This document shows, piece after piece, positions 1 through 64,000 of a stretch of DNA of 64,000 nucleotides; position 1 is the stretch's first letter; the number at the start of each line of letters is the position of its first letter. The notes under the pieces were generated by a model, which did not search any database, had not been told where the DNA came from, and saw only the letters and a list, made by a program, of their open reading frames with translations. Source of the DNA: Cupriavidus basilensis (lineage in GTDB: Bacteria; Pseudomonadota; Gammaproteobacteria; Burkholderiales; Burkholderiaceae); assembly GCF_008801925.2 (NCBI RefSeq), contig NZ_CP062804.1, forward strand, positions 1,116,001-1,180,000, read 5' to 3'. A program made the translations under genes and the position numbers.

Positions 1-68
1 GTCTTGTCGGAATTCTTGTCGGTATTTGTCGGACTGTCTGCTTGCCTGTCTAGGTCCGGCTACGCGCC

Positions 69-1130
69 TCAGAACTTGTGGCGAAGGCCGGCCATGAAGC
101 CCAGCCGGGTCGTGTTGCCGAACGTATTGCCGCTGTTGTTGAAGTTTGGCGAACTGTTCAGCGGGATCCAGGCGCCGCTCAGGTGGGTGTAATCGACTGC
201 CACATAGACGTCCGTGCGCTTGCTGAAGTTGTAGTCCAGCATGCCCGCGGTGGTCATGCGCTTGCCGCTCTCGCCGGCATGCTTGAGCCAGTCGTACTGG
301 AAGGTGCCGATCAAGCTGAGCGCTTCGGTGATATTCACGCGCGCGCCGATATAGCCAACGTTGTTGCGGTAGTCGGCTACATCTAGGCGGTTGTTGGTAT
401 AGCCCAGGTAATACTGCGCGCGCGACGCCTTCCAGGTACCCCCCAGGCCCCACACGGTTTGCTTGCTGGCCTGCGCGGCTGGCACGGCGCCGAAGAAGGC
501 GGAGGAGACATCGTGCGTGACCTGGTAGACGGCGCCAACCTCGATGGGCCCGGTGCTGTAGACCAGCGATCCGGCACTGGCGTTGCTGGCCTTGATGCTG
601 CCCGCGACCTCGCCGAAGGTATAGGCCGCCGCCGCCTGCAGCCCGCCGAACGATTTGATGTACTTGATGGTGTTGTCGTAGCGCAGGCCGGTGTAGTTGC
701 CGCCCTGGTAGCCGACGATGGAGTTGTTGGCGAAGGCCATGGCCTCGTAGGAGGACAGGATTTCGTGGGCGAGCGTGTATTGCCGGCCCAGCGCAAGCTT
801 GCCGAAATCGCCGTCCAGGCCGATCACCGCGGTGCGCCCGAACAGGCGGCCGCCTTGCTGGCTGCTGCCGGTATCCGGGCTGAAACCCGATTCGAGGATG
901 TAAAAGGCCTTCAGGTTATTGCCGAGATCTTCGGTGCCGCGCAGGCCCCAGCGGCTACCGGTGAGTTCGCCATCGGTCATTTCCCACTTGCTGTTGCCGG
1001 CGGCGTTCGCATGGGTGCTGTAGCGGATGGTGGTGTCGACAAGACCATACAGGGTGACGCCGGATTGCTGGGCGAATGCGGGCAGGGCGGCGCTCCCCAG
1101 AACGAGCAGGGCGGCGGCTTTCTTGTTCAT
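69..1130 (-). CDS. Outer-membrane porin, Gram-negative (OmpC/Burkholderia-type) family
   Basis: This is a 353-residue general diffusion porin of the outer membrane. The first about 20 residues are a signal peptide ending in AFAQQ, followed by the porin opening GVTLYGLVD, and the chain ends in a terminal Phe (GLRHKF), the usual outer-membrane assembly signal. The body is rich in Gly, Tyr and Asn, as in a 16-stranded barrel. The start was set at the ATG at 1130, because GGAGGAG lies 7 nt upstream; the reading frame could extend by nine residues without such support. Its neighbour upstream is an MHS-type transporter on the same strand, so it could serve as the outer-membrane entry point for that substrate, but this is inference. 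The family is abundant in Burkholderiales, so substrate cannot be assigned. Confidence 0.95.
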   Translation of the reverse strand: MNKKAAALLVLGSAALPAFAQQSGVTLYGLVDTTIRYSTHANAAGNSKWEMTDGELTGSRWGLRGTEDLGNNLKAFYILESGFSPDTGSSQQGGRLFGRTAVIGLDGDFGKLALGRQYTLAHEILSSYEAMAFANNSIVGYQGGNYTGLRYDNTIKYIKSFGGLQAAAAYTFGEVAGSIKASNASAGSLVYSTGPIEVGAVYQVTHDVSSAFFGAVPAAQASKQTVWGLGGTWKASRAQYYLGYTNNRLDVADYRNNVGYIGARVNITEALSLIGTFQYDWLKHAGESGKRMTTAGMLDYNFSKRTDVYVAVDYTHLSGAWIPLNSSPNFNNSGNTFGNTTRLGFMAGLRHKF

Positions 1131-1337
1131 GTCGATACTCCTCCAGATACTTTTCATATGGATATCAATATTGGTATTGTTTTTTTAAAAACGTGGGCTT
1201 GGTAATTCAATTCGATTCGATTCGATTCAATTTCATTCGATTGCGCTTTTCTTGTTTCAGCGCTTTCGGAGAAACGGGCCCCCCTTCGGTGCGTGCGATC
1301 GCACCGACATCCGGTGAAAGGAGCGTGACAGGGCCGT

Positions 1338-1361
1338 GATATCGGCGGTATCGCCGATATC
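1338..1361. repeat. Perfect 10-bp inverted repeat, possible operator
   Basis: GATATCGGCG and CGCCGATATC flank a 4-nt GTAT centre. It is perfect, sits between the transporter 3' end and the porin promoter, and has no T-run. A dimeric repressor site is the simplest reading, though a simple RNA hairpin is equally possible. Confidence 0.45.
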
Positions 1362-1401
1362 GCCAACTAGTGCATATCGGTGGTGGGCGGCGGAGGTAGA
1401 C

Positions 1402-1460
1402 CCTGGCTTCAGGGAGCGCTGGTCCGCGGCGGACCGGCTGCTCTGTGCTCCCTAGCCAGG
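1402..1460 (-). terminator. Long stem-loop just downstream of the transporter gene
   Basis: CCTGGCT (1402-1408) pairs with AGCCAGG (1454-1460), AGGGAGC (1411-1417) with GCTCCCT (1447-1453), and an inner GGTCCG/CGGACC hairpin occupies 1421-1435. The structure lies 11 nt past the stop codon of the MHS transporter, so it probably marks or protects that 3' end. There is no uridine run, so intrinsic termination is not certain. Confidence 0.5.
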
Positions 1461-1471
1461 CTGTGGTGCGC

Positions 1472-2884
1472 TCAGGCGGTTGCCCGGGCCACCTTTGTCT
1501 CGCCCATGGCCTCGGCGCGCAGCCGGTCGTAGTCCTGCTTGTCCATGGGGGCGGCGTTGGGCTCGCCGAGCTCGCTCATGCGGATGCGGTGGGTTTCGCG
1601 GGCACTCAGGGCTGCCAGGGCGGCAACGATCGTCACGGCGAGGGTAATCGCGCCGATCGTCAGCGGGATATCGGTCGATCCCGGAGGTGCCACGGTGGCG
1701 AACAGCGCGGGAAGCAAGGCGGTCACGGCGGTGCCGATATTCTGCGCGATGGCCATGGCCGACACGCGCGAGCGTGTCGGGAACAGCTCGGGGAAGAAGC
1801 TCGGGAAAACCGCGTTGTAGCCCTGGTAGACGATGCCCCACATCAACAGCGATGCCACGATGGCAAGCGGCACGTTATGGATGCTGATGGCGTAGAGATA
1901 GAGGAAGGAAAGCAACCCGGAGCTAAGCGCGCCAATGACGACCGGCGGCTTGCGGCCGATCTTGTCGGAGAGGTTGCCGACAATCGGAATGACCAGCACC
2001 GCGAGAATATTGCCTGCCACCGGAATCCACAGGTAAAGGCTCTTGTCGAAGCTGATGCCGTACGCCGGCTGCACCGCATAGGCCGCGCCGAAGATCGTGG
2101 CTACCACCGGGATCACGTTCATCAGGGACATGCACACCACGCGGACCATGTCGCGCCAGCTGAACTTGAAGGCTTCGATGATGGGCGAACGCACCACTTC
2201 GCCAGCCTTGGCTTCCTTGGCAAACGCTGGCGTCTCGGAGACTTCACGGCGGATGATGAAGCCGGCCACCAGCACGCCGGCGCTCAGCAGGAAGGGAATG
2301 CGCCAGCCCCAGGCATTGAACGCGTCCGACGGCATGTAATAGGCGAGCGGCAGGAAGACTGCGGCGGCCAGGATCTGGCCGGCCTGCACGCCCTGGAGCG
2401 TGAAGCTGGCGTAGTAGCCGCGGCGCCCGAACGGCGCGTGCTCCAGGATCATCGAGCTGGCGCCGGAGATTTCACCGGCGACCGCGAAGCCCTGGATCAG
2501 GCGCAGGATTACCAGGAGCACCGGCGCGAGCATGCCAACCTGGCTGTAGGTCGGCAGCAGGCCGACTGCCACGGTCGAGAAGCCCATCAGGAACATGCAC
2601 AGCACCAGCACGTTCTTGCGCCCATGAGTGTCGCCCCAGTGGCCCAGGAAGAGGGCGCCGATGGGCCGGGCGATATAGCCGACACCGTAGGTTGCCAGCG
2701 AAGCAACGATGGCGACCTTGGGGTTGCCCGAGGGGAAGAAGATCTGGGGGAAGATCAGCGACGCCGCCGTCGCGTAGATGAAGAAATCGTAGTACTCGAG
2801 TGCCGAGCCGATCCAGCCGCTTGCAGTCGCCTTCTTGGTTTGGCGCTCGCCGTGCAGGTCACGGTCATTGAGGGTAGTAGCCAA
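1472..2884 (-). CDS. MFS transporter, metabolite:H+ symporter (MHS) family, shikimate-permease-like
   Basis: This inner-membrane symporter has about 470 residues and 12 predicted membrane segments. Near residue 20 it has the family opening GSALEYYDFFIYATAASLIF, and the loop after the second helix reads GHWGDTHGRKN, the MFS signature. Members of this family carry shikimate, alpha-ketoglutarate, proline or aromatic acids. The adjacent LysR, dehydroquinase and AroE-like genes favour shikimate, quinate or a relative, as an inference. No ATG fits the N-terminus. GGAG is followed after six bases by a TTG at 2884, which is taken as the start; a TTG at 2896 is the alternative. A rare TTG start would reduce expression. 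Confidence 0.9.
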   Translation of the reverse strand: MATTLNDRDLHGERQTKKATASGWIGSALEYYDFFIYATAASLIFPQIFFPSGNPKVAIVASLATYGVGYIARPIGALFLGHWGDTHGRKNVLVLCMFLMGFSTVAVGLLPTYSQVGMLAPVLLVILRLIQGFAVAGEISGASSMILEHAPFGRRGYYASFTLQGVQAGQILAAAVFLPLAYYMPSDAFNAWGWRIPFLLSAGVLVAGFIIRREVSETPAFAKEAKAGEVVRSPIIEAFKFSWRDMVRVVCMSLMNVIPVVATIFGAAYAVQPAYGISFDKSLYLWIPVAGNILAVLVIPIVGNLSDKIGRKPPVVIGALSSGLLSFLYLYAISIHNVPLAIVASLLMWGIVYQGYNAVFPSFFPELFPTRSRVSAMAIAQNIGTAVTALLPALFATVAPPGSTDIPLTIGAITLAVTIVAALAALSARETHRIRMSELGEPNAAPMDKQDYDRLRAEAMGETKVARATA

Positions 2885-3175
2885 TTTCGTCTCCAATCAT
2901 TGTTGGCTGGAAATTAAGCGATCCCTTGATCGTCGACAAGGCGAATTCTCGCAATTTGCGCGCTATTCGCGCAGACGGGGCGATATGCGCGCAAAAGTCG
3001 GGTTTCTACCAGAGGGATAGCACCCCAATCCGTTGCGAGGAGTGGTCGGATTCCACGTCCGTCTCAGGGGTGTGGCAGCCTCACCGGGGTTGTCTGCCCG
3101 ATCAGAAAAGTGATTTTTAGATCATTCGACGCTGGTTGGTGTCGGTTCACGCCCTTTTTTCCAAGGTGCGGCACG
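2885..3175. promoter_or_regulatory. Upstream region of the MHS transporter with GC-type palindrome
   Basis: No gene is seen. TGCGCG (2957-2962) and CGCGCA (2968-2973) form a perfect inverted repeat about 75 bp upstream of the transporter start. A downstream stretch (GGGGCGATAT, then CGGGTTT) resembles one in the promoter region of the AroE-like gene near 7230-7255, which hints at a shared regulator. The match is short, so co-regulation is only suggested. Confidence 0.35.
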
Positions 3176-4135
3176 CTACTCTGCTCCGGCTTCCAGGCTG
3201 GTTGCCAGCGCGTGTGGTCCTTGCGTCAGCTGCGCCTTGAGGAAATCGATGCAGGCCCGCATCTTGGCCGAGCTTGAGGCGCGCGCGGTGGTCACCGCCC
3301 ATACGTCGGCCGGCTGGTGGTACGCGGGTAGCACGCGCACCAGTGCGCCGCTGCGGATGCTGCTGGCCACGTCCCATATCGAGGCCATGATGATGCCGTA
3401 GCCTTCGTGCGCCCATTGGCGCACGATATCGCTGTGGTTGGACGCCATGGGCCCGGTGATCTTGACGGTTTCCGTGCCGCTGGGCCCGGCCATGCGCCAC
3501 ACCCCGAAGCGCTGGTCGCGGTCCCGAAACGGCAGGCAGTCGTGCTGTGCCAGTTCCGCGAGCGTCCGGGGCGGGCCGTGCCGGGCCAGGTAGGCGGGCG
3601 CGGCGCACAGGATGCGGCTGCCCGGGGCGATCTTGTGGGCAATCAGGTGAGGTTCCAGGACCTCGCCCACGCGGATGTCGAGGTCGAAGTTCTCGGCGAT
3701 CAGGTCGACGCGGCGGTCCAGCAGTTCCAGCCAGACTTCGAGCGCGGGATGGCGCTGGCGCAGCAGGGACAGCGCCGGGCAGAGGTGGTCGCGCCCGAGC
3801 CGCAAGCTGGTGCTGATGCGCAGCAGGCCCCGTGGCTCCGCGCTTGCGCCGCCAACCGCTTCCAGCATGCTTTCGACGTCATCCAGGATCTTCTGCGCCC
3901 ACAGGAAGGCCGCTTCACCGTCGGCGCTCACGCTGACACGGCGCGTGGTGCGGTGGAACAATTTGACGCCGAGCATGGTCTCGAGGGCGGCGATGCGCTT
4001 GCTCACATGCGCGGCGGACAGGCCCATCTCGTTGGCGCCGGCGCTAAAGCTGGCGCGCCGGGCCACGGTGCAGAACAGGCGTAGATCCCGGAGGAAGGGA
4101 TCATTGTTCGCTGATGGGACATTGTGAGTTTCCAT
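3176..4135 (-). CDS. LysR-family transcriptional regulator
   Basis: This is a 319-residue regulator. Residues about 14-73 form the winged helix-turn-helix (FLRDLRLFCTVARRASFSAG through KLFHRTTRRVSVSADG), and the remainder is the periplasmic-binding-like effector domain. It is divergent from the Gfo/Idh/MocA gene and upstream of the MHS transporter on the same strand. LysR proteins usually control the divergent gene and themselves through T-N11-A sites, and TTAT-N11-ATAA lies 10 bp upstream of its start codon. The neighbouring dehydroquinase and AroE-like genes suggest an aromatic-precursor effector such as quinate, shikimate or protocatechuate. This is inferred from context only. Confidence 0.92.
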   Translation of the reverse strand: METHNVPSANNDPFLRDLRLFCTVARRASFSAGANEMGLSAAHVSKRIAALETMLGVKLFHRTTRRVSVSADGEAAFLWAQKILDDVESMLEAVGGASAEPRGLLRISTSLRLGRDHLCPALSLLRQRHPALEVWLELLDRRVDLIAENFDLDIRVGEVLEPHLIAHKIAPGSRILCAAPAYLARHGPPRTLAELAQHDCLPFRDRDQRFGVWRMAGPSGTETVKITGPMASNHSDIVRQWAHEGYGIIMASIWDVASSIRSGALVRVLPAYHQPADVWAVTTARASSSAKMRACIDFLKAQLTQGPHALATSLEAGAE

Positions 4136-4144
4136 GACGCCTGA

Positions 4145-4163
4145 TTATCGTATCGACGTATAA
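4145..4163. promoter_or_regulatory. Candidate LysR operator TTAT-N11-ATAA
   Basis: TTAT at 4145-4148 and ATAA at 4160-4163 are separated by exactly 11 bases, the classic LysR T-N11-A geometry. The site lies between the divergent LysR gene and the Gfo/Idh/MocA gene, close to the LysR start, as expected for autoregulation. Confidence 0.55.
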
Positions 4164-4265
4164 CAGTACGCTGTGCCGATGGCCCCCGTCCAGGCGGCCG
4201 GAGATGGGATTCACCCGGGGGCTCACCCGGGGTCACCCCACAGTCATCCCTCACCAGCACAGCAA

Positions 4266-5318
4266 ATGACAAAGCTCAGAATCGGCATTGCCGGCGCCGG
4301 CCTGATTGGCCGCCGCCATATGGAACTGGTGCAGGCCAGCCCGGCCTGCGAGCTGGCTGCCATTGCCGACCCCGCAGCGGCCGCGGCCGAGGTGGCGCGC
4401 GCGACGGGCGTGCCCTTGTACGCTTCGCTAGATGCACTCCTTGCAGCGCAACGGCTCGATGGCGTGATCCTCGCCACGCCAAACAAGCTGCATGTGGCAG
4501 GCGCGCTGGCCTGCTTGCGCGCGGGCGTTCCGGCGTTGATCGAGAAGCCCGTGGCGCACAGCCTGGAAGAGGGCATGCGCCTGCGCCGGGCAGCCGAGGC
4601 CGCCAATGCAAAGCTGCTGGTAGGACATCACCGCGCGCACAGCCCGCTGCTGGCCCGCGCGCGCGCGATCGTGCAGGAAGGCGTGCTGGGCACGCCCGTG
4701 GCGGTGGTTGGCACGGCGATGTTCTGCAAGCCCGATGACTACTTCGCGGCGGCGCCGTGGCGCCGCCAGCGCGGCGGTGGGCCGATCCTGATCAACATGA
4801 TTCACGAGATCGGCAACCTGCGGGCCTTGTGCGGCGAAATCGTGGCGGTGCAGGCGATGGCGTCGAACGCCGCGCGGCAGTTTCCGGTCGAGGACACGGT
4901 GGCGATCAACCTGCGCTTTGCCAACGGCGCGCTCGGCACGTTCATGCTGTCCGATAGCGCGGCTTCGGCGCGCAGCTGGGAGCAGACTTCGCGGGAGAAC
5001 GCGGACTATGCCAGCTATCCGGACGAGGATTGCTATGTGATTGCCGGCACGCGCGGCTCGCTCGCGGTGCCCACCATGCGGCTCAAGACCTATGCGCAAG
5101 ACCAGGACCGCTCGTGGTTCAAGCCCTTGCTGGCCAGCGTGGTCGAGCTCACGCGCGAGGACCCGCTCGCGCGCCAGCTCGCGCATTTCTGCGATGTGAT
5201 CCGCGGCGCTGCCGCGCCGCTTGTCACCGTGCATGACGGGCTGCAGAATCTGCGCGTGACCGAAGCCATCGCCGAAGCCGCGCGCAGCGGGCGCATTGTC
5301 GAGACGATGGACGCCTGA
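4266..5318 (+). CDS. Gfo/Idh/MocA-family NAD(P)-dependent oxidoreductase
   Basis: This cytoplasmic dehydrogenase has 350 residues. It opens with a Rossmann fold ([12 protein letters not shown], residues 6-17), and [11 protein letters not shown] at about residue 97 carries the EKP motif of the family. NMIHEIGN near residue 180 lies in the substrate-binding half. The family oxidises or reduces sugars, inositols and related polyols, including cyclitol-like substrates. In this locus, ahead of aroQ and near an AroE-like gene, a quinate/shikimate-type or cyclitol substrate is plausible but unproved. The ATG at 4266 was chosen because it directly precedes the Rossmann motif; the frame extends upstream without a ribosome site. 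Ribosome binding is weak here too. Confidence 0.88.
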
Positions 5319-5395
5319 GCCGGGTGTCTTCACGCCGGCGGCAACCGGCCGGCAACAATCAACCAGACCCATCAGAGGAAACCAGAGGAACCACC

Positions 5396-5845
5396 ATGAA
5401 ATCCGTACTCGTCCTGAATGGGCCCAACCTGAACCTGCTGGGCACGCGCGAGCCGCAGATCTATGGCTCGACCACGCTAGCCGATGTCGAGGCCAGCCTG
5501 CGCCAGCAGGCCGGCCAGCTGGGTCTGTCCCTGGCCTGCTTCCAGAGCAACCATGAGGGCGCCATCGTCGATCGCATCCACGCAGCGCGCACCGAAGGCG
5601 TCAGCTTTATCCTGATCAATCCAGGCGCCTTCACCCACACCAGCGTGGCGATCCGCGACGCGTTTGCCGGAGTCGCCATTCCCTTCGTCGAGGTCCATAT
5701 CTCGAATGTCCACAAGCGCGAGGCGTTCCGCCACCACTCCTACCTGTCGGATATCGCGGAGGCGGTAATGGCGGGGTTCGGCACCCAGGGGTACGGACTG
5801 GCGTTGCAGTTCATCGCCGCGAAACTGGCGGGCACGCCGGCCTGA
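5396..5845 (+). CDS. aroQ: Type II 3-dehydroquinate dehydratase
   Basis: This 149-residue enzyme interconverts 3-dehydroquinate and 3-dehydroshikimate and normally forms a dodecamer. The opening [19 protein letters not shown] contains the family signature, including the Arg and Tyr of the flexible active-site lid (R18 and Y23 region). FQSNHEG supplies the conserved Asn-His-Glu stretch, [10 protein letters not shown] the second signature, and VEVHISN the catalytic His region. The start at 5396 follows AGAGGAA. Length is normal for the family. It follows the Gfo/Idh/MocA gene by 77 nt on the same strand and may be co-transcribed. Because the enzyme is reversible and the locus has a transporter and regulator, a catabolic quinate/shikimate role is as likely as biosynthesis. 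Confidence 0.95.
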
Positions 5846-6243
5846 CAAATCCAATGCACAAGCCGAAGCCGAAGCCGAAGCACAGGCCAAAGCCGCGTGC
5901 CATGACGACGGCTGTCTCTCTCACTCCCCTGGCCCCTCCCACAAGTGGGGGAGGGGAGCCAACCGGCAGGAGATTTTGAACATCGATTCGGTGTAGCCGT
6001 GATCCCGCACGAAGGGCGGGAATCACCCCAGCGCGATGCGAAGCGAGCCGTGAAGGTTCACCCAGGCCGTATGGGGCGCTCTGGGGTAGTCGCCCCATCC
6101 GGCGCGCCTTCTTTGCCTACTTTCTTGGCAAGACAAGAAAGTAGGTCGCCTCCCCGCAGGGGAGGTGAAACCGCCTTTGACTTTAAGCAGTTAAGCAGTT
6201 AAGCCGTTGAATTCACAGTGAAAACCGCACGAATGGCAAACAC
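5846..6243. other. Gene-free spacer between convergent aroQ and aroE-like genes, with repeats and hairpins
   Basis: No gene is seen. The spacer starts with about 3.5 copies of the hexamer AAGCCG (5860-5881). Near 5930-5957 a pyrimidine-rich arm and a purine-rich arm form an imperfect GC hairpin. Two perfect hairpins follow at 6116-6145 and 6149-6165. The convergent gene arrangement suits bidirectional transcription stop signals. Confidence 0.6.
6116..6165. repeat. Two tandem perfect hairpins, dispersed-repeat type
   Basis: CCTACTTTCTTG (6116-6127) pairs perfectly with CAAGAAAGTAGG (6134-6145) around a 6-nt loop, and CCTCCCC (6149-6155) pairs with GGGGAGG (6159-6165). The same design, a TTTCTTTG/CAAAGAAA-like hairpin next to a C5-G5 hairpin, recurs in both arms of the large inverted repeat at 23774-24574. 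It looks like an intergenic repeat family. Confidence 0.6.
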
Positions 6244-7077
6244 TCAATAGGCAATCCTGGCAACGGCGCGCAATTCCTCGGCCGTCGCCGTGCCAAAACC
6301 AAAGAATTCAAGATAGGCAGGAATCATCTCGAACAACATGTCGGTGCCCACCTGGACCTGGCAGCCGCGCTCCAGCGCCGCGCGCAGCAAAGGCGTGTAC
6401 TCCGTCTTCATCACCACCTCGCCTACCCAGGCTTGCGGGTCGATGCGGCTGACGTCGAAGGGCAGGGGATCGGCCTCGTTCATGCCCAGCGGCGTGGCGT
6501 TGACCACCAGCTGGTAGCCGGCAGGATCGTTCGAGCCGGTGCCGACCTGCAATTGCGGGTAGTGCGCCTGCAGCCGCGCGGCCAGTGCCTGCGCCGAGGC
6601 GTCGCGCGCATCGAACAGGCCTAGCCGCGCCACCCCGGCGCCGGCCAGCGACGCGGCAATGGCCGAACCCACGCCGCCGCAGCCGGACACCAGCACGCTG
6701 GCGCCCTGCAGCTGGCAGCCTTTGCGCTGGATGCCGCGCACGAAGCCCGCGCCATCGAACTGATCGCCGAGCAGGGTGCCGTCGTCGCGCAGCAGTACCG
6801 CGTTGCAGGCACCGGCGATGCGGGCCGTCGGGGTGAGCGCGTCCACCAGCGCCATGGTGGAGACCTTGTGCGGCATGGTGATAAGCGCGCCGCGCAGGTT
6901 GGTCAGCCGGAACAGCGTGCGCAAGCCCTCGGCGAAGTGCTCGGCTTTCAGGCCCATGGGCACCACGACGGCATTGATGCCGCGCTGCGCGAACCAGGGG
7001 TTGTAGATCATCGGCGCCTTGAAGGACTCGGTGGGGTAGCCGATATGCGCGATGAGGGTGGTCTTGCCGTCGATCAT
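6244..7077 (-). CDS. AroE-like shikimate/quinate dehydrogenase paralogue
   Basis: This 277-residue protein has the two-domain AroE fold. Residues about 120-150 contain the nucleotide loop SGCGGVGSAIAAS, MPHK near residue 69 supplies the catalytic Lys, NATPLGM is the conserved NATP motif, and GTDMLFEMIPAYLEFFG matches the C-terminal family helix. The substrate motif is unusual: where biosynthetic AroE has a serine pair in HSxSP, this protein reads GYPTESFKAP, so the carboxylate-binding site is altered. A catabolic or sideways specificity (quinate, shikimate or another hydroxy acid) is likely. The start at 7077 fits the family; the frame runs 35 residues further upstream without similarity. It is convergent with aroQ. 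Confidence 0.85.
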   Translation of the reverse strand: MIDGKTTLIAHIGYPTESFKAPMIYNPWFAQRGINAVVVPMGLKAEHFAEGLRTLFRLTNLRGALITMPHKVSTMALVDALTPTARIAGACNAVLLRDDGTLLGDQFDGAGFVRGIQRKGCQLQGASVLVSGCGGVGSAIAASLAGAGVARLGLFDARDASAQALAARLQAHYPQLQVGTGSNDPAGYQLVVNATPLGMNEADPLPFDVSRIDPQAWVGEVVMKTEYTPLLRAALERGCQVQVGTDMLFEMIPAYLEFFGFGTATAEELRAVARIAY

Positions 7078-7545
7078 GGTGGTGTCCGTATTACCTGTTG
7101 CCTGCTGCTTGTTGCTGTCTGTTCCGCAACGCGGAAGCGAGGTGGGTAGCGCAAGCTTAAGCGGTGAAATGAGGCGAACCAAGAGGTGTAGTGCGCAATA
7201 TGCGCGATAGGCGGACGTATGTGCGCGCTTATGGGGCGAAATTCGGGTTTGCCCCGGTGGATGAGCCCATTTTGCGGGGATGGTATCGAAGATAAGGGTT
7301 TACCCTTGATTTGTGCGTTCATCGCGCGTCGGCGCACGAATAGCGCGACAGGCCGGGGCGCTCCCATTGTTGGCACGCGGGGCGCCGGCTACGCTTCGGC
7401 TGCCGACGGCCGACGGCCGACGGCCGACGGCCGACCCCGGCACGGCGCCACGGGGGGCACGGCGCCCGGGCTAGAGCGAAGCCATGGCCCTTGCTATGAT
7501 GGCTCACACCCGCAGCCACCACGGACCACATAGAAAGGAGCACAC
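7078..7545. other. Divergent intergenic region between aroE-like and HPPD genes
   Basis: No gene is seen. The aroE-like side has several GCGC-type palindromic stretches, including GCGCAATATGCGC near 7187-7199, and a GGGGCGAAATTCGGGTTT-like segment that resembles the transporter promoter region. The HPPD side contains a perfect heptanucleotide repeat (7402-7436), listed separately, and two GGCGCC elements around 7445-7468. Confidence 0.5.
7402..7436. repeat. Five tandem copies of heptanucleotide GCCGACG
   Basis: Five head-to-tail units, the last ending in C, lie about 110 bp upstream of the HPPD start codon. Short tandem repeats of this size can change copy number by slippage. Here a change would alter the spacing of upstream control DNA and not a reading frame. 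Confidence 0.85.
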
Positions 7546-8694
7546 ATGAGCCGACCGGCAGACGTTTTTTCGCCGCGCGCCGACGATTTCCAGCCTTGGG
7601 AGAACCCGCTGGGCATCATGGGTTATGAGTTCGTCGAATTTGCGTCCCCCGATCCCGCGGCGCTTGGGCGTACCTTCGAGCGTTTCGGCTTTCGTGCCAT
7701 CGCCCAGCACCGGCACAAGAACGTGAAGCTGTTCCGCCAGGGCGAGATGAATTTCATCGTTGACGCGGAGCCGGATTCCTTTGCCACCCGCTATGCCTCC
7801 GAGTATGGCCTCTCGATCTGCGCGGTCGGCATCCGCGTGAACGATGCCGCCACGGCATTCGCGCGCGCGGTCGATGCCGGTGCATGGCCGTTCGAGGCCG
7901 GCACGGTTGGCCCGATGGAGCTGAATATCCCGGCCATCCAGGGCATTGGCCGCTCCATCATCTACTTTATCGACCGCTGGCGCGGCAAGGAGGGGCGGCC
8001 CGGCGACGTGGGCGACATCTCCATCTACGATGTGGATTTCCGCGCGCTGGCGCCTGCCGCCACGGATACTGCCGCCACTACCACCGCTGGCGCTGGCCTG
8101 GCCCGCGTGGATCACGTGACGCAGGCGGTCGACCCCGGGCATCTGGAGGAGTGGCTCGATTTCTATCGCAAGGTGCTGGGCTTTCGCGAGATCCATGAGG
8201 TCAATGCCGGCTGGCATGTCGCGAGCGATTCCCGCGTGCTGCTCTCGCCCTGCGGCCTGATCCGCATCCCGATCTACGAGAAAGGCACGCAGCGCCACGA
8301 CCAGATGGAGCACTACCTGTCAGGGCATCATGGCGAGGGCATCCAGCATATTGCGCTGGCGACCGACGACCTGGTGGCCAGCGCCGCCGCCCTGGCGCGC
8401 AACGGCGTGCGCTTTGTCGAGCCGCCCGCGGCCTACTACGACACTGTCGACGCACGCGTGCCGGGCCACGGGCTGGATCTGGCGGCCCTGCGGCGCTACG
8501 GCATCCTGGTAGACGGTGCGCTGCGTGCCGATGGCACGCGCGAGGCCTTCCTGCAAGCCTTTGCACGCCGCGAGGCCGGCGAGTTCTTCTTCGAAATCGT
8601 CCAGCGCGACAACTACCATGGCTTCGGCGAGGGCAACCTGCCCGCGCTGGAGGCCGCCATGGGCTCTGCCTCTACGCCCAACACCCCGGCTTGA
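7546..8694 (+). CDS. hpd: 4-hydroxyphenylpyruvate dioxygenase (HPPD)
   Basis: This 382-residue non-haem Fe(II) dioxygenase converts 4-hydroxyphenylpyruvate to homogentisate in tyrosine degradation. Two vicinal-oxygen-chelate domains are present. The iron triad can be read as His190 (VDHVTQ), His268 (GIQHIAL) and Glu350 (FFFEIVQR). The text GEGIQH and the C-terminal HGFGEGN are family hallmarks. Length is normal for a bacterial HPPD. AAAGGAG lies 6 nt before the start. It stands next to shikimate-type genes; fused dehydroshikimate dehydratase-HPPD proteins are known, but this one carries no dehydratase domain. No homogentisate dioxygenase gene is in the window. Expression may be influenced by the heptamer repeat upstream. 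Confidence 0.95.
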   Translation: MSRPADVFSPRADDFQPWENPLGIMGYEFVEFASPDPAALGRTFERFGFRAIAQHRHKNVKLFRQGEMNFIVDAEPDSFATRYASEYGLSICAVGIRVNDAATAFARAVDAGAWPFEAGTVGPMELNIPAIQGIGRSIIYFIDRWRGKEGRPGDVGDISIYDVDFRALAPAATDTAATTTAGAGLARVDHVTQAVDPGHLEEWLDFYRKVLGFREIHEVNAGWHVASDSRVLLSPCGLIRIPIYEKGTQRHDQMEHYLSGHHGEGIQHIALATDDLVASAAALARNGVRFVEPPAAYYDTVDARVPGHGLDLAALRRYGILVDGALRADGTREAFLQAFARREAGEFFFEIVQRDNYHGFGEGNLPALEAAMGSASTPNTPA

Positions 8695-8889
8695 GGGCCC
8701 GGATGGCAGCCGGCCCGCCTTGACGGCGCGGACCGGCTCGCGGATAGTGCGGTGCGCGGTATCCGCGTGGCCCTTTCCCAAGGTTTCCACGGTTCCTGCG
8801 GTTCCTGCTGTGCGTGATTCTCGCTTTGCCTCCCGCTTTGCCTCCCTATTCCTGGCCGCGCAGCCGCGGCCCTTGCGCCCGCCGTCAAC

Positions 8890-9909
8890 ATGACCTTTTG
8901 CTCGCTTGGTGCCGCCTCCGCGGATTCCCGACATATTGCCAGGCGGATGCTGGCGCCGGCCCTGGCGCTTTGCCTTGGCTTGTCCGCCTGCTCGCGGCAT
9001 GAGGCCCCGCCCGCGGCGGCTGGCGCTGCTTCCGCGCAGGCCGCGCCGGCCTCCGCCGCGGTGGCGCAGGCTGACACCCTCAAGCGCGAGGCGTTGATCC
9101 TGCTGGCCTTTCCCGCCTGGCGCGACGACGACAAAGGCCGCGTGGTGCGCGCCGCGTTGCCGGACCCGGACTACAAGGGCACGGGCGAGCCGCCGCTGGT
9201 GGAGGGCACCATCGATGTCAAGCCGATCCAGGTGATCCGGCTGGACGACACCCATGCGGTGATGCTGACCGAGGGCATGGTGGTGGAGGAAGGCGGCACG
9301 CGCAACAATAGCTACGCGGCGGGTGCCTGGCTGGGCGCGTACTTCTTTACGCGCGAGGCCACGGCCAGTGGCGAAAGCCCCGGCGGATGGCGGCTCAGCC
9401 GGCGTGTTGATGGCTACGACTTCTCAGGCGGGCGAGGCTCGCTCGGCGAGTCCTCGATCGCGCAGATATCGGCCACGGACTTTGCGCTCACCCTGACCTG
9501 GGGCGGTTGCTGGCAAGGCTATTGCGGCAGCTGGGCCTCGTTCTATCGCCTGGCGCCGGGGCAGATCTCCACCCTGCTGGCCGGCGAGGCCATGAGCGCG
9601 GAGAATGCCGGCGCGCTCGAGCCATGCGAGCAGGCGCTGTCAGGCAAGTCCGACGTGCTCGCGCAACGCGGCGCGGATAGCCAGGACGCCGGCGAGCAGG
9701 TCTGCTTTGCGGTAGAGGGCAAACCGGCATTTGCCCTTGGCGCGGACACGCCGGGTGACCTGACCGTGACGTTCCGGGGCCAGGAGGTCAAAGTACCGGG
9801 AGGCGCGGCCAAGCCGCGGCGCAAATCGCTGGATGCGGTGGTGCGCTATCGCTTCCAGGACGGCAAGTATCAGGTAAGCCAGGGCGAGAACCCGGTGCCT
9901 TCGTTCTAG
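8890..9909 (+). CDS. Predicted lipoprotein of unknown function
   Basis: This 339-residue protein has a basic N-terminus (RHIARR), a hydrophobic stretch and the lipobox LSAC at about residue 34, so it should be lipid-anchored and exported. An Ala-rich linker follows. The mature part has alternating beta-type segments and six or so Cys residues, including a WGGCWQGYCGSW patch. No family is recognised. Start choice is uncertain: the ATG at 8890 gives a proper charged signal n-region, whereas an ATG at 8947 would start directly in the hydrophobic stretch. It stands alone between hpd and a methyltransferase on the same strand. Confidence 0.8.
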   Translation: MTFCSLGAASADSRHIARRMLAPALALCLGLSACSRHEAPPAAAGAASAQAAPASAAVAQADTLKREALILLAFPAWRDDDKGRVVRAALPDPDYKGTGEPPLVEGTIDVKPIQVIRLDDTHAVMLTEGMVVEEGGTRNNSYAAGAWLGAYFFTREATASGESPGGWRLSRRVDGYDFSGGRGSLGESSIAQISATDFALTLTWGGCWQGYCGSWASFYRLAPGQISTLLAGEAMSAENAGALEPCEQALSGKSDVLAQRGADSQDAGEQVCFAVEGKPAFALGADTPGDLTVTFRGQEVKVPGGAAKPRRKSLDAVVRYRFQDGKYQVSQGENPVPSF

Positions 9910-9997
9910 TTCCACTTCCTTGCCCCACTCCAGGGCCGCTGCGGCAAGGGGCTGGCTCCGGAGTGCCTGTCCAACGCACGAGAGAGAGACGCACACC

Positions 9998-10768
9998 ATG
10001 ACCGACATCCACCACGCCGCTGCCCAGGGCTTTTCCAGCCAGGCCGATACCTACGCCCGCGGGCGCCCCGACTATCCGAGCGCGCTTGGCGCCTGGCTGA
10101 CGACGGAGCTTGGCCTGCAGCCCGGCAAGACGGTGCTGGACCTGGGCGCCGGCACCGGCAAGTTCAGCCGCCTGCTGCTGGCCACCGGCGCCAGCGTGAT
10201 CGCGGTGGAACCCGTGGCGGCGATGCGCGCCCAGCTAAGCGCCGCCTTGCCCGCCGTGCAGGCGCTGGCGGGCACGGCCGAGGCCATCCCGCTGCCCGAC
10301 GCCAGCGTCGACGCGGTGGTCTGCGCGCAGGCGTTCCACTGGTTTGCCAACGCCGCGGCCATGGCCGAGATCGGCCGTGTGCTGCGCCCGGGTGGCAAGC
10401 TCGGCCTGGTGTGGAACGTGCGCGATGAGTCGGTCGACTGGGTGGCGCAGCTGACCGCCATCATGACCCCGCTCGAGGGCGACGCGCCGCGCTTCTACAA
10501 GGGTGACTGGAAGAAGGTGTTCCCGGCCAGCGGCTTCGGCGAGCTGGGGCTGGCCAGCCTGCCTTACGAGCACGTTGGTCCCGCGCAGCAGGTGATCGTG
10601 GACCGGGTGATGTCGGTCAGCTTCATTGCCTCGCTGCCGGCCGCGGAGCAGGACGCGGTGCGCGCCCGGCTGCTGGCCGTGATCGACGGCAGCCCGGCGC
10701 TGGCCGGCAAGGCCAGCGTGGCGTTTCCCTACCGGACCGAGGCGTATAGCTGCCAGCGGCTGGCCTGA
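9998..10768 (+). CDS. Class I SAM-dependent methyltransferase
   Basis: This cytoplasmic protein has 256-257 residues. SAM-binding motif I is TVLDLGAGTGKFSRLL near residue 43, motif II ends in VIAVEP, and AFHWFAN with VLRPGGKLGLVWN form the later motifs typical of the Methyltransf_11 group. Substrates of this group range from quinones to small metabolites, and nothing nearby narrows it. The ATG at 9998 follows GAGAGAG with good spacing; the open frame extends 26 residues upstream without similarity. It is convergent with the RND efflux operon. Confidence 0.9.
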   Translation: MTDIHHAAAQGFSSQADTYARGRPDYPSALGAWLTTELGLQPGKTVLDLGAGTGKFSRLLLATGASVIAVEPVAAMRAQLSAALPAVQALAGTAEAIPLPDASVDAVVCAQAFHWFANAAAMAEIGRVLRPGGKLGLVWNVRDESVDWVAQLTAIMTPLEGDAPRFYKGDWKKVFPASGFGELGLASLPYEHVGPAQQVIVDRVMSVSFIASLPAAEQDAVRARLLAVIDGSPALAGKASVAFPYRTEAYSCQRLA

Positions 10769-10798
10769 CGGACACGCTGCGGACACACGGCGGGCACG

Positions 10799-12298
10799 CT
10801 ACGGCGCGGCCGCCGGGCCCGGCGCGTTCGCGCTGTAGTCGAGCGGCGCGTCCGAAGGGCGAGGCGTGTCGCCCGCATGCTCGATCCAGCCGCCGCCGAG
10901 GAACTGGTAGAGATCGACCAGGTTGGTCAGCCGTTGCAGCCGGGCGTTGATCAGCAGCAGTTGCGCGCTGTAGAGGTCGTTCTGCGCGGTCAGCACGCTC
11001 AGGTAGCTGTCCACCCCGTTGCGAAAGCGTAGGTCCGACAGCACCAGCCGCCGTTCTTGCGAGCCGGTGAAGCGCTCTAGCGCCTTGATCTGGTTGTCGA
11101 AGGTGCCGCGCGCCGCCAGACCATCGGACACCTCCCGAAAGGCGGTCTGGATGGCCTTCTCGTAGGTGGCGATCTCGATGCGCTTCTGTACCTGCGCCAG
11201 GTCCAGCGCGGCGACGTTCTGGCCGCCCTGGAAGATCGGCAAGGTGATCTGCGGCGCGAACGACCAGGCGGCGGAGCCCGGCTTGAACAAGCCGCCCAGC
11301 GTGGGCGAGAGCGTGCCCGCGCTGCCGGTGAGCGTCACCCGCGGGAAAAACGCCGCGCGCGCCGCGCCGATGTTGGCATTGGCTGCCCGCAGCGATTGCT
11401 CCGCGGCGGCGATGTCCGGGCGCCGGGTCAGCAGGTCGGACGGCAAGCCCGCCGGGATGTCGGCCAGCAGGGCCTGGCTGTTGAGCGGCAGGCCAGGCGG
11501 CAGGTCATCCGGCAGCGGCTCGCCCACCAGCAGCACCAGCGCATTCTCGGACTGCGCGCGCAACCGGCTTTCCGTTTCCAGGTTGGCGCGCGCCTGCTCG
11601 ACCACGCCCTCGGCCTGGCGCAGGGCCAGCTCCGAGCCCGTGCCGACGTCAAACTGCAGGCTGGTGATGCGCAAGGACTCCTCGGCCGTCACCAGCGTTG
11701 CGCGCGTGACGGCCAGCGCGTCGTCGTAGCCGAGCATGGTGAGGTACTGGTTCGCCACCGACGACAGCAAGGCCAGCTCCGCCGCCCTGCGGCTTTCCGC
11801 CAGCGACAGGAACTGCGCGAGGGCCTGGTCGTTCAGGCTGCGGATGCGGCCGAAGAAGTCGATTTCCCACGACGCGCTGAGCCCAACTGAATACTCGCCG
11901 GAGATGGTCTTGCCAAGGAAGGACAGGTTCTCCGGCGTGCGCGAGCGGCTCTGCGAGGCCACCGCGTTGACGGCCGGGAACAGGCCGGCGCGGCTGATCT
12001 GGTACTGCGCGCGCGCCGCCTCCATGTTCAGCACCGACACGCGCAGGTCGCGGTTGTTCTTGAGTGCGAGTTCCAGCAGGCGCTGCAGGCGCGCATCGGT
12101 AAAGAAGTCCCGCCAGCCGATCTCCGGGGCCGGCGTGTTGGCCGTGGCACTGGCGGCTTCCGGCTGGGTGTCGTAGACGCCGCCGGCCGGGAAGGTGGGG
12201 GCAACGGGGGCGGCGGGGCGCTCATAGCGCGGCTGGAGCGTGCAGCCGGCGGCCAGGATGGCGGTGGCGGCGGTGGCGATCAGTGCGAGTCTGGGCAT
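10799..12298 (-). CDS. RND efflux outer-membrane factor, NodT family lipoprotein
   Basis: This 499-residue TolC-like channel is the exit duct of a tripartite pump. The N-terminus (MPRLALIATAATAILAAGC) has a lipobox, so it is a lipid-anchored outer-membrane protein of the OprM/NodT type. Two repeated helical-barrel halves can be followed, with LALKNNRDLRVSVLN and LLTRRPDIAAAEQSLRAANA marking them. The start at 12298 is one base from the stop of the pump gene, so the genes are coupled; AAGGAC lies in the pump 3' end. A Pro/Ala tail ends the protein. Substrate cannot be told; hydrocarbons, dyes and drugs are typical of HAE1 systems. Confidence 0.93.
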   Translation of the reverse strand: MPRLALIATAATAILAAGCTLQPRYERPAAPVAPTFPAGGVYDTQPEAASATANTPAPEIGWRDFFTDARLQRLLELALKNNRDLRVSVLNMEAARAQYQISRAGLFPAVNAVASQSRSRTPENLSFLGKTISGEYSVGLSASWEIDFFGRIRSLNDQALAQFLSLAESRRAAELALLSSVANQYLTMLGYDDALAVTRATLVTAEESLRITSLQFDVGTGSELALRQAEGVVEQARANLETESRLRAQSENALVLLVGEPLPDDLPPGLPLNSQALLADIPAGLPSDLLTRRPDIAAAEQSLRAANANIGAARAAFFPRVTLTGSAGTLSPTLGGLFKPGSAAWSFAPQITLPIFQGGQNVAALDLAQVQKRIEIATYEKAIQTAFREVSDGLAARGTFDNQIKALERFTGSQERRLVLSDLRFRNGVDSYLSVLTAQNDLYSAQLLLINARLQRLTNLVDLYQFLGGGWIEHAGDTPRPSDAPLDYSANAPGPAAAP

Positions 12299-12299
12299 C

Positions 12300-15200
12300 T
12301 CAATGTCCTTGGCCAGGCGTGCCGGCGCCGGCGCCGCTGTCGCTGCTGTCGCTGCTACCGCTGCCATCGTCATTGCCGCCGCCCGCATGGCCGGACGGGA
12401 CGGGCGCAGGCGGCGACCCGGGCTTGTGCTTGGTCTTGCTGAACTTGCCGATCACGACGAAGAACATCGGGATCATGAAGATCGCGAGGAAGGTGGCGGT
12501 CAGCATCCCGCCGATCACGCCGGTGCCGATCGCATGCTGGCTGCCGGAGCCGGCGCCATTGCTGAGCGCCAGCGGCAGCACGCCAAGGATGAAGGCCAGC
12601 GATGTCATCAGGATCGGGCGCAAGCGCAGGCGTGCCGCCTCCACCGCCGCGTCGACGGTGCTCATGCCCTGGTCGCGCAGGTCGCGGGCGAACTCCACGA
12701 TCAGGATGGCGTTCTTCGCCGACAGCCCCACCGTGGTCAGCAGGCCGACCTGGAAGAAGACGTCGTTCTCCAGCCCGCGCAGGGTGGCGGCCAGCAGCGC
12801 GCCCAATATCCCCAGCGGCACCACCATGATCACCGAGAACGGGATCGACCAGCTCTCATACAGCGCGGCCAGGCAAAGGAACACGACGAGGATCGAGATG
12901 CCATAGAGCAGTGGCGCCTGCGAGCCGGACTGGCGCTCCTGGTACGACAAGCCGGTCCATTCGTAGCCAATGCCGTCGGGCAGCTTCTGCGCGATGGCTT
13001 CCATGGCGTTCATGGCCTGGCCGGTCGATTTGCCCGCCGCCGCCGAGCCCTGGATCTCGACCGCCGGGATGCCGTTGAAGCGCTCGAGCTTGGGGGAGCC
13101 GAAGATCCACGCCCCCGAGCCGAAGGCGCCGAACGGCACCATCGTGCCAGCCGCATTGCGCACGTACCAGGCGTTCAGGTCCTCCGGGTTCATGCGGAAC
13201 CTCGGTTCGCCCTGCACGTAGACCTTCTTGATCCGGTTGTCGGTATCGAGGAAGTTGTTCACGTATAGCGACGCCCAGGCAGTCGAGAAGGTCTGGTCGA
13301 TGTCGGCGGCGCTGACGCCCAGCGCATTGGCCTTTTCGCGGTCGATGTCGACCTTGAACTGCGGCGTGTCGTTCAGGCCGTTCGGGCGCACCTGTGCCAG
13401 CAGCGCGTCCTTGGCCGCCATGCCGAGCAGCATGTTGCGCGCCTGCATCAGCTTTTCGTGGCCCACGCCGGCACGGTCCTGCAACTCGAAGTCGAAGCCT
13501 GCGGCCGTGCCGAGTTCCGGAATGGAAGGGGGGTTCAACGGGAACACGTTGGCGTCCTTGTATCCCGCAAAGTGCCCGAAAATCCGCCCGACCAAAGCGG
13601 GTGCTTTCAGATTGGCGGACTCCCGTTGGGAGAAGTCCTTGAGCCGCACGAACACCAGGCCCGAGTTCTGGCCGCGCCCGGCAAAGCTGAAGCCGTTGAC
13701 CGTCAGCACCGCTTCCACGGATTCCTTCTCGCTGTTGAGCAGGTACTCCTGCACATCCAGCAGCACCTTGGCGGTACGCTCCTGCGTGGAGCCCACGGGC
13801 GCCTGCACCAGCACGAACATGGTGCCCTGGTCCTCTTCGGGCAGGAAGGCTTTCGGCAGCCGCACGAACAGCAAGCCCACCAGCAGGATCACCATCAGGT
13901 AGATGACCAGCCAGCGGCCCGAGCGCCGGATCACGTGTTCCACGCCGCCGTGGTACTGCTTCTGGCTCCTGGCGAAGGTGCGGTTGAACCAGCCGAAGAA
14001 GCCGGTCTTTTCATCGTGGTGGCCTTTCGGGATCGGCTCGAGCATGGTCGCGCACAGCGCCGGCGTCAGGATCAGGGCCACCAGGACGGACAGCACCATG
14101 GCGGCAACGATGGTCAGCGAGAACTGCCGGTAGATCGCCCCCACCGAGCCGCCGGAGAATGCCACCGGCACGAACACCGCCGAGAGCACCAGCGCCACGC
14201 CCACCAGCGCGCCGGTGATCTGCTCCATGGCCTTGCGCGTGGCGTCGCGCGGCGACAAGCCTTCCTCGGCCATGACCCGCTCGACGTTTTCCACCACCAC
14301 GATCGCATCGTCCACCAGCAGGCCGATGGCCAGCACCATGCCGAACATCGACAGCGTGTTGATCGAGAAGCCAACCACCGACATCACCGCGAAGGTGCCC
14401 AGCAGCACCACGGGCACCGCGATGGTCGGGATCAGCGTGGCGCGCAGGTTCTGCAGGAACAGGTACATCACCAGGAACACCAGCACGATGCCTTCGATCA
14501 GCGTCTTGATCACTTCCTCGATCGACAGCGTGATGAACGGCGTGATGTCGTACGGATACTCCACCACCACGCCTTGCGGTGCGTAGCGCTGCAGGTCGGC
14601 CATCTTGGCGCGCACCGCCTTGGCCGTGGCCAGCGCGTTGGCGCCGGTGGCGAGCTGGATGCCGAAGGCTGCGGTCGGCTGGCCGTTGTACTTGGTGTCG
14701 AAGTTATAGTTCTCGCCGCCCAGCTCGATGCGCGCCACATCCCTGAGGCGCACCTGCGAGCCGTCGGTATTCACCTTGAGCAGGATATTGCCGAACTGTT
14801 CGGGGGTTTGCAGCAGCGTGGCCTCGGTGATGGTGGCTTGCAGCATCTGGCCCGGCACCGACGGCGTGCCGCCCAGGCTGCCGCCGGCAACCTGCACGTT
14901 CTGCGCGGCCACCGCGTTCTTGACGTCGATCGGGGTCAGGCTGTAGTTGTTCAGCTTGGTCGCGTCGAGCCAGATCCGCATGGCGTACTGCGAGCCGAAC
15001 AGCGTCACCGTGCCGACGCCGTCGATCCGGCTGACCGGGTCCAGCACCTTCGACGCCACGTAGTTCGCCAGGTCGTAGCGGCCCATGCTGCCGTCCTTGG
15101 ACACGAAGGCGAGGATCAGCAAGAAGCTGCTGCTCGACTTGGTGACCTTGGTGCCCAGTTGCTGCACGGCCTGCGGCAGCAGCGGGGTGGCCAGTTGCAG

Positions 15201-15530
15201 CTTGTTCTGCACCTGGACCTGCGCAATGTCCGGGTTGGTGCCGGCCGCGAAGGTCAGCGTGATGGTGGCGGTGCCGGAGTCGTCGCTGGTCGACGACAGG
15301 TACAGCAGGTGGTCCAGGCCGCTCATCTGCTGCTCGATCACCTGCGTGACGGTGTCTTCGACGGTCTTGGCGGAAGCGCCCGGGTAGGTGGCGCTGATCT
15401 GCACGGCCGGCGGGGCAATCGTGGGGTACTGGGCAATGGGCAGCGTGGTGGTCGCGGCGAGGCCGGCCAGCATCAGGATGATCGCGATCACCCACGCAAA
15501 AATTGGCCGGTCGATAAAGAACTTTGCCAT
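12300..15530 (-). CDS. RND multidrug efflux pump, HAE1 family inner-membrane subunit
   Basis: This 1076-residue proton-driven trimeric pump is of AcrB type. The opening [20 protein letters not shown] is the HAE1 signature. Helix 4 contains the proton-relay pair in [16 protein letters not shown], and the two large periplasmic loops are present in order. The C-terminal tail (Ser/Asp/Gly-rich, about 40 residues) is longer than usual. It is the middle gene of adaptor-pump-channel, 15 nt after the adaptor and 1 nt before the channel. No local TetR or MarR regulator is encoded next to it. Confidence 0.96.
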
Positions 15531-15545
15531 GAAGCTGGCTCCCGG

Positions 15546-16778
15546 TTATTGCGCGGCCGATGCTGCCGATGCTGCGGAAGGCGCCGATGCCGCCGGCGCG
15601 CCGGCGCCAGCCATGGCCTGCGCGCCGGAGGCCGGCTGTGCCGGTACCTGGGCTTCGACCGGCTTGACCGTCATGCCCGGCTTGGCTTTCTCCACGCCGT
15701 TGACGATCACGCGATCGCCCGGCTGCAGGCCGCTGTCCACCACCCAGCCGCTGCCGTAGGTGCCGGTGGTGACAATCTGGCGTTGCGTCACCTTGTTGTC
15801 CTGGCCGACCACCAGCGCCACGGCCTGCCCCTTCGCATCATGCGTGACGCCGATCTGCGGCACGACGATGGCCTTGTCGTTGACACCCTCGTCGATGCGC
15901 GCGCGCACGAACATCCCGGGCAGCAGCACGCGATCCTTGTTCGGGAAGATCGCACGCACCGTCACCGATCCCGTGCTCTGGTCCACGCTCACGTCGGTGA
16001 ACTGGAGCTGGCCGGGCTGCGGATAGGCGCGTCCGTCCTCCAGCAACAGCGTGACCTTGGCGGCATTGGCGCCGGTGGTCTGCAGGCGGCCCTCCTGGAT
16101 CTGGCGGCGCAGCCGCAGCCCCTCGACGCTCGATTGCGTCAGGTTGACGTAGACCGGATCCAGTTGCTGGACCGTGGTCAGCAGCGTGGCCTGGCTGGCC
16201 TGCACATAGGCGCCCGGCGTCACCTGCGACAAGCCGCTGCGCCCGCTGATGGGGGACACGACATCGGTGTAGCCCAGGTTGATCTGCGCGGTTTCCACCC
16301 CCGCCTTGCCCGATGCCACGTCGGCCACGGCCTGGCCCAGCGCGGCCACGGCATTGTCGTAGTCCTGCTTGCTCACGGCGTTGGCCGCCACCAGGATCTT
16401 GTAGCGCTGGACTAGTGCGTTCTGCGTGCCCACGTTGGCTTGTGCCTTTGCCAGCACGGCCTTGGCATTGTTGAGCGCGGCAATGTAGGGCGTCGGGTCG
16501 ATCTTGTAGAGGCGCTGGCCCAGCTTGACTTCATCGCCCTCGGTGAACTCGCGGCGCAGCACGATGCCGTCGACCCGCGCGCGCACCTGCGCGACCAGGA
16601 AGGCGCTGGTGCGGCCCGGCAGTTCGGACGTGACGGGCACGGTGGCCGGCTTGACGGTGACGACGCCGACCTCCAGCGTCTGCGGCGGCGGCGCGGCGGG
16701 CTTCTGTCCGCATGCAGCAAGAATTACGGCAACCGTCGCGGCACTGATATGGCGAAAGGGAACCCGCTCGATGTGCAT
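15546..16778 (-). CDS. RND efflux periplasmic adaptor (membrane fusion protein)
   Basis: This adaptor of about 410 residues links the pump to the outer-membrane channel. The signal peptide carries a lipobox (VILAACGQ), so it is an inner-membrane-anchored lipoprotein like AcrA. The lipoyl/barrel-sandwich halves (VRARVDGIVLRREFTEGDEV and GYTDVVSPISGRSGLSQV) flank an alpha hairpin. The C-terminus has an Ala/Ser/Pro tail. The start at 16778 follows GAGG with normal spacing; the frame stays open about 240 residues upstream, but this has no similarity. It is the first gene of the operon. Confidence 0.94.
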   Translation of the reverse strand: MHIERVPFRHISAATVAVILAACGQKPAAPPPQTLEVGVVTVKPATVPVTSELPGRTSAFLVAQVRARVDGIVLRREFTEGDEVKLGQRLYKIDPTPYIAALNNAKAVLAKAQANVGTQNALVQRYKILVAANAVSKQDYDNAVAALGQAVADVASGKAGVETAQINLGYTDVVSPISGRSGLSQVTPGAYVQASQATLLTTVQQLDPVYVNLTQSSVEGLRLRRQIQEGRLQTTGANAAKVTLLLEDGRAYPQPGQLQFTDVSVDQSTGSVTVRAIFPNKDRVLLPGMFVRARIDEGVNDKAIVVPQIGVTHDAKGQAVALVVGQDNKVTQRQIVTTGTYGSGWVVDSGLQPGDRVIVNGVEKAKPGMTVKPVEAQVPAQPASGAQAMAGAGAPAASAPSAASAASAAQ

Positions 16779-17499
16779 GAAGGGACCTCGGAATCGGTGG
16801 AAGTGGACGGAAAGCGCAAACACGCGCATGCGCTGGCCACGCGGCATGGACAGGCGCAGCCGCAACACGGCACGGTGATCGAAGACGCGCGCCGGCAACT
16901 GCCTCCCCGGCCTTGCCTGCCGCTGGGCGGTTGTCGTGGATTCGGTTATGGACAGACGCGGCGATCGGGGCGCCTGCAATGGCCGCAAGCCTCGCGCGGC
17001 GTGCGGGAGTGGCCGCGAAAGCTTGGATGCCTGACCTTGCCATGCCGGGTGGCAGGACGAAGACGAAGAAGGTGGAAGGAGATGATTTCCGCAAGCTGGA
17101 TGCGAGCCCGTCCGTATCAGTGCACTCACTCCAGCCATTGCGCGATCACTCCATCGTGTCGTTGCACGCTGTGGCCTTTCCAGCACCGCCACAGCCGGGC
17201 GAAATGGTGCACCACACCACTCTAGATCACTTGCATGACAAAGCAAGAAACGTCTCGAAGTATCGCGTGCCGCACGGCGCCGGGCCAAGATGTGGGCCAT
17301 GCAGCGCGCAGCGTGGGAGCGGGGGCAAAACATCCGCTTTGCGGAATAAAACCGGGGCGCCACGCGTTTACCAAATGCAGGAACGCGCGCCGCGCAAGCG
17401 TGCCAGCGGGCCGGCAGGCAAACCGATGTGCTGCAGGATGCGGTTCGGGCAATGTCCCGGCGCATCGCAACGTCGGGCATTCGATCCTGGGATGACATC
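16779..17499. other. Divergent intergenic region upstream of the RND operon
   Basis: About 720 bp without a supportable gene; the open frames are high-GC shadows with no ribosome sites. It must hold the RND operon promoter on the minus strand and the promoter of the Gly/His-rich protein gene on the plus strand. TGGTGCACCA at 17205-17214 is a perfect 10-bp palindrome and a possible repressor site. Confidence 0.5.
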
Positions 17500-17958
17500 A
17501 TGAGCAAGGCTCTGGGTGCCGTGGCGGCGTTACTTGCCGGCCTCGGCCTGAGCGCGCCCGTGGCGGCGCAGGTGGTAGCCGCGGACGCATGGAATGGCGA
17601 TTCGTCGCCTTGCCAGCCGATGGCGGGGCAGGTGGAGCTTGACGGCTACCTGCAGCAGGTGGTGGGGCTGGCCTGCCTGCAGCCGGATGGCTCCTGGCAG
17701 ATGGTGGATAGCTCGGGCGGCGCGGTGGCGTATGGCCAGCCAGCTTACTACTACGACCCTTGGTACTGGACGCCGGTTGGCGTCGGCTTTGGCGCGAGCT
17801 TTATCTTTGTCGACCGCTTTCATCACGCGCACAGCATGCGCCGTGTGTTCCTGCCCCGCCCGGGCGGCGGCTTCCATGGCGGCTCGCGCGGGTCGTTTGT
17901 CGGCGCGCCGCGCGGCGGCTTCCAGGGCGGGTTCCATGGTGGCGGCCATCATCATTGA
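17500..17958 (+). CDS. Exported Gly/His-rich small protein
   Basis: This 152-residue protein begins with a signal peptide (MSKALGAVAALLAGLGLSAP, cleavage after VAAQ). The middle has one Cys pair (SPCQP and LACLQ) and a Tyr/Trp patch (YYYDPWYW), and the tail is Gly/Phe/Arg repeats ending in HGGGHHH. His-rich tails can bind Ni, Cu, Zn or Co. No named family is recognised with confidence. The ATG at 17500 was chosen because it starts the signal peptide; the open frame begins 24 residues earlier. It is upstream of the IclR gene on the same strand. Confidence 0.75.
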   Translation: MSKALGAVAALLAGLGLSAPVAAQVVAADAWNGDSSPCQPMAGQVELDGYLQQVVGLACLQPDGSWQMVDSSGGAVAYGQPAYYYDPWYWTPVGVGFGASFIFVDRFHHAHSMRRVFLPRPGGGFHGGSRGSFVGAPRGGFQGGFHGGGHHH

Positions 17959-18099
17959 CGCAGGACGGCGCCCAGTGTGAATGCGCGACAGGCGCTGCCA
18001 CCGGATGGCTTGGCCGCTCGCTTCGCGCGGGCCCCGTGTCGCTTCGCCGCAGGGCATCTGGCCAGCGGGGCGTCCCTCTGCACCCGCTCCCGGCACCGA

Positions 18100-18128
18100 T
18101 TGACAAGGCTGGTACCGTTCTGTACCGT
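18100..18128 (+). promoter_or_regulatory. Candidate promoter and operator of the IclR gene
   Basis: TTGACA (18100-18105) is followed after 17 nt by TACCGT (18123-18128). GGTAC (18111-18115) and GTACC (18122-18126) form an inverted repeat inside the spacer and -10, so a regulator bound here would block polymerase. It lies 115 bp before the IclR start and could be an autoregulatory site. Confidence 0.5.
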
Positions 18129-18242
18129 GGAATTCTGTGCGGCTATGCTGCTGGCTTTCCCCGGCCGGCGGGATGCCGGCCCCGTGCCACGCCGCCGCTC
18201 CGCTTTTTCTGCTTTCCTGACCTTTCCTGCCCTGTTTCCTTC

Positions 18243-18971
18243 ATGCCACGTAAAGCCGCCCAGCTCTCCGAAGCCGACAAGCATGCCGCCGAAGGCGGTG
18301 CCGTAGCTGTAGACCGGGCCTTGTTCGTGCTTTCCGCGTTCCGCCTGGGCGACACCACGCTGAGCCTGGTGGAGCTGGCCCAGCGCACCGGGCTCTACAA
18401 AAGCACGCTGCTGCGCCTGCTGGCGTCGCTGGAGCACGCCAGGCTGATCCTGCGCCATACCGATGGCCGCTACGGGCTGGGCCCGGAAGTGGCGCGGCTG
18501 AACTCGGTGTATTCGGCTTCGTTCTCGCTCGAGCTGATCGTCATGCCGGTGCTGCGCCAACTGGTGCAGGCCACGCGCGAAAGCGCCGCTTACCACGTCG
18601 AACAGGGGGAGCACCGCCTGTGCCTGTATCGCATCGACTCGCCCCAGCCGGTGCGCGACCATGCCAAGGCGGGCGAGCTGCTGCCGCGCAACCGCGGCGC
18701 CGGTGGCCGCGTGCTGCGTGCGTTCAGCGGGGCGCGGGGCGAGCTTTACCAGAAAATACGGGAAGAGGGCGTCGCGGCGATGGTCGGGGATCGTCTGCCG
18801 GAGATTGCCGGCGTATCGTCGCCGGTGTTTGGCCCGGACGGCGAGCTCAAGGGCGCGCTGACCCTGACCTGCCCGACGCCGCGCTTTGACGAGGCTTTCC
18901 GCCCGCACGTCCTGCGGGCGGCCCGCGACCTGACCCTGGCGCTGGGGGGGACGTTCCCGTTTCCCGCCTGA
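18243..18971 (+). CDS. IclR-family transcriptional regulator
   Basis: This 242-residue regulator has an N-terminal winged helix-turn-helix (residues about 20-85, with LVELAQRTGLYKSTLLRLLA as the recognition unit) and a C-terminal GAF-like effector domain (GAGGRVLRAFSG and EIAGVSSPVFGPDGELKGAL). IclR proteins govern catabolic operons for acids, aromatics and sugars. There is no Shine-Dalgarno before the ATG at 18243, and no alternative start fits better. No catabolic gene is directly adjacent, so the target may be distant or may be the CoA-transferase operon beyond the diguanylate cyclase. Confidence 0.9.
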   Translation: MPRKAAQLSEADKHAAEGGAVAVDRALFVLSAFRLGDTTLSLVELAQRTGLYKSTLLRLLASLEHARLILRHTDGRYGLGPEVARLNSVYSASFSLELIVMPVLRQLVQATRESAAYHVEQGEHRLCLYRIDSPQPVRDHAKAGELLPRNRGAGGRVLRAFSGARGELYQKIREEGVAAMVGDRLPEIAGVSSPVFGPDGELKGALTLTCPTPRFDEAFRPHVLRAARDLTLALGGTFPFPA

Positions 18972-19189
18972 TCTGCCCCATATCGGTGCAAAGCCGATTC
19001 GGCGTGGCGCTTGCTCCTTGCATCTTGTGCCGTGCCCGGCATCCAGGCCGATGCCCGGCTTGTCGGGGGTGGCCCTGTCGGCGTCCGTGGCGATATCATG
19101 CGCCTTTGCGAAGTTGACCAACCAACCGGGCCTGCCTCTGAAGCCTCCCGTCAACGTCACCGGCAACACGGTATCTTCAAAGGAATTCC

Positions 19190-20419
19190 GTGCAGTTAGA
19201 CCAGCAAACGATTGTCGTCGTCATGGTGGTGGTGTATGCCAGCACGCTGGCCATTTCGGCGGGCCTGCTCAGCGCCTTGCGGCCTAGCGCGGCCGGGCGC
19301 CTGTGGGCGCTCGGGCATCTGCTGTTGTCGGCCGCCGGGCTGGTGCTGGCGGCCAACGCTTCGGCCAGGCAGGTCTATGTCAGCGCGGGCGGGGCGGCCG
19401 CCTTTATCGCCGGCAGGCTGCTGATCTACCGCGGCGTGCGGGTGTACTACGGCATGGCGTCGTGGGATCGCACGCTCGCGGTGGGCGTGACGGTGGCCGC
19501 GCTGGCGCTGGCTGGCGCAGCCGGCATGGCTGGCGGCCCGGCGCGCATGCATGTGATCGGCTACGGCAGCCTGGCCCTGGTGGCCGTGCTGACGGTCGTT
19601 ACCCTGCTGCACGCCTACGATGGCCGGCGCAGCGTGGGCACGCCCCTGGTGGTGATTGCCAGCCTGATTCACCTGGCCACGCACCTGGCCGGCTTTGCCG
19701 CCGGGCTGGCAGGCAACGTGGCCTCGGGGCCGTTCTATGCCAGCAGTGCCAACGGGATCTTGCTGGTGGCGCCGCTGGTGGGCACCTTGCTGGCCCTGTT
19801 CGGATTTACGGTCATGGCCATGGAGCAGGTCATTGCTACCAATGAAAACGGTGCCAGGCTCGACGCGCTGACGCGCCTGCTCAACCGAGGCGCGCTCGAC
19901 AAGTCAGCCATCAGCCTGGTGGCCGCCTGGGAGCGCCACGGCCAGCCCTTGTCCTGCCTGGTGATCGATATCGACCATTTCAAGCAGGTCAACGACCGGC
20001 ATGGCCACCATGCCGGCGACACCGTGCTCAAGCTGATCGCCGAGGCCATCGACAACTCGCGGCGTGCCTCCGATGTGGCCGGGCGCTACGGCGGCGAGGA
20101 ATTCTGCATCCTCTGCCCGCATACCGACGAAGGCCAGGCCACCGCGCTGGCCAACCGGATCCTGAAAAAGGTGCGCGGCATTGCGCTGCCCGGCGAGTCG
20201 GCGGCGTTTGCCAGCGTCAGCATCGGCGTGGCCGAGCTGCGGGGCGGGGCGGCGGGGGTGGAAGGGTTGTGGCGCGCCTTGTTCGCGGCGGCCGACCGGG
20301 CGCTCTATGCGGCCAAGGAGTTTGGCCGGGACCGCTATGCGCTGGCGTCCTGGATGGCGCCTTCCACGCGCCCGGTGCCCGGCGACGTGGGCGACTCCGC
20401 CCACGTGCCTGGCCGTTAG
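19190..20419 (+). CDS. Membrane-bound diguanylate cyclase (GGDEF)
   Basis: This 409-residue protein has an N-terminal half of six or seven predicted membrane helices (residues about 5-215) and a C-terminal GGDEF domain. The active-site loop reads YGGEEF, an active variant, and LVIDIDHFKQVNDRHGHHAGD is the metal-binding segment. It should make cyclic di-GMP from two GTP. The RxxD product-inhibition site four residues before the loop is not obvious (SDVAGRYGGEEF). It starts with GTG at 19190, preceded by AAAGGA at ideal spacing. It is convergent with the lyase gene, leaving an 18-bp gap. Confidence 0.93.
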   Translation: MQLDQQTIVVVMVVVYASTLAISAGLLSALRPSAAGRLWALGHLLLSAAGLVLAANASARQVYVSAGGAAAFIAGRLLIYRGVRVYYGMASWDRTLAVGVTVAALALAGAAGMAGGPARMHVIGYGSLALVAVLTVVTLLHAYDGRRSVGTPLVVIASLIHLATHLAGFAAGLAGNVASGPFYASSANGILLVAPLVGTLLALFGFTVMAMEQVIATNENGARLDALTRLLNRGALDKSAISLVAAWERHGQPLSCLVIDIDHFKQVNDRHGHHAGDTVLKLIAEAIDNSRRASDVAGRYGGEEFCILCPHTDEGQATALANRILKKVRGIALPGESAAFASVSIGVAELRGGAAGVEGLWRALFAAADRALYAAKEFGRDRYALASWMAPSTRPVPGDVGDSAHVPGR

Positions 20420-20437
20420 CGCTTTCTCTCGCCTGGA

Positions 20438-21304
20438 TCAGTCCTGCGCCGTCGGCACGTCCCGGGGCGGGTGGCCGTCGTAAGTCCAGATGTACTGGCG
20501 CGGGATCGGGCCCTTGTTGCGGCCGCCTTGCTGCGTTTGCTCCCAGGCATGCGCCAGGATCCCGACCGAGCGCGACAGGCAGAACAGCCCGCGCGCCAGC
20601 GGCGCCGGGAAGCCCAGTTCCGCGTAGATCACGGCCGTGGCACCGTCGATATTCATGGGAATCGGCTTGCTGCGGCCCGCGCCCAGTTCGGCCTCCACCG
20701 CGCGTGCAATCGTGGCGAAGCGGCCCGAGACCACGCCATCGGCCGCGGCCTGGTCCACCAGCGCCAGCAGGCGCGGGGCGCGCGGGTCCAGCGGATGAAA
20801 GCGGTGGCCGAATCCGGACACGAACTTGCCGTGGTTGTCGCGGTAATCCGCCAGGGCGGCCTTGACCGCGGCTTCCTGGGTTGCGCCGCCGTCGATACGG
20901 CGTGCCACATCCTGGTACAGCTCCACGGCCTGCTCGCCGGCGCCGCCGTGCACGTCGCCCAGCACGTTGACGGCGGACGCCATCGCATTGTTCAGGCCCA
21001 CGCCACAGGTGGCGGCCATGCGGGCGATGGCGATGCTCGGCGCTTGCGGGCCGTGGTCCACCGCCGACATCAGCGCGGCGTCCAGCAACTCGCCTTGCCC
21101 GCGCGCCGGCAGGTCGCCGCGCAGCATCAGCCAGATCATCTGCGCGAACGATACCTGGCCGATCAGTTGCTCGATGGGATAGCCGCGGTAGCGGATCTCG
21201 CCGGGCTGCATGTCGATGATCTCGGTGCGCCACCAGTCCTGGGAGAGGCGCTGGCCTTCGTTGATGTCATGGGTGCCGGTGTTTGGCTTGGCAGGTTCAC
21301 TCAT
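20438..21304 (-). CDS. Citrate synthase-like protein, probable citryl-CoA lyase type
   Basis: This 288-residue protein matches the short citrate-synthase superfamily form. RYRGYPIEQLIGQVSF is the family opening, VSGFGHRFHPLDPRAPRLL contains the catalytic His and substrate Arg segment, and PIPMNIDGATAVIYAELG covers the catalytic Asp region. It is about 150 residues shorter than a true citrate synthase, as in stand-alone citryl-CoA lyases. Its start overlaps the CoA-transferase stop by 4 nt (ATGA). Together they could activate an acid such as citrate, citramalate or another hydroxy acid with CoA and cleave it. Substrate is unknown. Confidence 0.85.
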   Translation of the reverse strand: MSEPAKPNTGTHDINEGQRLSQDWWRTEIIDMQPGEIRYRGYPIEQLIGQVSFAQMIWLMLRGDLPARGQGELLDAALMSAVDHGPQAPSIAIARMAATCGVGLNNAMASAVNVLGDVHGGAGEQAVELYQDVARRIDGGATQEAAVKAALADYRDNHGKFVSGFGHRFHPLDPRAPRLLALVDQAAADGVVSGRFATIARAVEAELGAGRSKPIPMNIDGATAVIYAELGFPAPLARGLFCLSRSVGILAHAWEQTQQGGRNKGPIPRQYIWTYDGHPPRDVPTAQD

Positions 21305-22500
21305 ACCGCGCGCTCCTTTTGCAGGGTTTCGATATCCGCCTCGCCGTAGCCAAGCTGGGCGAGGATCTCACGGGTGTGCTGGCCGAGCTCCGGCGGCGGG
21401 GTGTCGACCGACGGGGCCTCGCCATTGAGCTTGAAGCCCGTGCGCACAAGCCGGATGTCGCGGCCCACGCCGGGCACCTCGGCAAACTCACCGATCATGC
21501 CGCGCCCGCTTACCTGCGGGTGATCCAGCGTTTGCGGCACGCTATAGACCGGGCCGGCCGGCACGCCCGCCTCGTTGAACAGTTTCCACCACGCATCGGC
21601 GGATTTCTTCGACAGCTCTGCCTCCAGCTCGCGCGTGAGTTCGGCGCGGTTGGCCAGCCGCGCCTGGCGCTGCGAGAAACGCGCGTCGGTGGCAAGTTCC
21701 GGGCGGCCCACCACGCGGCAGACCGCTTCGAACTGCTCCTGCTTGTTGGCAGCAATATTGATCAGGCCCTCGCCGGTGTGGAAGGCGCCGGACGGGCTGG
21801 CCGTCATGTTCTCATTGCCCATCGGCGCCGGGGTCTTGCCTGCGATCAGGTAGTTGGACACCACCCAGCCCATGGTGGCCAGCGTGGCTTCCAGCATCGA
21901 CACGTCGATGAAGTAACCCTCGGTGCGCCGGTGATCCGCCAGCGCGGCGGCCACGGCAAAGGCCGCGGTGATGCCGCCGATGGTGTCGGAGACCGGGTAG
22001 CCCACGCGGTAAGGCGCGGTCTGCGGGTCGCCGGTGATGCTCATCACCCCGGACATTCCCTGGATGATCTGGTCGTACGCCGGCAGGTCCGACAGCGGGC
22101 CGTCCTGCCCGAAGCCGGAAATGGCGCAATAGATCAGCTTGGGATGGATCTGCTTGAGCGCCGCGAAGCCCAGCCCCAGGCGGTCCATCACGCCGGGGCG
22201 GAAGTTCTCCACCAGGACGTCGGCGCTCTGCACCAGCTTGCGGAAGACTTCCTTGCCGCTCGCGTGCTTGAGGTTGATGGTGATGGAGCGTTTCCCCGGG
22301 TTCTGCGCCAGGAAGGACACGCCCATGAGCCGGCTGTTGAGCTCGGCATCGGCGCCCAGCTGGCGGGCCAGGTCGCCGGTGCCCGGGGTTTCCACCTTGA
22401 TGACCTCGGCGCCCATATGGGCGAGCTGGTGGCAGCAGAAGGGTCCGGCCAGCACGTTGGTGAGGTCGAGGACGCGGATATGGCGTAGCGGTTTTTGCAT
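21301..22500 (-). CDS. CaiB/BaiF (class III) CoA-transferase
   Basis: This 399-residue enzyme moves CoA between carboxylic acids. RVLDLTNVLAGPF and VENFRPGVMDRLGL are the N-terminal signatures, and YDQIIQGMSGVMSITG is the CoA-binding turn. Asp172 in GYPVSDTIGG aligns with the catalytic Asp that forms an acyl anhydride in formyl-CoA transferase. It is the middle gene of Bug protein, CoA-transferase and lyase on the minus strand. The arrangement resembles tricarboxylate/dicarboxylate use operons: capture by the Bug protein, CoA activation, and C-C cleavage. Confidence 0.92.
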   Translation of the reverse strand: MQKPLRHIRVLDLTNVLAGPFCCHQLAHMGAEVIKVETPGTGDLARQLGADAELNSRLMGVSFLAQNPGKRSITINLKHASGKEVFRKLVQSADVLVENFRPGVMDRLGLGFAALKQIHPKLIYCAISGFGQDGPLSDLPAYDQIIQGMSGVMSITGDPQTAPYRVGYPVSDTIGGITAAFAVAAALADHRRTEGYFIDVSMLEATLATMGWVVSNYLIAGKTPAPMGNENMTASPSGAFHTGEGLINIAANKQEQFEAVCRVVGRPELATDARFSQRQARLANRAELTRELEAELSKKSADAWWKLFNEAGVPAGPVYSVPQTLDHPQVSGRGMIGEFAEVPGVGRDIRLVRTGFKLNGEAPSVDTPPPELGQHTREILAQLGYGEADIETLQKERAV

Positions 22501-22572
22501 GGCGAGGCGTTGAGGTGTCGGTGCCGCGGTGCTTCGCAGTGGCGAAGCCGGCCGCGGCGAGCGGCGAAGGCG

Positions 22573-23550
22573 TTACTCTACCTTGGCGCCGGACTGGCGC
22601 ACGAGGGTGCCCCAGCGGGTGTTTTCAGCTTTGATGAACGCGGCCAGGTCTTGCGGGGAGCCGCCGCGCGGCTCGCTGCCTTCCTCACGCATCTTGGCGA
22701 GGGTATCGGGCTGGGCGATGGCCTTGTTGATCTCTTCGTTGACGCGCTTGACGATCTCCGCCGGCGTGCCCGCCGGCGCCACCAGCGCCTTCCAGTCCTC
22801 CGCCTGGAAGCCGGCATAGCCGCCTTCGATCACGGTCGGCACGTCGGCCAGCAGCGGCAGGCGCTTGGCCGAGGTCACGCCGAGTGCGCGCAGCTTGCCG
22901 GCCTTGATCATCGGCAGCGCGATCGGCGGCGTGGCGAAGTAAAAGTCGGTCTGGCCGCCCAGCAGGTCGGTCAGCGCCGGCGAGGCGCCCTTGTAGGGCA
23001 CATGCAGCATCTTGATGCCCGTGCGGCGCGCGAACATCTCGCCCGTCAGGTGGCCCACGGTGCCCGTGCCGGCCGACGCCATCGAGAGCTGCCGGGCTTT
23101 GCCGGCGGCGATCAGGTCGGCCAGGTTTTTGTACGGCGCGTCCTTGCGCACGATCAGCACCAGCGGCTGCGCGGAAACCAGCGCCACCGGGGTGAAGTCC
23201 TTGACCGCGTCGTAGGGCATCCTGGGGTACAGGGTGGGATTGATCGCCAGGTTGGCGGTCTGGCCCATGCCGAGCGTGTAGCCATCGGGGCGGGCCTTGG
23301 CCACCGCGTCCATGCCGATATTGCCGCCCGCGCCGGCGCGGTTTTCCACCACCACGTTCCAGTGGGTGGTCATGCCCACCTTGTTGAACACCAGGCGCGC
23401 CATGACGTCGGTGCCGCCGGCCGGCGGGAAGGGGACCACCAGGCGCACCGGCTGGCTCGGATAGGTGTCCGCCGCAGCGGGGATGGCGCCTGCGGCGAGC
23501 AGGGCGGGGACTGCGAGCAGCAGCAGGGCGCGGATGGGGAAGCGTTTCAT
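22573..23550 (-). CDS. Bug-family tripartite tricarboxylate transporter substrate-binding protein
   Basis: This 325-residue periplasmic protein has a signal peptide (MKRFPIRALLLLAVPALLAA, cleavage near PAAADTYP). The mature start YPSQPVRLVVPFPPAGGTDV and ENRAGAGGNIG are the Bug hallmarks for the water-mediated carboxylate site. Family members bind di- or tricarboxylates and other small acids. No TctA/TctB membrane partners are nearby, as usual for the expanded Bug set of Burkholderiales. It is the first gene of the operon with the CoA-transferase, 72 nt away. The ATG at 23550 starts the signal peptide; the frame opens 12 residues earlier. Confidence 0.93.
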   Translation of the reverse strand: MKRFPIRALLLLAVPALLAAGAIPAAADTYPSQPVRLVVPFPPAGGTDVMARLVFNKVGMTTHWNVVVENRAGAGGNIGMDAVAKARPDGYTLGMGQTANLAINPTLYPRMPYDAVKDFTPVALVSAQPLVLIVRKDAPYKNLADLIAAGKARQLSMASAGTGTVGHLTGEMFARRTGIKMLHVPYKGASPALTDLLGGQTDFYFATPPIALPMIKAGKLRALGVTSAKRLPLLADVPTVIEGGYAGFQAEDWKALVAPAGTPAEIVKRVNEEINKAIAQPDTLAKMREEGSEPRGGSPQDLAAFIKAENTRWGTLVRQSGAKVE

Positions 23551-23773
23551 TGTGTTGTGTCTCCGGATCGGGGTGGTGCACGGCACCGGCGGATGGCTCT
23601 TTTCGTTCTGTAGAATGGAACGTTAGTCTTACTTAGGGAATTTAGGTGGGAGGATAGGGGGAGGGGGATGTCAAGGGGTGGGGTTTGGGGGATTTGTTGC
23701 GGCGTTGGCTTTTGCAGCCAAGGTGCCATACATACGACATCGCCCTTGCGGGGGTGGTCGCTGTTTGTTTGAG

Positions 23774-24102
23774 CGGCGTTGGTTTTTGGACCCAAAAGCC
23801 ATACGACATCCCCCTGCGGGGGCTGCCGGTCACTTTTCTTTGACCGGCAAAGAAAACTAACGAAAAGAAAGCCGCCCTGCCGGGGGCAGAGCAATCAGGC
23901 TTATGTGGGGCGGTGGTCGCGTCGTACGGCCCGGAGTGTTGGCTGGCGGATCCTACCGGTCCCAAGGACATCATTTCTGCATGACCCATGGGTTACGCCG
24001 TGCAGCCCCTGACCTCGTGTGCGGTGCCCGTTCCCACATCTGCCGTTCGCGGTGCAACGTGCTGCGCCGTTTCGAGTGTGGCTGGTTTCGTGGTTTTGTC
24101 TC
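23774..24102 (+). repeat. Left arm of a large imperfect inverted repeat
   Basis: This 329-bp arm begins with CGGCGTTGGTTTTTG and ends with TGGTTTCGTGGTTTTGTCTC. Read against the complement of 24239-24574 it matches through long blocks, including CGTCGTACGGCCCGGAGTGT, CATCTGCCGTTCGCGGTGC and CAGAGCAATCAGGCT, with substitutions and small indels between. It contains the hairpin TTTTCTTTG/CAAAGAAAA at 23834-23856 and a C5/G5 hairpin before it. No coding sense is seen in either direction. Confidence 0.85.
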
Positions 24103-24238
24103 GGAGGACGAGCGTCGTGAGTGTGAGCACGGCCCTCGCGGACGGGCCACGGTGCCCACCACGAAACCAGGGAGTTGAAAGCAAGGAGTCGGCTGCGCCG
24201 GTACGGCAGGGCATCAAATGGCCGGGCGCCCGCCGTCA

Positions 24239-24574
24239 GAGACAAAACCACGAAACCACCAAGGCAGGCAGGATCGTGGTGCTGCGCACCGCGAACGGCA
24301 GATGCCCGAACGCGCATCGAGCAAAGCGATCAGGGGCACCACCACGTGACCATAGGGTCATGCCGTAGCGATGACCTCCAAGCCGGTATGGCAAAGGCCA
24401 GCCAACACTCCGGGCCGTACGACGCAACCACCGAGGCAAAAACAGCCTGATTGCTCTGCTCCCGGCAGGGTCGGCTTTCTTCTCGTTAGTCTTCTTTGCC
24501 GACGCAAAGAAGAGTGACCGGCAGCCCCCGCAGGGGGATGTCGTATGGCACCTTGGGTGCAAAAACCAACGCCG
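24239..24574 (-). repeat. Right arm of the large imperfect inverted repeat
   Basis: This 336-bp arm is the inverted partner of 23774-24102, with a 136-bp spacer. Its hairpin at 24491-24512 reads CTTCTTTGC/GCAAAGAAG, so relative to the left arm both sides of the stem changed together. Such compensatory change suggests the hairpin itself is maintained. CCACGAAACCAG at 24159-24170 in the spacer gives an additional inverted copy of 24082-24093. Confidence 0.85.
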
Positions 24575-24626
24575 ATGAAATAAACAGCGCCGCCCCAAAT
24601 AGACCACAAGCACAAGCCAACCAAAT

Positions 24627-25349
24627 TCAATCCGTCGTACTAGGACTCCAAAACGCCTGATGAATATGCTCCGACTCCGCCAGCTCCGCCATCAACCGAT
24701 CCAGCACATCCCCATCGACGGAAGTTGACGTGAGCACCGCTTCAATCTCGACATCGCTATCCCCGAACGCATGTACCTCCAGGTCCCGGGTCGGGTAGTT
24801 CCCCGCTTCCAGCTTATCTTCAAGCAAGCGCAACGCCAGCTTCTGCGCGGAGCGCGGCGCAATCACATAGACCGTGTTGGTCACCTCCACCGCGGTCGTA
24901 TCCATCGGCTGCTGGTTGATGCGATTCACCACCGGCCGCAACAGGGTATTGGCCGCCAGCACAAACAGGCAGCCCAGCCCGGCCTCGAGAATCAGGTCCG
25001 CTCCCGCACTGGCGCCGATCGCCGCCGAGCCCCATAGCGTGGCCGCGGTATTCAACCCCCGCACATTGCCTTCTTCCCGCATGATCACGCCGGCACCGAG
25101 AAAGCCGATGCCCGAGACCACATAGGCCACCACGCGCACCGCGCCGTCGTGCCCTGCCATGCGGTTGGCCATGTCGACGAAGATGGCAGCGCCTACCGCC
25201 ACCAGCACATTGGTGCGCAGGCCGGCCGTGCGCTGGCGGATCTGCCGCTCGTAGCCGATTACCGCGCCGAGGATGAAGGCGGTGCTCAGGCTGACGGCGG
25301 TGTCGAGCAGCGAGTCAAGGTTGATGTTCTGAAAGGCTTGGAGGGACAT
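24627..25349 (-). CDS. MgtC/SapB-family inner-membrane protein
   Basis: This 240-residue protein has four or five N-terminal membrane helices (residues about 15-140) with the MgtC signatures GAVIGYERQIRQRTAGLRTN and SGIGFLGAGVIM, followed by a soluble ACT-like C-terminal domain. In enterobacteria MgtC tunes the F-type ATPase and supports growth in low Mg2+. Here it lies 128 nt downstream of a Mg2+-transporting P-type ATPase on the same strand, the reverse of the mgtCB order in Salmonella, which supports a shared magnesium response. A strong hairpin lies between the two genes. Confidence 0.93.
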   Translation of the reverse strand: MSLQAFQNINLDSLLDTAVSLSTAFILGAVIGYERQIRQRTAGLRTNVLVAVGAAIFVDMANRMAGHDGAVRVVAYVVSGIGFLGAGVIMREEGNVRGLNTAATLWGSAAIGASAGADLILEAGLGCLFVLAANTLLRPVVNRINQQPMDTTAVEVTNTVYVIAPRSAQKLALRLLEDKLEAGNYPTRDLEVHAFGDSDVEIEAVLTSTSVDGDVLDRLMAELAESEHIHQAFWSPSTTD

Positions 25350-25431
25350 GATGGTTTTCCCGGGCTTGAAAGTTATTGTTATGGAACCGCTCGCGTCTTT
25401 TTACGCCGGCCAGGTGTCACGCCGATGTCAT

Positions 25432-25472
25432 GGGCGGCGCCTCTCGCGCAAGCATCGCGATAGGCGCCGCCC
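25432..25472 (-). terminator. Strong stem-loop between mgtA-type gene and mgtC
   Basis: GGGCGGCGCC (25432-25441) pairs perfectly with GGCGCCGCCC (25463-25472), and TCGCG/CGCGA extend the stem inside. It begins 6 nt after the ATPase stop codon. Without a uridine run it may be an attenuator or 3'-end protector that lowers mgtC expression relative to the ATPase. Confidence 0.5.
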
Positions 25473-25477
25473 AAAGC

Positions 25478-28234
25478 TTATTGCCAGCCAAAGCGTCGGA
25501 TATAGAACCGCTTGACCGCCGTCACCAGCAGCGCGTAGCCCAGCACGATGCCGATCATCCAGGGAAAATAGCCCGGCGGCAATGCTTCCAGCTTGAAGTA
25601 CGCCGCCAGCGGGCCCATTGGCAGCCAGATGCCCACGGCCATGATGGCCACCGTGGCCAACGTCAGCGGCCACGCCGCGCGGCTCTGGATGAACGGCAGC
25701 TTGGGCGTGCGGATCATGTGCACGATCAGCGTTTGCGTGAGCAGCCCGACCACGAACCAGCCGGACTGGAACAGCGCCTGCGCCTCCACGTTGTTGGCGG
25801 CGAACACGTACCACATCACCACATAGGTCGTGATGTCGAAGATCGAGCTGATCGGGCCGAAGACCACCATGAAGCGGCCGATGTCGCCCGGGTTCCAGCG
25901 CAGCGGCCGCGCCACCAGTTCCTTGTCCACGCGATCAAACGGAATCGCGATCTGCGAGACGTCGTACAGCAGGTTCTGCACCAGCAGTTGCAGCGGCAAC
26001 ATCGGCAGGAAGGGCAGGAAGGCGCTGGCCACCAGCACCGAGAACACGTTGCCGAAGTTGGAGCTGGCCGTCATGCGGATGTACTTCAGCATGTTGCTGA
26101 AGGTGCGCCGCCCTTCGATCACGCCTTCTTCCAGCACCATCAGGCTTTTTTCCAGCAGGATGAGGTCGGCGGCTTCCTTGGCGATATCTACCGCGCTGTC
26201 TACCGAGATGCCGATATCGGCCGCGCGCAGCGCGGGTGCATCGTTGATGCCGTCGCCCATGAAGCCAACCACGTGGTCGTTGGCGCGCAGCGCCAGCACC
26301 AGTTGCTCCTTGTGCAGCGGCGACAGGCGTGCGAATACGTTGTGATCTTCCACGGCACGGGCCAGCGTCGGGGCGTCCATCTTCTCGATGTCCGGCCCCA
26401 GCAGCACGCGCGTGACGGACAACCCGACTTCGCGGCAGATCTTGGCGGTGACCAGTTCGTTGTCGCCGGTCAGCACTTTCACCGTGACGCCGTGCTCGGC
26501 CAGCGCCTTGAGCGCGGGCAGCGTGGAATCCTTGGGCGGATCGAGAAAAGCGATGTACCCGACCAGCGTCAGCTCGCATTCGTCGGCCACGCCGTACTGC
26601 GTTTGCGTGGTGGGCGTTTCCTTCATGGCCACCGCGACCACGCGCAGGCCTTCCTCGTTGAGGTCGTGCGTCACCTGGCGCACGCGCGCCAGCATGTCGG
26701 CGTCCAGCGCTTGCGCCGCGCCATCGATCTGCACGCGCGTGCAGATGCCCAGCATTTCCTCCACCGCGCCTTTGCAGATCAGCGCGTTGTGATCCTCGCG
26801 CTCGGCCACCACCACCGACATGCGGCGCCGCTCGAAATCGAACGGGATCTCATCGACCTTGCTGTAATGCTGCGTCAGCTTGAGCTCGCTTTGCAGCTCC
26901 ACGTGATCGAGCACCGCGCGGTCGAGCAGGTTCTTCAGGCCGGTCTGGTAGTAGCTGTTCAGGTAAGCGTGCTTGAGCACGTCGGTGCTGATGCGGCCCA
27001 GCACATCGGTGTGGCGCTCCAGCACGATCTTGTCCTGCGTCAGCGTGCCTGTCTTGTCGGTGCACAGCACGTCCATGGCGCCGAAATTCTGGATCGCGTC
27101 GAGCCGCTTGACGATGACCTTGCGGCGCGACAACATCACCGCGCCCTTGGCCAGCGTGGAGGTCACGATCATCGGCAGCATCTCGGGCGTGAGCCCTACC
27201 GCGACGGACAAGGCAAAGAGGAAGGCCTGCGTCCAGTCGCCCTTGGTGAAGCCGTTGACCAGCAGCACCAGCGGCGCCATCACCAGCGCGAAGCGGATCA
27301 GCAGCCAGCTCACCTGGTTGACACCCGCCTGGAAGGCCGTGGCCGAGCGGTCGGTGCTGGTGACGCGCTCGGCCAGCGTGCCGAAGTAGGTGTGGTTGCC
27401 GGTGGCCAGCACCACGGCGGTGGCAGCGCCCGAGACCACATTGGTGCCCATGAAGGCGATGTTGGAGAGCTCCAGCGGGCTGTCGTGGCGATCGCGCAGC
27501 TCGGCGAATTTTTCCACGGGCAGCGATTCGCCCGTCATGGCCGCCTGGCTGATGAACAGGTCCTTGGCCGCGATGATGCGGCAGTCGGCGGGAATCATGT
27601 CGCCAGCCGAGAGTGCGACCAGGTCGCCCGGCACCAGCTTGCGGATAGGCACTTCGATCTTGTGCGGCGGGCGGGAATGCACGTGCACGTTGAAGTACTC
27701 TGCGCTGAAGGCGGCAACGCCGGCCGAAAGGTCCCGCCGGATCACCGTGGCGGTGGTGCTGACCATGGCCTTGAGGCTCTCCGCGGCCTGGTTGGAGCGC
27801 CGCTCCTGCACGAAGCGCAGCAGCGTGGACAGCGTCACCATGGTGCCGATGACGATCGTTGCCTTCATGTCCTCGGTGAAATAGGAAATCGCCGCCAGCA
27901 GTGTCAGCAACAGATTGAAGGGGTTGCTGTACGAATGCCACAGGTGCAGCCACGCCGGCAGCGGCTTCTCATGGTCGACCTCGTTCGGGCCGAACTGCTT
28001 GAGCTTTTCCTCCATCTCGGCGCTGGTCAGCCCGTCCTCGTGGGAGTGCATGCGTACCAGCACGGCCGGCACGTCTTCGCGCGCGGCGCGCTTTAGCGAT
28101 TGCGCCAACTGCTCCGGCACCGCGCGCGACGGCCCTGGCTTGCCCAGCGACTCGAACATCGCCAGCCGGCGGAAGTGGTGGGTCGCCCGGCGCGTGCGCA
28201 GGAAGGCGACAAAGAGCGTTTTCATCAGGTTCAT
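25478..28234 (-). CDS. Magnesium-translocating P-type ATPase (MgtA/MgtB, P3B type)
   Basis: This inner-membrane Mg2+ importer has 918 residues. TGESLPVEK is the dephosphorylation loop, CTDKTGTLTQDK carries the phosphorylated Asp, and GDGINDAPALRAADIG is the hinge motif. Ten membrane helices are expected: two pairs before the A and P domains and six after. AYSNPFNLLL-like text and NPxNLLL-type loops (NPFNLLLTLLAAISYF) match the Mg2+ subgroup. The ATG at 28234 suits the family N-terminus; 28225 is an alternative and neither has a strong ribosome site, which fits leader-controlled translation. Upstream lie a small ORF and a structured region. Confidence 0.94.
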   Translation of the reverse strand: MNLMKTLFVAFLRTRRATHHFRRLAMFESLGKPGPSRAVPEQLAQSLKRAAREDVPAVLVRMHSHEDGLTSAEMEEKLKQFGPNEVDHEKPLPAWLHLWHSYSNPFNLLLTLLAAISYFTEDMKATIVIGTMVTLSTLLRFVQERRSNQAAESLKAMVSTTATVIRRDLSAGVAAFSAEYFNVHVHSRPPHKIEVPIRKLVPGDLVALSAGDMIPADCRIIAAKDLFISQAAMTGESLPVEKFAELRDRHDSPLELSNIAFMGTNVVSGAATAVVLATGNHTYFGTLAERVTSTDRSATAFQAGVNQVSWLLIRFALVMAPLVLLVNGFTKGDWTQAFLFALSVAVGLTPEMLPMIVTSTLAKGAVMLSRRKVIVKRLDAIQNFGAMDVLCTDKTGTLTQDKIVLERHTDVLGRISTDVLKHAYLNSYYQTGLKNLLDRAVLDHVELQSELKLTQHYSKVDEIPFDFERRRMSVVVAEREDHNALICKGAVEEMLGICTRVQIDGAAQALDADMLARVRQVTHDLNEEGLRVVAVAMKETPTTQTQYGVADECELTLVGYIAFLDPPKDSTLPALKALAEHGVTVKVLTGDNELVTAKICREVGLSVTRVLLGPDIEKMDAPTLARAVEDHNVFARLSPLHKEQLVLALRANDHVVGFMGDGINDAPALRAADIGISVDSAVDIAKEAADLILLEKSLMVLEEGVIEGRRTFSNMLKYIRMTASSNFGNVFSVLVASAFLPFLPMLPLQLLVQNLLYDVSQIAIPFDRVDKELVARPLRWNPGDIGRFMVVFGPISSIFDITTYVVMWYVFAANNVEAQALFQSGWFVVGLLTQTLIVHMIRTPKLPFIQSRAAWPLTLATVAIMAVGIWLPMGPLAAYFKLEALPPGYFPWMIGIVLGYALLVTAVKRFYIRRFGWQ

Positions 28235-28295
28235 CGGTGCGGATTCCCAAAAGCCCCGGCGTGCCGGGCAGCGATGCTGGATTGAGGCGAGGAGC

Positions 28296-28322
28296 GGCAA
28301 AGGCGGGCGTGCCGCCTTCGCC
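28296..28322 (-). promoter_or_regulatory. Stem-loop in the leader just before the Mg2+ ATPase gene
   Basis: AAGGCGG (28300-28306) pairs with CCGCCTT (28312-28318), and GGC/GCC extend it across one mismatch. It lies between the small ORF stop and the ATPase start, 62-88 nt upstream of the ATG, where attenuator or anti-attenuator stems occur in mgtA leaders. Confidence 0.4.
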
Positions 28323-28353
28323 GGATGCGGTGAGCGTGACAGCGGCGCGCGCG

Positions 28354-28521
28354 TCAGCCCGGCCGGGGCCGGCGCGTGGCGTCATGACGCGCTGCGGCAC
28401 GGCGCGCGGGGGGCAGGGCCAGCGTGAGCAGGAGGACGGCGGCACTGCCTGGCCCGCCGGCGTGGCAGCGCAGGATCTGCAGCGCCAGCAAGGCATGTTG
28501 TGCGATGAAGAGGGACGGCAT
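28354..28521 (-). CDS. Small ORF, 55 residues, candidate Mg2+ leader peptide or small membrane protein
   Basis: The ATG at 28521 is preceded by a full AGGAGG four bases upstream, the strongest ribosome site in this region. The product starts MPSLFIAQHALLALQIL, has a second hydrophobic stretch (SAAVLLLTLALPP), and ends in a Pro/Arg-rich tail (RRAAARHDATRRPRPG). It stops 119 nt before the Mg2+ ATPase start on the same strand. In Salmonella the mgtA leader carries mgtL, a short Pro-containing ORF whose translation senses Mg2+ and proline charge, and MgtR is a small hydrophobic peptide acting on MgtC. Either role is conceivable. No homologue is recognised. Confidence 0.5.
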   Translation of the reverse strand: MPSLFIAQHALLALQILRCHAGGPGSAAVLLLTLALPPARRAAARHDATRRPRPG

Positions 28522-28645
28522 GGGGCCTCCTGGCGCTAACGCTCGAGGGCGCGCGCAGGCAGCGGCGGATAACGCATCGCGAAACTGCGGACGAACGCAT
28601 TCTCGCGGCGGGATAGCCGCAGGCATTTACAACGAACTGGGAGGG

Positions 28646-28762
28646 GGTCGCACGGAGAACCCGTGCAACGGACCACTACCCGCCGGTATCGGCTAGGCAG
28701 TGGCGGTAAGACGCCTGGACTTGCCTAGCCGTTCAAGGTTTGGCCGTAAGGCCAACTAGAAC
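28646..28762 (-). ncRNA. Candidate structured leader RNA of the Mg2+ ATPase locus (strand tentative)
   Basis: Three clean hairpins follow one another. GCACGG/CCGTGC at 28650-28666 has a 5-nt loop and a GGTC/GACC extension. A 10-bp stem CGGCTAGGCA/TGCCTAGCCG at 28690-28731 encloses GGCG/CGCC. TTGGCC/GGCCAA at 28740-28755 has a GTAA tetraloop on the plus strand and sits inside GTTC/GAAC. Placement 400-500 nt upstream of the ATPase start suggests a metal-responsive leader on the minus strand, but GNRA-type loops appear only on the plus strand, so the strand is uncertain. It does not match the M-box consensus as I recall it. Confidence 0.35.
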
Positions 28763-28860
28763 AACTGTCCATGGAGATGACTCCGAAGCGATAACGGGGC
28801 GAAGGGTAACAAAGGCGGCGCGCGCTTGGCAATCTTTTTCTTCCGGCTTTTTCCGTCAGA

Positions 28861-28874
28861 TAGGACACGTCCTA
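28861..28874. promoter_or_regulatory. Perfect palindrome TAGGAC-AC-GTCCTA
   Basis: A 6-bp perfect inverted repeat with a 2-bp centre lies between the divergent DUF6630-like gene and the magnesium locus. Its size and symmetry fit a dimeric repressor site. The regulator is not identifiable from the window. Confidence 0.4.
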
Positions 28875-29175
28875 AACTTTGCGTTTTTCGTGCCGTAAGG
28901 CAACTTGTACTGCGCTGGTCCGGTGAGGCGATCCGCGCGTTAGGGATGCCCCTTCCATGCGTATGCGTAGTAGCGCCACGCACCAACCTTTGTCAGAATA
29001 GGGGGCTGCCATTTTCCCGGCGTCGGGCAAAGCACCGCCAGACGTTCGGCCACTCGGATGCTCGCACAAGGTTCCGGCATCCGAGTCAACCACCGCGCCG
29101 GCTCGCGGCATCACGCTGTGGCCTGCCAGCATCGAACCCCTTCCGTTCCCTGTGTTCCCAACCTGCCAGAAGCCT

Positions 29176-29676
29176 ATGACCACTGTGCTCCCGAGTGAAA
29201 CGCAGGACGCCGTGCGCGAGCTGATCCTGCTGATTTCTCTGCACGACCAGGATGCCGCTGACAAATACTGGACCGCGTTCCAGCATGCGCTTGCGCGCAC
29301 CGATACCGGCTGCGAGGGCCATATGCTGCTATGGCCGCTGACCGAAGCCATCGGCGCCGCGGGCTTCTACGTGGAATGGAAAGACACGGCCGCCGTGGTG
29401 CGCGGTGTGCAAGCGTTGTGCGACCGGGTCGGCCTGCGCGTGGACTGGGGCGTGCCCGAGCCGCTCGCGGCAGCCTTCCTCGCGGGCAAGGATGTGCCCG
29501 GCTTGATGGCGATCGCGCAGGTCTCGTTGCAAGCGGCTGGCTTTACGCTGTGGTGCTGGGACACGCAGGCTGACGCCTACGCGGGATGGATGATCCGCAG
29601 CGCGGATGAGCCGGTGCTGGCCAGGCTTGCCATGCAGCTTCACCTGATGATCGATCCCGCGGACGAAACCTACTGA
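29176..29676 (+). CDS. DUF6630-like protein of unknown function
   Basis: This soluble 166-residue protein is acidic, without signal peptide or membrane segment. The C-terminus (QADAYAGWMIRSAD) resembles what I recall of DUF6630 proteins, a poorly characterised group. The ATG at 29176 is preferred; a GTG at 29152 is in frame and would add eight residues. It is monocistronic: 560 bp of non-coding DNA and a terminator follow. Confidence 0.75.
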   Translation: MTTVLPSETQDAVRELILLISLHDQDAADKYWTAFQHALARTDTGCEGHMLLWPLTEAIGAAGFYVEWKDTAAVVRGVQALCDRVGLRVDWGVPEPLAAAFLAGKDVPGLMAIAQVSLQAAGFTLWCWDTQADAYAGWMIRSADEPVLARLAMQLHLMIDPADETY

Positions 29677-29889
29677 GCCGGCTCCGACTCAGCGTTCACA
29701 ATTGTTGACATTTGTACCGGGCGGCAGCGAAAGCCTCGTGGCTGTCCGATGCTGGCTCGGCGGCATGCCTGTGCGCTTTGCGCATTGCCGCTGTCTTTCA
29801 CGCCTTTCGACAAAGCCGGACCATGCGCCCTACGCGCGTGCCATGTGTATCGTCTGGCGGGATCGCCAAACGGGTAAGGCGCTGTGACA

Positions 29890-30028
29890 CAGTTGTTTGC
29901 CTTTGCAAGATGGGGGAGCCGCTAACCTGTCGGCCGGGGTGTCCAAAACGGCATCCCTTGCCCGCAGGCAGCGGTGCCCCCTGCTGCCGATTTGCCCGCC
30001 AGGCCATGTCTCATGGCCTGGTTTTTTT
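29890..30028 (+). ncRNA. Candidate small RNA ending in the intrinsic terminator
   Basis: The stretch contains a GCCG/CGGC stem near 29930, a GGGGTG/CATCCC stem with a G-U pair near 29937-29958, and a GGCAG/CTGCC stem near 29967-29988, then the terminator. There is no open reading frame with a ribosome site. The 5' end is not defined, and the terminator might instead close a long 3' UTR of the DUF6630-like gene. Confidence 0.35.
29999..30028 (+). terminator. Rho-independent terminator with 10-bp stem and T7
   Basis: CCAGGCCATG (29999-30008) pairs perfectly with CATGGCCTGG (30012-30021) around a 3-nt loop and is followed by seven T. It works only in the plus direction, and the nearest plus-strand gene ends 320 bp upstream. 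Confidence 0.9.
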
Positions 30029-30237
30029 CGCTGCGCGGACCCGGCCGCGCCAGCGCAAAAGCGCGCCAACACGATATGGCACAATGCCATCTTGCTTTTT
30101 GCCGGGGCCACGGCGATCGCTGCGGCGGTTCGCGCACATGGCTGCGGTTCGCCCTCGTTTTCTTTGCTTGAGACTCATTCCGGATTGCCCGCGCAGCGCG
30201 CCAAAGAGCGCCCGAAGTGGCCAGCCGGACGCCCCGC

Positions 30238-31140
30238 ATGCGCTTTTCCCATTTTGTTCGTCTCGCCGCCGGGACCCTGGCGTACAGCCTGAGTCTCGCC
30301 TGCGTGGCCGCGCCGGCAGCCCTCGCCGACATGTCAGCGAGCGCACTGCCTGAGATTCAGCTGGCCGCACTGCGCGCGCAGCGGCCACTCCCGCCCATCC
30401 GCTTCCTGCTCACCTTCGACGACGGCCCCGATGCCGGCGAGGATGGCAGCACGCCGCTGATCCTGCGCCAGCTTGCCGACAACCCGGTGACGCCGGGCAT
30501 CAAAGCGCTCTTCTTCGTGCAAACCGCTCACCCGAGGCGCGGCGGCGGCGAGGCCGGCAAAGCGCAGATGCATGCTACCTGCCTCGCCGGCCATCGGCTG
30601 GCGGTGCATAGCGGGTTGCCGATCGGGCATCTCTCGCATACACGCATGTCGCCCGAGGAACTGGAGGCGTCGCTGCTGTCGGGCGAGGCCGACATCATCG
30701 CGCAATGCCGCGGCGCGGCTCAGCTGGTACGCCCGCCCAACTGGGCCTACAACGATGCGGTGCAGGCGGTCTACCGCAAGCTCGGCCTGGGCATGCTGAT
30801 GTCGGACGTGAACGCGCGCGACGGCAAGATCTACGGCTGGCATATCAGCCTGCGCCGCCGCTCGCATATGAATAGCGAGCTGGCGCAGGTCAAGGTGGCC
30901 ATCGCCGAGCAGCGGCTGCCATTGATGGGGGGCGTGGTGCCGATCGTGGTGAGCTTTCATGACACCAACGACTACACGGCCTCGCACATGACCGAGTACC
31001 TGCAGATCCTGGTGGAAGAAGCCCGGGAGAACGGCCTGGTGCTGGCGGACCCGCCGTTCTACACGGATGCGCGGGTGGCCGAACGCGCCGCGCGGCTGCG
31101 CGCGCAGTCGGGCGTATATGCGCGCGACAGCTGGCCCTGA
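30238..31140 (+). CDS. Exported polysaccharide deacetylase family protein (NodB-like)
   Basis: This 300-residue protein begins with a signal peptide (FVRLAAGTLAYSLSLACVAA). Motif 1 reads LLTFDDGPDAGEDG with the general-base and metal Asp pair, and motif 2 reads HSGLPIGHLSHTRMSPEEL with metal-binding His residues. RPPNWAYN resembles motif 3 (usually RPPYG), and VSFHDTND is the late motif with the catalytic His. It should remove acetyl groups from a periplasmic or cell-wall glycan. The ATG at 30238 is chosen; a GTG at 30217 with AAAGAG upstream is the alternative. It precedes the ExbB-like operon on the same strand. Confidence 0.88.
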   Translation: MRFSHFVRLAAGTLAYSLSLACVAAPAALADMSASALPEIQLAALRAQRPLPPIRFLLTFDDGPDAGEDGSTPLILRQLADNPVTPGIKALFFVQTAHPRRGGGEAGKAQMHATCLAGHRLAVHSGLPIGHLSHTRMSPEELEASLLSGEADIIAQCRGAAQLVRPPNWAYNDAVQAVYRKLGLGMLMSDVNARDGKIYGWHISLRRRSHMNSELAQVKVAIAEQRLPLMGGVVPIVVSFHDTNDYTASHMTEYLQILVEEARENGLVLADPPFYTDARVAERAARLRAQSGVYARDSWP

Positions 31141-31203
31141 GGCCTTGGCGGCAAGGTAATCGCGGGGCGGGTCCTGGCTTGGGATAACGGGGCGCCCGCG
31201 ACG

Positions 31204-31209
31204 TACAAT
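31204..31209 (+). promoter_or_regulatory. Candidate -10 element of the ExbB/CobN operon
   Basis: TACAAT lies 60 bp before the ExbB-like start, with TTGGGA at 31179-31184 as a poorly spaced (19 nt) -35. It is the only good -10 in the 128-bp gap after the deacetylase gene. Confidence 0.4.
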
Positions 31210-31268
31210 ACTGCGCCGGGGCCGGCTGCGGCCTGCCGATCCCCCTAACCCAATTGCCGCCAATCACA

Positions 31269-31955
31269 ATGGAAAGCGTCGTCACCGAGATTTTCTTCCG
31301 CCTTTCCACGGCGTTCTTCTGGCCGGTCGCGCTGGCGTTGCTGGTGCTGTTCGTGCTCTCGCTGGCCGATCTCGGCGGCCTGATCGTGCAGTCCCGGCGC
31401 CGCGCCGTGGCGCCGCGCAGCGATCTCCCCGCGCTGGCCAACGCGCTGGCCTCCAGCCTGCAAAATGGCACGCGGGCGCATCTGGACGCGGCATTGCTGT
31501 CGCCTTCGCTAGCCCGCTTCTGGGGCATGCTGGAAGAACGGCTCGCCCGGCTCGATTCGCACGAACACCTTGACCTGTGGCTGGACGAAACGCTGCAGCG
31601 CGAGGAAATGCGCGTGGCCAACCGGCTCGACCTGACCCGCACGCTGGTGCGCATCGCGCCGATGCTGGGCCTGGCCGGCACCATCATCCCGCTCGGGCCG
31701 GCGCTGCAATCGCTGCTCGGCGGCGACATGGCCGGCATGGTCAACCACCTGGTGATCGGCTTTGGCGCGGTCGTCTGCGGGCTGGTGCTGGGCGGCATTG
31801 CCTACGTGCTGACGCTCACGCGCGAGCGCTGGGCGCGCAGCGATCTCAAGGAAATGGAAAACCTGTGCGAGCTGGTGCTGCGGGCCATGCCCGAACCGGT
31901 GGCGCCCGCGGCACACGCGCGCGCCGCCATCCATCTGGCCGGGACCCAGGCCTGA
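31269..31955 (+). CDS. MotA/TolQ/ExbB-type proton channel protein
   Basis: This 228-residue inner-membrane protein has three helices in the ExbB pattern: one near the N-terminus (PVALALLVLFVLSLADLGGL) and two after a cytoplasmic loop (LVRIAPMLGLAGTIIPLGPA and LVIGFGAVVCGLVLGGIAYV). The APMLGLAGTIIPLG segment is the conserved TolQ/ExbB core. The stop overlaps the start of the DUF2149 gene by one base, so they are coupled. In the family, ExbB-type pentamers with an ExbD-type dimer convert proton-motive force into work on a periplasmic partner. Here the next gene but one encodes an exported CobN-like protein, the likely partner. Confidence 0.93.
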   Translation: MESVVTEIFFRLSTAFFWPVALALLVLFVLSLADLGGLIVQSRRRAVAPRSDLPALANALASSLQNGTRAHLDAALLSPSLARFWGMLEERLARLDSHEHLDLWLDETLQREEMRVANRLDLTRTLVRIAPMLGLAGTIIPLGPALQSLLGGDMAGMVNHLVIGFGAVVCGLVLGGIAYVLTLTRERWARSDLKEMENLCELVLRAMPEPVAPAAHARAAIHLAGTQA

Positions 31956-32371
31956 TGGACGCGGGCCAGGGACACCAGTTCAGGCGGCGGCGCTTTGTGC
32001 GGCGGCGACGCGCGCAGGGCGAGCTTGCCTCGGTGCATCGGGAAGACCCGCTGGCCGGCGTGGCCAACCTGTTCGATGCCTCCATCGTCTTTGCCGTGGG
32101 CCTGATGGTGGCGCTCACGCAAGCGTTCAGCCTGACCCAGCTGCTCAATCCCGACTCGCAGTTCACCCTGGTCCAGCGCGATCCGCGCACCGGCGAGCTG
32201 CAATGGCTGGAGAAGAACCGCAAGGAGGTCAAGGTCAGCAAGATGTCCCCGCAGCAGAAAACGGGCGAGGGCACCCGGCTGGGCGTGGCTTACCAGTTGC
32301 CGGATGGCAGCGTGGTGTATGTGCCGGAAGGCGCGGCGGCCAGCGCGGCCTCGGCCCCGGGCGCGCGTTGA
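31955..32371 (+). CDS. DUF2149 protein, ExbD-like in layout
   Basis: This 138-residue protein has an Arg-rich cytoplasmic N-terminus (FRRRRFVRRRR), then a conserved DPLAGVANLFDASIVFAVGL segment running into one membrane helix, then a short periplasmic domain and an Ala-rich end. One helix with a small periplasmic domain is the ExbD/TolR/MotB plan. Both junctions overlap by one base (TGATG), giving a tight ExbB-DUF2149-CobN unit. DUF2149 proteins are known next to CobN-like and ExbB-like genes in several phyla, including haem-use loci of the Bacteroidetes (stated from memory). Confidence 0.88.
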   Translation: MDAGQGHQFRRRRFVRRRRAQGELASVHREDPLAGVANLFDASIVFAVGLMVALTQAFSLTQLLNPDSQFTLVQRDPRTGELQWLEKNRKEVKVSKMSPQQKTGEGTRLGVAYQLPDGSVVYVPEGAAASAASAPGAR

Positions 32372-35300
32372 TGGCTTCGGCGCGGCGGGTTTCGCTGTGG
32401 CGGCGCTGGCTGCTGCTGATGCTTGGGCTGCTGTGCGGGTGCCTTGCCGGCCCTGGCCACGCCCGCGCAGCTCAGCCCGGACAGTCAGCCCCGGTACGCG
32501 TGCTGCTGGTCACCACCAACACGCACCTGCTGCCCGCGGCCGAAGCGCGCCTGCGCGAGCAGGCCGGGCCGGGCAGGGTGGTGCTGGACGCCGTGACGGC
32601 AGCGCCCGATGCCGCGCAGGTCGCCGCCGCCGATGTCATCTACGCGTATTTCGTTCCCACGGCCGTGCTGCGCCAGATGGCGCCGGCCGTGCGCCAGGCG
32701 CGGCAGCGCGGCGCGCTGGTGCTGGCCGCGCCGGCAGCGTCCGCCGAGGCCGCCTGGGGCTTTGGCCTGGACGCCGCGCGCAACCAGGCTGCCGAGGCTT
32801 ACTGGAGCGCCGGCGGCGCCGACAACCTCGCGGGCTGGATGGCCTGGCTGGTGGCCGCCGTGCGCGGCGAGCAGGTCATCGCCGTGCCGCCGCCGCGCCC
32901 GCTGCCTGCGGCCGGCATCTATCACCCGCGCGCAGCGCAAGCATTTGCCACGCTCAAGGACTATCTCGGCTGGTACCGCGCCGGTGCAAGCGGCCTGCCG
33001 GCTGGCGCACCGCTGGTCGGCATTGCCTTCTATGCGAGCAACTATCGCCAGCAGGATCTCGCGCATATCGATGCGCTGATCGCCGCGCTGGAGCGCCAGG
33101 GCATCGGCGCGGTGCCGGTGTTCGGCTGGCCGCTGTCCGGCCTGGATCCGATGCTCACGGTCGACGGCCAAAGCCCGCTGCGCGCATTGCTGGCGCTGAA
33201 CCTCACCATCAGCCGCGCCGAGGACAAGGCCTGGCTGGAGCGCCACGGCCTGCATGCCATCAACCTGATCGCCACGCGCGACAGCCAGGCCGGCTGGCGG
33301 GCCGATGCGCGCGGCATTGGCGGCGAGCGCCTGCCGCTGCTGCTTAACACGCCCGAGCGGGCCGGCGCCTCGGAGCCGATCCTGTTCGCCACGCTGGAGG
33401 ACGAACACGGCGCCAAGGCCAGCCATGCCGTGCCGGAGCGGGCAGACGCGGCGGTGGCCCGCGTGCGGCGCTGGATCGCGCTGCAGGACAAGCCCGCGGC
33501 GGACAAGCGCATCGCTATCCTTTACTACAACAACCCGCCGGGCCGCGGCAATATCGGCGCCAGCTACCTGGCCACGCTGCCCTCGCTGGTGCAGGTCATG
33601 GCGCGGCTGCGCGAGGCGGGCTACCGCACGGGCGCCACGCTGCCGGACACGGCCGAGCTGACGGCGCTGCTGGAGCGCAATGGCCGCAATATGGAGGAAT
33701 GGTCGCCCGGCGAACTGGCCGAGATGGTGTCGCGCGGCCGCGTTACGCTGCTGCCGATGGCGCAGTACAAGCGCTGGTTCGATGCCTTGCCGGCGGCGTT
33801 TCGCCAGTCGGTGGTGGCCGCCTGGGGCCCGCCCGAGCGCAATCCGCTGATGCTGGTGGGTGACGGCCATGGCGGGCAGGATTTCGTGATTCCGGGCCTG
33901 CGCTTCGGCAATCTGTTCGTTGGCCCGCAGCCGCTGCGCTCCACCTTCGCGCGAGCAATGGACAGCTCGCACGATACGGTGACGCCGCCACCGCACTCCT
34001 ATATCGCCGCCTACCTGTGGTATCGCCACGCCTTCGGCGCGGACGCGATGGTCCACGTGGGCCGCCACGGCACGCTCGAATGGCTGCCAGGCAAGCAGGT
34101 AGGGCAAAGCGGCGACGACAGCGCCGAGGTGTTGCTGGGCGACCTGCCCAACGCCTACTACTACATCCAGGACGGCGGCGGCGAAGCCATCCAGGCCAAG
34201 CGCCGCAGCGCCGCCGTGCTGGTCAGCCACCTCACCCCACTGATCGCCCGTGCCGGCTGGCCGGACAAACTGGCCAAGCTCGACGCGGTGATCGAGCAGC
34301 AGGAGGCCGCCGCTGACAGCTCCCCCGCGCTGGCGGACCAGTACCGCCTGCAGGCGCTGGCTCAGATCCGCGCCCTCGGGCTGGACGGCCAGCTTGGGCT
34401 GGATCCCGGCGCGCCATGGGAGCAGGTCGAGCCGGTGATCCACCGCTTCTTGCATAAGGTGGAAGCCGAGCCGGTGCCGCTGGGCATTCACACGCTGGGC
34501 GAGTTGCCGCCGTTGGATGCGCAGCGCCAGGCGCTGGCCACCGTGCTGGAAAGCGCGTTCGACGCGAGCGAGGCGCGGGTGCTCGGCAAGGACACGCTCG
34601 CGCGCTGGGCCGGCGCTTTGGCGGAAGGCCGCGAGCCGGACGGCGCTGCCAGCGCGCCCTTGCCGCCGCCGCTGGCGGACAAGGTAAAAACCGCGCTGTC
34701 CAGCGCGCGCGCCTGGCTGGCCAATCTGCGCGAATCGCCGCGCCGCGAGCTCGATGGCCTGGTGACCGTGCTGTCCGGCCGCTACCTGCCGACCGCGCCG
34801 CTGGGCGACCCCGTGCGCACCCCGCAGGGCCTGCCCACCGGGCGCAACCTGCACGCCTTCGACGGTGCGCTGATCCCCACGCCTGCGGCCTGGCAGCTCG
34901 GCAAGCAACTGGCCGCGCAGACGCTCGCGCGCTATCGCGAGGAAACCGGCAAGGCGCCCGAGCAGGTCTCGATGGTGCTGTGGTACGGCGAGACCGAGCG
35001 CCACCAAGGCGCGATGGAGAGCGAGGCGCTCTACCTGATGGGCGTGGAGCCGGTCTGGAACGCGCGCGGCGTGGTGGAGGATGTGCGCCTGATCCCCGAT
35101 GCCGAACTCGGCCGCCCGCGCGTCAATGTGCTGTTCACCATTTCCGGCATCTACCGCGACGGCTTCGGCGACAAGGTGGCGCTGCTGGACAAGGCCGCGC
35201 GCCTGGCCGCCGAAGCCGGCGACAACGCCATCAGCCGCCACGACCACGAAGCGCAGGCCACGCTGCTGGCAGCCGGCGTGGAGCCGCAACTGGCCGCGCG

Positions 35301-36489
35301 CCTGGCCCGCGCCCGCGTGTTCGCTGCCAAGCCCGGCAACTACAGCATCGGCGTGCAGCAGATGGTGGAGCAGAGCAAGGACGCGGCGCAGGCCGGCGAG
35401 CCGCCGGGCGCGCTGGCGCGGCAGTACCTGCGCTACATGAACTTTGCGTACTCAAGCGAAGGCTGGGGCGAGACCGCGCCGCAGGCGCTGGCCAGCCACC
35501 TCAAATCCAACCAGGCCGTGCTGTTCTCGCGCGCCAGCACGCTTTATGGTGCGCTCGACAACGACGATACCTACCAGTACGCCGGCGGCCTCAACATGGC
35601 CACGCGCGCCGTCAGCGGGCAGGCGCCGCGCTTCTGGCTGCACAACCTGCGCCGCGCCGGCGAAGAGCAGACCGTGGATGCCCGTACCTGGCTGGCCACC
35701 GAGCTCAACGCGCGCAACTGGAACCCGCGCTGGATCGAAGGCATGCAGCGCTCGGGCTATGCCGGCGCGCGCGAAATGTTCAAGGAGATCGAGCATCTCT
35801 ACGGCTTCCAGGCCACCAGCCCGGAGCAGATGAGCGGCAGCTTCTGGCAGAACACCTATGACGTCTATGTGGCCGACAAGAATGGCCTGGGCATGGACGC
35901 TTTCTTTGCGCAAAACAACCCGCACGCGCGGCAGGGCATCCTGGCCCGGCTGCTGGAAGTGGACCGGCAGGGGAGCTACCGCTTCACGCCTGCCGAGCGC
36001 GCCGATATGGCACGACGCTATGTGGCGTCGGTCAATCGCGACGGCTTGTCCTGCTCGGCCAATAGCTGCGGCAATCCCGTGCTGATGCAGTACATCGCCG
36101 GGCTGGGGCAGCAAGCCCGGCTGCCCACGGATGCGCTGCGCGAATTCTCCGCGCGGCTGGCGACAGCCATGCCGGGGCGCGAGCCAGCCGCGCCGGCCGC
36201 GGCGTCTGGCCGGGCTGCACCGCCCGACGCATCCCGTGCGAGTCCGCCGCCGGCCCGGCAGGCCAGGCCGCAGCCAGCACCGGCGGCGCCACCGCATCCC
36301 GCGACCGGCCAAGTGACAGGCCAGTTGCTCGAAAGCCGCGTGCTCAAGCTCGCGGCGCCCGTCCCGCTTAGTGGCCCGGCGCCGCGCGAGGCGCTGTGGA
36401 CCGCTGCGCTGATGCTGCTGCTGGTTGGCGCTGGCGCCTTTGCGGAGTGGTGGCGCGGCCGTGGCCGGCGGCAGCCCGCGCCACGCTGA
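32371..36489 (+). CDS. Exported, membrane-anchored CobN-like metallochelatase (HmuS-like arrangement)
   Basis: This 1372-residue protein has the CobN/BchH large-subunit fold but differs from cytoplasmic CobN. The N-terminus is a signal peptide (RRWLLLMLGLLCGCLAGPGH, cleavage near ARAAQ). The CobN core includes ILYYNNPPGRGNIGASYLAT, VGRHGTLEWLPGKQ and GLPTGRNLHAFD. A Pro/Ala-rich linker at about residues 1265-1330 leads to one membrane helix (LWTAALMLLLVGAGAFAEWW) with a basic tail, so the main domain should face the periplasm. With ExbB and DUF2149 partners this matches the HmuS-type dechelatase arrangement of haem-use loci. Metal removal from or insertion into an imported tetrapyrrole is inferred. 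Confidence 0.88.
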   Translation: MASARRVSLWRRWLLLMLGLLCGCLAGPGHARAAQPGQSAPVRVLLVTTNTHLLPAAEARLREQAGPGRVVLDAVTAAPDAAQVAAADVIYAYFVPTAVLRQMAPAVRQARQRGALVLAAPAASAEAAWGFGLDAARNQAAEAYWSAGGADNLAGWMAWLVAAVRGEQVIAVPPPRPLPAAGIYHPRAAQAFATLKDYLGWYRAGASGLPAGAPLVGIAFYASNYRQQDLAHIDALIAALERQGIGAVPVFGWPLSGLDPMLTVDGQSPLRALLALNLTISRAEDKAWLERHGLHAINLIATRDSQAGWRADARGIGGERLPLLLNTPERAGASEPILFATLEDEHGAKASHAVPERADAAVARVRRWIALQDKPAADKRIAILYYNNPPGRGNIGASYLATLPSLVQVMARLREAGYRTGATLPDTAELTALLERNGRNMEEWSPGELAEMVSRGRVTLLPMAQYKRWFDALPAAFRQSVVAAWGPPERNPLMLVGDGHGGQDFVIPGLRFGNLFVGPQPLRSTFARAMDSSHDTVTPPPHSYIAAYLWYRHAFGADAMVHVGRHGTLEWLPGKQVGQSGDDSAEVLLGDLPNAYYYIQDGGGEAIQAKRRSAAVLVSHLTPLIARAGWPDKLAKLDAVIEQQEAAADSSPALADQYRLQALAQIRALGLDGQLGLDPGAPWEQVEPVIHRFLHKVEAEPVPLGIHTLGELPPLDAQRQALATVLESAFDASEARVLGKDTLARWAGALAEGREPDGAASAPLPPPLADKVKTALSSARAWLANLRESPRRELDGLVTVLSGRYLPTAPLGDPVRTPQGLPTGRNLHAFDGALIPTPAAWQLGKQLAAQTLARYREETGKAPEQVSMVLWYGETERHQGAMESEALYLMGVEPVWNARGVVEDVRLIPDAELGRPRVNVLFTISGIYRDGFGDKVALLDKAARLAAEAGDNAISRHDHEAQATLLAAGVEPQLAARLARARVFAAKPGNYSIGVQQMVEQSKDAAQAGEPPGALARQYLRYMNFAYSSEGWGETAPQALASHLKSNQAVLFSRASTLYGALDNDDTYQYAGGLNMATRAVSGQAPRFWLHNLRRAGEEQTVDARTWLATELNARNWNPRWIEGMQRSGYAGAREMFKEIEHLYGFQATSPEQMSGSFWQNTYDVYVADKNGLGMDAFFAQNNPHARQGILARLLEVDRQGSYRFTPAERADMARRYVASVNRDGLSCSANSCGNPVLMQYIAGLGQQARLPTDALREFSARLATAMPGREPAAPAAASGRAAPPDASRASPPPARQARPQPAPAAPPHPATGQVTGQLLESRVLKLAAPVPLSGPAPREALWTAALMLLLVGAGAFAEWWRGRGRRQPAPR

Positions 36490-36570
36490 CGCGCTGCGGG
36501 TGGACAGCACCGTGCGATCTCTTTATGCTGAATCCCTCGCCGCGGCCAGGCCCGTCGCCGTTTGCCGACA

Positions 36571-36600
36571 CTGCGTTTGTCGATACTGCGTTTGTCGATA
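36571..36600. repeat. Two perfect tandem 15-bp copies upstream of cobW
   Basis: CTGCGTTTGTCGATA is present twice in a row, and a degenerate third (TTTGCCGACA) precedes at 36561-36570. The repeats lie 105-135 bp upstream of the cobW-like start in a 215-bp gap. They could be a regulator array or slippage-prone DNA. Confidence 0.75.
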
Positions 36601-36704
36601 CTGATTACCGGCTGCGCAAAACATAACTTGCGAAGGGCCTGCCACGCCGCGCATCGCGCGCCCCGATTCAACCCCAGCGCCAGCGCTGAATTCTCCTATC
36701 CGCC

Positions 36705-37787
36705 ATGCAGACCCGTAAAATCCCCGCCACCATCGTCACCGGCTTCCTTGGCAGCGGCAAGACCACCTTGCTGCGCCATATCCTCGAGAACGCCAACGGA
36801 CGGCGCATTGCGGTCATCGTCAACGAGTTCGGCGAGCTGGGCATCGATGGCGAGATCCTGAAGGGCTGCGGCATCGGCTGCGACGAATCCGGCCAGAGCA
36901 ATGGCCAGCTCTATGAGCTCGCCAACGGCTGCCTGTGCTGCACGGTGCAGGAGGAATTCTTCCCGGTGATGGAGCAATTGCTGGAGCGCCGCGGCGATAT
37001 CGACCACGTGCTGATCGAGACCTCCGGCCTGGCGCTGCCCAAGCCGCTGGTGCAGGCCTTCAACTGGCCCAGCATCAAGAACGCCTTCACCGTGGATGCG
37101 GTCGTCACCGTGGTGGACGGCGCGGCAGCCGCGGCCGGCCAGTTCGCCGCCGACCCGGACGCCGTGGACGCGCAGCGCAAGGCCGATCCCAACCTCGATC
37201 ACGAGTCCCCGCTGCATGCGCTGTTCGAAGACCAGCTCGGCGCGGCCGATCTCGTCATCCTCAACAAGACCGACCTGATCGACGACGCGCAGCGCGCCGA
37301 CGTGGAAGCGCTGATCCGCCCCGAGATCCCCGCCGAAGTGAAGATCGTCGGCGCGCAGGGCGGCAAGCTGGATATCGCGTTGCTGCTGGGCCTGAACCGC
37401 GCATCGGAAGACACCATTCACCTGCGCCCGGATCACCACGGCTCCGCGGACGATCCCGATCACGCAGACCACCATCACGACGAGTTCGACTCCGTCGTCG
37501 TAGAGCTGGGCGAGGTGGACCGCGACCCGTTGATCGATGGCTTGCGCCAGCTGGTGGAAAGCCACACCATCTACCGCATCAAGGGCTTTGCCAAGCTGCC
37601 CGCCAAGCCCATGCGGCTGGTGCTGCATGGCGTGGGACGGCGCTTTGACAGCTACTTCGACCGCCGCTGGCTGCCGGGCGAGGCGCAATCCACGCGTATC
37701 GTGCTGATCGGCCAGGCGCTTGACCAGCCCACGCTGCAGGCTGCCCTGGAGGCCGCGCTGAGCGCCGCCGCCGTGCGTACCGCGTAA
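36705..37787 (+). CDS. cobW: CobW/COG0523 family GTP-binding metal chaperone
   Basis: This 360-residue cytoplasmic GTPase has Walker A GFLGSGKTTLL (residues 13-23), the conserved metal-binding motif GCLCC near residue 76 (CxCC), IETSGLALP as the switch segment and NKTDLI for guanine recognition. A His-rich loop (DHHGSADDPDHADHHHDEF) precedes the C-terminal CobW domain and could bind Co2+ or Zn2+. Its position directly before cobN supports a role in delivering cobalt to the chelatase and argues against a Zn-stress paralogue. It is the first gene of the cytoplasmic cobaltochelatase set. Confidence 0.93.
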   Translation: MQTRKIPATIVTGFLGSGKTTLLRHILENANGRRIAVIVNEFGELGIDGEILKGCGIGCDESGQSNGQLYELANGCLCCTVQEEFFPVMEQLLERRGDIDHVLIETSGLALPKPLVQAFNWPSIKNAFTVDAVVTVVDGAAAAAGQFAADPDAVDAQRKADPNLDHESPLHALFEDQLGAADLVILNKTDLIDDAQRADVEALIRPEIPAEVKIVGAQGGKLDIALLLGLNRASEDTIHLRPDHHGSADDPDHADHHHDEFDSVVVELGEVDRDPLIDGLRQLVESHTIYRIKGFAKLPAKPMRLVLHGVGRRFDSYFDRRWLPGEAQSTRIVLIGQALDQPTLQAALEAALSAAAVRTA

Positions 37788-37859
37788 GGCGCAAGGCGCC
37801 AGACACACGGCAAAAGGCCTGCACCAGCCCACACCAGTCCACATCAGCCCAGGCACCCG

Positions 37860-40800
37860 ATGCACCTGCTTTCCACCCGTCCGGGCGGCTTCGTCGACGA
37901 TAACGCCGGCGTGGTGCGCATTGCACAAAGCCCGGCGCAAATCGTGGTGCTCAGCGCGGCGGATACCACGCTGTCGCTGCTGGCCGGCGTCTTCCCGCGC
38001 CTGGGAGCGGGTTTTCCCACGGTGCGGCTGGCCAACCAGATGTACCTGCGCCAGCCGGCTTCGCTCGACATGTATGTGGACGACGTGCTGCAGCACGCGC
38101 GCGTGGTGGTGGTCGACCATCTTGGCGGCGACAGCGACTGGCCCTATGGCCTGGAGCGGCTGACCGAGCTGGCGCGCTCGCGCAACCAGCTGCTGGTGAT
38201 GTTCTCCGGCGACCTGGCCGAGGACGCCAACCTGCTCGGGCGCGGCAACGCGCCGCAAGCGCTGGCCAGCAACCTGTGGCGTTACCTGCGCGAGGGCGGC
38301 GCGGACAACGCCGAGCAGTTCTTCCGCTGCCTGGCGCATCACGCTTTCGGCTGGGGCGAGCCTGCCCTGCAGCCGCGCGTGCTGCCGCAGGCGGCGATCT
38401 ATCACCCGGCACACGGCGTGGCCACCGCGGCGGACTGGCAGCGGGCGTGGGCGCAGGATGGCCATGCCGATGCGCCGGTCGTGGCGCTGGTGTTCTACCG
38501 CGCCCACCTGCAGGCTGGCAACACTGCTGTGTTCGATGCCCTCATCGCCGCCTTGCGCGCACAGGGCATGAACCCGCTGCCGCTGGCGGTCAATTCACTC
38601 AAGGACACGCTGTGCCGCGAGGTGCTGCAGCATCTGTGCGCCGGGCACGGCGCGGCGCTGGTGCTGAACACCACGGCGTTCGCCGTCTCGTCGCTGGACG
38701 CGCCTGAAACCCTGGCGCTCGCCGGCGACGCGCCGGTGCTGCAGGTGATCCTGAGCGGCGGCAACCGCGAGGACTGGCTGCAGGACAGCCAGGGCCTGGG
38801 CCCACGCGACGTGGCCATGCATATCGCCATGCCCGAGGTGGACGGGCGCATCATCACGCGCGCCGTCAGCTTCAAGGGGCTGGCCTATCGCTGCCCCCAT
38901 ACCGAGGTCGATGTGGTGCGTTACCAGCCCGACGCGCAGCGCATCGCCTTCGTGGCCGAGCTCAGCCGCCGCTGGTGCCGCCTGCGGCAGCTGGACAATG
39001 CCGACAAGCGCGTGGCGCTGGTGCTGGCCAACTATCCGGCCAACGAAGGGCGCATCGGCAACGGCGTGGGGCTGGATACGCCGGCCTCCGTCGTGGGCAT
39101 TCTCGGCATGCTGCGCGAGCAGGGCTACCACTGCGAAGGCCTGCCTGCGGACGGCGACGACCTGATGCGCGGGCTCACGCAGGGCATCACCAACGACCCG
39201 ACGCACCGCGACCTGCGCCCGGCATTCCAGAGCCTGTCGATGGCCGACTACCTGGCGCACCTGAGCCGCCTGCCGGCGGACAACCAGCGCGCCCTTGCCG
39301 AGCGCTGGGGCAGCCCGGACCAGGACCCGATGGTGCGGCAAGGGCGCTTCATGATTGCCGGCGTGCGCAGCGGGCATCTGTTCGTCGGGCTGCAGCCTGC
39401 CCGGACGTACGCGCTGCCGGGCGAGCAAGGCAGCCAGAGCTACGCCAGCTACCACGATGCCGATCTGGTGCCGCCGCATGGCTACCTGGCGTTCTACTTC
39501 TGGCTGCGCCACAGCTTCGGCGCCGACGCCATCGTCCACGTGGGCAAGCACGGCAACCTGGAGTGGTTGCCCGGCAAGAGCGTGGCGCTGGCCGATACCT
39601 GTTGGCCCGATGCCATCCTCGGGCCGCTGCCGCATCTCTATCCCTTTATCGTCAATGACCCGGGCGAGGGCGCGCAGGCCAAGCGGCGCGCGCAGGCCGT
39701 CATCATCGACCACCTGATGCCGCCGCTCACGCGCGCCGAGAGTTATGGCCCGCTGCAGGACCTGGAGCGGCAGGTTGACGAATACTACGAGGCGCTGGCG
39801 GTGGACCCGCGCCGCGCGCGGATGCTGCGCAAGGCGATCCTGAAGCTGATCGTGGACCAGCAGCTGCATCGCGAGCTGGGGCTGGATGCGCCGGCGGATA
39901 GCGATGGAGAAGATGCGCTGCTCAACCGCACCGACGCTTACCTGTGCGAGCTGAAGGAATCCCAGATCCGCGATGGCCTGCATGTGTTCGGCGTGTCGCC
40001 GCAGGGCCGCCAGCGGCGCGATACGCTGCTCGCGCTCGGGCGCTTTCCGGTGGGCGACGGCAAGGGCGCGCAAGCCAGCTTGCTGGCGGCGCTGGCCGCC
40101 GACCTGGCATTGGGCGATGGCTTCGACCCGCTCGATGCCGACTGGTCCGCGCCCTGGCAAGGGCCGCGTCCGGCGCAACTGGCCACGCTGGACGCCGGGC
40201 CGTGGCGCCATCATGGCGATACGCGCGAGCGCCTTGAGATGCTGGCCACCGCGTTGCTCGGCGAGGCGGCTGGCGACGTTGCCTTGCCGCGGGCCTCGGC
40301 CGTGCTCGCGCGCCTGCGCCAGGACGTGATGCCGCGCCTGGATGCCTGCGGCCCGCAGGAAATGCGGCAACTGTCGCGCGGGCTGGCCGGGCAGTTCGTG
40401 CCGCCGGGCCCCAGCGGCGCGCCCTCGCGCGGCCGGCCGGATGTCCTTCCCACGGGGCGCAATTTCTACTCGGTCGACACGCGTGCGGTGCCAACCCGCA
40501 CGGCATGGACGCTGGGCCTGAAGTCTGCCAACCAGTTGATCGAGCGCCACCTGCAGGAGCACGGCGAGTATCCGCAATCCATTGGCCTGTCCGTCTGGGG
40601 TACCGCCACCATGCGCAGCGGCGGCGACGACATCGCGCAGGCCTTCGCGCTGCTGGGCGTGCGGCCCAAGTGGGCAGCCGGCAGCTACCGCGTGACCGAC
40701 TTCGAGATCTTGCCGATGGCGATCTTCGACCGTCCGCGCGTCGACGTCACGCTGCGCGTGTCGGGGTTCTTCCGCGATGCCTTCGCCAACGTCATGCGCC

Positions 40801-41690
40801 TGTTCGATGCCGCCGTGCAGGCCGTGGCGCAGCTTGACGAACCCGCCGACGTCAATCCCGTGCGCGCCCGCATCGAGGGCGAGCGCGCGCGGCTGGAAGC
40901 CGAGGGCGTGCCCGCTCCCGAGGCGCGCCGCCGTGCCGGCTGGCGCGTGTTCGGCGCCCGCCCGGGCGGCTACGGCACCGGCCTGCAGGACCTGGTCGAT
41001 AGCCGCAACTGGCAGGACGACAGCGATCTGGCGCGGGCCTACCTGCATGCCGGCGGCTACGCCTATGGGCAAGGCACGGATGGCGTCGAGGCGCGCGCCA
41101 GCTTTGCCCAGCGCCTGTCCAGCCTGGATGCGGTCGTGCAGAACCAGGACAACCGCGAGCACGACCTGCTCGACGCCAACGACTACTACCAGTTCCAGGG
41201 CGGCATGGTGGCGGCCGCGCGCGAGTTCGGCGGCGCGCAGCCAGCGATCTACCACGGCGACCACAGCAACCCGGCGGCGCCGCGCATCCGCACGCTGCAG
41301 GAAGAAATCAGCCGCGTGATCCGTGCGCGCGTGGTCAATCCCAAGTGGCTCGACGGCGTCAAGCGGCACGGCTACAAAGGTGCGTTCGAGATGGCCGCCA
41401 CGGTGGACTACCTGTTCGGCTTCGATGCCACCACCCGCGTGGTGGCCGATCACCAGTACGCGCTGGTGACCGATGCCTATGTGAACGACGCCGGCACCCG
41501 CGCTTTCCTGCGCCAGCACAATCCGCGCGCGCTGCACGCCATCTGCGAGCGCCTGCTCGAAGCGGCGCAGCGCGGCCTGTGGCAGGAGCCGGGCGAGCGT
41601 CGCGCCCAACTGGAACAGCACCTGCTCGACAGCGAGCAGGCGCTTGAAGGAATCGAAGGAATCAAAGGAATCGAAGGAATCCCCTCATGA
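37860..41690 (+). CDS. cobN: Cobaltochelatase large subunit CobN
   Basis: This 1276-residue cytoplasmic protein inserts Co2+ into hydrogenobyrinic acid a,c-diamide in aerobic cobalamin synthesis, with an AAA+ motor. VALVLANYPANEGRIGNG, VGKHGNLEWLPGK, NDPGEGAQAKRRAQAVIIDH and LPTGRNFYSVDTRAVPT are standard CobN motifs. It has no signal peptide or membrane helix, unlike the CobN-like protein upstream. The C-terminus ends in a low-complexity GIEGIKGIEGIPS tail encoded by 9-bp repeats. Its stop overlaps the ATPase start by 4 nt (ATGA), so the motor is translationally coupled. It follows cobW by 72 nt. Confidence 0.95.
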   Translation: MHLLSTRPGGFVDDNAGVVRIAQSPAQIVVLSAADTTLSLLAGVFPRLGAGFPTVRLANQMYLRQPASLDMYVDDVLQHARVVVVDHLGGDSDWPYGLERLTELARSRNQLLVMFSGDLAEDANLLGRGNAPQALASNLWRYLREGGADNAEQFFRCLAHHAFGWGEPALQPRVLPQAAIYHPAHGVATAADWQRAWAQDGHADAPVVALVFYRAHLQAGNTAVFDALIAALRAQGMNPLPLAVNSLKDTLCREVLQHLCAGHGAALVLNTTAFAVSSLDAPETLALAGDAPVLQVILSGGNREDWLQDSQGLGPRDVAMHIAMPEVDGRIITRAVSFKGLAYRCPHTEVDVVRYQPDAQRIAFVAELSRRWCRLRQLDNADKRVALVLANYPANEGRIGNGVGLDTPASVVGILGMLREQGYHCEGLPADGDDLMRGLTQGITNDPTHRDLRPAFQSLSMADYLAHLSRLPADNQRALAERWGSPDQDPMVRQGRFMIAGVRSGHLFVGLQPARTYALPGEQGSQSYASYHDADLVPPHGYLAFYFWLRHSFGADAIVHVGKHGNLEWLPGKSVALADTCWPDAILGPLPHLYPFIVNDPGEGAQAKRRAQAVIIDHLMPPLTRAESYGPLQDLERQVDEYYEALAVDPRRARMLRKAILKLIVDQQLHRELGLDAPADSDGEDALLNRTDAYLCELKESQIRDGLHVFGVSPQGRQRRDTLLALGRFPVGDGKGAQASLLAALAADLALGDGFDPLDADWSAPWQGPRPAQLATLDAGPWRHHGDTRERLEMLATALLGEAAGDVALPRASAVLARLRQDVMPRLDACGPQEMRQLSRGLAGQFVPPGPSGAPSRGRPDVLPTGRNFYSVDTRAVPTRTAWTLGLKSANQLIERHLQEHGEYPQSIGLSVWGTATMRSGGDDIAQAFALLGVRPKWAAGSYRVTDFEILPMAIFDRPRVDVTLRVSGFFRDAFANVMRLFDAAVQAVAQLDEPADVNPVRARIEGERARLEAEGVPAPEARRRAGWRVFGARPGGYGTGLQDLVDSRNWQDDSDLARAYLHAGGYAYGQGTDGVEARASFAQRLSSLDAVVQNQDNREHDLLDANDYYQFQGGMVAAAREFGGAQPAIYHGDHSNPAAPRIRTLQEEISRVIRARVVNPKWLDGVKRHGYKGAFEMAATVDYLFGFDATTRVVADHQYALVTDAYVNDAGTRAFLRQHNPRALHAICERLLEAAQRGLWQEPGERRAQLEQHLLDSEQALEGIEGIKGIEGIPS
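41649..41684 (+). repeat. 9-bp tandem repeat at the cobN 3' end
   Basis: GGAATCGAA, GGAATCAAA, GGAATCGAA and GGAATCCCC follow one another and encode the Gly-Ile-Glu/Lys tail of CobN. The unit is a multiple of three, so copy changes keep the frame. The purine-rich AAGGAATC units also supply ribosome-binding potential (AAGGA) for the overlapping ATPase start at 41687, so copy number could affect coupling. Confidence 0.8.
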
Positions 41691-42751
41691 ATGCAACCGC
41701 CCGGCCCGCCCGCATGCCATTTCCCTTCAGTGCCCTGGTCGGCCAGCAGCGCCTGCAGCAAGCGCTGCTGCTCGCCGCGGTGGACCCCGGCATCGGCGGC
41801 GTGCTGGTCAGCGGCCCGCGCGGCACGGCCAAGTCGACCGCGGCGCGAGCCCTGGCGGAATTGCTGCCCGAAGGCCAGTTCGTCACGCTGCCGCTTGGTG
41901 CCAGCGAGGAACAACTGATCGGCACGCTCGACCTCGGCCACGTACTGAAGCAGAGCGAGGTCCGCTTTGCCCCCGGCCTGCTGGCGCGCGCGCACCAGGG
42001 CGTGCTGTATGTGGACGAAGTCAACCTGCTGCCGGATCACCTCGTCGACCAGTTGCTGGACGTGGCCGCCAGCGGCGTCAACGTGGTGGAGCGCGACGGC
42101 GTGTCGCACCAGCACGAGGCGCGCTTTGTGCTGGTGGGCACCATGAACCCGGAAGAAGGCGAGTTGCGCCCGCAGCTGCTGGACCGTTTCGGCCTGTCGC
42201 TGGCGCTGGAGAACTGCACGGACGCCGCGCAGCGCCAGGCGATCGTCAAGGCCCGGCTCGCGTTCGACAACGATCCGGTGGCCTTGTGCGCGCGCTTTGC
42301 CACGGAACAGGAAACGCTCACGCGGCAGGTGCGGCTGGCGCGCGCCGCACTGTCTGCGCTTGCGTTCAGCGATGCCGTGCACGAGCGTGTCAGCCACCTG
42401 TGCCTGGCCGCCGCCGTCGATGGCGTGCGAGCCGACCTGGTGATGCTGCGCGCGGCGCGCGCGCTGGCTGCCTTGCAGTGCGACGCGGCGGTGGTGCCCG
42501 CGCATGTGGACACCGTGGCGGAACTGGTCTTGCACCACCGGCGCCAGGCGCCGCACAACGCCGGCAGGCAGGCCGGTGGCGATGGCAGCGCAAATGGCAG
42601 CGCGAATAGCAGCGGCGATGGCAATGGCCGCAATGCGGGCGACGCCGCCGCCAACAACCCATGGGGGGCGCTCCCGCCTGCGCCGGCAAGCGCAGCGGCC
42701 GGCATTGCCCCGGTCAAGGGTGTGAGGCCGCTGCCCACAAAAAAAGCCTGA
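41687..42751 (+). CDS. chlI: ChlI-type AAA+ ATPase of cobaltochelatase (short, zero-frame product)
   Basis: This 354-residue AAA+ protein is the motor for CobN. Walker A is GPRGTAKST (residues 43-51), the ChlI insert FVTLPLGASEEQLIGTLD follows, Walker B is GVLYVDEVNLLP, and TMNPEEGELRPQLLDRFGL is the sensor and Arg-finger segment. The last 60 residues are a Gly/Asn/Ser/Ala linker like that between ATPase and VWA domains in ChlD. Just before its stop lies an A7 run (42739-42745) that can shift ribosomes into the -1 frame, fusing it to the VWA domain. The short form would be ChlI/CobS-like, the long form ChlD-like. Confidence 0.93.
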   Translation: MNATARPARMPFPFSALVGQQRLQQALLLAAVDPGIGGVLVSGPRGTAKSTAARALAELLPEGQFVTLPLGASEEQLIGTLDLGHVLKQSEVRFAPGLLARAHQGVLYVDEVNLLPDHLVDQLLDVAASGVNVVERDGVSHQHEARFVLVGTMNPEEGELRPQLLDRFGLSLALENCTDAAQRQAIVKARLAFDNDPVALCARFATEQETLTRQVRLARAALSALAFSDAVHERVSHLCLAAAVDGVRADLVMLRAARALAALQCDAAVVPAHVDTVAELVLHHRRQAPHNAGRQAGGDGSANGSANSSGDGNGRNAGDAAANNPWGALPPAPASAAAGIAPVKGVRPLPTKKA

Positions 42752-42798
42752 GCCACCGGCAGGCCGCCACCGATTCCAGGCAAGGCGGCAACCGGTGG
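42739..42798 (+). promoter_or_regulatory. Programmed -1 ribosomal frameshift site (chlI/chlD)
   Basis: In the ATPase frame the heptamer reads A AAA AAA (42739-42745) and the stop TGA follows one codon later (42749-42751). After a 7-nt spacer, CCACCGG (42753-42759) pairs perfectly with CCGGTGG (42792-42798), and GCCGCC (42763-42768) with GGCGGC (42784-42789) inside it. A GTGAGG element lies 11 nt upstream of the A-run, as in dnaX-type stimulators. A -1 slip continues as KK-SLSHRQ into the VWA frame and yields a 579-residue ATPase-linker-VWA protein. Programmed frameshifting has been described for chlD genes elsewhere (from memory). Confidence 0.85.
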
Positions 42799-43425
42799 CA
42801 AGCCCCTCGTTTTGCCTCATTTCTCGCCGCGCCGCCCGGCAGCCCGGGCAGCTCGCGCATCCACTGGACACGGACGCTGGCCGCCAAGGGCAGCCAGCCG
42901 CTTGCGCCCAGCCAGCTGCGCTGGCGCGCACAGCAGGCGCACGCCGGCGTGCTGCACTGCTTCGTGCTCGATTGCTCGGCCTCGATGCTGCACGGCCGCC
43001 AGCTCGCGCTGGCCAAGGGCGTGCTGCTGCGCCTGCTGCAACGCGCCTACCAGGCGCGCGCCGAGGTGGCGCTGGTGTGCTTCGCCGCCGGCCGCGCCGA
43101 AGTCCGCCTGCAGCCGGCACGCGCCCGCCCATGGAGCGAAGCCTGGATCCGCCCGATCGCCGGCGGCGGCGGCACGCCGCTCGCGCTCGGCATGGAGCGC
43201 GCCGGCCAGTTGCTGGCCCACGCCGCGCGACGGCACCCGGCGCAACAGCGCTGGCTGTGGCTGCTCAGCGACGGCCGCAGCACCGAGCAGCCGCCGCGCC
43301 CGCATTGGGCCGATGCGGTGATGGTGGTGGATTTCGAGCGCCAGGCGGTGGCGCTGGGGCGCTGCCGGCAGCTGGCGCTGGGATGGGAGGGGGAATATCT
43401 GGTGGCGGATGCGTTGATCGGATGA
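42745..43425 (+). CDS. chlD: VWA-domain part of the frameshifted ChlD-like cobaltochelatase subunit
   Basis: This -1-frame segment adds about 226 residues to the ATPase. The MIDAS metal site is visible as LDCSASM, the distant Thr in GGGGTPLALG and the Asp in LLSDGRS, as in the ChlD/CobT integrin-I domain that docks the motor on the large subunit. The frame contains an ATG at 42661, 91 nt inside the ATPase gene, but it has no ribosome site and its first about 28 residues would be meaningless, so independent initiation is unlikely. No ATG or GTG lies between the shift site and the domain. This argues strongly for frameshift expression. Confidence 0.85.
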   Translation, partial: SLSHRQAATDSRQGGNRWQAPRFASFLAAPPGSPGSSRIHWTRTLAAKGSQPLAPSQLRWRAQQAHAGVLHCFVLDCSASMLHGRQLALAKGVLLRLLQRAYQARAEVALVCFAAGRAEVRLQPARARPWSEAWIRPIAGGGGTPLALGMERAGQLLAHAARRHPAQQRWLWLLSDGRSTEQPPRPHWADAVMVVDFERQAVALGRCRQLALGWEGEYLVADALIG

Positions 43426-43428
43426 GAT

Positions 43429-43458
43429 ACCGGCACTGTATGTTTATACAGTGCCGGT
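43429..43458. terminator. Perfect 13-bp stem-loop after the cob operon
   Basis: ACCGGCACTGTAT (43429-43441) pairs with ATACAGTGCCGGT (43446-43458) around GTTT. It begins 3 nt after the VWA stop. It lacks a T-run, so it is either a Rho-dependent or protective 3' end or an operator for the region before higBA. Confidence 0.55.
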
Positions 43459-43559
43459 GTAGGATGCCATTTCCTCCGCCGGATCATGCGCGTGAAAGCG
43501 AAACATACACTCGGCGGCCTGGATGGCGGCCTCGGGCATTGGCGTCAGGCTTGTCATTC

Positions 43560-43576
43560 GTATAGTTAGGCTATAC
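43560..43576. promoter_or_regulatory. Candidate HigA operator over the higBA promoter
   Basis: GTATAG (43560-43565) and CTATAC (43571-43576) form a perfect inverted repeat over a plausible -10 (TATAGT, 43561-43566) that has TTGGCG 16 nt upstream. HigA-type antitoxins typically repress their own promoter through such palindromes. The toxin ATG follows 19 bp later. Confidence 0.6.
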
Positions 43577-43594
43577 ACTCCGTGTGATTCCGCA

Positions 43595-43873
43595 ATGATC
43601 AAAAGCTTCGCTCACTCTGGCCTGCAGCGATTCTTCGAGACCGGATCGAAAGCCGGGATTCAGCCTCGGCATGCCGAGAAACTTCGGATACAGCTTGGTG
43701 CTTTAGACCACGCCATCAAGCCGGAGGACATGGGCGTGCCCGGCTGGAGATTGCACGAACTCAAAGGCCGCATGGCCGGACACTGGTCAATCACCGTCAA
43801 TGGGAATTGGCGCATAACCTTCAGATTCGAGGATGGCGATGCGCTGGTTGTGGACTACCGCGACTACCACTGA
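43595..43873 (+). CDS. higB: HigB-type toxin (RelE superfamily)
   Basis: This 92-residue protein is a ribosome-dependent mRNA interferase of HigB type. IKSFAHSGLQRFFETGSKAGI at the start and LHELKGRMAGHWSITVNGNWRITF at residues about 51-74 are the family signatures, and the C-terminal DYRDYH has the usual terminal His. Toxin precedes antitoxin, the normal higBA order. No ribosome site is visible, which may keep toxin levels low. The ATG at 43595 gives the standard N-terminus; the frame opens earlier without similarity. Confidence 0.93.
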   Translation: MIKSFAHSGLQRFFETGSKAGIQPRHAEKLRIQLGALDHAIKPEDMGVPGWRLHELKGRMAGHWSITVNGNWRITFRFEDGDALVVDYRDYH

Positions 43874-43906
43874 CCCCCAACGTACTGTGACATCAAGGAG
43901 CCCATC

Positions 43907-44224
43907 ATGACTCGGATGCACAAGCCTCCGCATCCCGGCACGGTTCTCGCTGAATGGCTGGCGGGCCTCGACGACATGACGATCACGGCGTTCGCCGGGC
44001 ACATCGAAGTGACGCGCGCCACGCTCTCGCGTATCGTGAACGGCCATGCGGCAATTACGCCCGATATTGCCATTCGCCTGGAAGAAGCGTTGGGTGCCAG
44101 CCGCGAGATGTGGTGCGGTATGCAGACCGCCTACGACCTCTGGATGGCCGCGCAGAAACCCCGCAAACACATCAAGCCGATTGTTCGTCCGATCATGGAC
44201 GAAGCGGAGCCGTCCTGCGCATAG
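43907..44224 (+). CDS. higA: HigA-type antitoxin (XRE helix-turn-helix)
   Basis: This 105-residue protein opens with HKPPHPGTVLAEWLAGL, the usual HigA start, followed by a helix-turn-helix (TITAFAGHIEVTRATLSRIV) and the conserved ITPDIAIRLEEALG. It should neutralise HigB and repress the operon. AAGGAG lies 7 nt upstream, a much better ribosome site than that of the toxin, so antitoxin should be made in excess. The C-terminus is Lys/Arg- and Pro-containing and probably flexible. Confidence 0.95.
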   Translation: MTRMHKPPHPGTVLAEWLAGLDDMTITAFAGHIEVTRATLSRIVNGHAAITPDIAIRLEEALGASREMWCGMQTAYDLWMAAQKPRKHIKPIVRPIMDEAEPSCA

Positions 44225-44341
44225 GGCACCGGCGGGCAACCCGTATAGGTTCTGCGCCGGCCAGACTCGCCCAATGGCTTGGGCAAGGGCGCCGACCCGG
44301 TTCCTGTTTCAGCGAGCGGCGTCGGTCCGCCGCGCCAGATC

Positions 44342-45400
44342 TCACCCCATCCTCACCTCGATCTCGTCATAGCGCCGCACCCGGTACACCACCATCGAGA
44401 TCAGCCAGCTCAGCACGAACACGCCGATGATCACATAGCCGAGCATGCCGAAATGCGCGTTAAGCTCGCCGATCACATCCCACAGCCCGCCTTCCAGCCC
44501 GAGCTTGTCGGCAATCAGCCCGAGCGCTTCGATGCCGCCGATGACCACCGCGACCACCACCGAGACCAGCGTGATGGTCATGTTGTAGTAGAGCTTGCGG
44601 ATCGGCTTGGTGAAGGCCCAGCCGTAAGCGCCCAGCATCAGGATGCCGTCGGTGGTGTCCACCAGCGACATGCCGGCGGTAAACAGGGCGGGGAACACCA
44701 TGATGGTCCAGAAGGGCACGCCCTTGGCGGCTTCGGCGGCGGACAGCCCGAACAGCGCGACCTCGGTCGCGGTGTCGAAACCCAGGCCGAACAGCAGCCC
44801 CATGGGGAACAGGTGCCAGCTGCGGCTGGCCAGCCGGAACAGCGGGCGGAACAGCCGCGAGAGCACGCCGCGGTTGTTCAGCAGCAGGTCCAGGTCCTGC
44901 TCCTTGAGCGCTTCGCCGCGCTTGACCGCGCGGAAGGCACGCCACACGGAGATCAGGATCAACAGGTTGAAGAAGGCCAGCAGGAACAGGAACAGCGCGG
45001 AGACGCTGGTGCCGATCATGCCGCCCACGGCTTTCATGTCGGCAAAGCGCGTTTGCAGCGCGGCGGCGGCAACCGCGATGCCGATCGACATCAGCGTGAC
45101 CACGGTGGAGTGGCCGAGCGAGAAAAAGAAGCCGACTGTCACGGGGCGCTTGCCTTCCTGCATCAGCTTGCGCGTGACGTTGTCGATGGCGGCAATATGG
45201 TCGGCGTCAACGGCGTGGCGCAGGCCGAGCGTGTACGCGAGCACGGCGGACGCCAGCAGCATGGGGTGGTCGCGAAACGCTGCCAGTGCCCACAGCCAGG
45301 CCCCCACGTTGGCGGCGATCAGGAAGACGTAGAGCGTAATGACCTTGCGGCGCACATCGGCGTCCTGGTCGTTGAAGATGCTGGCTAGAAAGCGGAACAT
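44342..45400 (-). CDS. NiCoT-family nickel/cobalt permease
   Basis: This 352-residue inner-membrane permease has eight expected helices. The family signature is LGLRHAVDADHIAAIDNVTR in helix 2 (HX4DH), which is required for metal transport, followed by FFFSLGHSTVV and GLGFDTATEVALFG. It should import Co2+ or Ni2+. It is the last gene of a minus-strand set headed by a cobalamin riboswitch, which points to cobalt for cobalamin. The ATG at 45400 is used; the open frame is longer but its extra part overlaps the PepSY gene in another frame and has no similarity. It ends 117 bp from higA, convergent. Confidence 0.93.
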   Translation of the reverse strand: MFRFLASIFNDQDADVRRKVITLYVFLIAANVGAWLWALAAFRDHPMLLASAVLAYTLGLRHAVDADHIAAIDNVTRKLMQEGKRPVTVGFFFSLGHSTVVTLMSIGIAVAAAALQTRFADMKAVGGMIGTSVSALFLFLLAFFNLLILISVWRAFRAVKRGEALKEQDLDLLLNNRGVLSRLFRPLFRLASRSWHLFPMGLLFGLGFDTATEVALFGLSAAEAAKGVPFWTIMVFPALFTAGMSLVDTTDGILMLGAYGWAFTKPIRKLYYNMTITLVSVVVAVVIGGIEALGLIADKLGLEGGLWDVIGELNAHFGMLGYVIIGVFVLSWLISMVVYRVRRYDEIEVRMG

Positions 45401-45453
45401 GAGCGGTCCGTGAAAGATCGGGAATTCTGAATGGATGGACGCCAGGCCGGGAC

Positions 45454-46968
45454 TCATGCCCGCCGGCGGCGCCCGCGAAACAACCTGCGCCAGCCAATCA
45501 CCACGCCACTGACCGAGACTACCAGCCCGGCAAGCGAAAGCAACCAGACCGTCGCGTCCCAGGCCGGGCGATGGCGCACCAGCCAGCCAAAGTCCCAGCT
45601 GTGCGCGGCATGGAACAGCCATCGGTAGGCACGGCGGCTGCGGTCGCTGCGGCCCAGCAGGTTGCCGGTGTCCGGGTCGATGTACGCCCACGTGGCGCAG
45701 TCGTCGTCAAAGCGCACGCGCAGTACCGGCAGCTTGCGCGGCTGGTGGTGGCTGTACCAGTAGGCGTCGTCCTCGTGCAGCAGGTCGTGGCCGGCGACGG
45801 TGGCGTCCGGCATCAGCTGCGCGGCTGCCTGGGCCAGTGTCTGGGCAGAGAGCGCCAGCGGCGCGCCGGTGTTGGCGTGATAGGCGTGCGTCGTGGCCGC
45901 GGTCGCCACCAGCATGACCGGCACGCCGGCCTGCCAGGCCAGCCTGATCTCCCTTGGAGGCAGCGTGGTGTCGGACAGCAGGCTCGCCAGCGCCGTGCCG
46001 TCGCCGGCGGGAAAGCGCGGCAGGGTTTCTCCGGCGTAGCGTTCCAGCGCTGGCTGCGCAAACGCGCGCCCGGGAAACCACTGATTGGGATTGACCGATA
46101 GCCAGCCGCTGGCCAGCCACGCCAGCAGGAACAGCGATGCGGCCAGCCCGGCGACATGGTGCCAAGCCATCCAGCCGTGATAGGGCGAGGTGCCGCCGGC
46201 GCTGCCGTGCGCAAACCGGCGGCGCACGCGCAGCCGCAGCCAGCCGATCCAGATGCCGCTGACGGCCACGGCAATGCATGCGCCGGAGGTCCACAGCACG
46301 ACCTGCCGCCATAGCGGCGGGTCGGCCCGCACCGGCGTGAAGTACAGCCAGTGCGGCACCGCGCCGAGCCAGTTCCAGAACCGTTCGGCGCGGTTCGTGT
46401 CGCGCATCACCTCGCCGGTCCGGGCCGACACATACAGCTCGGAGCCGGCCGCATCGTCCAGCGCAATGCGATGCAGCGGCCGCCAGGGATTGAGCCCGTT
46501 GGGCACGGTCCACTGGTCGCGCTCCGCGGTTTCCACCCAGCGCGCGCCCGCCGCCCCGGAGAAACGGTGGGCGATGGCTTGTGCGGCAGCGGCATCCACC
46601 TGTTCGATGCGCGCCGCGTCGCGGGCGGAGATGGTGTAAGGCTTGCCGTTCCAGTCGATCATCCGGTAGACCGGGTGCGCGCCCATCATCTCCAGGCGCA
46701 GGCTGCGCGGAAAGCGGGTGAGGCCCGCGCTGGCCATCGCGGCATCCGGCGTGATCCTTACCCCGGGCAGGTCCAGCGGCGGGAGCCCCGCGTGGCGCTC
46801 GGTATCGGTCAGCGCGGGAAAGGCCACATACATCATGACCAGTCCCGAGAGAAACCACATGGCGATCAGCAGGCAGCCCGCGATCCCGGCCCAGCGGTGC
46901 ACCAGGTAGAGCCAGCGGCGCGTGAAGCGCCAGCAGGCTTCACGCCAGGGCAGGGGTGTGCTTGCCAT
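45454..46968 (-). CDS. PepSY-domain inner-membrane protein
   Basis: This 504-residue protein has four expected helices: one near the N-terminus (GIAGCLLIAMWFLSGLVMMY), two in the middle (VVLWTSGACIAVAVSGIWIGW and HVAGLAASLFLLAWLASGWL) and one at the end, with periplasmic PepSY regions between. Such proteins sit next to TonB-dependent receptors and are thought to reduce or process imported metal complexes. FHAAHSWDFGW near the C-terminus has conserved His residues that could bind haem or metal. It is 7 nt downstream of the receptor gene and 53 nt upstream of the Ni/Co permease, in one operon. Confidence 0.9.
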   Translation of the reverse strand: MASTPLPWREACWRFTRRWLYLVHRWAGIAGCLLIAMWFLSGLVMMYVAFPALTDTERHAGLPPLDLPGVRITPDAAMASAGLTRFPRSLRLEMMGAHPVYRMIDWNGKPYTISARDAARIEQVDAAAAQAIAHRFSGAAGARWVETAERDQWTVPNGLNPWRPLHRIALDDAAGSELYVSARTGEVMRDTNRAERFWNWLGAVPHWLYFTPVRADPPLWRQVVLWTSGACIAVAVSGIWIGWLRLRVRRRFAHGSAGGTSPYHGWMAWHHVAGLAASLFLLAWLASGWLSVNPNQWFPGRAFAQPALERYAGETLPRFPAGDGTALASLLSDTTLPPREIRLAWQAGVPVMLVATAATTHAYHANTGAPLALSAQTLAQAAAQLMPDATVAGHDLLHEDDAYWYSHHQPRKLPVLRVRFDDDCATWAYIDPDTGNLLGRSDRSRRAYRWLFHAAHSWDFGWLVRHRPAWDATVWLLSLAGLVVSVSGVVIGWRRLFRGRRRRA

Positions 46969-46975
46969 GGCCGGC

Positions 46976-49240
46976 CTAGAAGTAGAAGTTGGCCGACAGC
47001 TCGGCCGCGCGCGGCCGGCCCAGCAGCCACTGGCCGCCGCTGTTGCCGGCGGACTCGGCGTAGTCTCGGTTGAACAGGTTGTACACGCGCAGCGTCAGCG
47101 CCGTCTTGCGCGATGCGCGCCATTGCAGCGAGGCATCCACCACCGTGTACGACGGCATGGCGGTGGTATTGGCGTTGTTGGTGTAGCGCTTGCCCACGTA
47201 GCGCAGGCCGCCGCCTGCCTGCCACTGCGGTGCGAAGGCCCATGTCAGCCACAGGTTGGCCGCCTGCTGCGCAACGCTGGTGGGCACGTTGCCATTGCGC
47301 GAGACCAGCGCGCCGTTCACGCTTTCCGCGAAGTTGTCGTAGCGGGCGCGCAGCACGGTGCCGTTGGCATCCAGGCGCAACCCGTGCATGAGTGCCACGC
47401 TGACCGATGCCTCCAGCCCGCGCGAGGATTGCTCGCCCACCTGTACCGACAACGCCGGGTTGCTGGCGTCGCGTGTCAGCAGGTTCTTCTTGACGATCTG
47501 GTAGGCGGCAAAGGTCCACTCGCCGCGCTGGTTCCAGAACGATTGCTTGACCCCGGCTTCGATCTGCCTGCCGGTGGCCAGCTTGAAATCCTTCTGTGCG
47601 TCCGAGGTGGAGATCAGTGCGCCAAGGGGATCGGTGGCGGTGGCGTACTGCGCATACACCGACAAGGCTGGCGTGAATGCGTAGACCGTGCCCGCGCGCC
47701 ACGTGATGTTGTTGAAACTGCGGGTCCAGTCGTCGCCCGTGACCAGGTTGCCGCGTTCCAGCTGCGCATGGTCCAGCCGCACGCCGCCAATCACCGACCA
47801 TTGCCGGGTCAGCTGCAGGCGGTCCTCGCCAAACAGTGCGGCTTGCGTGGTGTGGGTGCGAAAACGCGGCGACGTGACAATGCCCGGCGGGCTGAAGAAC
47901 TGGCCCGGGTCGAACTGGTAGGCATTGACCGTGGACGCGCCGCCATAGGGCGAGTTGTTGCTGTGAGTGAAGTTGATGCGGTTGACGTCGAACCCCACCA
48001 TGGCGGTATTGGCCATGCCGAACAGCTGGCCATCGATCATCAGGTCGGCGCGGTCGCCCACCTGTTCCTGGTCGTGCAGGATCTCCAGGTAGTCGGTGCG
48101 GCGTACCTGGCCCGTCGCGGGCAGCAAGGTATAGGACTCGGCGTCGCGCCAGTGGCGCTGGCTGGTGAGGTAGTAGAACTGGTTGCGCACCGTGACGCGC
48201 TCGTTGGGCTGCCACTGCGCCGCGAGCCGGGTCCAGCGGTCGCGATAGGTGATGTCGGCGTCGCCAACGTTGTAGTTCTTCTTGCGCAGCGAGGTGTCCA
48301 GGCTGCCGGCCGCCAGCGGCGTGCCCAGGTATTGCATCGGATGCTGGTCGGCGTCGTCATAGGACAGCGTCAGGTTGAACTCGGGCGATACGTCCAGCCG
48401 CACCGCGGCCGACACCGCTAGGCTGCGCGAGTCGCCCCGGTCCACCCAGCCGCCGGAGCGGCCGTAGCTGGCGTTGAGGCGGTAGGAGAGGGTCTCGTTG
48501 ACCGCGCCGCCGCTGTCGAACGCCGCGCGCGCTGTTTTCTGCGTGCCGCCGGTGAGCTGCAGCTCGTTGGCGATCGGCGCGGGCATCGGCTTCTTGGGAA
48601 TCACGTTGACCACGCCGCCGATCGCGCCCTCGCCAACCATGACCGAGGCCGCGCCGCGCAGCACCTCGATGCGGTCCACGGACCAGGTATCGAAGGGAAA
48701 TGTGACAGTGCCGGAGGCCACGTAGAGGCGCGTGCCATCGTACAGCTGCATCACCGAGCCTTGTCCCGCAAAGCCGCGTGCCGCGAGCGCCGTGCCGCCG
48801 TTGCCGGGCGCGCCATTGGAAGTGATGCCGGTGGCGCGGGTCACGGCCTCGCGCACCGACAAATCGCCGCGTTCGCGAATGGTGTCGCCGGACAGGACTT
48901 CCACGCTGGCAGGCGTTTCCAGCGGGGTCAGGCCAAGGCGGCTGCCGGTGCTGGTGGGCTCGGACAGCGCCAGCCCGGGCGGCTGCGAGGCGCTGCTGAC
49001 GACCACCGGCGGTAGCACCGTGCTGTCGCCGCGCGACCGCTGCGATTGCGCTCGCTCTGAAGGTTGGGCATCTTCCGCCGCCCAGGCGGCATCGGCGCCG
49101 ATGCCGGCGAAGGCCCCCAGCGACAGCGCGAGCGCGCAATGCTGCGCGAGCTGGCGTGGCGGCTTGGGCGCATGACGACGTTGGGGTGGCTTGGCGGCCG
49201 CCGGCGAGGCGGTATGGGCAATGCGAGGGCGCGCGGACAT
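46976..49240 (-). CDS. TonB-dependent outer-membrane receptor, cobalamin-riboswitch controlled
   Basis: This 754-residue receptor has a long signal peptide ending near DAAWAAED. The plug domain is at residues about 75-190 (TPLETPASVEVLSGDTIRER, then RIEVLRGAASVMVGEGAIGG), and a 22-strand barrel ends in LSANFYF with terminal Phe. Its sequence class is the siderophore-receptor type, not classical BtuB, yet a cobalamin riboswitch precedes it, so the ligand is probably cobalt-, corrinoid- or tetrapyrrole-related. The ATG at 49240 is chosen because it starts the signal peptide; the frame stays open into the riboswitch. It heads an operon with PepSY and NiCoT genes. Confidence 0.93.
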   Translation of the reverse strand: MSARPRIAHTASPAAAKPPQRRHAPKPPRQLAQHCALALSLGAFAGIGADAAWAAEDAQPSERAQSQRSRGDSTVLPPVVVSSASQPPGLALSEPTSTGSRLGLTPLETPASVEVLSGDTIRERGDLSVREAVTRATGITSNGAPGNGGTALAARGFAGQGSVMQLYDGTRLYVASGTVTFPFDTWSVDRIEVLRGAASVMVGEGAIGGVVNVIPKKPMPAPIANELQLTGGTQKTARAAFDSGGAVNETLSYRLNASYGRSGGWVDRGDSRSLAVSAAVRLDVSPEFNLTLSYDDADQHPMQYLGTPLAAGSLDTSLRKKNYNVGDADITYRDRWTRLAAQWQPNERVTVRNQFYYLTSQRHWRDAESYTLLPATGQVRRTDYLEILHDQEQVGDRADLMIDGQLFGMANTAMVGFDVNRINFTHSNNSPYGGASTVNAYQFDPGQFFSPPGIVTSPRFRTHTTQAALFGEDRLQLTRQWSVIGGVRLDHAQLERGNLVTGDDWTRSFNNITWRAGTVYAFTPALSVYAQYATATDPLGALISTSDAQKDFKLATGRQIEAGVKQSFWNQRGEWTFAAYQIVKKNLLTRDASNPALSVQVGEQSSRGLEASVSVALMHGLRLDANGTVLRARYDNFAESVNGALVSRNGNVPTSVAQQAANLWLTWAFAPQWQAGGGLRYVGKRYTNNANTTAMPSYTVVDASLQWRASRKTALTLRVYNLFNRDYAESAGNSGGQWLLGRPRAAELSANFYF

Positions 49241-49317
49241 GCGTTTTCCATCATTGGCCGCGGGCGACCCCGCCCGGCGGCAATAAACGAACCAGCCGCG
49301 GACGCGCGCGCAGTGAC

Positions 49318-49352
49318 GGCCAGGCGCGTGGCCAGCCGTCTCACGCCTGGCC
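49318..49352 (-). promoter_or_regulatory. Hairpin of the riboswitch expression platform
   Basis: GGCCAGGCG (49318-49326) pairs perfectly with CGCCTGGCC (49344-49352). It lies between the B12 box and the receptor start. There is no U-run, so control by translation or Rho-dependent termination is more likely than intrinsic termination. Confidence 0.5.
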
Positions 49353-49432
49353 GCCCGTCCGCAGCCCCGGTGATCGGTCGAAGGCCGGTATCCGGGCTTG
49401 CAGGGGGACGCCTGCCGCTGGGGCGCGTCCGG

Positions 49433-49606
49433 GGTGCCGCCTTCCCGCGCGATGATGCGCAGTGGCTGCCGCGGCCTGTTGGCGCGGCGTGACACCTTTG
49501 TACCTGCTGACCGTTGCGGGGGCAGCACAGGATTAGCCGTGGCATGGCCGGCGGCGCACCTGTTTCCCGTTTAACCCCCGCCGCGTGCTGCGCGCCGGAG
49601 GCACCT
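49433..49606 (-). promoter_or_regulatory. Cobalamin riboswitch
   Basis: On the minus strand the conserved elements appear in order. AGGTGCC (49606-49600) forms P1 with GGCACC (49438-49433). TTAAACGGGAAAC (49574-49562) and CTGCCCCCGCAACGGT (49525-49510) are core blocks, and the B12 box runs from GCCACTG to GCGGGAAGG (49466-49440). All match the adenosylcobalamin-type aptamer. It should repress the receptor-PepSY-NiCoT operon when cobalamin is plentiful. Confidence 0.95.
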
Positions 49607-49618
49607 TCGAACCCTTGT

Positions 49619-49665
49619 CATGCCACTCAGTATTTGCAAGTTGGTTGCAATTACTGAGTGGCATG
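49619..49665. repeat. 47-bp near-perfect hairpin at the 5' side of the riboswitch
   Basis: CATGCCACTCAGTA (49619-49632) pairs perfectly with TACTGAGTGGCATG (49652-49665). Inside, TTGCAA at 49634-49639 pairs with TTGCAA at 49645-49650 across one T-T mismatch, leaving a 5-nt loop. If the minus-strand TACAAT at 49674-49679 is the -10, the transcript would begin with this hairpin, then the riboswitch. It could also be a large operator. Confidence 0.75.
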
Positions 49666-49923
49666 CGAGGCGCATTGTAGCGGTATTTGCGCCGCATTCG
49701 GGGGCAGATGGCAGGCGTTTTTTTGCACCGTGCGGGTGCGCGAGCGTTTCGCGCCTGGCACAACCTGTCGCCATTTTGGTGCTTCATGCGATATTTTTTG
49801 CGCTTCGTGGCCTTTCCTGCGGTCCTGCCGCGCCTTTCGCTAAAGAAGGCGGGCCTGGCTCCGATATCCGGAGATGCCGCATGCCTCCTGCATGGCCGGC
49901 CATTGCCTCGAGAAGCGAATGCC

Positions 49924-51480
49924 ATGAATCGTCTGACCCTGCGGAAAAAGCTGTGGATTCCCCTTGTGCTGGCCTGGCTCGGCCTGCTGTTGCTGACCGT
50001 GATGCACGCCTTCCAGACCCGCCAGCTGCAAATGGCCGATCGCCGCGGCGAGCTGGCTAACATCGTCGACATGTCACTCTCGCTGGTGCGCGACTATGCC
50101 GAGCAGGCGCGCCAGGGTAAGATATCCGAGGCCGATGCCAAGGCCCAGGCCACGGCCCGCGTCGCCGCGCAGCGTTATGGCAAGGATGGCTACATCACCA
50201 TTGTCGGCGCGGATTCCGTGCTGTTGATGCATCCCATCAACCCCAAGCTCAACGGCAAGAACATGATCGACTTCAAGGACGCCAAGGGCAACGCCTTGTA
50301 TGCCGATATCGCGGCCCGCGGCGCGTCGGCCGAAGGCGCAGGCCACCTGGACTACTGGTGGCCCAAGCCGGGCAGCGACCAGCCGAGCCCCAAGATCGGC
50401 TACGTGGCGCGCTTCAAGCCGTGGGGCTGGGACCTGGTCGCCGGCACGTACATGGATGACGTGCAAGCGCAGTTCCGCGCCTCGCTGTATCAATCGCTGG
50501 GGCTGCTGGTGCTGCTGGGCATCGTGATTTCCGCGGTGGCCACGCTGCTGATCCGCAGCATCCAGAGCTCGGTGGGCGGCGAGCCCGCTACCGCCGCGGC
50601 CGTTGCCTTGCGCATGGCCAGCGGCGACCTCACGGCGCGCGTCGAAACCCACCCGGACGACCGCTCCAGCCTGATGTACGCCATCGGCCATATGCGCGAC
50701 CAGCTCGCCGGCACGGTGGCGGGCATCCAGCAATCGGCCGATTCCATCACCTCGGCGGCCCAGGAGATCGCCTCGGGCAATAGCGACCTGTCGAGCCGCA
50801 CCGAGCAGCAGGCGGCCTCGCTGCAGCAGACCGCCGCCAGCATGGAGCAGATCACCGCGACGGTGCGCCAGAACGCCGACAACGCCAAGGAGGCTAGCCA
50901 GTATGTGGCCGACGCCTCGCAGATCGCGCAGCAGGGCGGCAGCGTGGTCAGCCAGGTGGTGGACAAGATGCGCGGCATCACCGCCAGCTCGCGCAAGATC
51001 AACGACATCATCGGCGTGATCGACGGCATCGCTTTCCAGACCAATATCCTGGCGCTTAACGCTGCGGTGGAAGCCGCGCGCGCCGGCGAGCAAGGCCGCG
51101 GGTTTGCGGTGGTGGCCGGTGAGGTGCGCAACCTGGCGCAGCGCAGCGCGGGCGCGGCCAAGGAAATCAAGACGCTGATCGTCGAGTCCGTGGGCCAGGT
51201 CGACAGCGGCTCGGCACTGGTGGAGCAGGCCGGGCAGACCATGGCCGAGATCGTCAACGCGGTCGGCCGCGTGACGTCCATCATGGATGGCATTGCCTCG
51301 GCCACCGCGGAGCAGCGCACCGGCATCGAGGAGGTCAATCGCGCGGTCGCGCAGATGGACCAGATGACGCAGCAGAACGCGGCGCTGGTGGAGCAAGCGA
51401 GCGCGGCCGCCACGTCGCTGGAAGACCAGGCCGGCGCGCTGCACCATGCCGTGTCGGCCTTCCGCCTGTCGCCCGCCTGA
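49924..51480 (+). CDS. Methyl-accepting chemotaxis protein with sCache-type sensor
   Basis: This 518-residue chemoreceptor has one helix at residues 10-30, a periplasmic single-Cache-2-like sensor ([20 protein letters not shown], then [15 protein letters not shown]), and a second helix near 195-215. A HAMP region and the signalling hairpin follow, with the tip [35 protein letters not shown]. The C-terminus has no CheR-docking pentapeptide. sCache_2 sensors often bind small organic acids. The ATG at 49924 is used; the frame extends upstream but without similarity. Confidence 0.95.
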
Positions 51481-51525
51481 GCGCTGAGCCGCTGAGCGCT
51501 GACGGGGCGCTCGGCGCGCCTGGCC

Positions 51526-52002
51526 CTACAGCAGCGACTTGCCCTGCGCGAGGATCTTGTCGCAGACCTGCTTGGTGACCTGGTCCTTGAGGCCGCCACC
51601 GCTCAGGTCGAACTGCTTGCCGTCGCTGCTGCTCAGGATGCCCTTGGCGCCGCTGGTGTAGCCGGCGTCCGATGTGGGCGAGTCGCCGCCGACCTTGCCC
51701 AGCAGCTTGTCTTTGACCGAGGCGGCGCCGCTGGCGCCGCCAAGGTAGTTGTTCTTCACGCAGTATTCCAGGATCCCGGCGACATTGCCGGTGCTGCCCG
51801 AACTCAGCGATTGCAGCGAGGGCATTCCACTCATCCCGCCCAGGCTGCCGCCCAGGCCGCTCAGGCCACCGGACGAACTCTCGGTGCCGCCCTGCGTGGC
51901 GCCTTTGAGCAGATCCCCGAGCTGCGCATGCGCGGCTGCCACCGGTAGCAGCGCGGCGATCAGGATTTTCACGGCGGTGATGCGATAGAGGCTGGCGTTC
52001 AT
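51526..52002 (-). CDS. DUF2501 (YjjA-like) exported protein
   Basis: This 158-residue protein has a signal peptide (YRITAVKILIAALLPVAAAHA), then a Ser/Gly-rich low-complexity stretch (SSSGGLSGLGGSLGGMSGMP), then the conserved DUF2501 core with LEYCVKNNYLGG and KQVCDKILAQGKSLL at the end. The two Cys probably form a disulphide. Function is unknown; the E. coli relative YjjA is also uncharacterised. AAGGA precedes the ATG at 52002. It is convergent with the chemoreceptor gene. Confidence 0.9.
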   Translation of the reverse strand: MNASLYRITAVKILIAALLPVAAAHAQLGDLLKGATQGGTESSSGGLSGLGGSLGGMSGMPSLQSLSSGSTGNVAGILEYCVKNNYLGGASGAASVKDKLLGKVGGDSPTSDAGYTSGAKGILSSSDGKQFDLSGGGLKDQVTKQVCDKILAQGKSLL

Positions 52003-52369
52003 GCTGCATCCTTCTGGCGGCGTGGAAACAGTCTTCACTATAGTGCTTGCCGCATCGGCCTTCGCCATTCGCTTCAGTGACGCTTTCTTCTCTCCGCACT
52101 AGCCGATTTGCATGACGCGCGCATTAAGCGAGGCTTCGCACACGCGGTTGATCATTCTGTAAGTCGGAATGTCGTCTCAACGATACGAATTTTCCCAAAT
52201 AAGTGCATCGATTTACCTGAATGCTGAATTTGTCGTCTTTGCGTCACCTCTGTGTCACGAACGCCAATCACTATCTGCGCCCATAAGAGCCTTGCCAGCG
52301 CGCCCGGACGAAAGACGCGCGGACCAGCCGGGTCAATACAAAACAGTGTCATCAGGGAAATCGAATCCA
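52003..52369. other. Divergent intergenic region with Pho-box-like site
   Basis: No gene is seen in these 367 bp. The DUF2501 promoter must lie on the minus strand near 52010-52080, where the DNA is relatively AT-rich. On the plus side a Pho-box-like repeat with a -10 is present at 52241-52274 and is listed separately. Confidence 0.55.
52241..52274 (+). promoter_or_regulatory. Pho-box-like site and -10 before the PHP lipoprotein gene
   Basis: GCGTCAC and GTGTCAC are 7-mers separated by 4 bp (52241-52258), the 7-4-7 layout of PhoB sites (consensus CTGTCAT). CACTAT (52269-52274) follows 10 bp later, the spacing seen at Pho promoters. Base agreement with the consensus is moderate. Phosphate-starvation control would suit an exported phosphoesterase. 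Confidence 0.4.
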
Positions 52370-54031
52370 ATGCGCCACACCAGATCCATCCTCGGCCTAG
52401 CGGCCTCCTTGTGCATCGCCGGCGGCTTCTACGGCTGCAACGGCAACGGCGAGCCGTCCGGCAACAGCGCGCCGGCCGCACCCGCACCGAGCACGCCCAT
52501 CACGCCCGTCACGCCGGTTGCCGAAGTCACCGGCAAGTGGACCACCGGCGACCTGCATGTCCACACCATCGAATCGAACGACGCGCAGAGTCCGCTCACC
52601 ACGGTGCTCGACCAGGCCTTCACCGCTAACAACCTCGACTGGATGGCCTTGTCGAACCACCTGCGCGTGTCGGATCGCGATAGTACGGGCACGGCAATCC
52701 CGGGCGGCCCGATCCCGTTCTCGAAGGCCCTGGCCAACTACGAAGTCCCGGCGCTCAAGCAGCTGCAGGCCGATGGCCGCTATCCCGGCAAGCTGATCTT
52801 CTCGACCTTCGAGTGGGACATGCCCACCCACGATCACGTCAACGTGGGCATCTTCAGCGGTTCGCCCGCACTCGCAACGGCGGTCAAGGGCGCCAACGAA
52901 TTCGAGTATTTCTTCACCGGCCGTCCCGACACCATGTTCGATCCGGCGGACGTGGCGGCCTGGAACGCCAAGGCGCCGCGCACCGCCGCCTCCAGCCACG
53001 CCGATGCGGTGCAGGCGTTCACCTGGCTCAAGACCAACTTCCCCGATACCAGCTACGCGCTGATCAACCATCCGTCGCGCAATCCGGGCAAGTACACGGT
53101 CGCCGACTACCGCGAGTTCAATGACCTCGCACCGAACATCGCGTTCGCGGTGGAAGGCATGGTTGGCAATCAGATGGAGCCCGACCGCGGCGGCTATAAC
53201 AGCAGCTACGACCCGGCGAACCTGAAGTCGCGCACCTACGGCGGCGTGGACTACGTGGTCGCGCAGGTCGGCGGGATCTGGGACGCGCTGCTGGGCGACG
53301 GCCGCCGCTTCTGGAACATCGCCAACTCGGACCACCATTTCAAGACTGCCGGCGGGCTATTCAGCAGCGGCTACTTCCCCGGCGAGTACGCCCGCAACTA
53401 CGTCTGGCTGGAGGGGACCGGCATCAAGTCGGTGTTGGATGGCTTGCGCGCGGGCAAGGCGTTCTCGGTGTTCGGCGATCTCATCAACGCGCTGGACTTC
53501 AATGTGGCCGCAAGCGGCACCAAGCGCGAGATGGGCGGTGAGCTCAAGGCCCGCGCCGGCGATAGCGTGACCGTGACCATCCGCTTCAAGAGCCCGGACC
53601 GCAACAACTTCGAGTACCCGCTGGACAGCGGCGCCAACGTCAACGTCAAGCCCACGGTGGACCACATCGACCTGATCGCTGGTGACGTCACGCCGCGCGC
53701 CTTGCCCGGCACGCCCGGCTACAGCAAGGACACCAACGACTCCACCAAGGTCATCGCCACGTTCACCAAGGCCGACTGGAAGCTGGACAAGGACGGCTAC
53801 AACACGGTGACCTACACCTTCAATGCGGCCAAGAGCCAGTACTTCCGGCTGCGCGGCACCAATCTTGGCATGAACGTGCCGGGCGAGACCGCCAACGGCA
53901 ACCCGCTGCCCGACCTGAAGACGGACCTGACGGAAAACACGCCACGCTTCAATGCCATCAACGCGCGCAACTACAACGACCTGTGGTTCTATTCGAACCC
54001 CGTGTTCGTGACGGTTGCTCCCAGCACCTGA
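52370..54031 (+). CDS. Exported PHP-domain lipoprotein, probable metal-dependent phosphoesterase
   Basis: This 553-residue protein has a lipoprotein-type signal (LAASLCIAGGFYGCNG), a Pro/Ala/Thr linker, then a PHP domain beginning GDLHVHTIESNDAQSPLTTV with the metal-binding HVH pair. LSNHLRVSD supplies the next His, FSTFEWDMPTHDHVNVGIF the Glu/His set, and NSDHHFKTAGG the last pair. PHP domains hydrolyse phosphate esters with two or three metals. The C-terminal about 170 residues are beta-rich and unassigned. AGGGAAA precedes the ATG at 52370. A Pho-box-like repeat about 110 bp upstream supports phosphate scavenging, as inference. Confidence 0.88.
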   Translation: MRHTRSILGLAASLCIAGGFYGCNGNGEPSGNSAPAAPAPSTPITPVTPVAEVTGKWTTGDLHVHTIESNDAQSPLTTVLDQAFTANNLDWMALSNHLRVSDRDSTGTAIPGGPIPFSKALANYEVPALKQLQADGRYPGKLIFSTFEWDMPTHDHVNVGIFSGSPALATAVKGANEFEYFFTGRPDTMFDPADVAAWNAKAPRTAASSHADAVQAFTWLKTNFPDTSYALINHPSRNPGKYTVADYREFNDLAPNIAFAVEGMVGNQMEPDRGGYNSSYDPANLKSRTYGGVDYVVAQVGGIWDALLGDGRRFWNIANSDHHFKTAGGLFSSGYFPGEYARNYVWLEGTGIKSVLDGLRAGKAFSVFGDLINALDFNVAASGTKREMGGELKARAGDSVTVTIRFKSPDRNNFEYPLDSGANVNVKPTVDHIDLIAGDVTPRALPGTPGYSKDTNDSTKVIATFTKADWKLDKDGYNTVTYTFNAAKSQYFRLRGTNLGMNVPGETANGNPLPDLKTDLTENTPRFNAINARNYNDLWFYSNPVFVTVAPST

Positions 54032-54161
54032 GGCAAGGGACGCGCCCGCTGGCGGGGCAACGCGCGCTGATCCGGAGGATTTCGCGCGCGGTGTTCGGAT
54101 CCTCGCGCATGGCCCAGCCACGCGGCGCCGCGTCTTGCTTATCCGGGTGAAACGGTTCCCA

Positions 54162-55100
54162 CTAGCAGTTCGGTTCACGGCCACCACCCTCGCCATGGGC
54201 GGGAACGTGCTCCAGCACCTCCCAGAGCGCCAGCAGGGTAGGGTTGCTGGCATGGGCGGCGCGATACGCGCAGATATCGAATGCCGAGCACCATGTGGCG
54301 TCTCCTGCCGGCACCAGCGTGCCCGCTGCGAGCGCATCGGCCGCGGTGGTGCGCGGCAGCCAGGCCACGCCGTGGCCCTCGCTGGCCATCTTCATCAACA
54401 GGATTGCCATGTCTGCCTCATAGCAACGCGCCAGCGCACGGCGTGGCGGCGCGTCTTCGAGGATCACCTCGACGATGCGGCCGAGCGTGGTGCTGGCCGT
54501 GTAGGCCAGGTAGGGAATCGGCTTGGCGCCACTGCTGCCTAGCGAGAACAGCGGGGCGCCGCGCGCATTGGGCGCGCACAGCGGCATCAGCACGTCGTGC
54601 CCGACCGTGAGGCTGCGGAACTTGTCCGGGTCCAGCGAGACCGGCACCCGCGTATGGTTGTAGCCCAGCATCAGGTCGCAGTTGCCCTCCGACAGCGCCA
54701 CCACGGCTTCGAGCACGTTGGCGGCCACGACCCGGGCATTGAACTGGCCGTAGCGCTTCTGGCATGCCTTGAGCCAGCCCGGCAGGAAGGTCAGCGACAA
54801 GGTATGCCCGGCGGCAATCTGGATCGCCTTGCCCGGCATGCGGCTTTCCTGGCGCAGCGTGGCGCGTGCCTCCATCAGCAGCGTGAGTGCCTCGCGCCCG
54901 CTGGTGCAGAAGGTTTTGCCGGCCGGGGTCAGGTCCATGGGGAAGGTATTGCGGTCGACCAGCACCGCACCGGCCCAGTCCTCCAGCGAGCGGATGCGCC
55001 GCGACAGCGCTGACTGCGTGATATGCCGCAACTCGGCGGCGCGCGAGAAGCTGCGCGTCTTCTCCAGGACCAGCAGGTCGTCGATCCATTTCAGCTGCAT
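54162..55100 (-). CDS. LysR-family transcriptional regulator, probable regulator of the Bug/GGT operon
   Basis: This 312-residue regulator has the N-terminal winged helix (WIDDLLVLEKTRSFSRAAEL, then ITQSALSRRIRSLEDWAG) and an effector domain. It is divergent from the Bug protein gene, and an ATGCG-N11-CGCAT site lies in between. By the family rule it should activate the Bug-hydrolase operon in response to a substrate or product of that pathway. The ATG at 55100 gives the standard LysR start; the frame continues 32 residues upstream without similarity. Confidence 0.92.
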   Translation of the reverse strand: MQLKWIDDLLVLEKTRSFSRAAELRHITQSALSRRIRSLEDWAGAVLVDRNTFPMDLTPAGKTFCTSGREALTLLMEARATLRQESRMPGKAIQIAAGHTLSLTFLPGWLKACQKRYGQFNARVVAANVLEAVVALSEGNCDLMLGYNHTRVPVSLDPDKFRSLTVGHDVLMPLCAPNARGAPLFSLGSSGAKPIPYLAYTASTTLGRIVEVILEDAPPRRALARCYEADMAILLMKMASEGHGVAWLPRTTAADALAAGTLVPAGDATWCSAFDICAYRAAHASNPTLLALWEVLEHVPAHGEGGGREPNC

Positions 55101-55411
55101 GGGATGTGTCTTCGGAAGCGTCGGGCGATGAGGGAAAGCCTGCCGCCGGTCTTGCCTGGCAAGGGCGCCAGGCGGTGGCCGCAATGCGTATTCCATTTTC
55201 GCATAGCTCTATGGCCGATCCGCATTCCGGTGGCCGCCGGGCACGCCTAAAATCTGCGCTTCCCGTCAGTCAATATCGCCCCAGGGCGAAGCCAGATCCA
55301 GCATGACAGGGGCGCGCAAACAAGCCGGCAGCCAAAGCGGCTGCGCCCCGGAACGTTCCGACTCTACCTCGGCAGTTAACGTCTTCGACGCTATCCGGAG
55401 CTACCCTGATC
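55101..55411. other. Divergent intergenic region of LysR and Bug genes
   Basis: No gene is seen in these 311 bp. The LysR-type operator at 55184-55204 is the only clear element. The remaining 200 bp before the Bug start show no obvious boxes. Confidence 0.55.
55184..55204. promoter_or_regulatory. Candidate LysR operator ATGCG-N11-CGCAT
   Basis: Perfect 5-bp arms are separated by exactly 11 bases, containing T-N11-A at the core. It is 84 bp upstream of the divergent lysR start and 208 bp upstream of the Bug start, a normal position for activation and autorepression. Confidence 0.65.
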
Positions 55412-56452
55412 ATGTTTATCCAGTCGCTTTACCGTACCCGCGCGTTGCAGGGGCCAGCCCGTCGCTTCCTTGGGGGCAAGCGGGCACAAGCCGGCCTGCT
55501 GCTGGCGCTGGCCGTGTGCGCCGCAACCACCACCACGCCAGCCGCCGCCGCGGACTACCCGGACCACGCGGTCCAGCTGGTGCTGTCCTTCCCGCCGTCC
55601 GGCGCCACCGATGTGCTGGCGCGCGCGGTGGGCCAGCGCTTGTCCGCCGTGCTCAAGCAGCCGGTGGTGGTGGACAACCGCCCCGGCGCCGGCGGGGCCA
55701 TCGGCATGAGCTTCGCGGCCAAGGCCGCGCCCGATGGCTATACGCTTTACCTGGCCGCTGTCAGCAATGCCGCCATCGCGGCTGCCACGTACAGCAACCA
55801 GCCCGCCAGCCTCACCCGCGATTTCGTGCCCATTGCCGGCATCGGCACCGTGCCGCATATCCTGGTGGTGCCGGCCTCGTTGCCGGTGCATTCGGTGCCT
55901 GAGCTGGTCAGCCTGCTCAAGGCGTCACCCGGCAAGTACAACTTTGCCTCGCAGGGCTCCGGCACGTTGTCGCACCTGGAGTCGGAACTGTTCAAGCTGC
56001 GTACCGGCGTGGACGTGGTGCACGTGCCGTACAAGGGCAGCGCCTTCGCGCTGCCGGACCTGATGGCAGGCCGTGCGAGCATGATGTTCGACAGCATTCC
56101 CTCGGCCCTGCCGCACGTGAAATCCGGCAAGCTGCGGTTGCTGGCGGTGGCGTCCGATCACCGTCTGAGCTCCTTGCCCGATGCCCAGACAGTGACCGAG
56201 GCCGGCATCCGCGATTTCCGTGCCGACAACCTGTTCGGCCTGGTTGCGCCCAAGGGCACGCCGCCCCAGGTGCTCAAGCAACTCAGCGCCGCGATGAAGG
56301 AGGTTCTGGCTTCGCCGGAGCTGGCCGCGGCCATGGAAGCACAGGGCGTGCAGATCAAGTACACCGCACCCGAGCCATTCGGCCGCATGATCGGCGACGA
56401 GATGCGCGCGTGGGAGAAGGTGGCGCGCGCGGCCAACATCAAGATCGAGTAG
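55412..56452 (+). CDS. Bug-family periplasmic substrate-binding protein
   Basis: This 346-residue protein has a long signal peptide (hydrophobic AGLLLALAVCAATTTTPAAA) and the Bug core: YPDHAVQLVLSFPPSGATDV, VDNRPGAGGAIGMSFAAKAAP and VVHVPYKGS. It should bind a small carboxylated ligand in the periplasm. The following gene encodes a gamma-glutamyltransferase-like hydrolase, so an amide- or gamma-glutamyl-type acid is a reasonable guess. No TctAB membrane genes are present. A (AAGCACA)3 repeat lies between this stop and the next gene. Confidence 0.92.
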   Translation: MFIQSLYRTRALQGPARRFLGGKRAQAGLLLALAVCAATTTTPAAAADYPDHAVQLVLSFPPSGATDVLARAVGQRLSAVLKQPVVVDNRPGAGGAIGMSFAAKAAPDGYTLYLAAVSNAAIAAATYSNQPASLTRDFVPIAGIGTVPHILVVPASLPVHSVPELVSLLKASPGKYNFASQGSGTLSHLESELFKLRTGVDVVHVPYKGSAFALPDLMAGRASMMFDSIPSALPHVKSGKLRLLAVASDHRLSSLPDAQTVTEAGIRDFRADNLFGLVAPKGTPPQVLKQLSAAMKEVLASPELAAAMEAQGVQIKYTAPEPFGRMIGDEMRAWEKVARAANIKIE

Positions 56453-56461
56453 CCACCGCGC

Positions 56462-56482
56462 AAGCACAAAGCACAAAGCACA
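56462..56482. repeat. Three tandem copies of heptanucleotide AAGCACA
   Basis: The repeat lies 9 bp after the Bug stop and 71 bp before the hydrolase start. The only effect visible is on intergenic spacing. Confidence 0.75.
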
Positions 56483-56552
56483 AACGCATCTGGCCGGCGC
56501 TGCCGTGCAAGCCGCTGGCCAGAACCCCCAACCCTCGGAGCCTCGCAAAGCC

Positions 56553-58145
56553 ATGACCAATTTCTGGAATTTCCCCTATCCCTCGCAACGCGTGCCCGTG
56601 CTGGCCGACAACGTGGTGGCCACCTCGCAGCCGCTGGCGGCAGCGGCAGGCCTGCGCATGCTGGCCCGTGGCGGCAATGCCGTGGACGCGGCGCTGGCCA
56701 CGGCGATCGCGCTGACCGTGGTCGAGCCGTGCATGAACGGGATCGGCGGCGATGCCTTTGCGCTGATCTGGGACGGCAAGGAACTGCACGGCCTGAACGC
56801 CAGTGGACGGGCGCCGGCGGCGTGGACGCCCGAGTATTTCTCGCGCTACGGCAGCATGCCGGTCAACGGCTGGGACACCGTGACCGTGCCTGGTGCCGTT
56901 TCCGGCTGGCGCGCCACGTGGGAAAAGTTCGGCAGCCTGCCGTTTGCCGAGCTCTTCGAGCCCGCGCTGGAATATGCGCGCAACGGGTTCCTGGTCTCGC
57001 ACACCGTGCACCGCCAGTGGCAGGCACAGGTGCCCGTGCTGATCGACAAGCCGGGCTTTGCCGACGCCTTCGCGCCGAACGGGCGTGCGCCGCTGCCGGG
57101 CGAGCGCTTCATCTGCACGGGCCAGGCGCAGACGCTGGCGCGCATCGCCGAGACCAAGGGCGACGACTTCTATCACGGTGAACTGGCCGGCCGCATCGCC
57201 GCGCATGCGCGCGCCACCGGCGGGCTGATCACCGAGGCCGACCTCGCCGCCCATCGCGCGGACTGGGTCCAGCCGATCAGCATGTCCTATCGCGACCTGG
57301 CGTTGTTCGAGATCGGCCCGAACGGGCAGGGCATCGGGGCGCTGATGGCGCTGGGCATGCTGGAGCATTTCGATGTCGCGGCCATGGGCGTGGACTCCGC
57401 CGCCGCCATCCATGTGCAGGTGGAAGCCATGAAGCTGGCGTTTGCCGACCTGCACGCGTACGTGGGTGACCCTGAGGCAATGACCGAGGTGCAGGCCGCC
57501 CACCTGCTCGATCGCGGCTACCTGGCCAGCCGCGCCAAGGCCATCGACCCGGAGCGCGCGGCGGCGGCCGGCCCGGGCAAGCCTCACAGCGGCGGCACCG
57601 TGTACCTGACCACGGCTGACAAGAGCGGCATGATGGTGTCGTACATCCAGTCCAACTTCAAAGGCTTTGGCTCCGGCGTGGTCGTGCCCGGCACCGGCAT
57701 TGCGCTGCATAACCGTGGCTGGGGCTTCAATCTCAAGCCGGGCCACCCCAACCAGGTAAGCCCTGGCAAGCGGCCGTTCCACACCATCATTCCTGGCTTC
57801 CTGATGCGAAAGGGCGCGCCGCTGGCCAGCTTCGGCGTGATGGGCGGCTCGATGCAGGCGCAAGGCCACCTGCAAATGACCAGCCGGCTCGCGGATTTCG
57901 GCCAGAACCCGCAAGCCGCGTGCGATGCGCCTCGCTGGCGCGTGCTGGACGACAACGCCACCATCGCGGTGGAGTGGAATTGCCCCGCCGCCACCGTCGA
58001 AGGCTTGCGCGCGCGCGGCCACAAGGTGGAGGTAGCGCCGCAAGGCAACCTGGAATTCGGCGGCGCGCAGATCGCGATGCGCCTGGAGGATGGCTACGCG
58101 GCGGCTTCGGACCACCGTAAGGACGGCTATCCGCTGGGGTTCTGA
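56553..58145 (+). CDS. Gamma-glutamyltransferase-family N-terminal nucleophile hydrolase (YwrD-like)
   Basis: This 530-residue proenzyme of the GGT superfamily opens with ATSQPLAAAAGLRMLARGGN and EPCMNGIGGDAFALIWDGK, the large-subunit signatures. Autocleavage should expose Thr349 in HSGGTVYLTTADKSG, the small-subunit nucleophile; it replaces the TTHxS form of classical GGT, as in YwrD-like proteins. IQSNFKGFGSGVVVPGTGI follows. There is no signal peptide, so it is cytoplasmic, unlike E. coli GGT. The ATG at 56553 has GGAG 12 nt upstream. With the Bug protein it may take up and hydrolyse a gamma-glutamyl or related amide. Confidence 0.92.
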   Translation: MTNFWNFPYPSQRVPVLADNVVATSQPLAAAAGLRMLARGGNAVDAALATAIALTVVEPCMNGIGGDAFALIWDGKELHGLNASGRAPAAWTPEYFSRYGSMPVNGWDTVTVPGAVSGWRATWEKFGSLPFAELFEPALEYARNGFLVSHTVHRQWQAQVPVLIDKPGFADAFAPNGRAPLPGERFICTGQAQTLARIAETKGDDFYHGELAGRIAAHARATGGLITEADLAAHRADWVQPISMSYRDLALFEIGPNGQGIGALMALGMLEHFDVAAMGVDSAAAIHVQVEAMKLAFADLHAYVGDPEAMTEVQAAHLLDRGYLASRAKAIDPERAAAAGPGKPHSGGTVYLTTADKSGMMVSYIQSNFKGFGSGVVVPGTGIALHNRGWGFNLKPGHPNQVSPGKRPFHTIIPGFLMRKGAPLASFGVMGGSMQAQGHLQMTSRLADFGQNPQAACDAPRWRVLDDNATIAVEWNCPAATVEGLRARGHKVEVAPQGNLEFGGAQIAMRLEDGYAAASDHRKDGYPLGF

Positions 58146-58196
58146 GCACGTTCCCTGCCCGCGGGCTGGCGGCGCCGGCGTGGCTCGCGCCAGCCA

Positions 58197-58217
58197 CGGC
58201 GCAAAAAAAATGCGCCG
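58197..58217. terminator. Stem-loop after the hydrolase gene
   Basis: CGGCGCA (58197-58203) pairs with TGCGCCG (58211-58217) around seven A. It lies 52 bp after the hydrolase stop. No T-run follows, so it is a weak intrinsic terminator at best. Confidence 0.4.
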
Positions 58218-58291
58218 GTGCGTGCTCCAGGGCACATTAAACGGCCGTACCACGGGCCTACACTGGCGCCATCCCTTCGAGGAAGGCCGCC

Positions 58292-58543
58292 ATGAACAAG
58301 CTGAGGTCCAGCCGTCTGCTCGATCGCATCTCGCCATCCGTGCTGGCCGACCTGCGCCGCATGCGCGCCGCCGCCGAGGCCGAGCGTGCCCTGGCCGCAC
58401 AGGCTGCGGCAAGTGGCGCAGGTGCTGGAGGATGCGATAACAACCCGCTAAACGATGCCAACTACATCGAAATAGCACGCTACGATCCAAGGCGCGGCAA
58501 ATTCGTGATGGAGCGCCGCCGCGCCAGCCCGCGCGTTAGATAG
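58292..58543 (+). CDS. Small basic protein of unknown function
   Basis: This 83-residue protein begins MNKLRSSRLLDRISPSVLAD and has a helical, Ala/Arg-rich middle and the C-terminal YIEIARYDPRRGKFVMERRR. It is strongly basic with one Cys. GAGGAAGG precedes the ATG by 6 nt, a very good ribosome site, which supports a real gene. No family is recognised. It could be nucleic-acid binding by composition only. Confidence 0.7.
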   Translation: MNKLRSSRLLDRISPSVLADLRRMRAAAEAERALAAQAAASGAGAGGCDNNPLNDANYIEIARYDPRRGKFVMERRRASPRVR

Positions 58544-58679
58544 GCGCTTGCCAGCCAACCTGAACGCGGTGCCGCGCGCTTCAGGCCAGTGCATGGCCCG
58601 GCGGCGCTGGCGGTGGCCAGCACGGCACATCCCCCTCCAACCCCCTTCTTCGGCTGGCGGCCGAGCCCATGGCCGGAGT

Positions 58680-58688
58680 TGGTATAAT
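58680..58688 (+). promoter_or_regulatory. Extended -10 promoter of the hopanoid operon
   Basis: TGG-TATAAT gives a perfect -10 with the TG extension, which can work without a good -35; none is visible. It lies about 110 bp upstream of the hpnD GTG start, so a leader of about 100 nt is expected. Confidence 0.7.
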
Positions 58689-58796
58689 CGCCCACTACCC
58701 CAAACATGCCGCCTGGCGCTGCGTGCCGGGCTGTGGCGACAAGCCAGGCCCAGGCAGCAAAGCAGCACGGCGGTCCAACGCGTGACGAGGAGTTAC

Positions 58797-59645
58797 GTGG
58801 CCGGAACAGAAATCGCAGTGCAAACCGTCCCACAAGCGGGCCATGCCGTATCGTCCGGCAGCTCATTCCATACCGCTCTCAAGATCCTGCCCGCCGCGCA
58901 ACGCGAGGCGATGTTCGAGATCTATGGCTTTTGCCGTGCGGTGGACGATATTGCCGATGGCGATGGCCCGCGTGCCACGCGCCTTGCCGGGCTCGACGCC
59001 TGGCGCACCGATCTTGCCGCGTGCTATGCCGGCACGCCGCCGGCGGCATTGCGCGGGCTGTCCGCCCAGATCCAGCGCTTCGGTTTGCAGCAGGAGGATT
59101 TCCTCGCCGTGATCGATGGCATGGCCATGGACGTGCACGCGGATATCCGCGCGCCGGACAACGCGACGCTGGATCTCTATTGCGACCGCGTGGCCAGCGC
59201 GGTGGGGCGCCTTGCCGTGCGCGTGTTCGGCATGGAGCGCGACGCCGGCGTCGCGCTGGCGCATCACCTTGGCCGCGCGTTGCAACTGACCAATATCCTG
59301 CGCGATATCGACGAAGACGCGGACCTGGGCCGTGTGTACCTGCCGGCCGAAGCGCTGCTGGGCGCGGGCGTGCCGATCGGCACGCCGCATGCCATCGTCG
59401 GGCATCCTGCCGTTGGCCGCGCGTGCCTGGACGTCGCGCAGCAGGCGCAGGCGTACTACGACCAGGCATTCGTCATCATGAACGCGGCGCCGCGCCGCAC
59501 GGTCCGTTCGCCGCGCATCATGGGCGAGGTCTACCACGTGATCCTGCAGCGTCTGCTGGCTCGCGGCTGGGCCAGCCCGCGGGCGCGGGTGCGCGTGCCG
59601 CGCCCGCGATTGCTATGGATTTTGCTGCGGCATGGCCTCGTGTGA
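58797..59645 (+). CDS. hpnD: Presqualene diphosphate synthase (HpnD-type)
   Basis: This 282-residue enzyme of the squalene/phytoene synthase family joins two farnesyl diphosphates. The first Asp-rich motif is FCRAVDDIADG (residues about 43-53) and the second NILRDIDEDADLGRVYLP. Length and motifs match HpnD. In the HpnCDE route HpnD makes presqualene diphosphate, HpnC hydroxysqualene and HpnE squalene; hpnC and hpnE are not in the window. It starts with GTG at 58797 behind GAGGAG. It is the first gene of hpnD-shc-hpnG. Confidence 0.9.
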   Translation: MAGTEIAVQTVPQAGHAVSSGSSFHTALKILPAAQREAMFEIYGFCRAVDDIADGDGPRATRLAGLDAWRTDLAACYAGTPPAALRGLSAQIQRFGLQQEDFLAVIDGMAMDVHADIRAPDNATLDLYCDRVASAVGRLAVRVFGMERDAGVALAHHLGRALQLTNILRDIDEDADLGRVYLPAEALLGAGVPIGTPHAIVGHPAVGRACLDVAQQAQAYYDQAFVIMNAAPRRTVRSPRIMGEVYHVILQRLLARGWASPRARVRVPRPRLLWILLRHGLV

Positions 59646-59738
59646 GGTGAATCCGCCGATTGACTGCCGCCCATGGCCGCTCACGGCCGCGTGCGGCATT
59701 GCCGTAATTGCGTTGTTGAAAAGAGGACATCGAAACCG

Positions 59739-61754
59739 ATGAGCCAAGTTGCACTATCCCCCAATTCGAATGCGCCCGCGCATGCCGCGCCCGCGCCAGA
59801 CGAGTTGGAAGGCACGCTCGACCGCGCGCTAGACGCCTTGCTGGCCAGCCAGCGGCCGGATGGCCACTGGGTGTTCGAGCTGGAGGCCGACGCCACGATT
59901 CCGGCGGAATATGTACTGCTGGTGCACTACCTGGGCGAGACCCCGGATACCGTGCTGGAAGCCCGTATCGCGCGCTACCTGCGCCGCATCCAGAATGCCG
60001 ACGGCGGCTGGCCGCTGTTCCATCAGGGCCGCTCGGACATCAGCGCCAGCGTGAAGGCGTATTTCGCGCTCAAGATGATTGGCGACGACACCGAGTCGGA
60101 GCCTATGCGCCGTGCCCGCGCCGCCATCCACGGGATGGGTGGTGCCGAGGCCAGCAATGTCTTTACCCGCACGCTGCTCGCGCTGTACGGCGTGATGCCG
60201 TGGCAGGCGGTGCCGATGATGCCGGTGGAGATCATGCTGCTGCCGCTGTGGTTCCCGTTCCACCTGTCCAAGGTCGCGTACTGGGCCCGCACGGTGATCG
60301 TGCCGCTGCTGGTGCTCAACAGCCTGCGTCCCCAGGCCAGGAACCCGCGTGGCGTAGGCATCGACGAGCTGTTCATCCGTCCTTGCCAGGCAGCCCGGCT
60401 GGCCCCGCGCGCACCGCACCAGAAGCGCGTGTGGTTCGGCCTGTTCCGTGTGCTGGACGCCGGCTTGCGCGTGGCGGAGCCGTTGTTCCCCCGCAGCCTG
60501 CGCGCGCGCGCCATCGCCCGCGCCGAGAAGTTCGTGCGCGAGCGCCTGAACGGCGAGGATGGCCTGGGCGCGATCTTTCCGGCCATGGCCAATGCCGTGA
60601 TGATGTTCGACGTGCTTGGCGTGCCGCGCACCGATCCCGATGTGGCGGTGGCCCGCGCCTCCATCGAGAAGCTGCTGGTGGTGCATGGCGACGAGGCCTA
60701 TTGCCAGCCGTGCCTGTCGCCGGTGTGGGACACCTCGCTGGCCAGCCACGCCTTGCTGGAGGTGGGTGGCCCGCGTGCCGAGGCGGCCGTTGAGCGCGGC
60801 TTGCAATGGCTGCGCCCGCTGCAGGTGCTGGACGTGCGCGGCGACTGGATCGTGCGGCGCCCCGACGTGCGTCCCGGCGGCTGGGCTTTCCAGTACGCCA
60901 ACCCGCATTACCCGGACGTGGACGACACCGCCGTGGTGGCGATGGCCATGGACCGCGCGGCGCGCACCGGCGCAGCCGCGCCGGCCGTGGCGCCGGCCAG
61001 CCATCGTTCACGCTACGACGAGGCTGTCAGCCGTGCGCGCGAGTGGGTGGCGGGCATGCAGAGCGGCAACGGCGGCTGGGGCGCGTTCGAGCCCGAGAAC
61101 ACGCATGAGTACCTGAACAATATCCCGTTCGCGGATCACGGCGCCTTGCTCGATCCGCCCACCGCCGACGTGTCGGCGCGCTGCCTGTCGATGCTCGCGC
61201 AGCTGGGCGAGACCGCGGCCAGCAGCCAAGCCTTCCGGCGCGCCCAGCGTTACCTGCTCGACGAGCAGATGGCCGACGGCAGCTGGTATGGCCGCTGGGG
61301 CACGAACTATGTCTACGGCACGTGGAGCGCGCTGTGCGCGCTCAATGCCGCCGGCATGGCGCCCGAAGCGCCGGAAATGCGCCGCGCCGCCGACTGGCTG
61401 ATCTCGATCCAGAACGCCGACGGCGGCTGGGGCGAGGACGGCAGCAGCTACCGCCTCGACTACCAGGGCTACGAGACCGCGCCGAGCGTGCCGTCGCAAA
61501 CCGCCTGGGCGATGCTGGGCCTGATGGCCGCGGGGCAGGTCGATCATCCGGCCGTGGCGCGTGGTGTGGACTACCTCATGCGCATGCAGCAGGCCGACGG
61601 CCTGTGGAGCGAGGCGCGCTTCACCGCGGTGGGCTTCCCCCGCGTGTTCTACCTGCGCTACCACGGCTACGCGCGCTTCTTCCCGCTGTGGGCGCTGGCG
61701 CGCTACCGCAACCTGCGCCGCGACGGCACGCGGGTGGTGGCGTGGGGGATGTGA
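59739..61754 (+). CDS. shc: Squalene-hopene cyclase
   Basis: This 671-residue monotopic membrane enzyme cyclises squalene to hopene and hopanol. The catalytic acid motif is PDVDDTAVV (DXDD) near residue 400. Several QW repeats are visible, for example QNADGGWGEDGSSY near the C-terminus and QSGNGGWGAFEPENT. Length is normal. AGAGGA lies 11 nt before the ATG at 59739. It follows hpnD by 93 nt and overlaps hpnG by 4 nt (GTGA). Hopanoids would strengthen the outer membrane together with the HpnN and MlaA lipid-transport genes nearby. Confidence 0.97.
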   Translation: MSQVALSPNSNAPAHAAPAPDELEGTLDRALDALLASQRPDGHWVFELEADATIPAEYVLLVHYLGETPDTVLEARIARYLRRIQNADGGWPLFHQGRSDISASVKAYFALKMIGDDTESEPMRRARAAIHGMGGAEASNVFTRTLLALYGVMPWQAVPMMPVEIMLLPLWFPFHLSKVAYWARTVIVPLLVLNSLRPQARNPRGVGIDELFIRPCQAARLAPRAPHQKRVWFGLFRVLDAGLRVAEPLFPRSLRARAIARAEKFVRERLNGEDGLGAIFPAMANAVMMFDVLGVPRTDPDVAVARASIEKLLVVHGDEAYCQPCLSPVWDTSLASHALLEVGGPRAEAAVERGLQWLRPLQVLDVRGDWIVRRPDVRPGGWAFQYANPHYPDVDDTAVVAMAMDRAARTGAAAPAVAPASHRSRYDEAVSRAREWVAGMQSGNGGWGAFEPENTHEYLNNIPFADHGALLDPPTADVSARCLSMLAQLGETAASSQAFRRAQRYLLDEQMADGSWYGRWGTNYVYGTWSALCALNAAGMAPEAPEMRRAADWLISIQNADGGWGEDGSSYRLDYQGYETAPSVPSQTAWAMLGLMAAGQVDHPAVARGVDYLMRMQQADGLWSEARFTAVGFPRVFYLRYHGYARFFPLWALARYRNLRRDGTRVVAWGM

Positions 61755-62443
61755 CGACGCCAAGCTCGCCGCAACGCCATGCCGGTCCCACGCTGGTGGT
61801 GACTGGCATGCGCTTCGAGGCCGGCATCGCCGCCGGCCCCGGCGTTGAAACCCTGCACGGCCTGCGCGCCGAAGCCTTGGCGCAAGGCCTGCGGCAACGC
61901 CTGGCGCGTCCCTGCGCCGGCGTGATCAGCTTTGGCGTGGCCGGCGGGCTGGACCCCGCGCTATTGCCAGGCCGGCTGATCGTCGCCTCCGCCATCCAGG
62001 ATGGGACTCGATTGCGGCCCGTTGACGCCAGCTGGTCGCGCTCGCTTTCGCTTGCCTTGCCCGAGGCCATTTCCGGCGTGCTCGCCGGCGCTGACCAGGC
62101 TGTGACCTCGGTGGCGGCCAAGATGGCATTGCATGCGGCCACCGGTGCGCTGGCGGTCGACATGGAATCGCATATCGCGGCGCGTGTCGCCGAGGAATTC
62201 GGGCTGCCGTTCGCCGCCTGCCGGGTGGTGATCGATCCCGCGCAGCGGGAAGTGCCGCCCGCCGCGGTGGCTGGCATGGGTCCCGATGGCAGCACCGACA
62301 TCTGGGCATTGCTCAAGGCGCTGCTGGCGGGGCCGGGACAGGTGCCGGACCTGATCCGGCTGGGCAGGGATGCGAGGCTGGCCAGGCTTGCGCTGCTGGC
62401 CGCCAGGGGCAGGGTGGGGATGGGGTTTGGCTTATTGGCTTAG
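61751..62443 (+). CDS. hpnG: Hopanoid-associated nucleosidase/phosphorylase HpnG
   Basis: This 230-residue protein of the purine/uridine phosphorylase superfamily has LVVTGMRFEAGIAAGPGV at the start and VISFGVAGGLDPALLPG and ALAVDMESHIAARVAEEFGLPF as family motifs, the last with the substrate-binding Met-Glu. HpnG removes adenine from adenosylhopane to give ribosylhopane. The GTG start at 61751 overlaps the shc stop, so it is coupled. It converges on mlaA with a 25-bp gap. Confidence 0.9.
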   Translation: MTTPSSPQRHAGPTLVVTGMRFEAGIAAGPGVETLHGLRAEALAQGLRQRLARPCAGVISFGVAGGLDPALLPGRLIVASAIQDGTRLRPVDASWSRSLSLALPEAISGVLAGADQAVTSVAAKMALHAATGALAVDMESHIAARVAEEFGLPFAACRVVIDPAQREVPPAAVAGMGPDGSTDIWALLKALLAGPGQVPDLIRLGRDARLARLALLAARGRVGMGFGLLA

Positions 62444-62468
62444 GCCTGGGATAAGGCGCAAGTCAGGC

Positions 62469-63290
62469 TCAGGGCTTCTTCGCCTCGCCATCCGGCGTTT
62501 TGTCTTCCGTGCCGCCAGGCGCAGGCGCCGCGTTTTCGGCCGGCGCGTCGGTATCCTCATAATCCGGCAGCTTCCCGCGACCGCCCTGGATCAGGTACTG
62601 CCTGCGCTGGCGGTAAGCATCGCGCACAAAGCTGTACTTATCCAGCGCCGCCAGCGACAGCAGATCGGTCGCGCCAAGCGCATTGGTCCGTGCGTCCAGG
62701 AAGCCCAGGCCCCACAGGCCCCACTTCACGTTTTCATCGTTTACCCACGTGGTTGGGGACAGCTGGAAGTTCACATACAGCCCCACGCCGTCGCGGATCG
62801 AGCTGGGGCCGAACAGCGGCAGGACCAGGTACGGGCCGGCCGGCACGCCCCACACGCCTAGCGTCAGCCCGAAGTCCTGGGAGTGCTTGCTGATGCCGGC
62901 GGGCGTGGCGATATCGATCAGGCCGCCAATGCCCAGCACGGAGTTCACCGCCACCCGCATGAAGCTTTCCGCCGCATCCACGCCCTTGCCTTGCAGCAGG
63001 TTGTTGACCGTATTGCCGACGTCGGCGAGGTTCGAATAGAAATTGGTGACCGCGGTGCGCACCGGTTGCGGCGTGACGGCGCGGTAGCCCTTGGCCAGCG
63101 GCGTCGCCACGTACTCGTCGGCCTTGTCGTTGACCTTGAAGACAACGCGGTTGAGCGGCTCCAGGGGGTCGTCGGGGCTGGCTTGCGGGCCGCTGGCGCA
63201 GGCTGTGGCCAGCAGCGAGAACGAGAGCGCCGGCAGGAGGCGAGAGAGGCGAGAGTCGGGGTGAGTCATTGTTCTATGGAGACGAGACAT
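62469..63290 (-). CDS. mlaA: MlaA (VacJ) family outer-membrane lipoprotein
   Basis: This 273-residue protein has a lipobox (LLATAC) and the MlaA core: DPLEPLNRVVFKVND, NFYSNLADVGNTVNNLLQGK and GLTLGVWGVPAGPYLVLPLFGPS. The C-terminus adds an acidic, Pro/Ala-rich tail. MlaA extracts mislocalised phospholipids from the outer leaflet with porins and passes them to MlaC. The ATG at 63290 overlaps the stop of the hpnN-like gene by one base (TGATG), indicating coupling; an internal ATG at 63269 is the alternative start. Pairing with HpnN suggests joint handling of hopanoids and phospholipids. Confidence 0.94.
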   Translation of the reverse strand: MSRLHRTMTHPDSRLSRLLPALSFSLLATACASGPQASPDDPLEPLNRVVFKVNDKADEYVATPLAKGYRAVTPQPVRTAVTNFYSNLADVGNTVNNLLQGKGVDAAESFMRVAVNSVLGIGGLIDIATPAGISKHSQDFGLTLGVWGVPAGPYLVLPLFGPSSIRDGVGLYVNFQLSPTTWVNDENVKWGLWGLGFLDARTNALGATDLLSLAALDKYSFVRDAYRQRRQYLIQGGRGKLPDYEDTDAPAENAAPAPGGTEDKTPDGEAKKP

Positions 63291-64000
63291 CAATGGGCCG
63301 GGCCGGTGGCGGGGGCCGACCGCTCGCGCGGCCGCCCCATCAGGATCGGCTGAAAGAATACGGCACCGACCAGCGTGCAGGCTAGCGCGAGTGCCAGCAA
63401 CTTGCCCATGCTGGCCGTGCCCGGATGCTGGGACAGCCACAGGCTGCCGAACGCGGCGGCGGTGGTGGCGGCGCTGAACAGCACGGCGTGCGTCAGCGGG
63501 GATTGCAGCAGTTGGGTCTTGCCTTCGCGCCACGCGATCACATAGTAGATCTTGAAGGCCACGCCGATGCCGAACAGCAGCGGCAGCGCGATGACATTGG
63601 CGAAATTGAGCGGAATGCCGAACACCACGCACAGCTCCAGCGTCACCAGCGCGGACACCAGCAGCGGCACCAGCGTGCGCAGCACATCACCCACGCGACG
63701 CAGCGTGATCCACAGCAGCAGCGTGATCGACAGCACGGCCCACACGCCGGCCTGGGCAAAGGCCGTCATGATGGTGTCAGCGGAGCCGCGGATCGAGATC
63801 GGGCCGCCAACCGCGGTGGGCTCGACGCGCTGGACGGCGTCGATAAAGCGCGTGAGCGCGGCGTCGCGCGCATCGCTGTCGCTGGTGCTGGCGGCGTCTG
63901 CCGGCTTGGCCGCGACGGGAAGCTTGGGGCTCACGCTGACGAGCGCCTGGCCATCCGGGGCAACCCAGTCGCGCACCAGTGCCGGTGGCAGGGTTTCGCG
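63290..64000 (-). CDS. hpnN: HpnN-type RND (MMPL) hopanoid transporter, 3' part only
   Basis: The gene runs off the right edge; about 236 C-terminal residues are present. It begins inside the window with [20 protein letters not shown] and continues through five of the C-terminal membrane helices ([40 protein letters not shown] and [20 protein letters not shown]), ending in an [12 protein letters not shown] tail. HpnN carries hopanoids from the inner to the outer membrane. The upstream part of the gene and any hpnM-like partner lie outside. Confidence 0.9.

Follow-up and report, generated by a model that had tools for sequence, protein, structure and literature searches.

A probable −1 frameshift signal joins ChlI-like and ChlD-like coding regions next to cobN in Cupriavidus basilensis

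Introduction

The CobNST and ChlIDH chelatases combine a large subunit with AAA+ and VWA motor subunits (PMC7689651). A locus in a 64,000-nucleotide stretch of the Cupriavidus basilensis genome (the window) has the same three components, but whereas separate genes encode CobS and CobT, and usually also ChlI and ChlD, here the ChlI-like and VWA coding regions adjoin in the 0 and −1 frames. The questions are whether one mRNA yields both motor subunits and, if so, what enzyme they would serve.

Frameshifting of the −1 type is already described in this gene family, as the first-pass annotation of the sequence had pointed out, and the present gene is a further case of a frameshifted chlD (fs-chlD) gene. 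The available text of Antonov et al. (2013) describes a "magnesium chelatase" cluster of 23 frameshifted genes from six genera, including Burkholderia, Pseudomonas, and Delftia; frameshifting in Escherichia coli was 63, 40, and 10% for three reporter cassettes with 11, 9, and 7 A's, respectively (PMC3711429). Kuznetsov et al. (2022) also covers fs-chlD genes (PMC9227772).

Results

Organization of the locus

All features given with window coordinates are on the forward (+) strand. The zero frame (41687..42751) starts with an ATG that overlaps the TGA of cobN as ATGA, encodes a 354-residue ChlI-like AAA+ subunit (Pfam Mg_chelatase, AAA_5, and AAA_lid_2), and ends with the codons CCC ACA AAA AAA GCC TGA. 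The −1 frame (42745..43425) stays open to 43425 and adds 226 residues after the shift, comprising a linker and a VWA domain (Pfam VWA_2/VWA; TIGR02442 positions 457–638); it includes DCSAS, encoded from 42970, which we take to be the MIDAS-like motif of that domain. By arithmetic from the sequence, the shifted product would have 353 + 226 = 579 residues and a K352-K353-S354 junction, in agreement with the 354-residue ChlI-like and 579-residue ChlD-like products proposed earlier. A single NCBIfam model, TIGR02442, covers both frames together, and the product also matches TIGR02030 and TIGR02031; the CobS and CobT models (TIGR01650 and TIGR01651) gave no match to it at E 0.001. Against structure chains, the ChlI part matched BchI/ChlI (1g8p, 6l8d, and 8osf; E 1.3e-74 or better) and the VWA part matched the BchD chain 2x31_A (E 6.9e-14), from an entry that contains I- and D-type chains. 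A separate chlI gene was not found in the genome, where the next best match reached E 1.4e-7 over 126 residues.

The gene directly upstream (37860..41690) encodes the large subunit CobN, as annotated at first pass, and exceeds the curated cut-off of TIGR02257 (1604 versus 822 bits), so that the locus has the family feature of an aerobic cobaltochelatase. It is preceded by cobW (36705..37787), for a cobalt metallochaperone GTPase (TIGR02475; 502 bits versus a cut-off of 332), and by a second CobN-like large subunit (32203..36489; PF02514, 940 bits) whose start codon is uncertain.

The frameshift signal

A slippery heptamer, A_AAA_AAA, occupies 42739..42745. The first-pass annotation had its phase right and had the zero frame ending immediately after the run; the TGA (42749..42751) lies one codon past the slip site. 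The window has a GC content of 67%, runs of at least seven A's occur twice on the + strand of its 64 kb, and nearby lysine codons are mostly AAG (AAA/AAG of 2/14 in cobN, 1/11 in cobW, and 0/4 in the ChlI part), so the A7 run is hardly a product of chance. The Shine-Dalgarno (SD)-like GTGAGG noted earlier 11 nt 5′ of the run was placed at 42722..42727 and is a possible stimulator. Anti-SD pairing 5′ of the run was modestly stronger than in controls (mean −4.7 versus −2.6 kcal/mol) in a comparison of related, non-independent loci, and the GTGAGG motif is not kept in all clades; these data lend modest support to SD-like stimulation of the shift.

A 6-nt spacer (GCCTGA) separates the A7 run from a two-part stem. 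Its outer 8-bp helix pairs 42752..42759 with 42792..42799, and an inner 6-bp helix (42763..42768 with 42784..42789) comes from folding prediction only. The two-part architecture given at first pass was retained, and its 7-nt spacer and helices of 7 and 6 bp became a 6-nt spacer and helices of 8 and 6 bp. The fold has a predicted energy of −32.5 kcal/mol (z −3.52), equaled or bettered by 1/200 shuffled sequences. Among 51 related loci with an A7 run, 96.7% of outer-stem cells are paired, four pairs show two-sided changes, and the covariation score was reached by 0/500 shuffles; when the stem was shifted along the alignment, pairing was at most 51.6%. Complete 8/8 pairing of a locus's own arms (G-U allowed) was found in 40/51 loci, compared with 394/2020 cross-pairs and 134/10200 shuffles. 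The 45 loci with A6 followed by G (A6G) are 92.3% paired, also with four pairs showing two-sided changes, and further pair types were no more numerous there than in shuffles (213/500). The pairing and covariation indicate that the outer RNA stem is under selection. Rfam gave no match at the frameshift signal itself.

Conservation among relatives

Relatives were compared at 98 distinct loci, consisting of the best 80 of 580 confirmed matches and 20 loci from the genus, less two duplicates. The signal is present in 96 of the 98, as A_AAA_AAA (51) or A_AAA_AAG (45), in constant phase and with VWA matched in the −1 frame. In 94 of these 96, the zero-frame stop lies one codon past the run. An order-wide sample of 399 genomes contributed seven new loci with at least 59% identity, and all seven show the signal with VWA in the −1 frame. 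Individual loci depart from the common pattern: L102, from the genus, has A6 plus a second indel upstream; L007, from C. basilensis OR16, retains the signal, with most of the VWA region replaced by a PrlF/YhaV toxin-antitoxin pair; and L042, from a metagenome-assembled genome (MAG), has an early in-frame TAG. Within the genus, where 20 of 60 genomes carry the gene, the signal is intact in nearly every copy. CobN co-occurs tightly with it: CobN exceeds the cut-off in 21/60 genomes, and the frameshift gene is found in 20 of those 21 and in none of the other 39. Values of dN/dS between the window copy and 17 genus copies (0.18–0.29 for the ChlI part and 0.13–0.63 for the VWA part) indicate weaker constraint on the VWA part, and the chelatase appears to be kept under purifying selection.

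More distant relatives differ. The fused protein was seen in a single frame only in a distant Psychromonas-type group, examined as 13 loci (L146, identical to L059, and 12 relatives; 16/60 genomes matched), and in six more distant homologues of the order-wide sample, so the wider family can do without frameshifting. For the Psychromonas-type genes, the A7 run of L059 (residue 394) was considered as the site of a reverse, dnaX-like exit; this was rejected because the run is not common to the 13 loci. In 8/13 of these loci a lysine pair near residues 433–448, where the VWA domain begins, is written as an A6 or A7 run; its phase is T_AAA_AAA or C_AAA_AAA, not A_AAA_AAR. In the matched genome with L159 and L162, an A8 run lies between two frames.

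Mechanism and competing explanations

Alignment of orthologues, one of the checks suggested at first pass, found slip site, phase, stop, and stem kept, and neither of the contrary findings named there, uninterrupted orthologues lacking the A-run or a VWA protein with an independent start at a ribosome site, was encountered among close relatives. This conservation, together with the published reporters on homologues (PMC3711429), supports the −1 frameshift reading, and the probability that the gene makes ChlI-like and ChlD-like proteins from one mRNA by programmed ribosomal frameshifting is put at about 0.93. For C. basilensis itself, we infer a functioning shift, a frameshift rate, and an assembly of subunits along these lines. 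Ribosomes staying in the zero frame at A_AAA_AAA would stop one codon later and release a complete ChlI-like AAA+ subunit. Some ribosomes, delayed by the stem-loop that follows after 6 nt, would let both lysine tRNAs slip back one base and continue in the −1 frame; their product would be a ChlD-like subunit composed of the common AAA+ module and the VWA domain. The two proteins, in a ratio set by the frameshift rate, may then form a mixed AAA+ motor driving the CobN encoded immediately upstream.

Slippage of RNA polymerase on the A7 run would give the identical two products from mRNAs with an extra A, and a seven-A homopolymer is indeed present. However, 45/96 loci have only A6 then G, which is a poor substrate for transcript slippage and a classic ribosomal slip site; the A_AAA_AAR phase is also kept, with a covarying stem a few nucleotides downstream, and transcript slippage is accordingly considered improbable. 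Still less probable is a separate VWA gene, with its own start or with re-initiation at the TGA. The first-pass annotation saw no credible start in the −1 frame. An in-frame ATG does exist at 42661, 26 codons 5′ of the run, but it has no SD sequence (duplex +1.9 kcal/mol). Some −1 frame ATG, GTG, or TTG occurs in 66/96 loci, and in 24 loci the anti-SD duplex of such a start is at least as stable as −5 kcal/mol, but these better-scoring starts are at scattered positions; 30/96 loci have no such codon between the last upstream stop and 40 codons past the run, and the in-phase A-run would have no role. That the break reflects a sequencing error or recent mutation in a gene that is truly one frame, or broken, is the least credible proposal: homopolymers are error-prone and L102 is irregular, but 95 other loci, drawn from several genera and sequencing projects, show the identical break and phase, as do the seven loci of the order-wide sample.

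Function of the chelatase

The earlier label "cobaltochelatase" is a family name, and corrin methyltransferases are too few here for the usual substrate. In a genome-wide search of one family (TP_methylase), only three tetrapyrrole-methylase genes were found: SUMT (siroheme), RsmI (rRNA), and a lone CbiE. The methyltransferase set for the de novo B12 substrate was not found among them, and because three genes are too few, synthesis of the B12 corrin ring appears to be beyond this bacterium. Counts in the 60 genus genomes are 1–5 (2–4 in the 20 with the frameshift gene), with identities read only in this genome.

A role other than de novo B12 synthesis, in which cobalt enters salvaged metal-free corrinoids or another tetrapyrrole, is compatible with frameshifting and is slightly favored. 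The methylase counts point in this direction, as does persisting purifying selection. So does the neighborhood: the Caballeronia gene L010 adjoins CobG, CobH, CobI, and CobJ, whereas a NiCoT transporter, a TonB receptor, and a cobalamin riboswitch lie nearby here. Against it stand the single family searched, with matches in the other 59 genomes only counted, and the CH34 genome paper, whose available text infers anaerobic cobalamin synthesis in a Cupriavidus from cbiX (PMC2864759). The broader proposal, that part of the genus (20/60 genomes) keeps a working, selected CobN-ChlI-ChlD chelatase without de novo corrin synthesis, for salvage of metal-free corrinoids or for an unknown cobalt-tetrapyrrole, is evenly balanced. 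The notion that no other gene in the genome could supply motor subunits was set aside, since a CobS/CobT-like pair is present elsewhere (G000:C2:769238-770898) and could do so. That pair does not track CobN, because it occurs in 31/39 genus genomes without CobN and in 8/21 with it.

Discussion

In E. coli dnaX, an A_AAA_AAG slip site, a downstream stem, and an upstream SD-like element yield two AAA+ subunits with one N-terminal module. The C. basilensis gene resembles it in these features, with A_AAA_AAA as its own slip site, but the shifted product of dnaX is the short one and here it would be the long one. Another study on fs-chlD genes was reportedly published by Antonov in Mol Biol Evol in 2020. 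As in published fs-chlD genes (PMC3711429 and PMC9227772), the ChlI-like and VWA parts would be linked by a −1 shift at an A-rich site, with a downstream structure, and one gene would provide both subunits for use with cobN; Cupriavidus is not named in the available main text of either paper. A host that appears to lack the corrin pathway yet keeps CobN also corresponds to none of the eight stages listed in Table 1 of PMC9227772, a paper that already poses the related question of the role of ChlI and ChlD in species lacking both the pathway and a large subunit.

The locus is a clean and conserved example of a class I chelatase with both AAA+ subunits encoded by one gene, in which the subunit ratio could be studied by altering a single RNA signal. 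Less expected than the frameshift is the host's apparent inability to make the B12 ring for which the enzyme is named. If the host is truly without corrin synthesis, it would be a system in which to learn the role of class I chelatases outside the B12 pathway.

Organization of the frameshift gene

The zero frame of the gene encodes a ChlI-like AAA+ protein of 354 amino acids (41687-42751, + strand) and ends in CCC ACA AAA AAA GCC TGA, within which a run of seven adenines (A7; 42739-42745, +) lies in the phase A_AAA_AAA. The -1 frame stays open from 42745 to 43425 (+); Pfam assigns it a VWA domain and the zero-frame part Mg_chelatase/AAA. One NCBIfam model, TIGR02442 ("putative cobaltochelatase"), spans both: frame 0 aligns with the first half of the model, best over positions 88-316, and frame -1 with its last part (457-638 of 641). 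Among solved structures, the zero-frame part is related to BchI/ChlI and the VWA part to the BchD chain of 2x31. These data bear out the coordinates and reasoning of the first-pass annotation, which had proposed that a single cobaltochelatase gene yields ChlI-like and ChlD-like proteins by -1 frameshifting. The stem that it placed after the run is also present, but its dimensions were revised to a 6-nt spacer, an 8-bp outer stem (42752-42759 with 42792-42799), and a 6-bp inner stem (42763-42768 with 42784-42789), with a folding energy of -32.5 kcal/mol (z -3.52). The cobN stop codon overlaps the ATG of the gene. The 3′ end of cobN (41647-41686) is a GGAATC(A/G)AA repeat, giving several AAGGA motifs right before that start codon.

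The gene is real and well supported, and it belongs to an already described kind of frameshift gene. A 2013 study reports predicted frameshifting in 23 such genes from six genera, with reporter tests (PMC3711429); a 2016 review covers them (PMC5009743), their occurrence in archaea is mentioned in another paper (PMC8211752), and a 2022 paper ties the frameshift to cobaltochelatase evolution (PMC9227772). A literature search on Cupriavidus, frameshifting, and chelatase found no paper, and related searches gave no title that deals with the gene in Cupriavidus. A 2020 paper reportedly linked frameshifting in these genes to cobaltochelatase evolution; because it and its database could list the Cupriavidus gene, no first report is claimed.

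Conservation of the slip site and RNA stem

A contig scan, in which the A-run lay outside every peptide pattern used, confirmed at least 580 relatives, and the best 80 were retained; a genus search matched the gene in 20 of 60 genomes. Removal of duplicates (L088, the same as L007, and L096, the same as L008) left 98 loci. In 96 of them the slip site was in phase and the -1 frame gave the VWA match; the site was A_AAA_AAA in 51 (Cupriavidus, Burkholderia, Paraburkholderia, Caballeronia, Trinickia, Pandoraea, Variovorax, Rhodoferax, and others) and A_AAA_AAG in 45, mostly Pseudomonas. The zero-frame stop lies one codon past the run in 94 of the 96 and directly after it in L075; L042, which comes from a MAG, meets an early in-frame TAG first. 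The two exceptions among the 98 are a genus copy with A6 and a second indel (L102) and a Psychromonas locus with a single uninterrupted frame (L059). The same uninterrupted Psychromonas-type ChlD occurs in L147-L158; neither a separate ChlI match (E 1e-15) nor a CobS match was found in the L059 genome. In C. basilensis OR16 (L007), counted among the 96, the signal is kept and VWA is lost after ~55 codons to a PrlF/YhaV pair, which replaces most of the domain at the junction held in the window by a HigB/HigA toxin-antitoxin pair (43523-44224, between the frameshift gene and the NiCoT gene). Of 399 genomes sampled across the order, 61 matched. Among the loci of the best 30, the nine most similar (seven of them new) all had the frameshift at A7. 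None of the other 21 showed it; six of them encode the fusion in a single frame, and L134 is cut short by the end of its contig.

Across the 51 A7 loci, the eight outer pairs of the stem were 96.7% paired, compared with 88.2% in column shuffles that ignore the kinship of loci, with two-sided changes in four pairs (47 cells); the covariation score was 0.294 versus 0.117 in shuffles, 0 of 500 reached it, and slid versions of the stem were at most 51.6% paired. With G-U allowed, a locus's own arms formed 8/8 pairs in 40 of the 51 loci and 7/8 in the remaining 11; when differing arms were crossed between loci, 394 of 2020 pairs reached 8/8, as did 134 of 10200 shuffles. Arm examples are GCCACCGG/CCGGTGGC, GCCATCGA/TCGATGGC, and GCCTCCGG/CCGGAGGC. 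Covariation was also tested on an 11-bp stem in the 45 A_AAA_AAG loci (43 distinct), which was 92.3% paired with two-sided changes in four pairs and an ordinary number of extra pair types (213 of 500 shuffles); the inner stem is a prediction.

Independent initiation of the VWA protein was assessed from the last upstream in-frame stop to 40 codons beyond the run. Within this span, the -1 frame lacks ATG, GTG, and TTG altogether in 30 of the 96 loci, and the sole candidate in the window, ATG 42661, lacks a Shine-Dalgarno (SD) sequence, in keeping with the earlier view that VWA has no credible start. Starts with an anti-SD duplex of -5 kcal/mol or below occur in 24 of the 96, at scattered positions. 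Anti-SD pairing upstream of the run averaged -4.7 kcal/mol versus -2.6 at random places in the same genes, with 44% versus 17% of duplexes at or below -5 kcal/mol. An SD-like element could possibly stimulate frameshifting, a role left unproved because the loci are related.

Genomic context and the corrin pathway

Neighbors of the gene in the window include a NiCoT transporter, a PepSY protein, and a TonB receptor (ORF 46976-49528) headed by a cobalamin riboswitch (49366-49623, - strand; RF00174, 74.8 bits); the best family of the receptor is siderophore-type, not the B12 receptor model. Elsewhere in the window, ExbB-like, DUF2149, and CobN-like proteins lie in a row (31254-36489), and a match to the Burkholderia sRNA Bcj14 occupies 16498-16670 (-; RF02836, 120 bits). 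The host genome has three CobN homologues, the third adjoining a heme-type TonB receptor. It also carries a CobS/CobT-like pair (G000:C2:769238-770898; L166 7230-9928), with the CobS-like match to TIGR01650 at 527 bits, under the cut-off of 558.55, and CobT_C at 169 bits. Across the genus, 8 of the 21 genomes that have CobN carry such a pair, as do 31 of the 39 that lack it.

The three PF00590 genes of the host are uroporphyrinogen-III methyltransferase (SUMT), which adjoins a small chelatase of CbiX/CfbA-like type; RsmI, which methylates 16S rRNA; and a lone CbiE (G000:C2:1522253-1522849; L165 7110-7943), SUMT and RsmI being the only other TP_methylases. De novo corrin synthesis requires several others (CobI, CobJ, CobM, CobF). 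Genus genomes hold one to five such genes (n = 60; the one in a 54%-complete genome) and the 20 with the frameshift gene two to four, bare counts for the 59 non-host genomes. The search should have detected these in the host, judging by bit scores, because CobI and CobJ beside the copy in one Caballeronia (L010), next to CobG and CobH, score 153 and 108 bits for PF00590 and the weakest match listed for the host scores 80. For C. metallidurans CH34, the authors of the genome paper report corrinoid uptake and an operon that takes cobyrinic acid to adenosylcobalamin, and they infer anaerobic synthesis from cbiX (PMC2864759), which differs from our reading of too few corrin genes.

Probable partnership with CobN

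The frameshift gene was found in 20 of 21 genus genomes with CobN over cut-off and in 0 of the other 39. The one CobN genome without it, G005, is a draft in 730 contigs, and its match to CobN ends at position 984 of 1226. Comparison of the window copy with 17 further copies from the genus, L007/L088 and L102 excluded, gave a dN/dS of 0.18-0.29 in the ChlI part; in the VWA part it was 0.13-0.63, with the top value against the closest relative, where dS is only 0.058. These ratios indicate purifying selection, weaker in the VWA part. Together with CobN co-occurrence and the stop/start overlap, this selection makes it most likely that a mixture of ChlI and ChlD, whose composition frameshifting would set, drives CobN.
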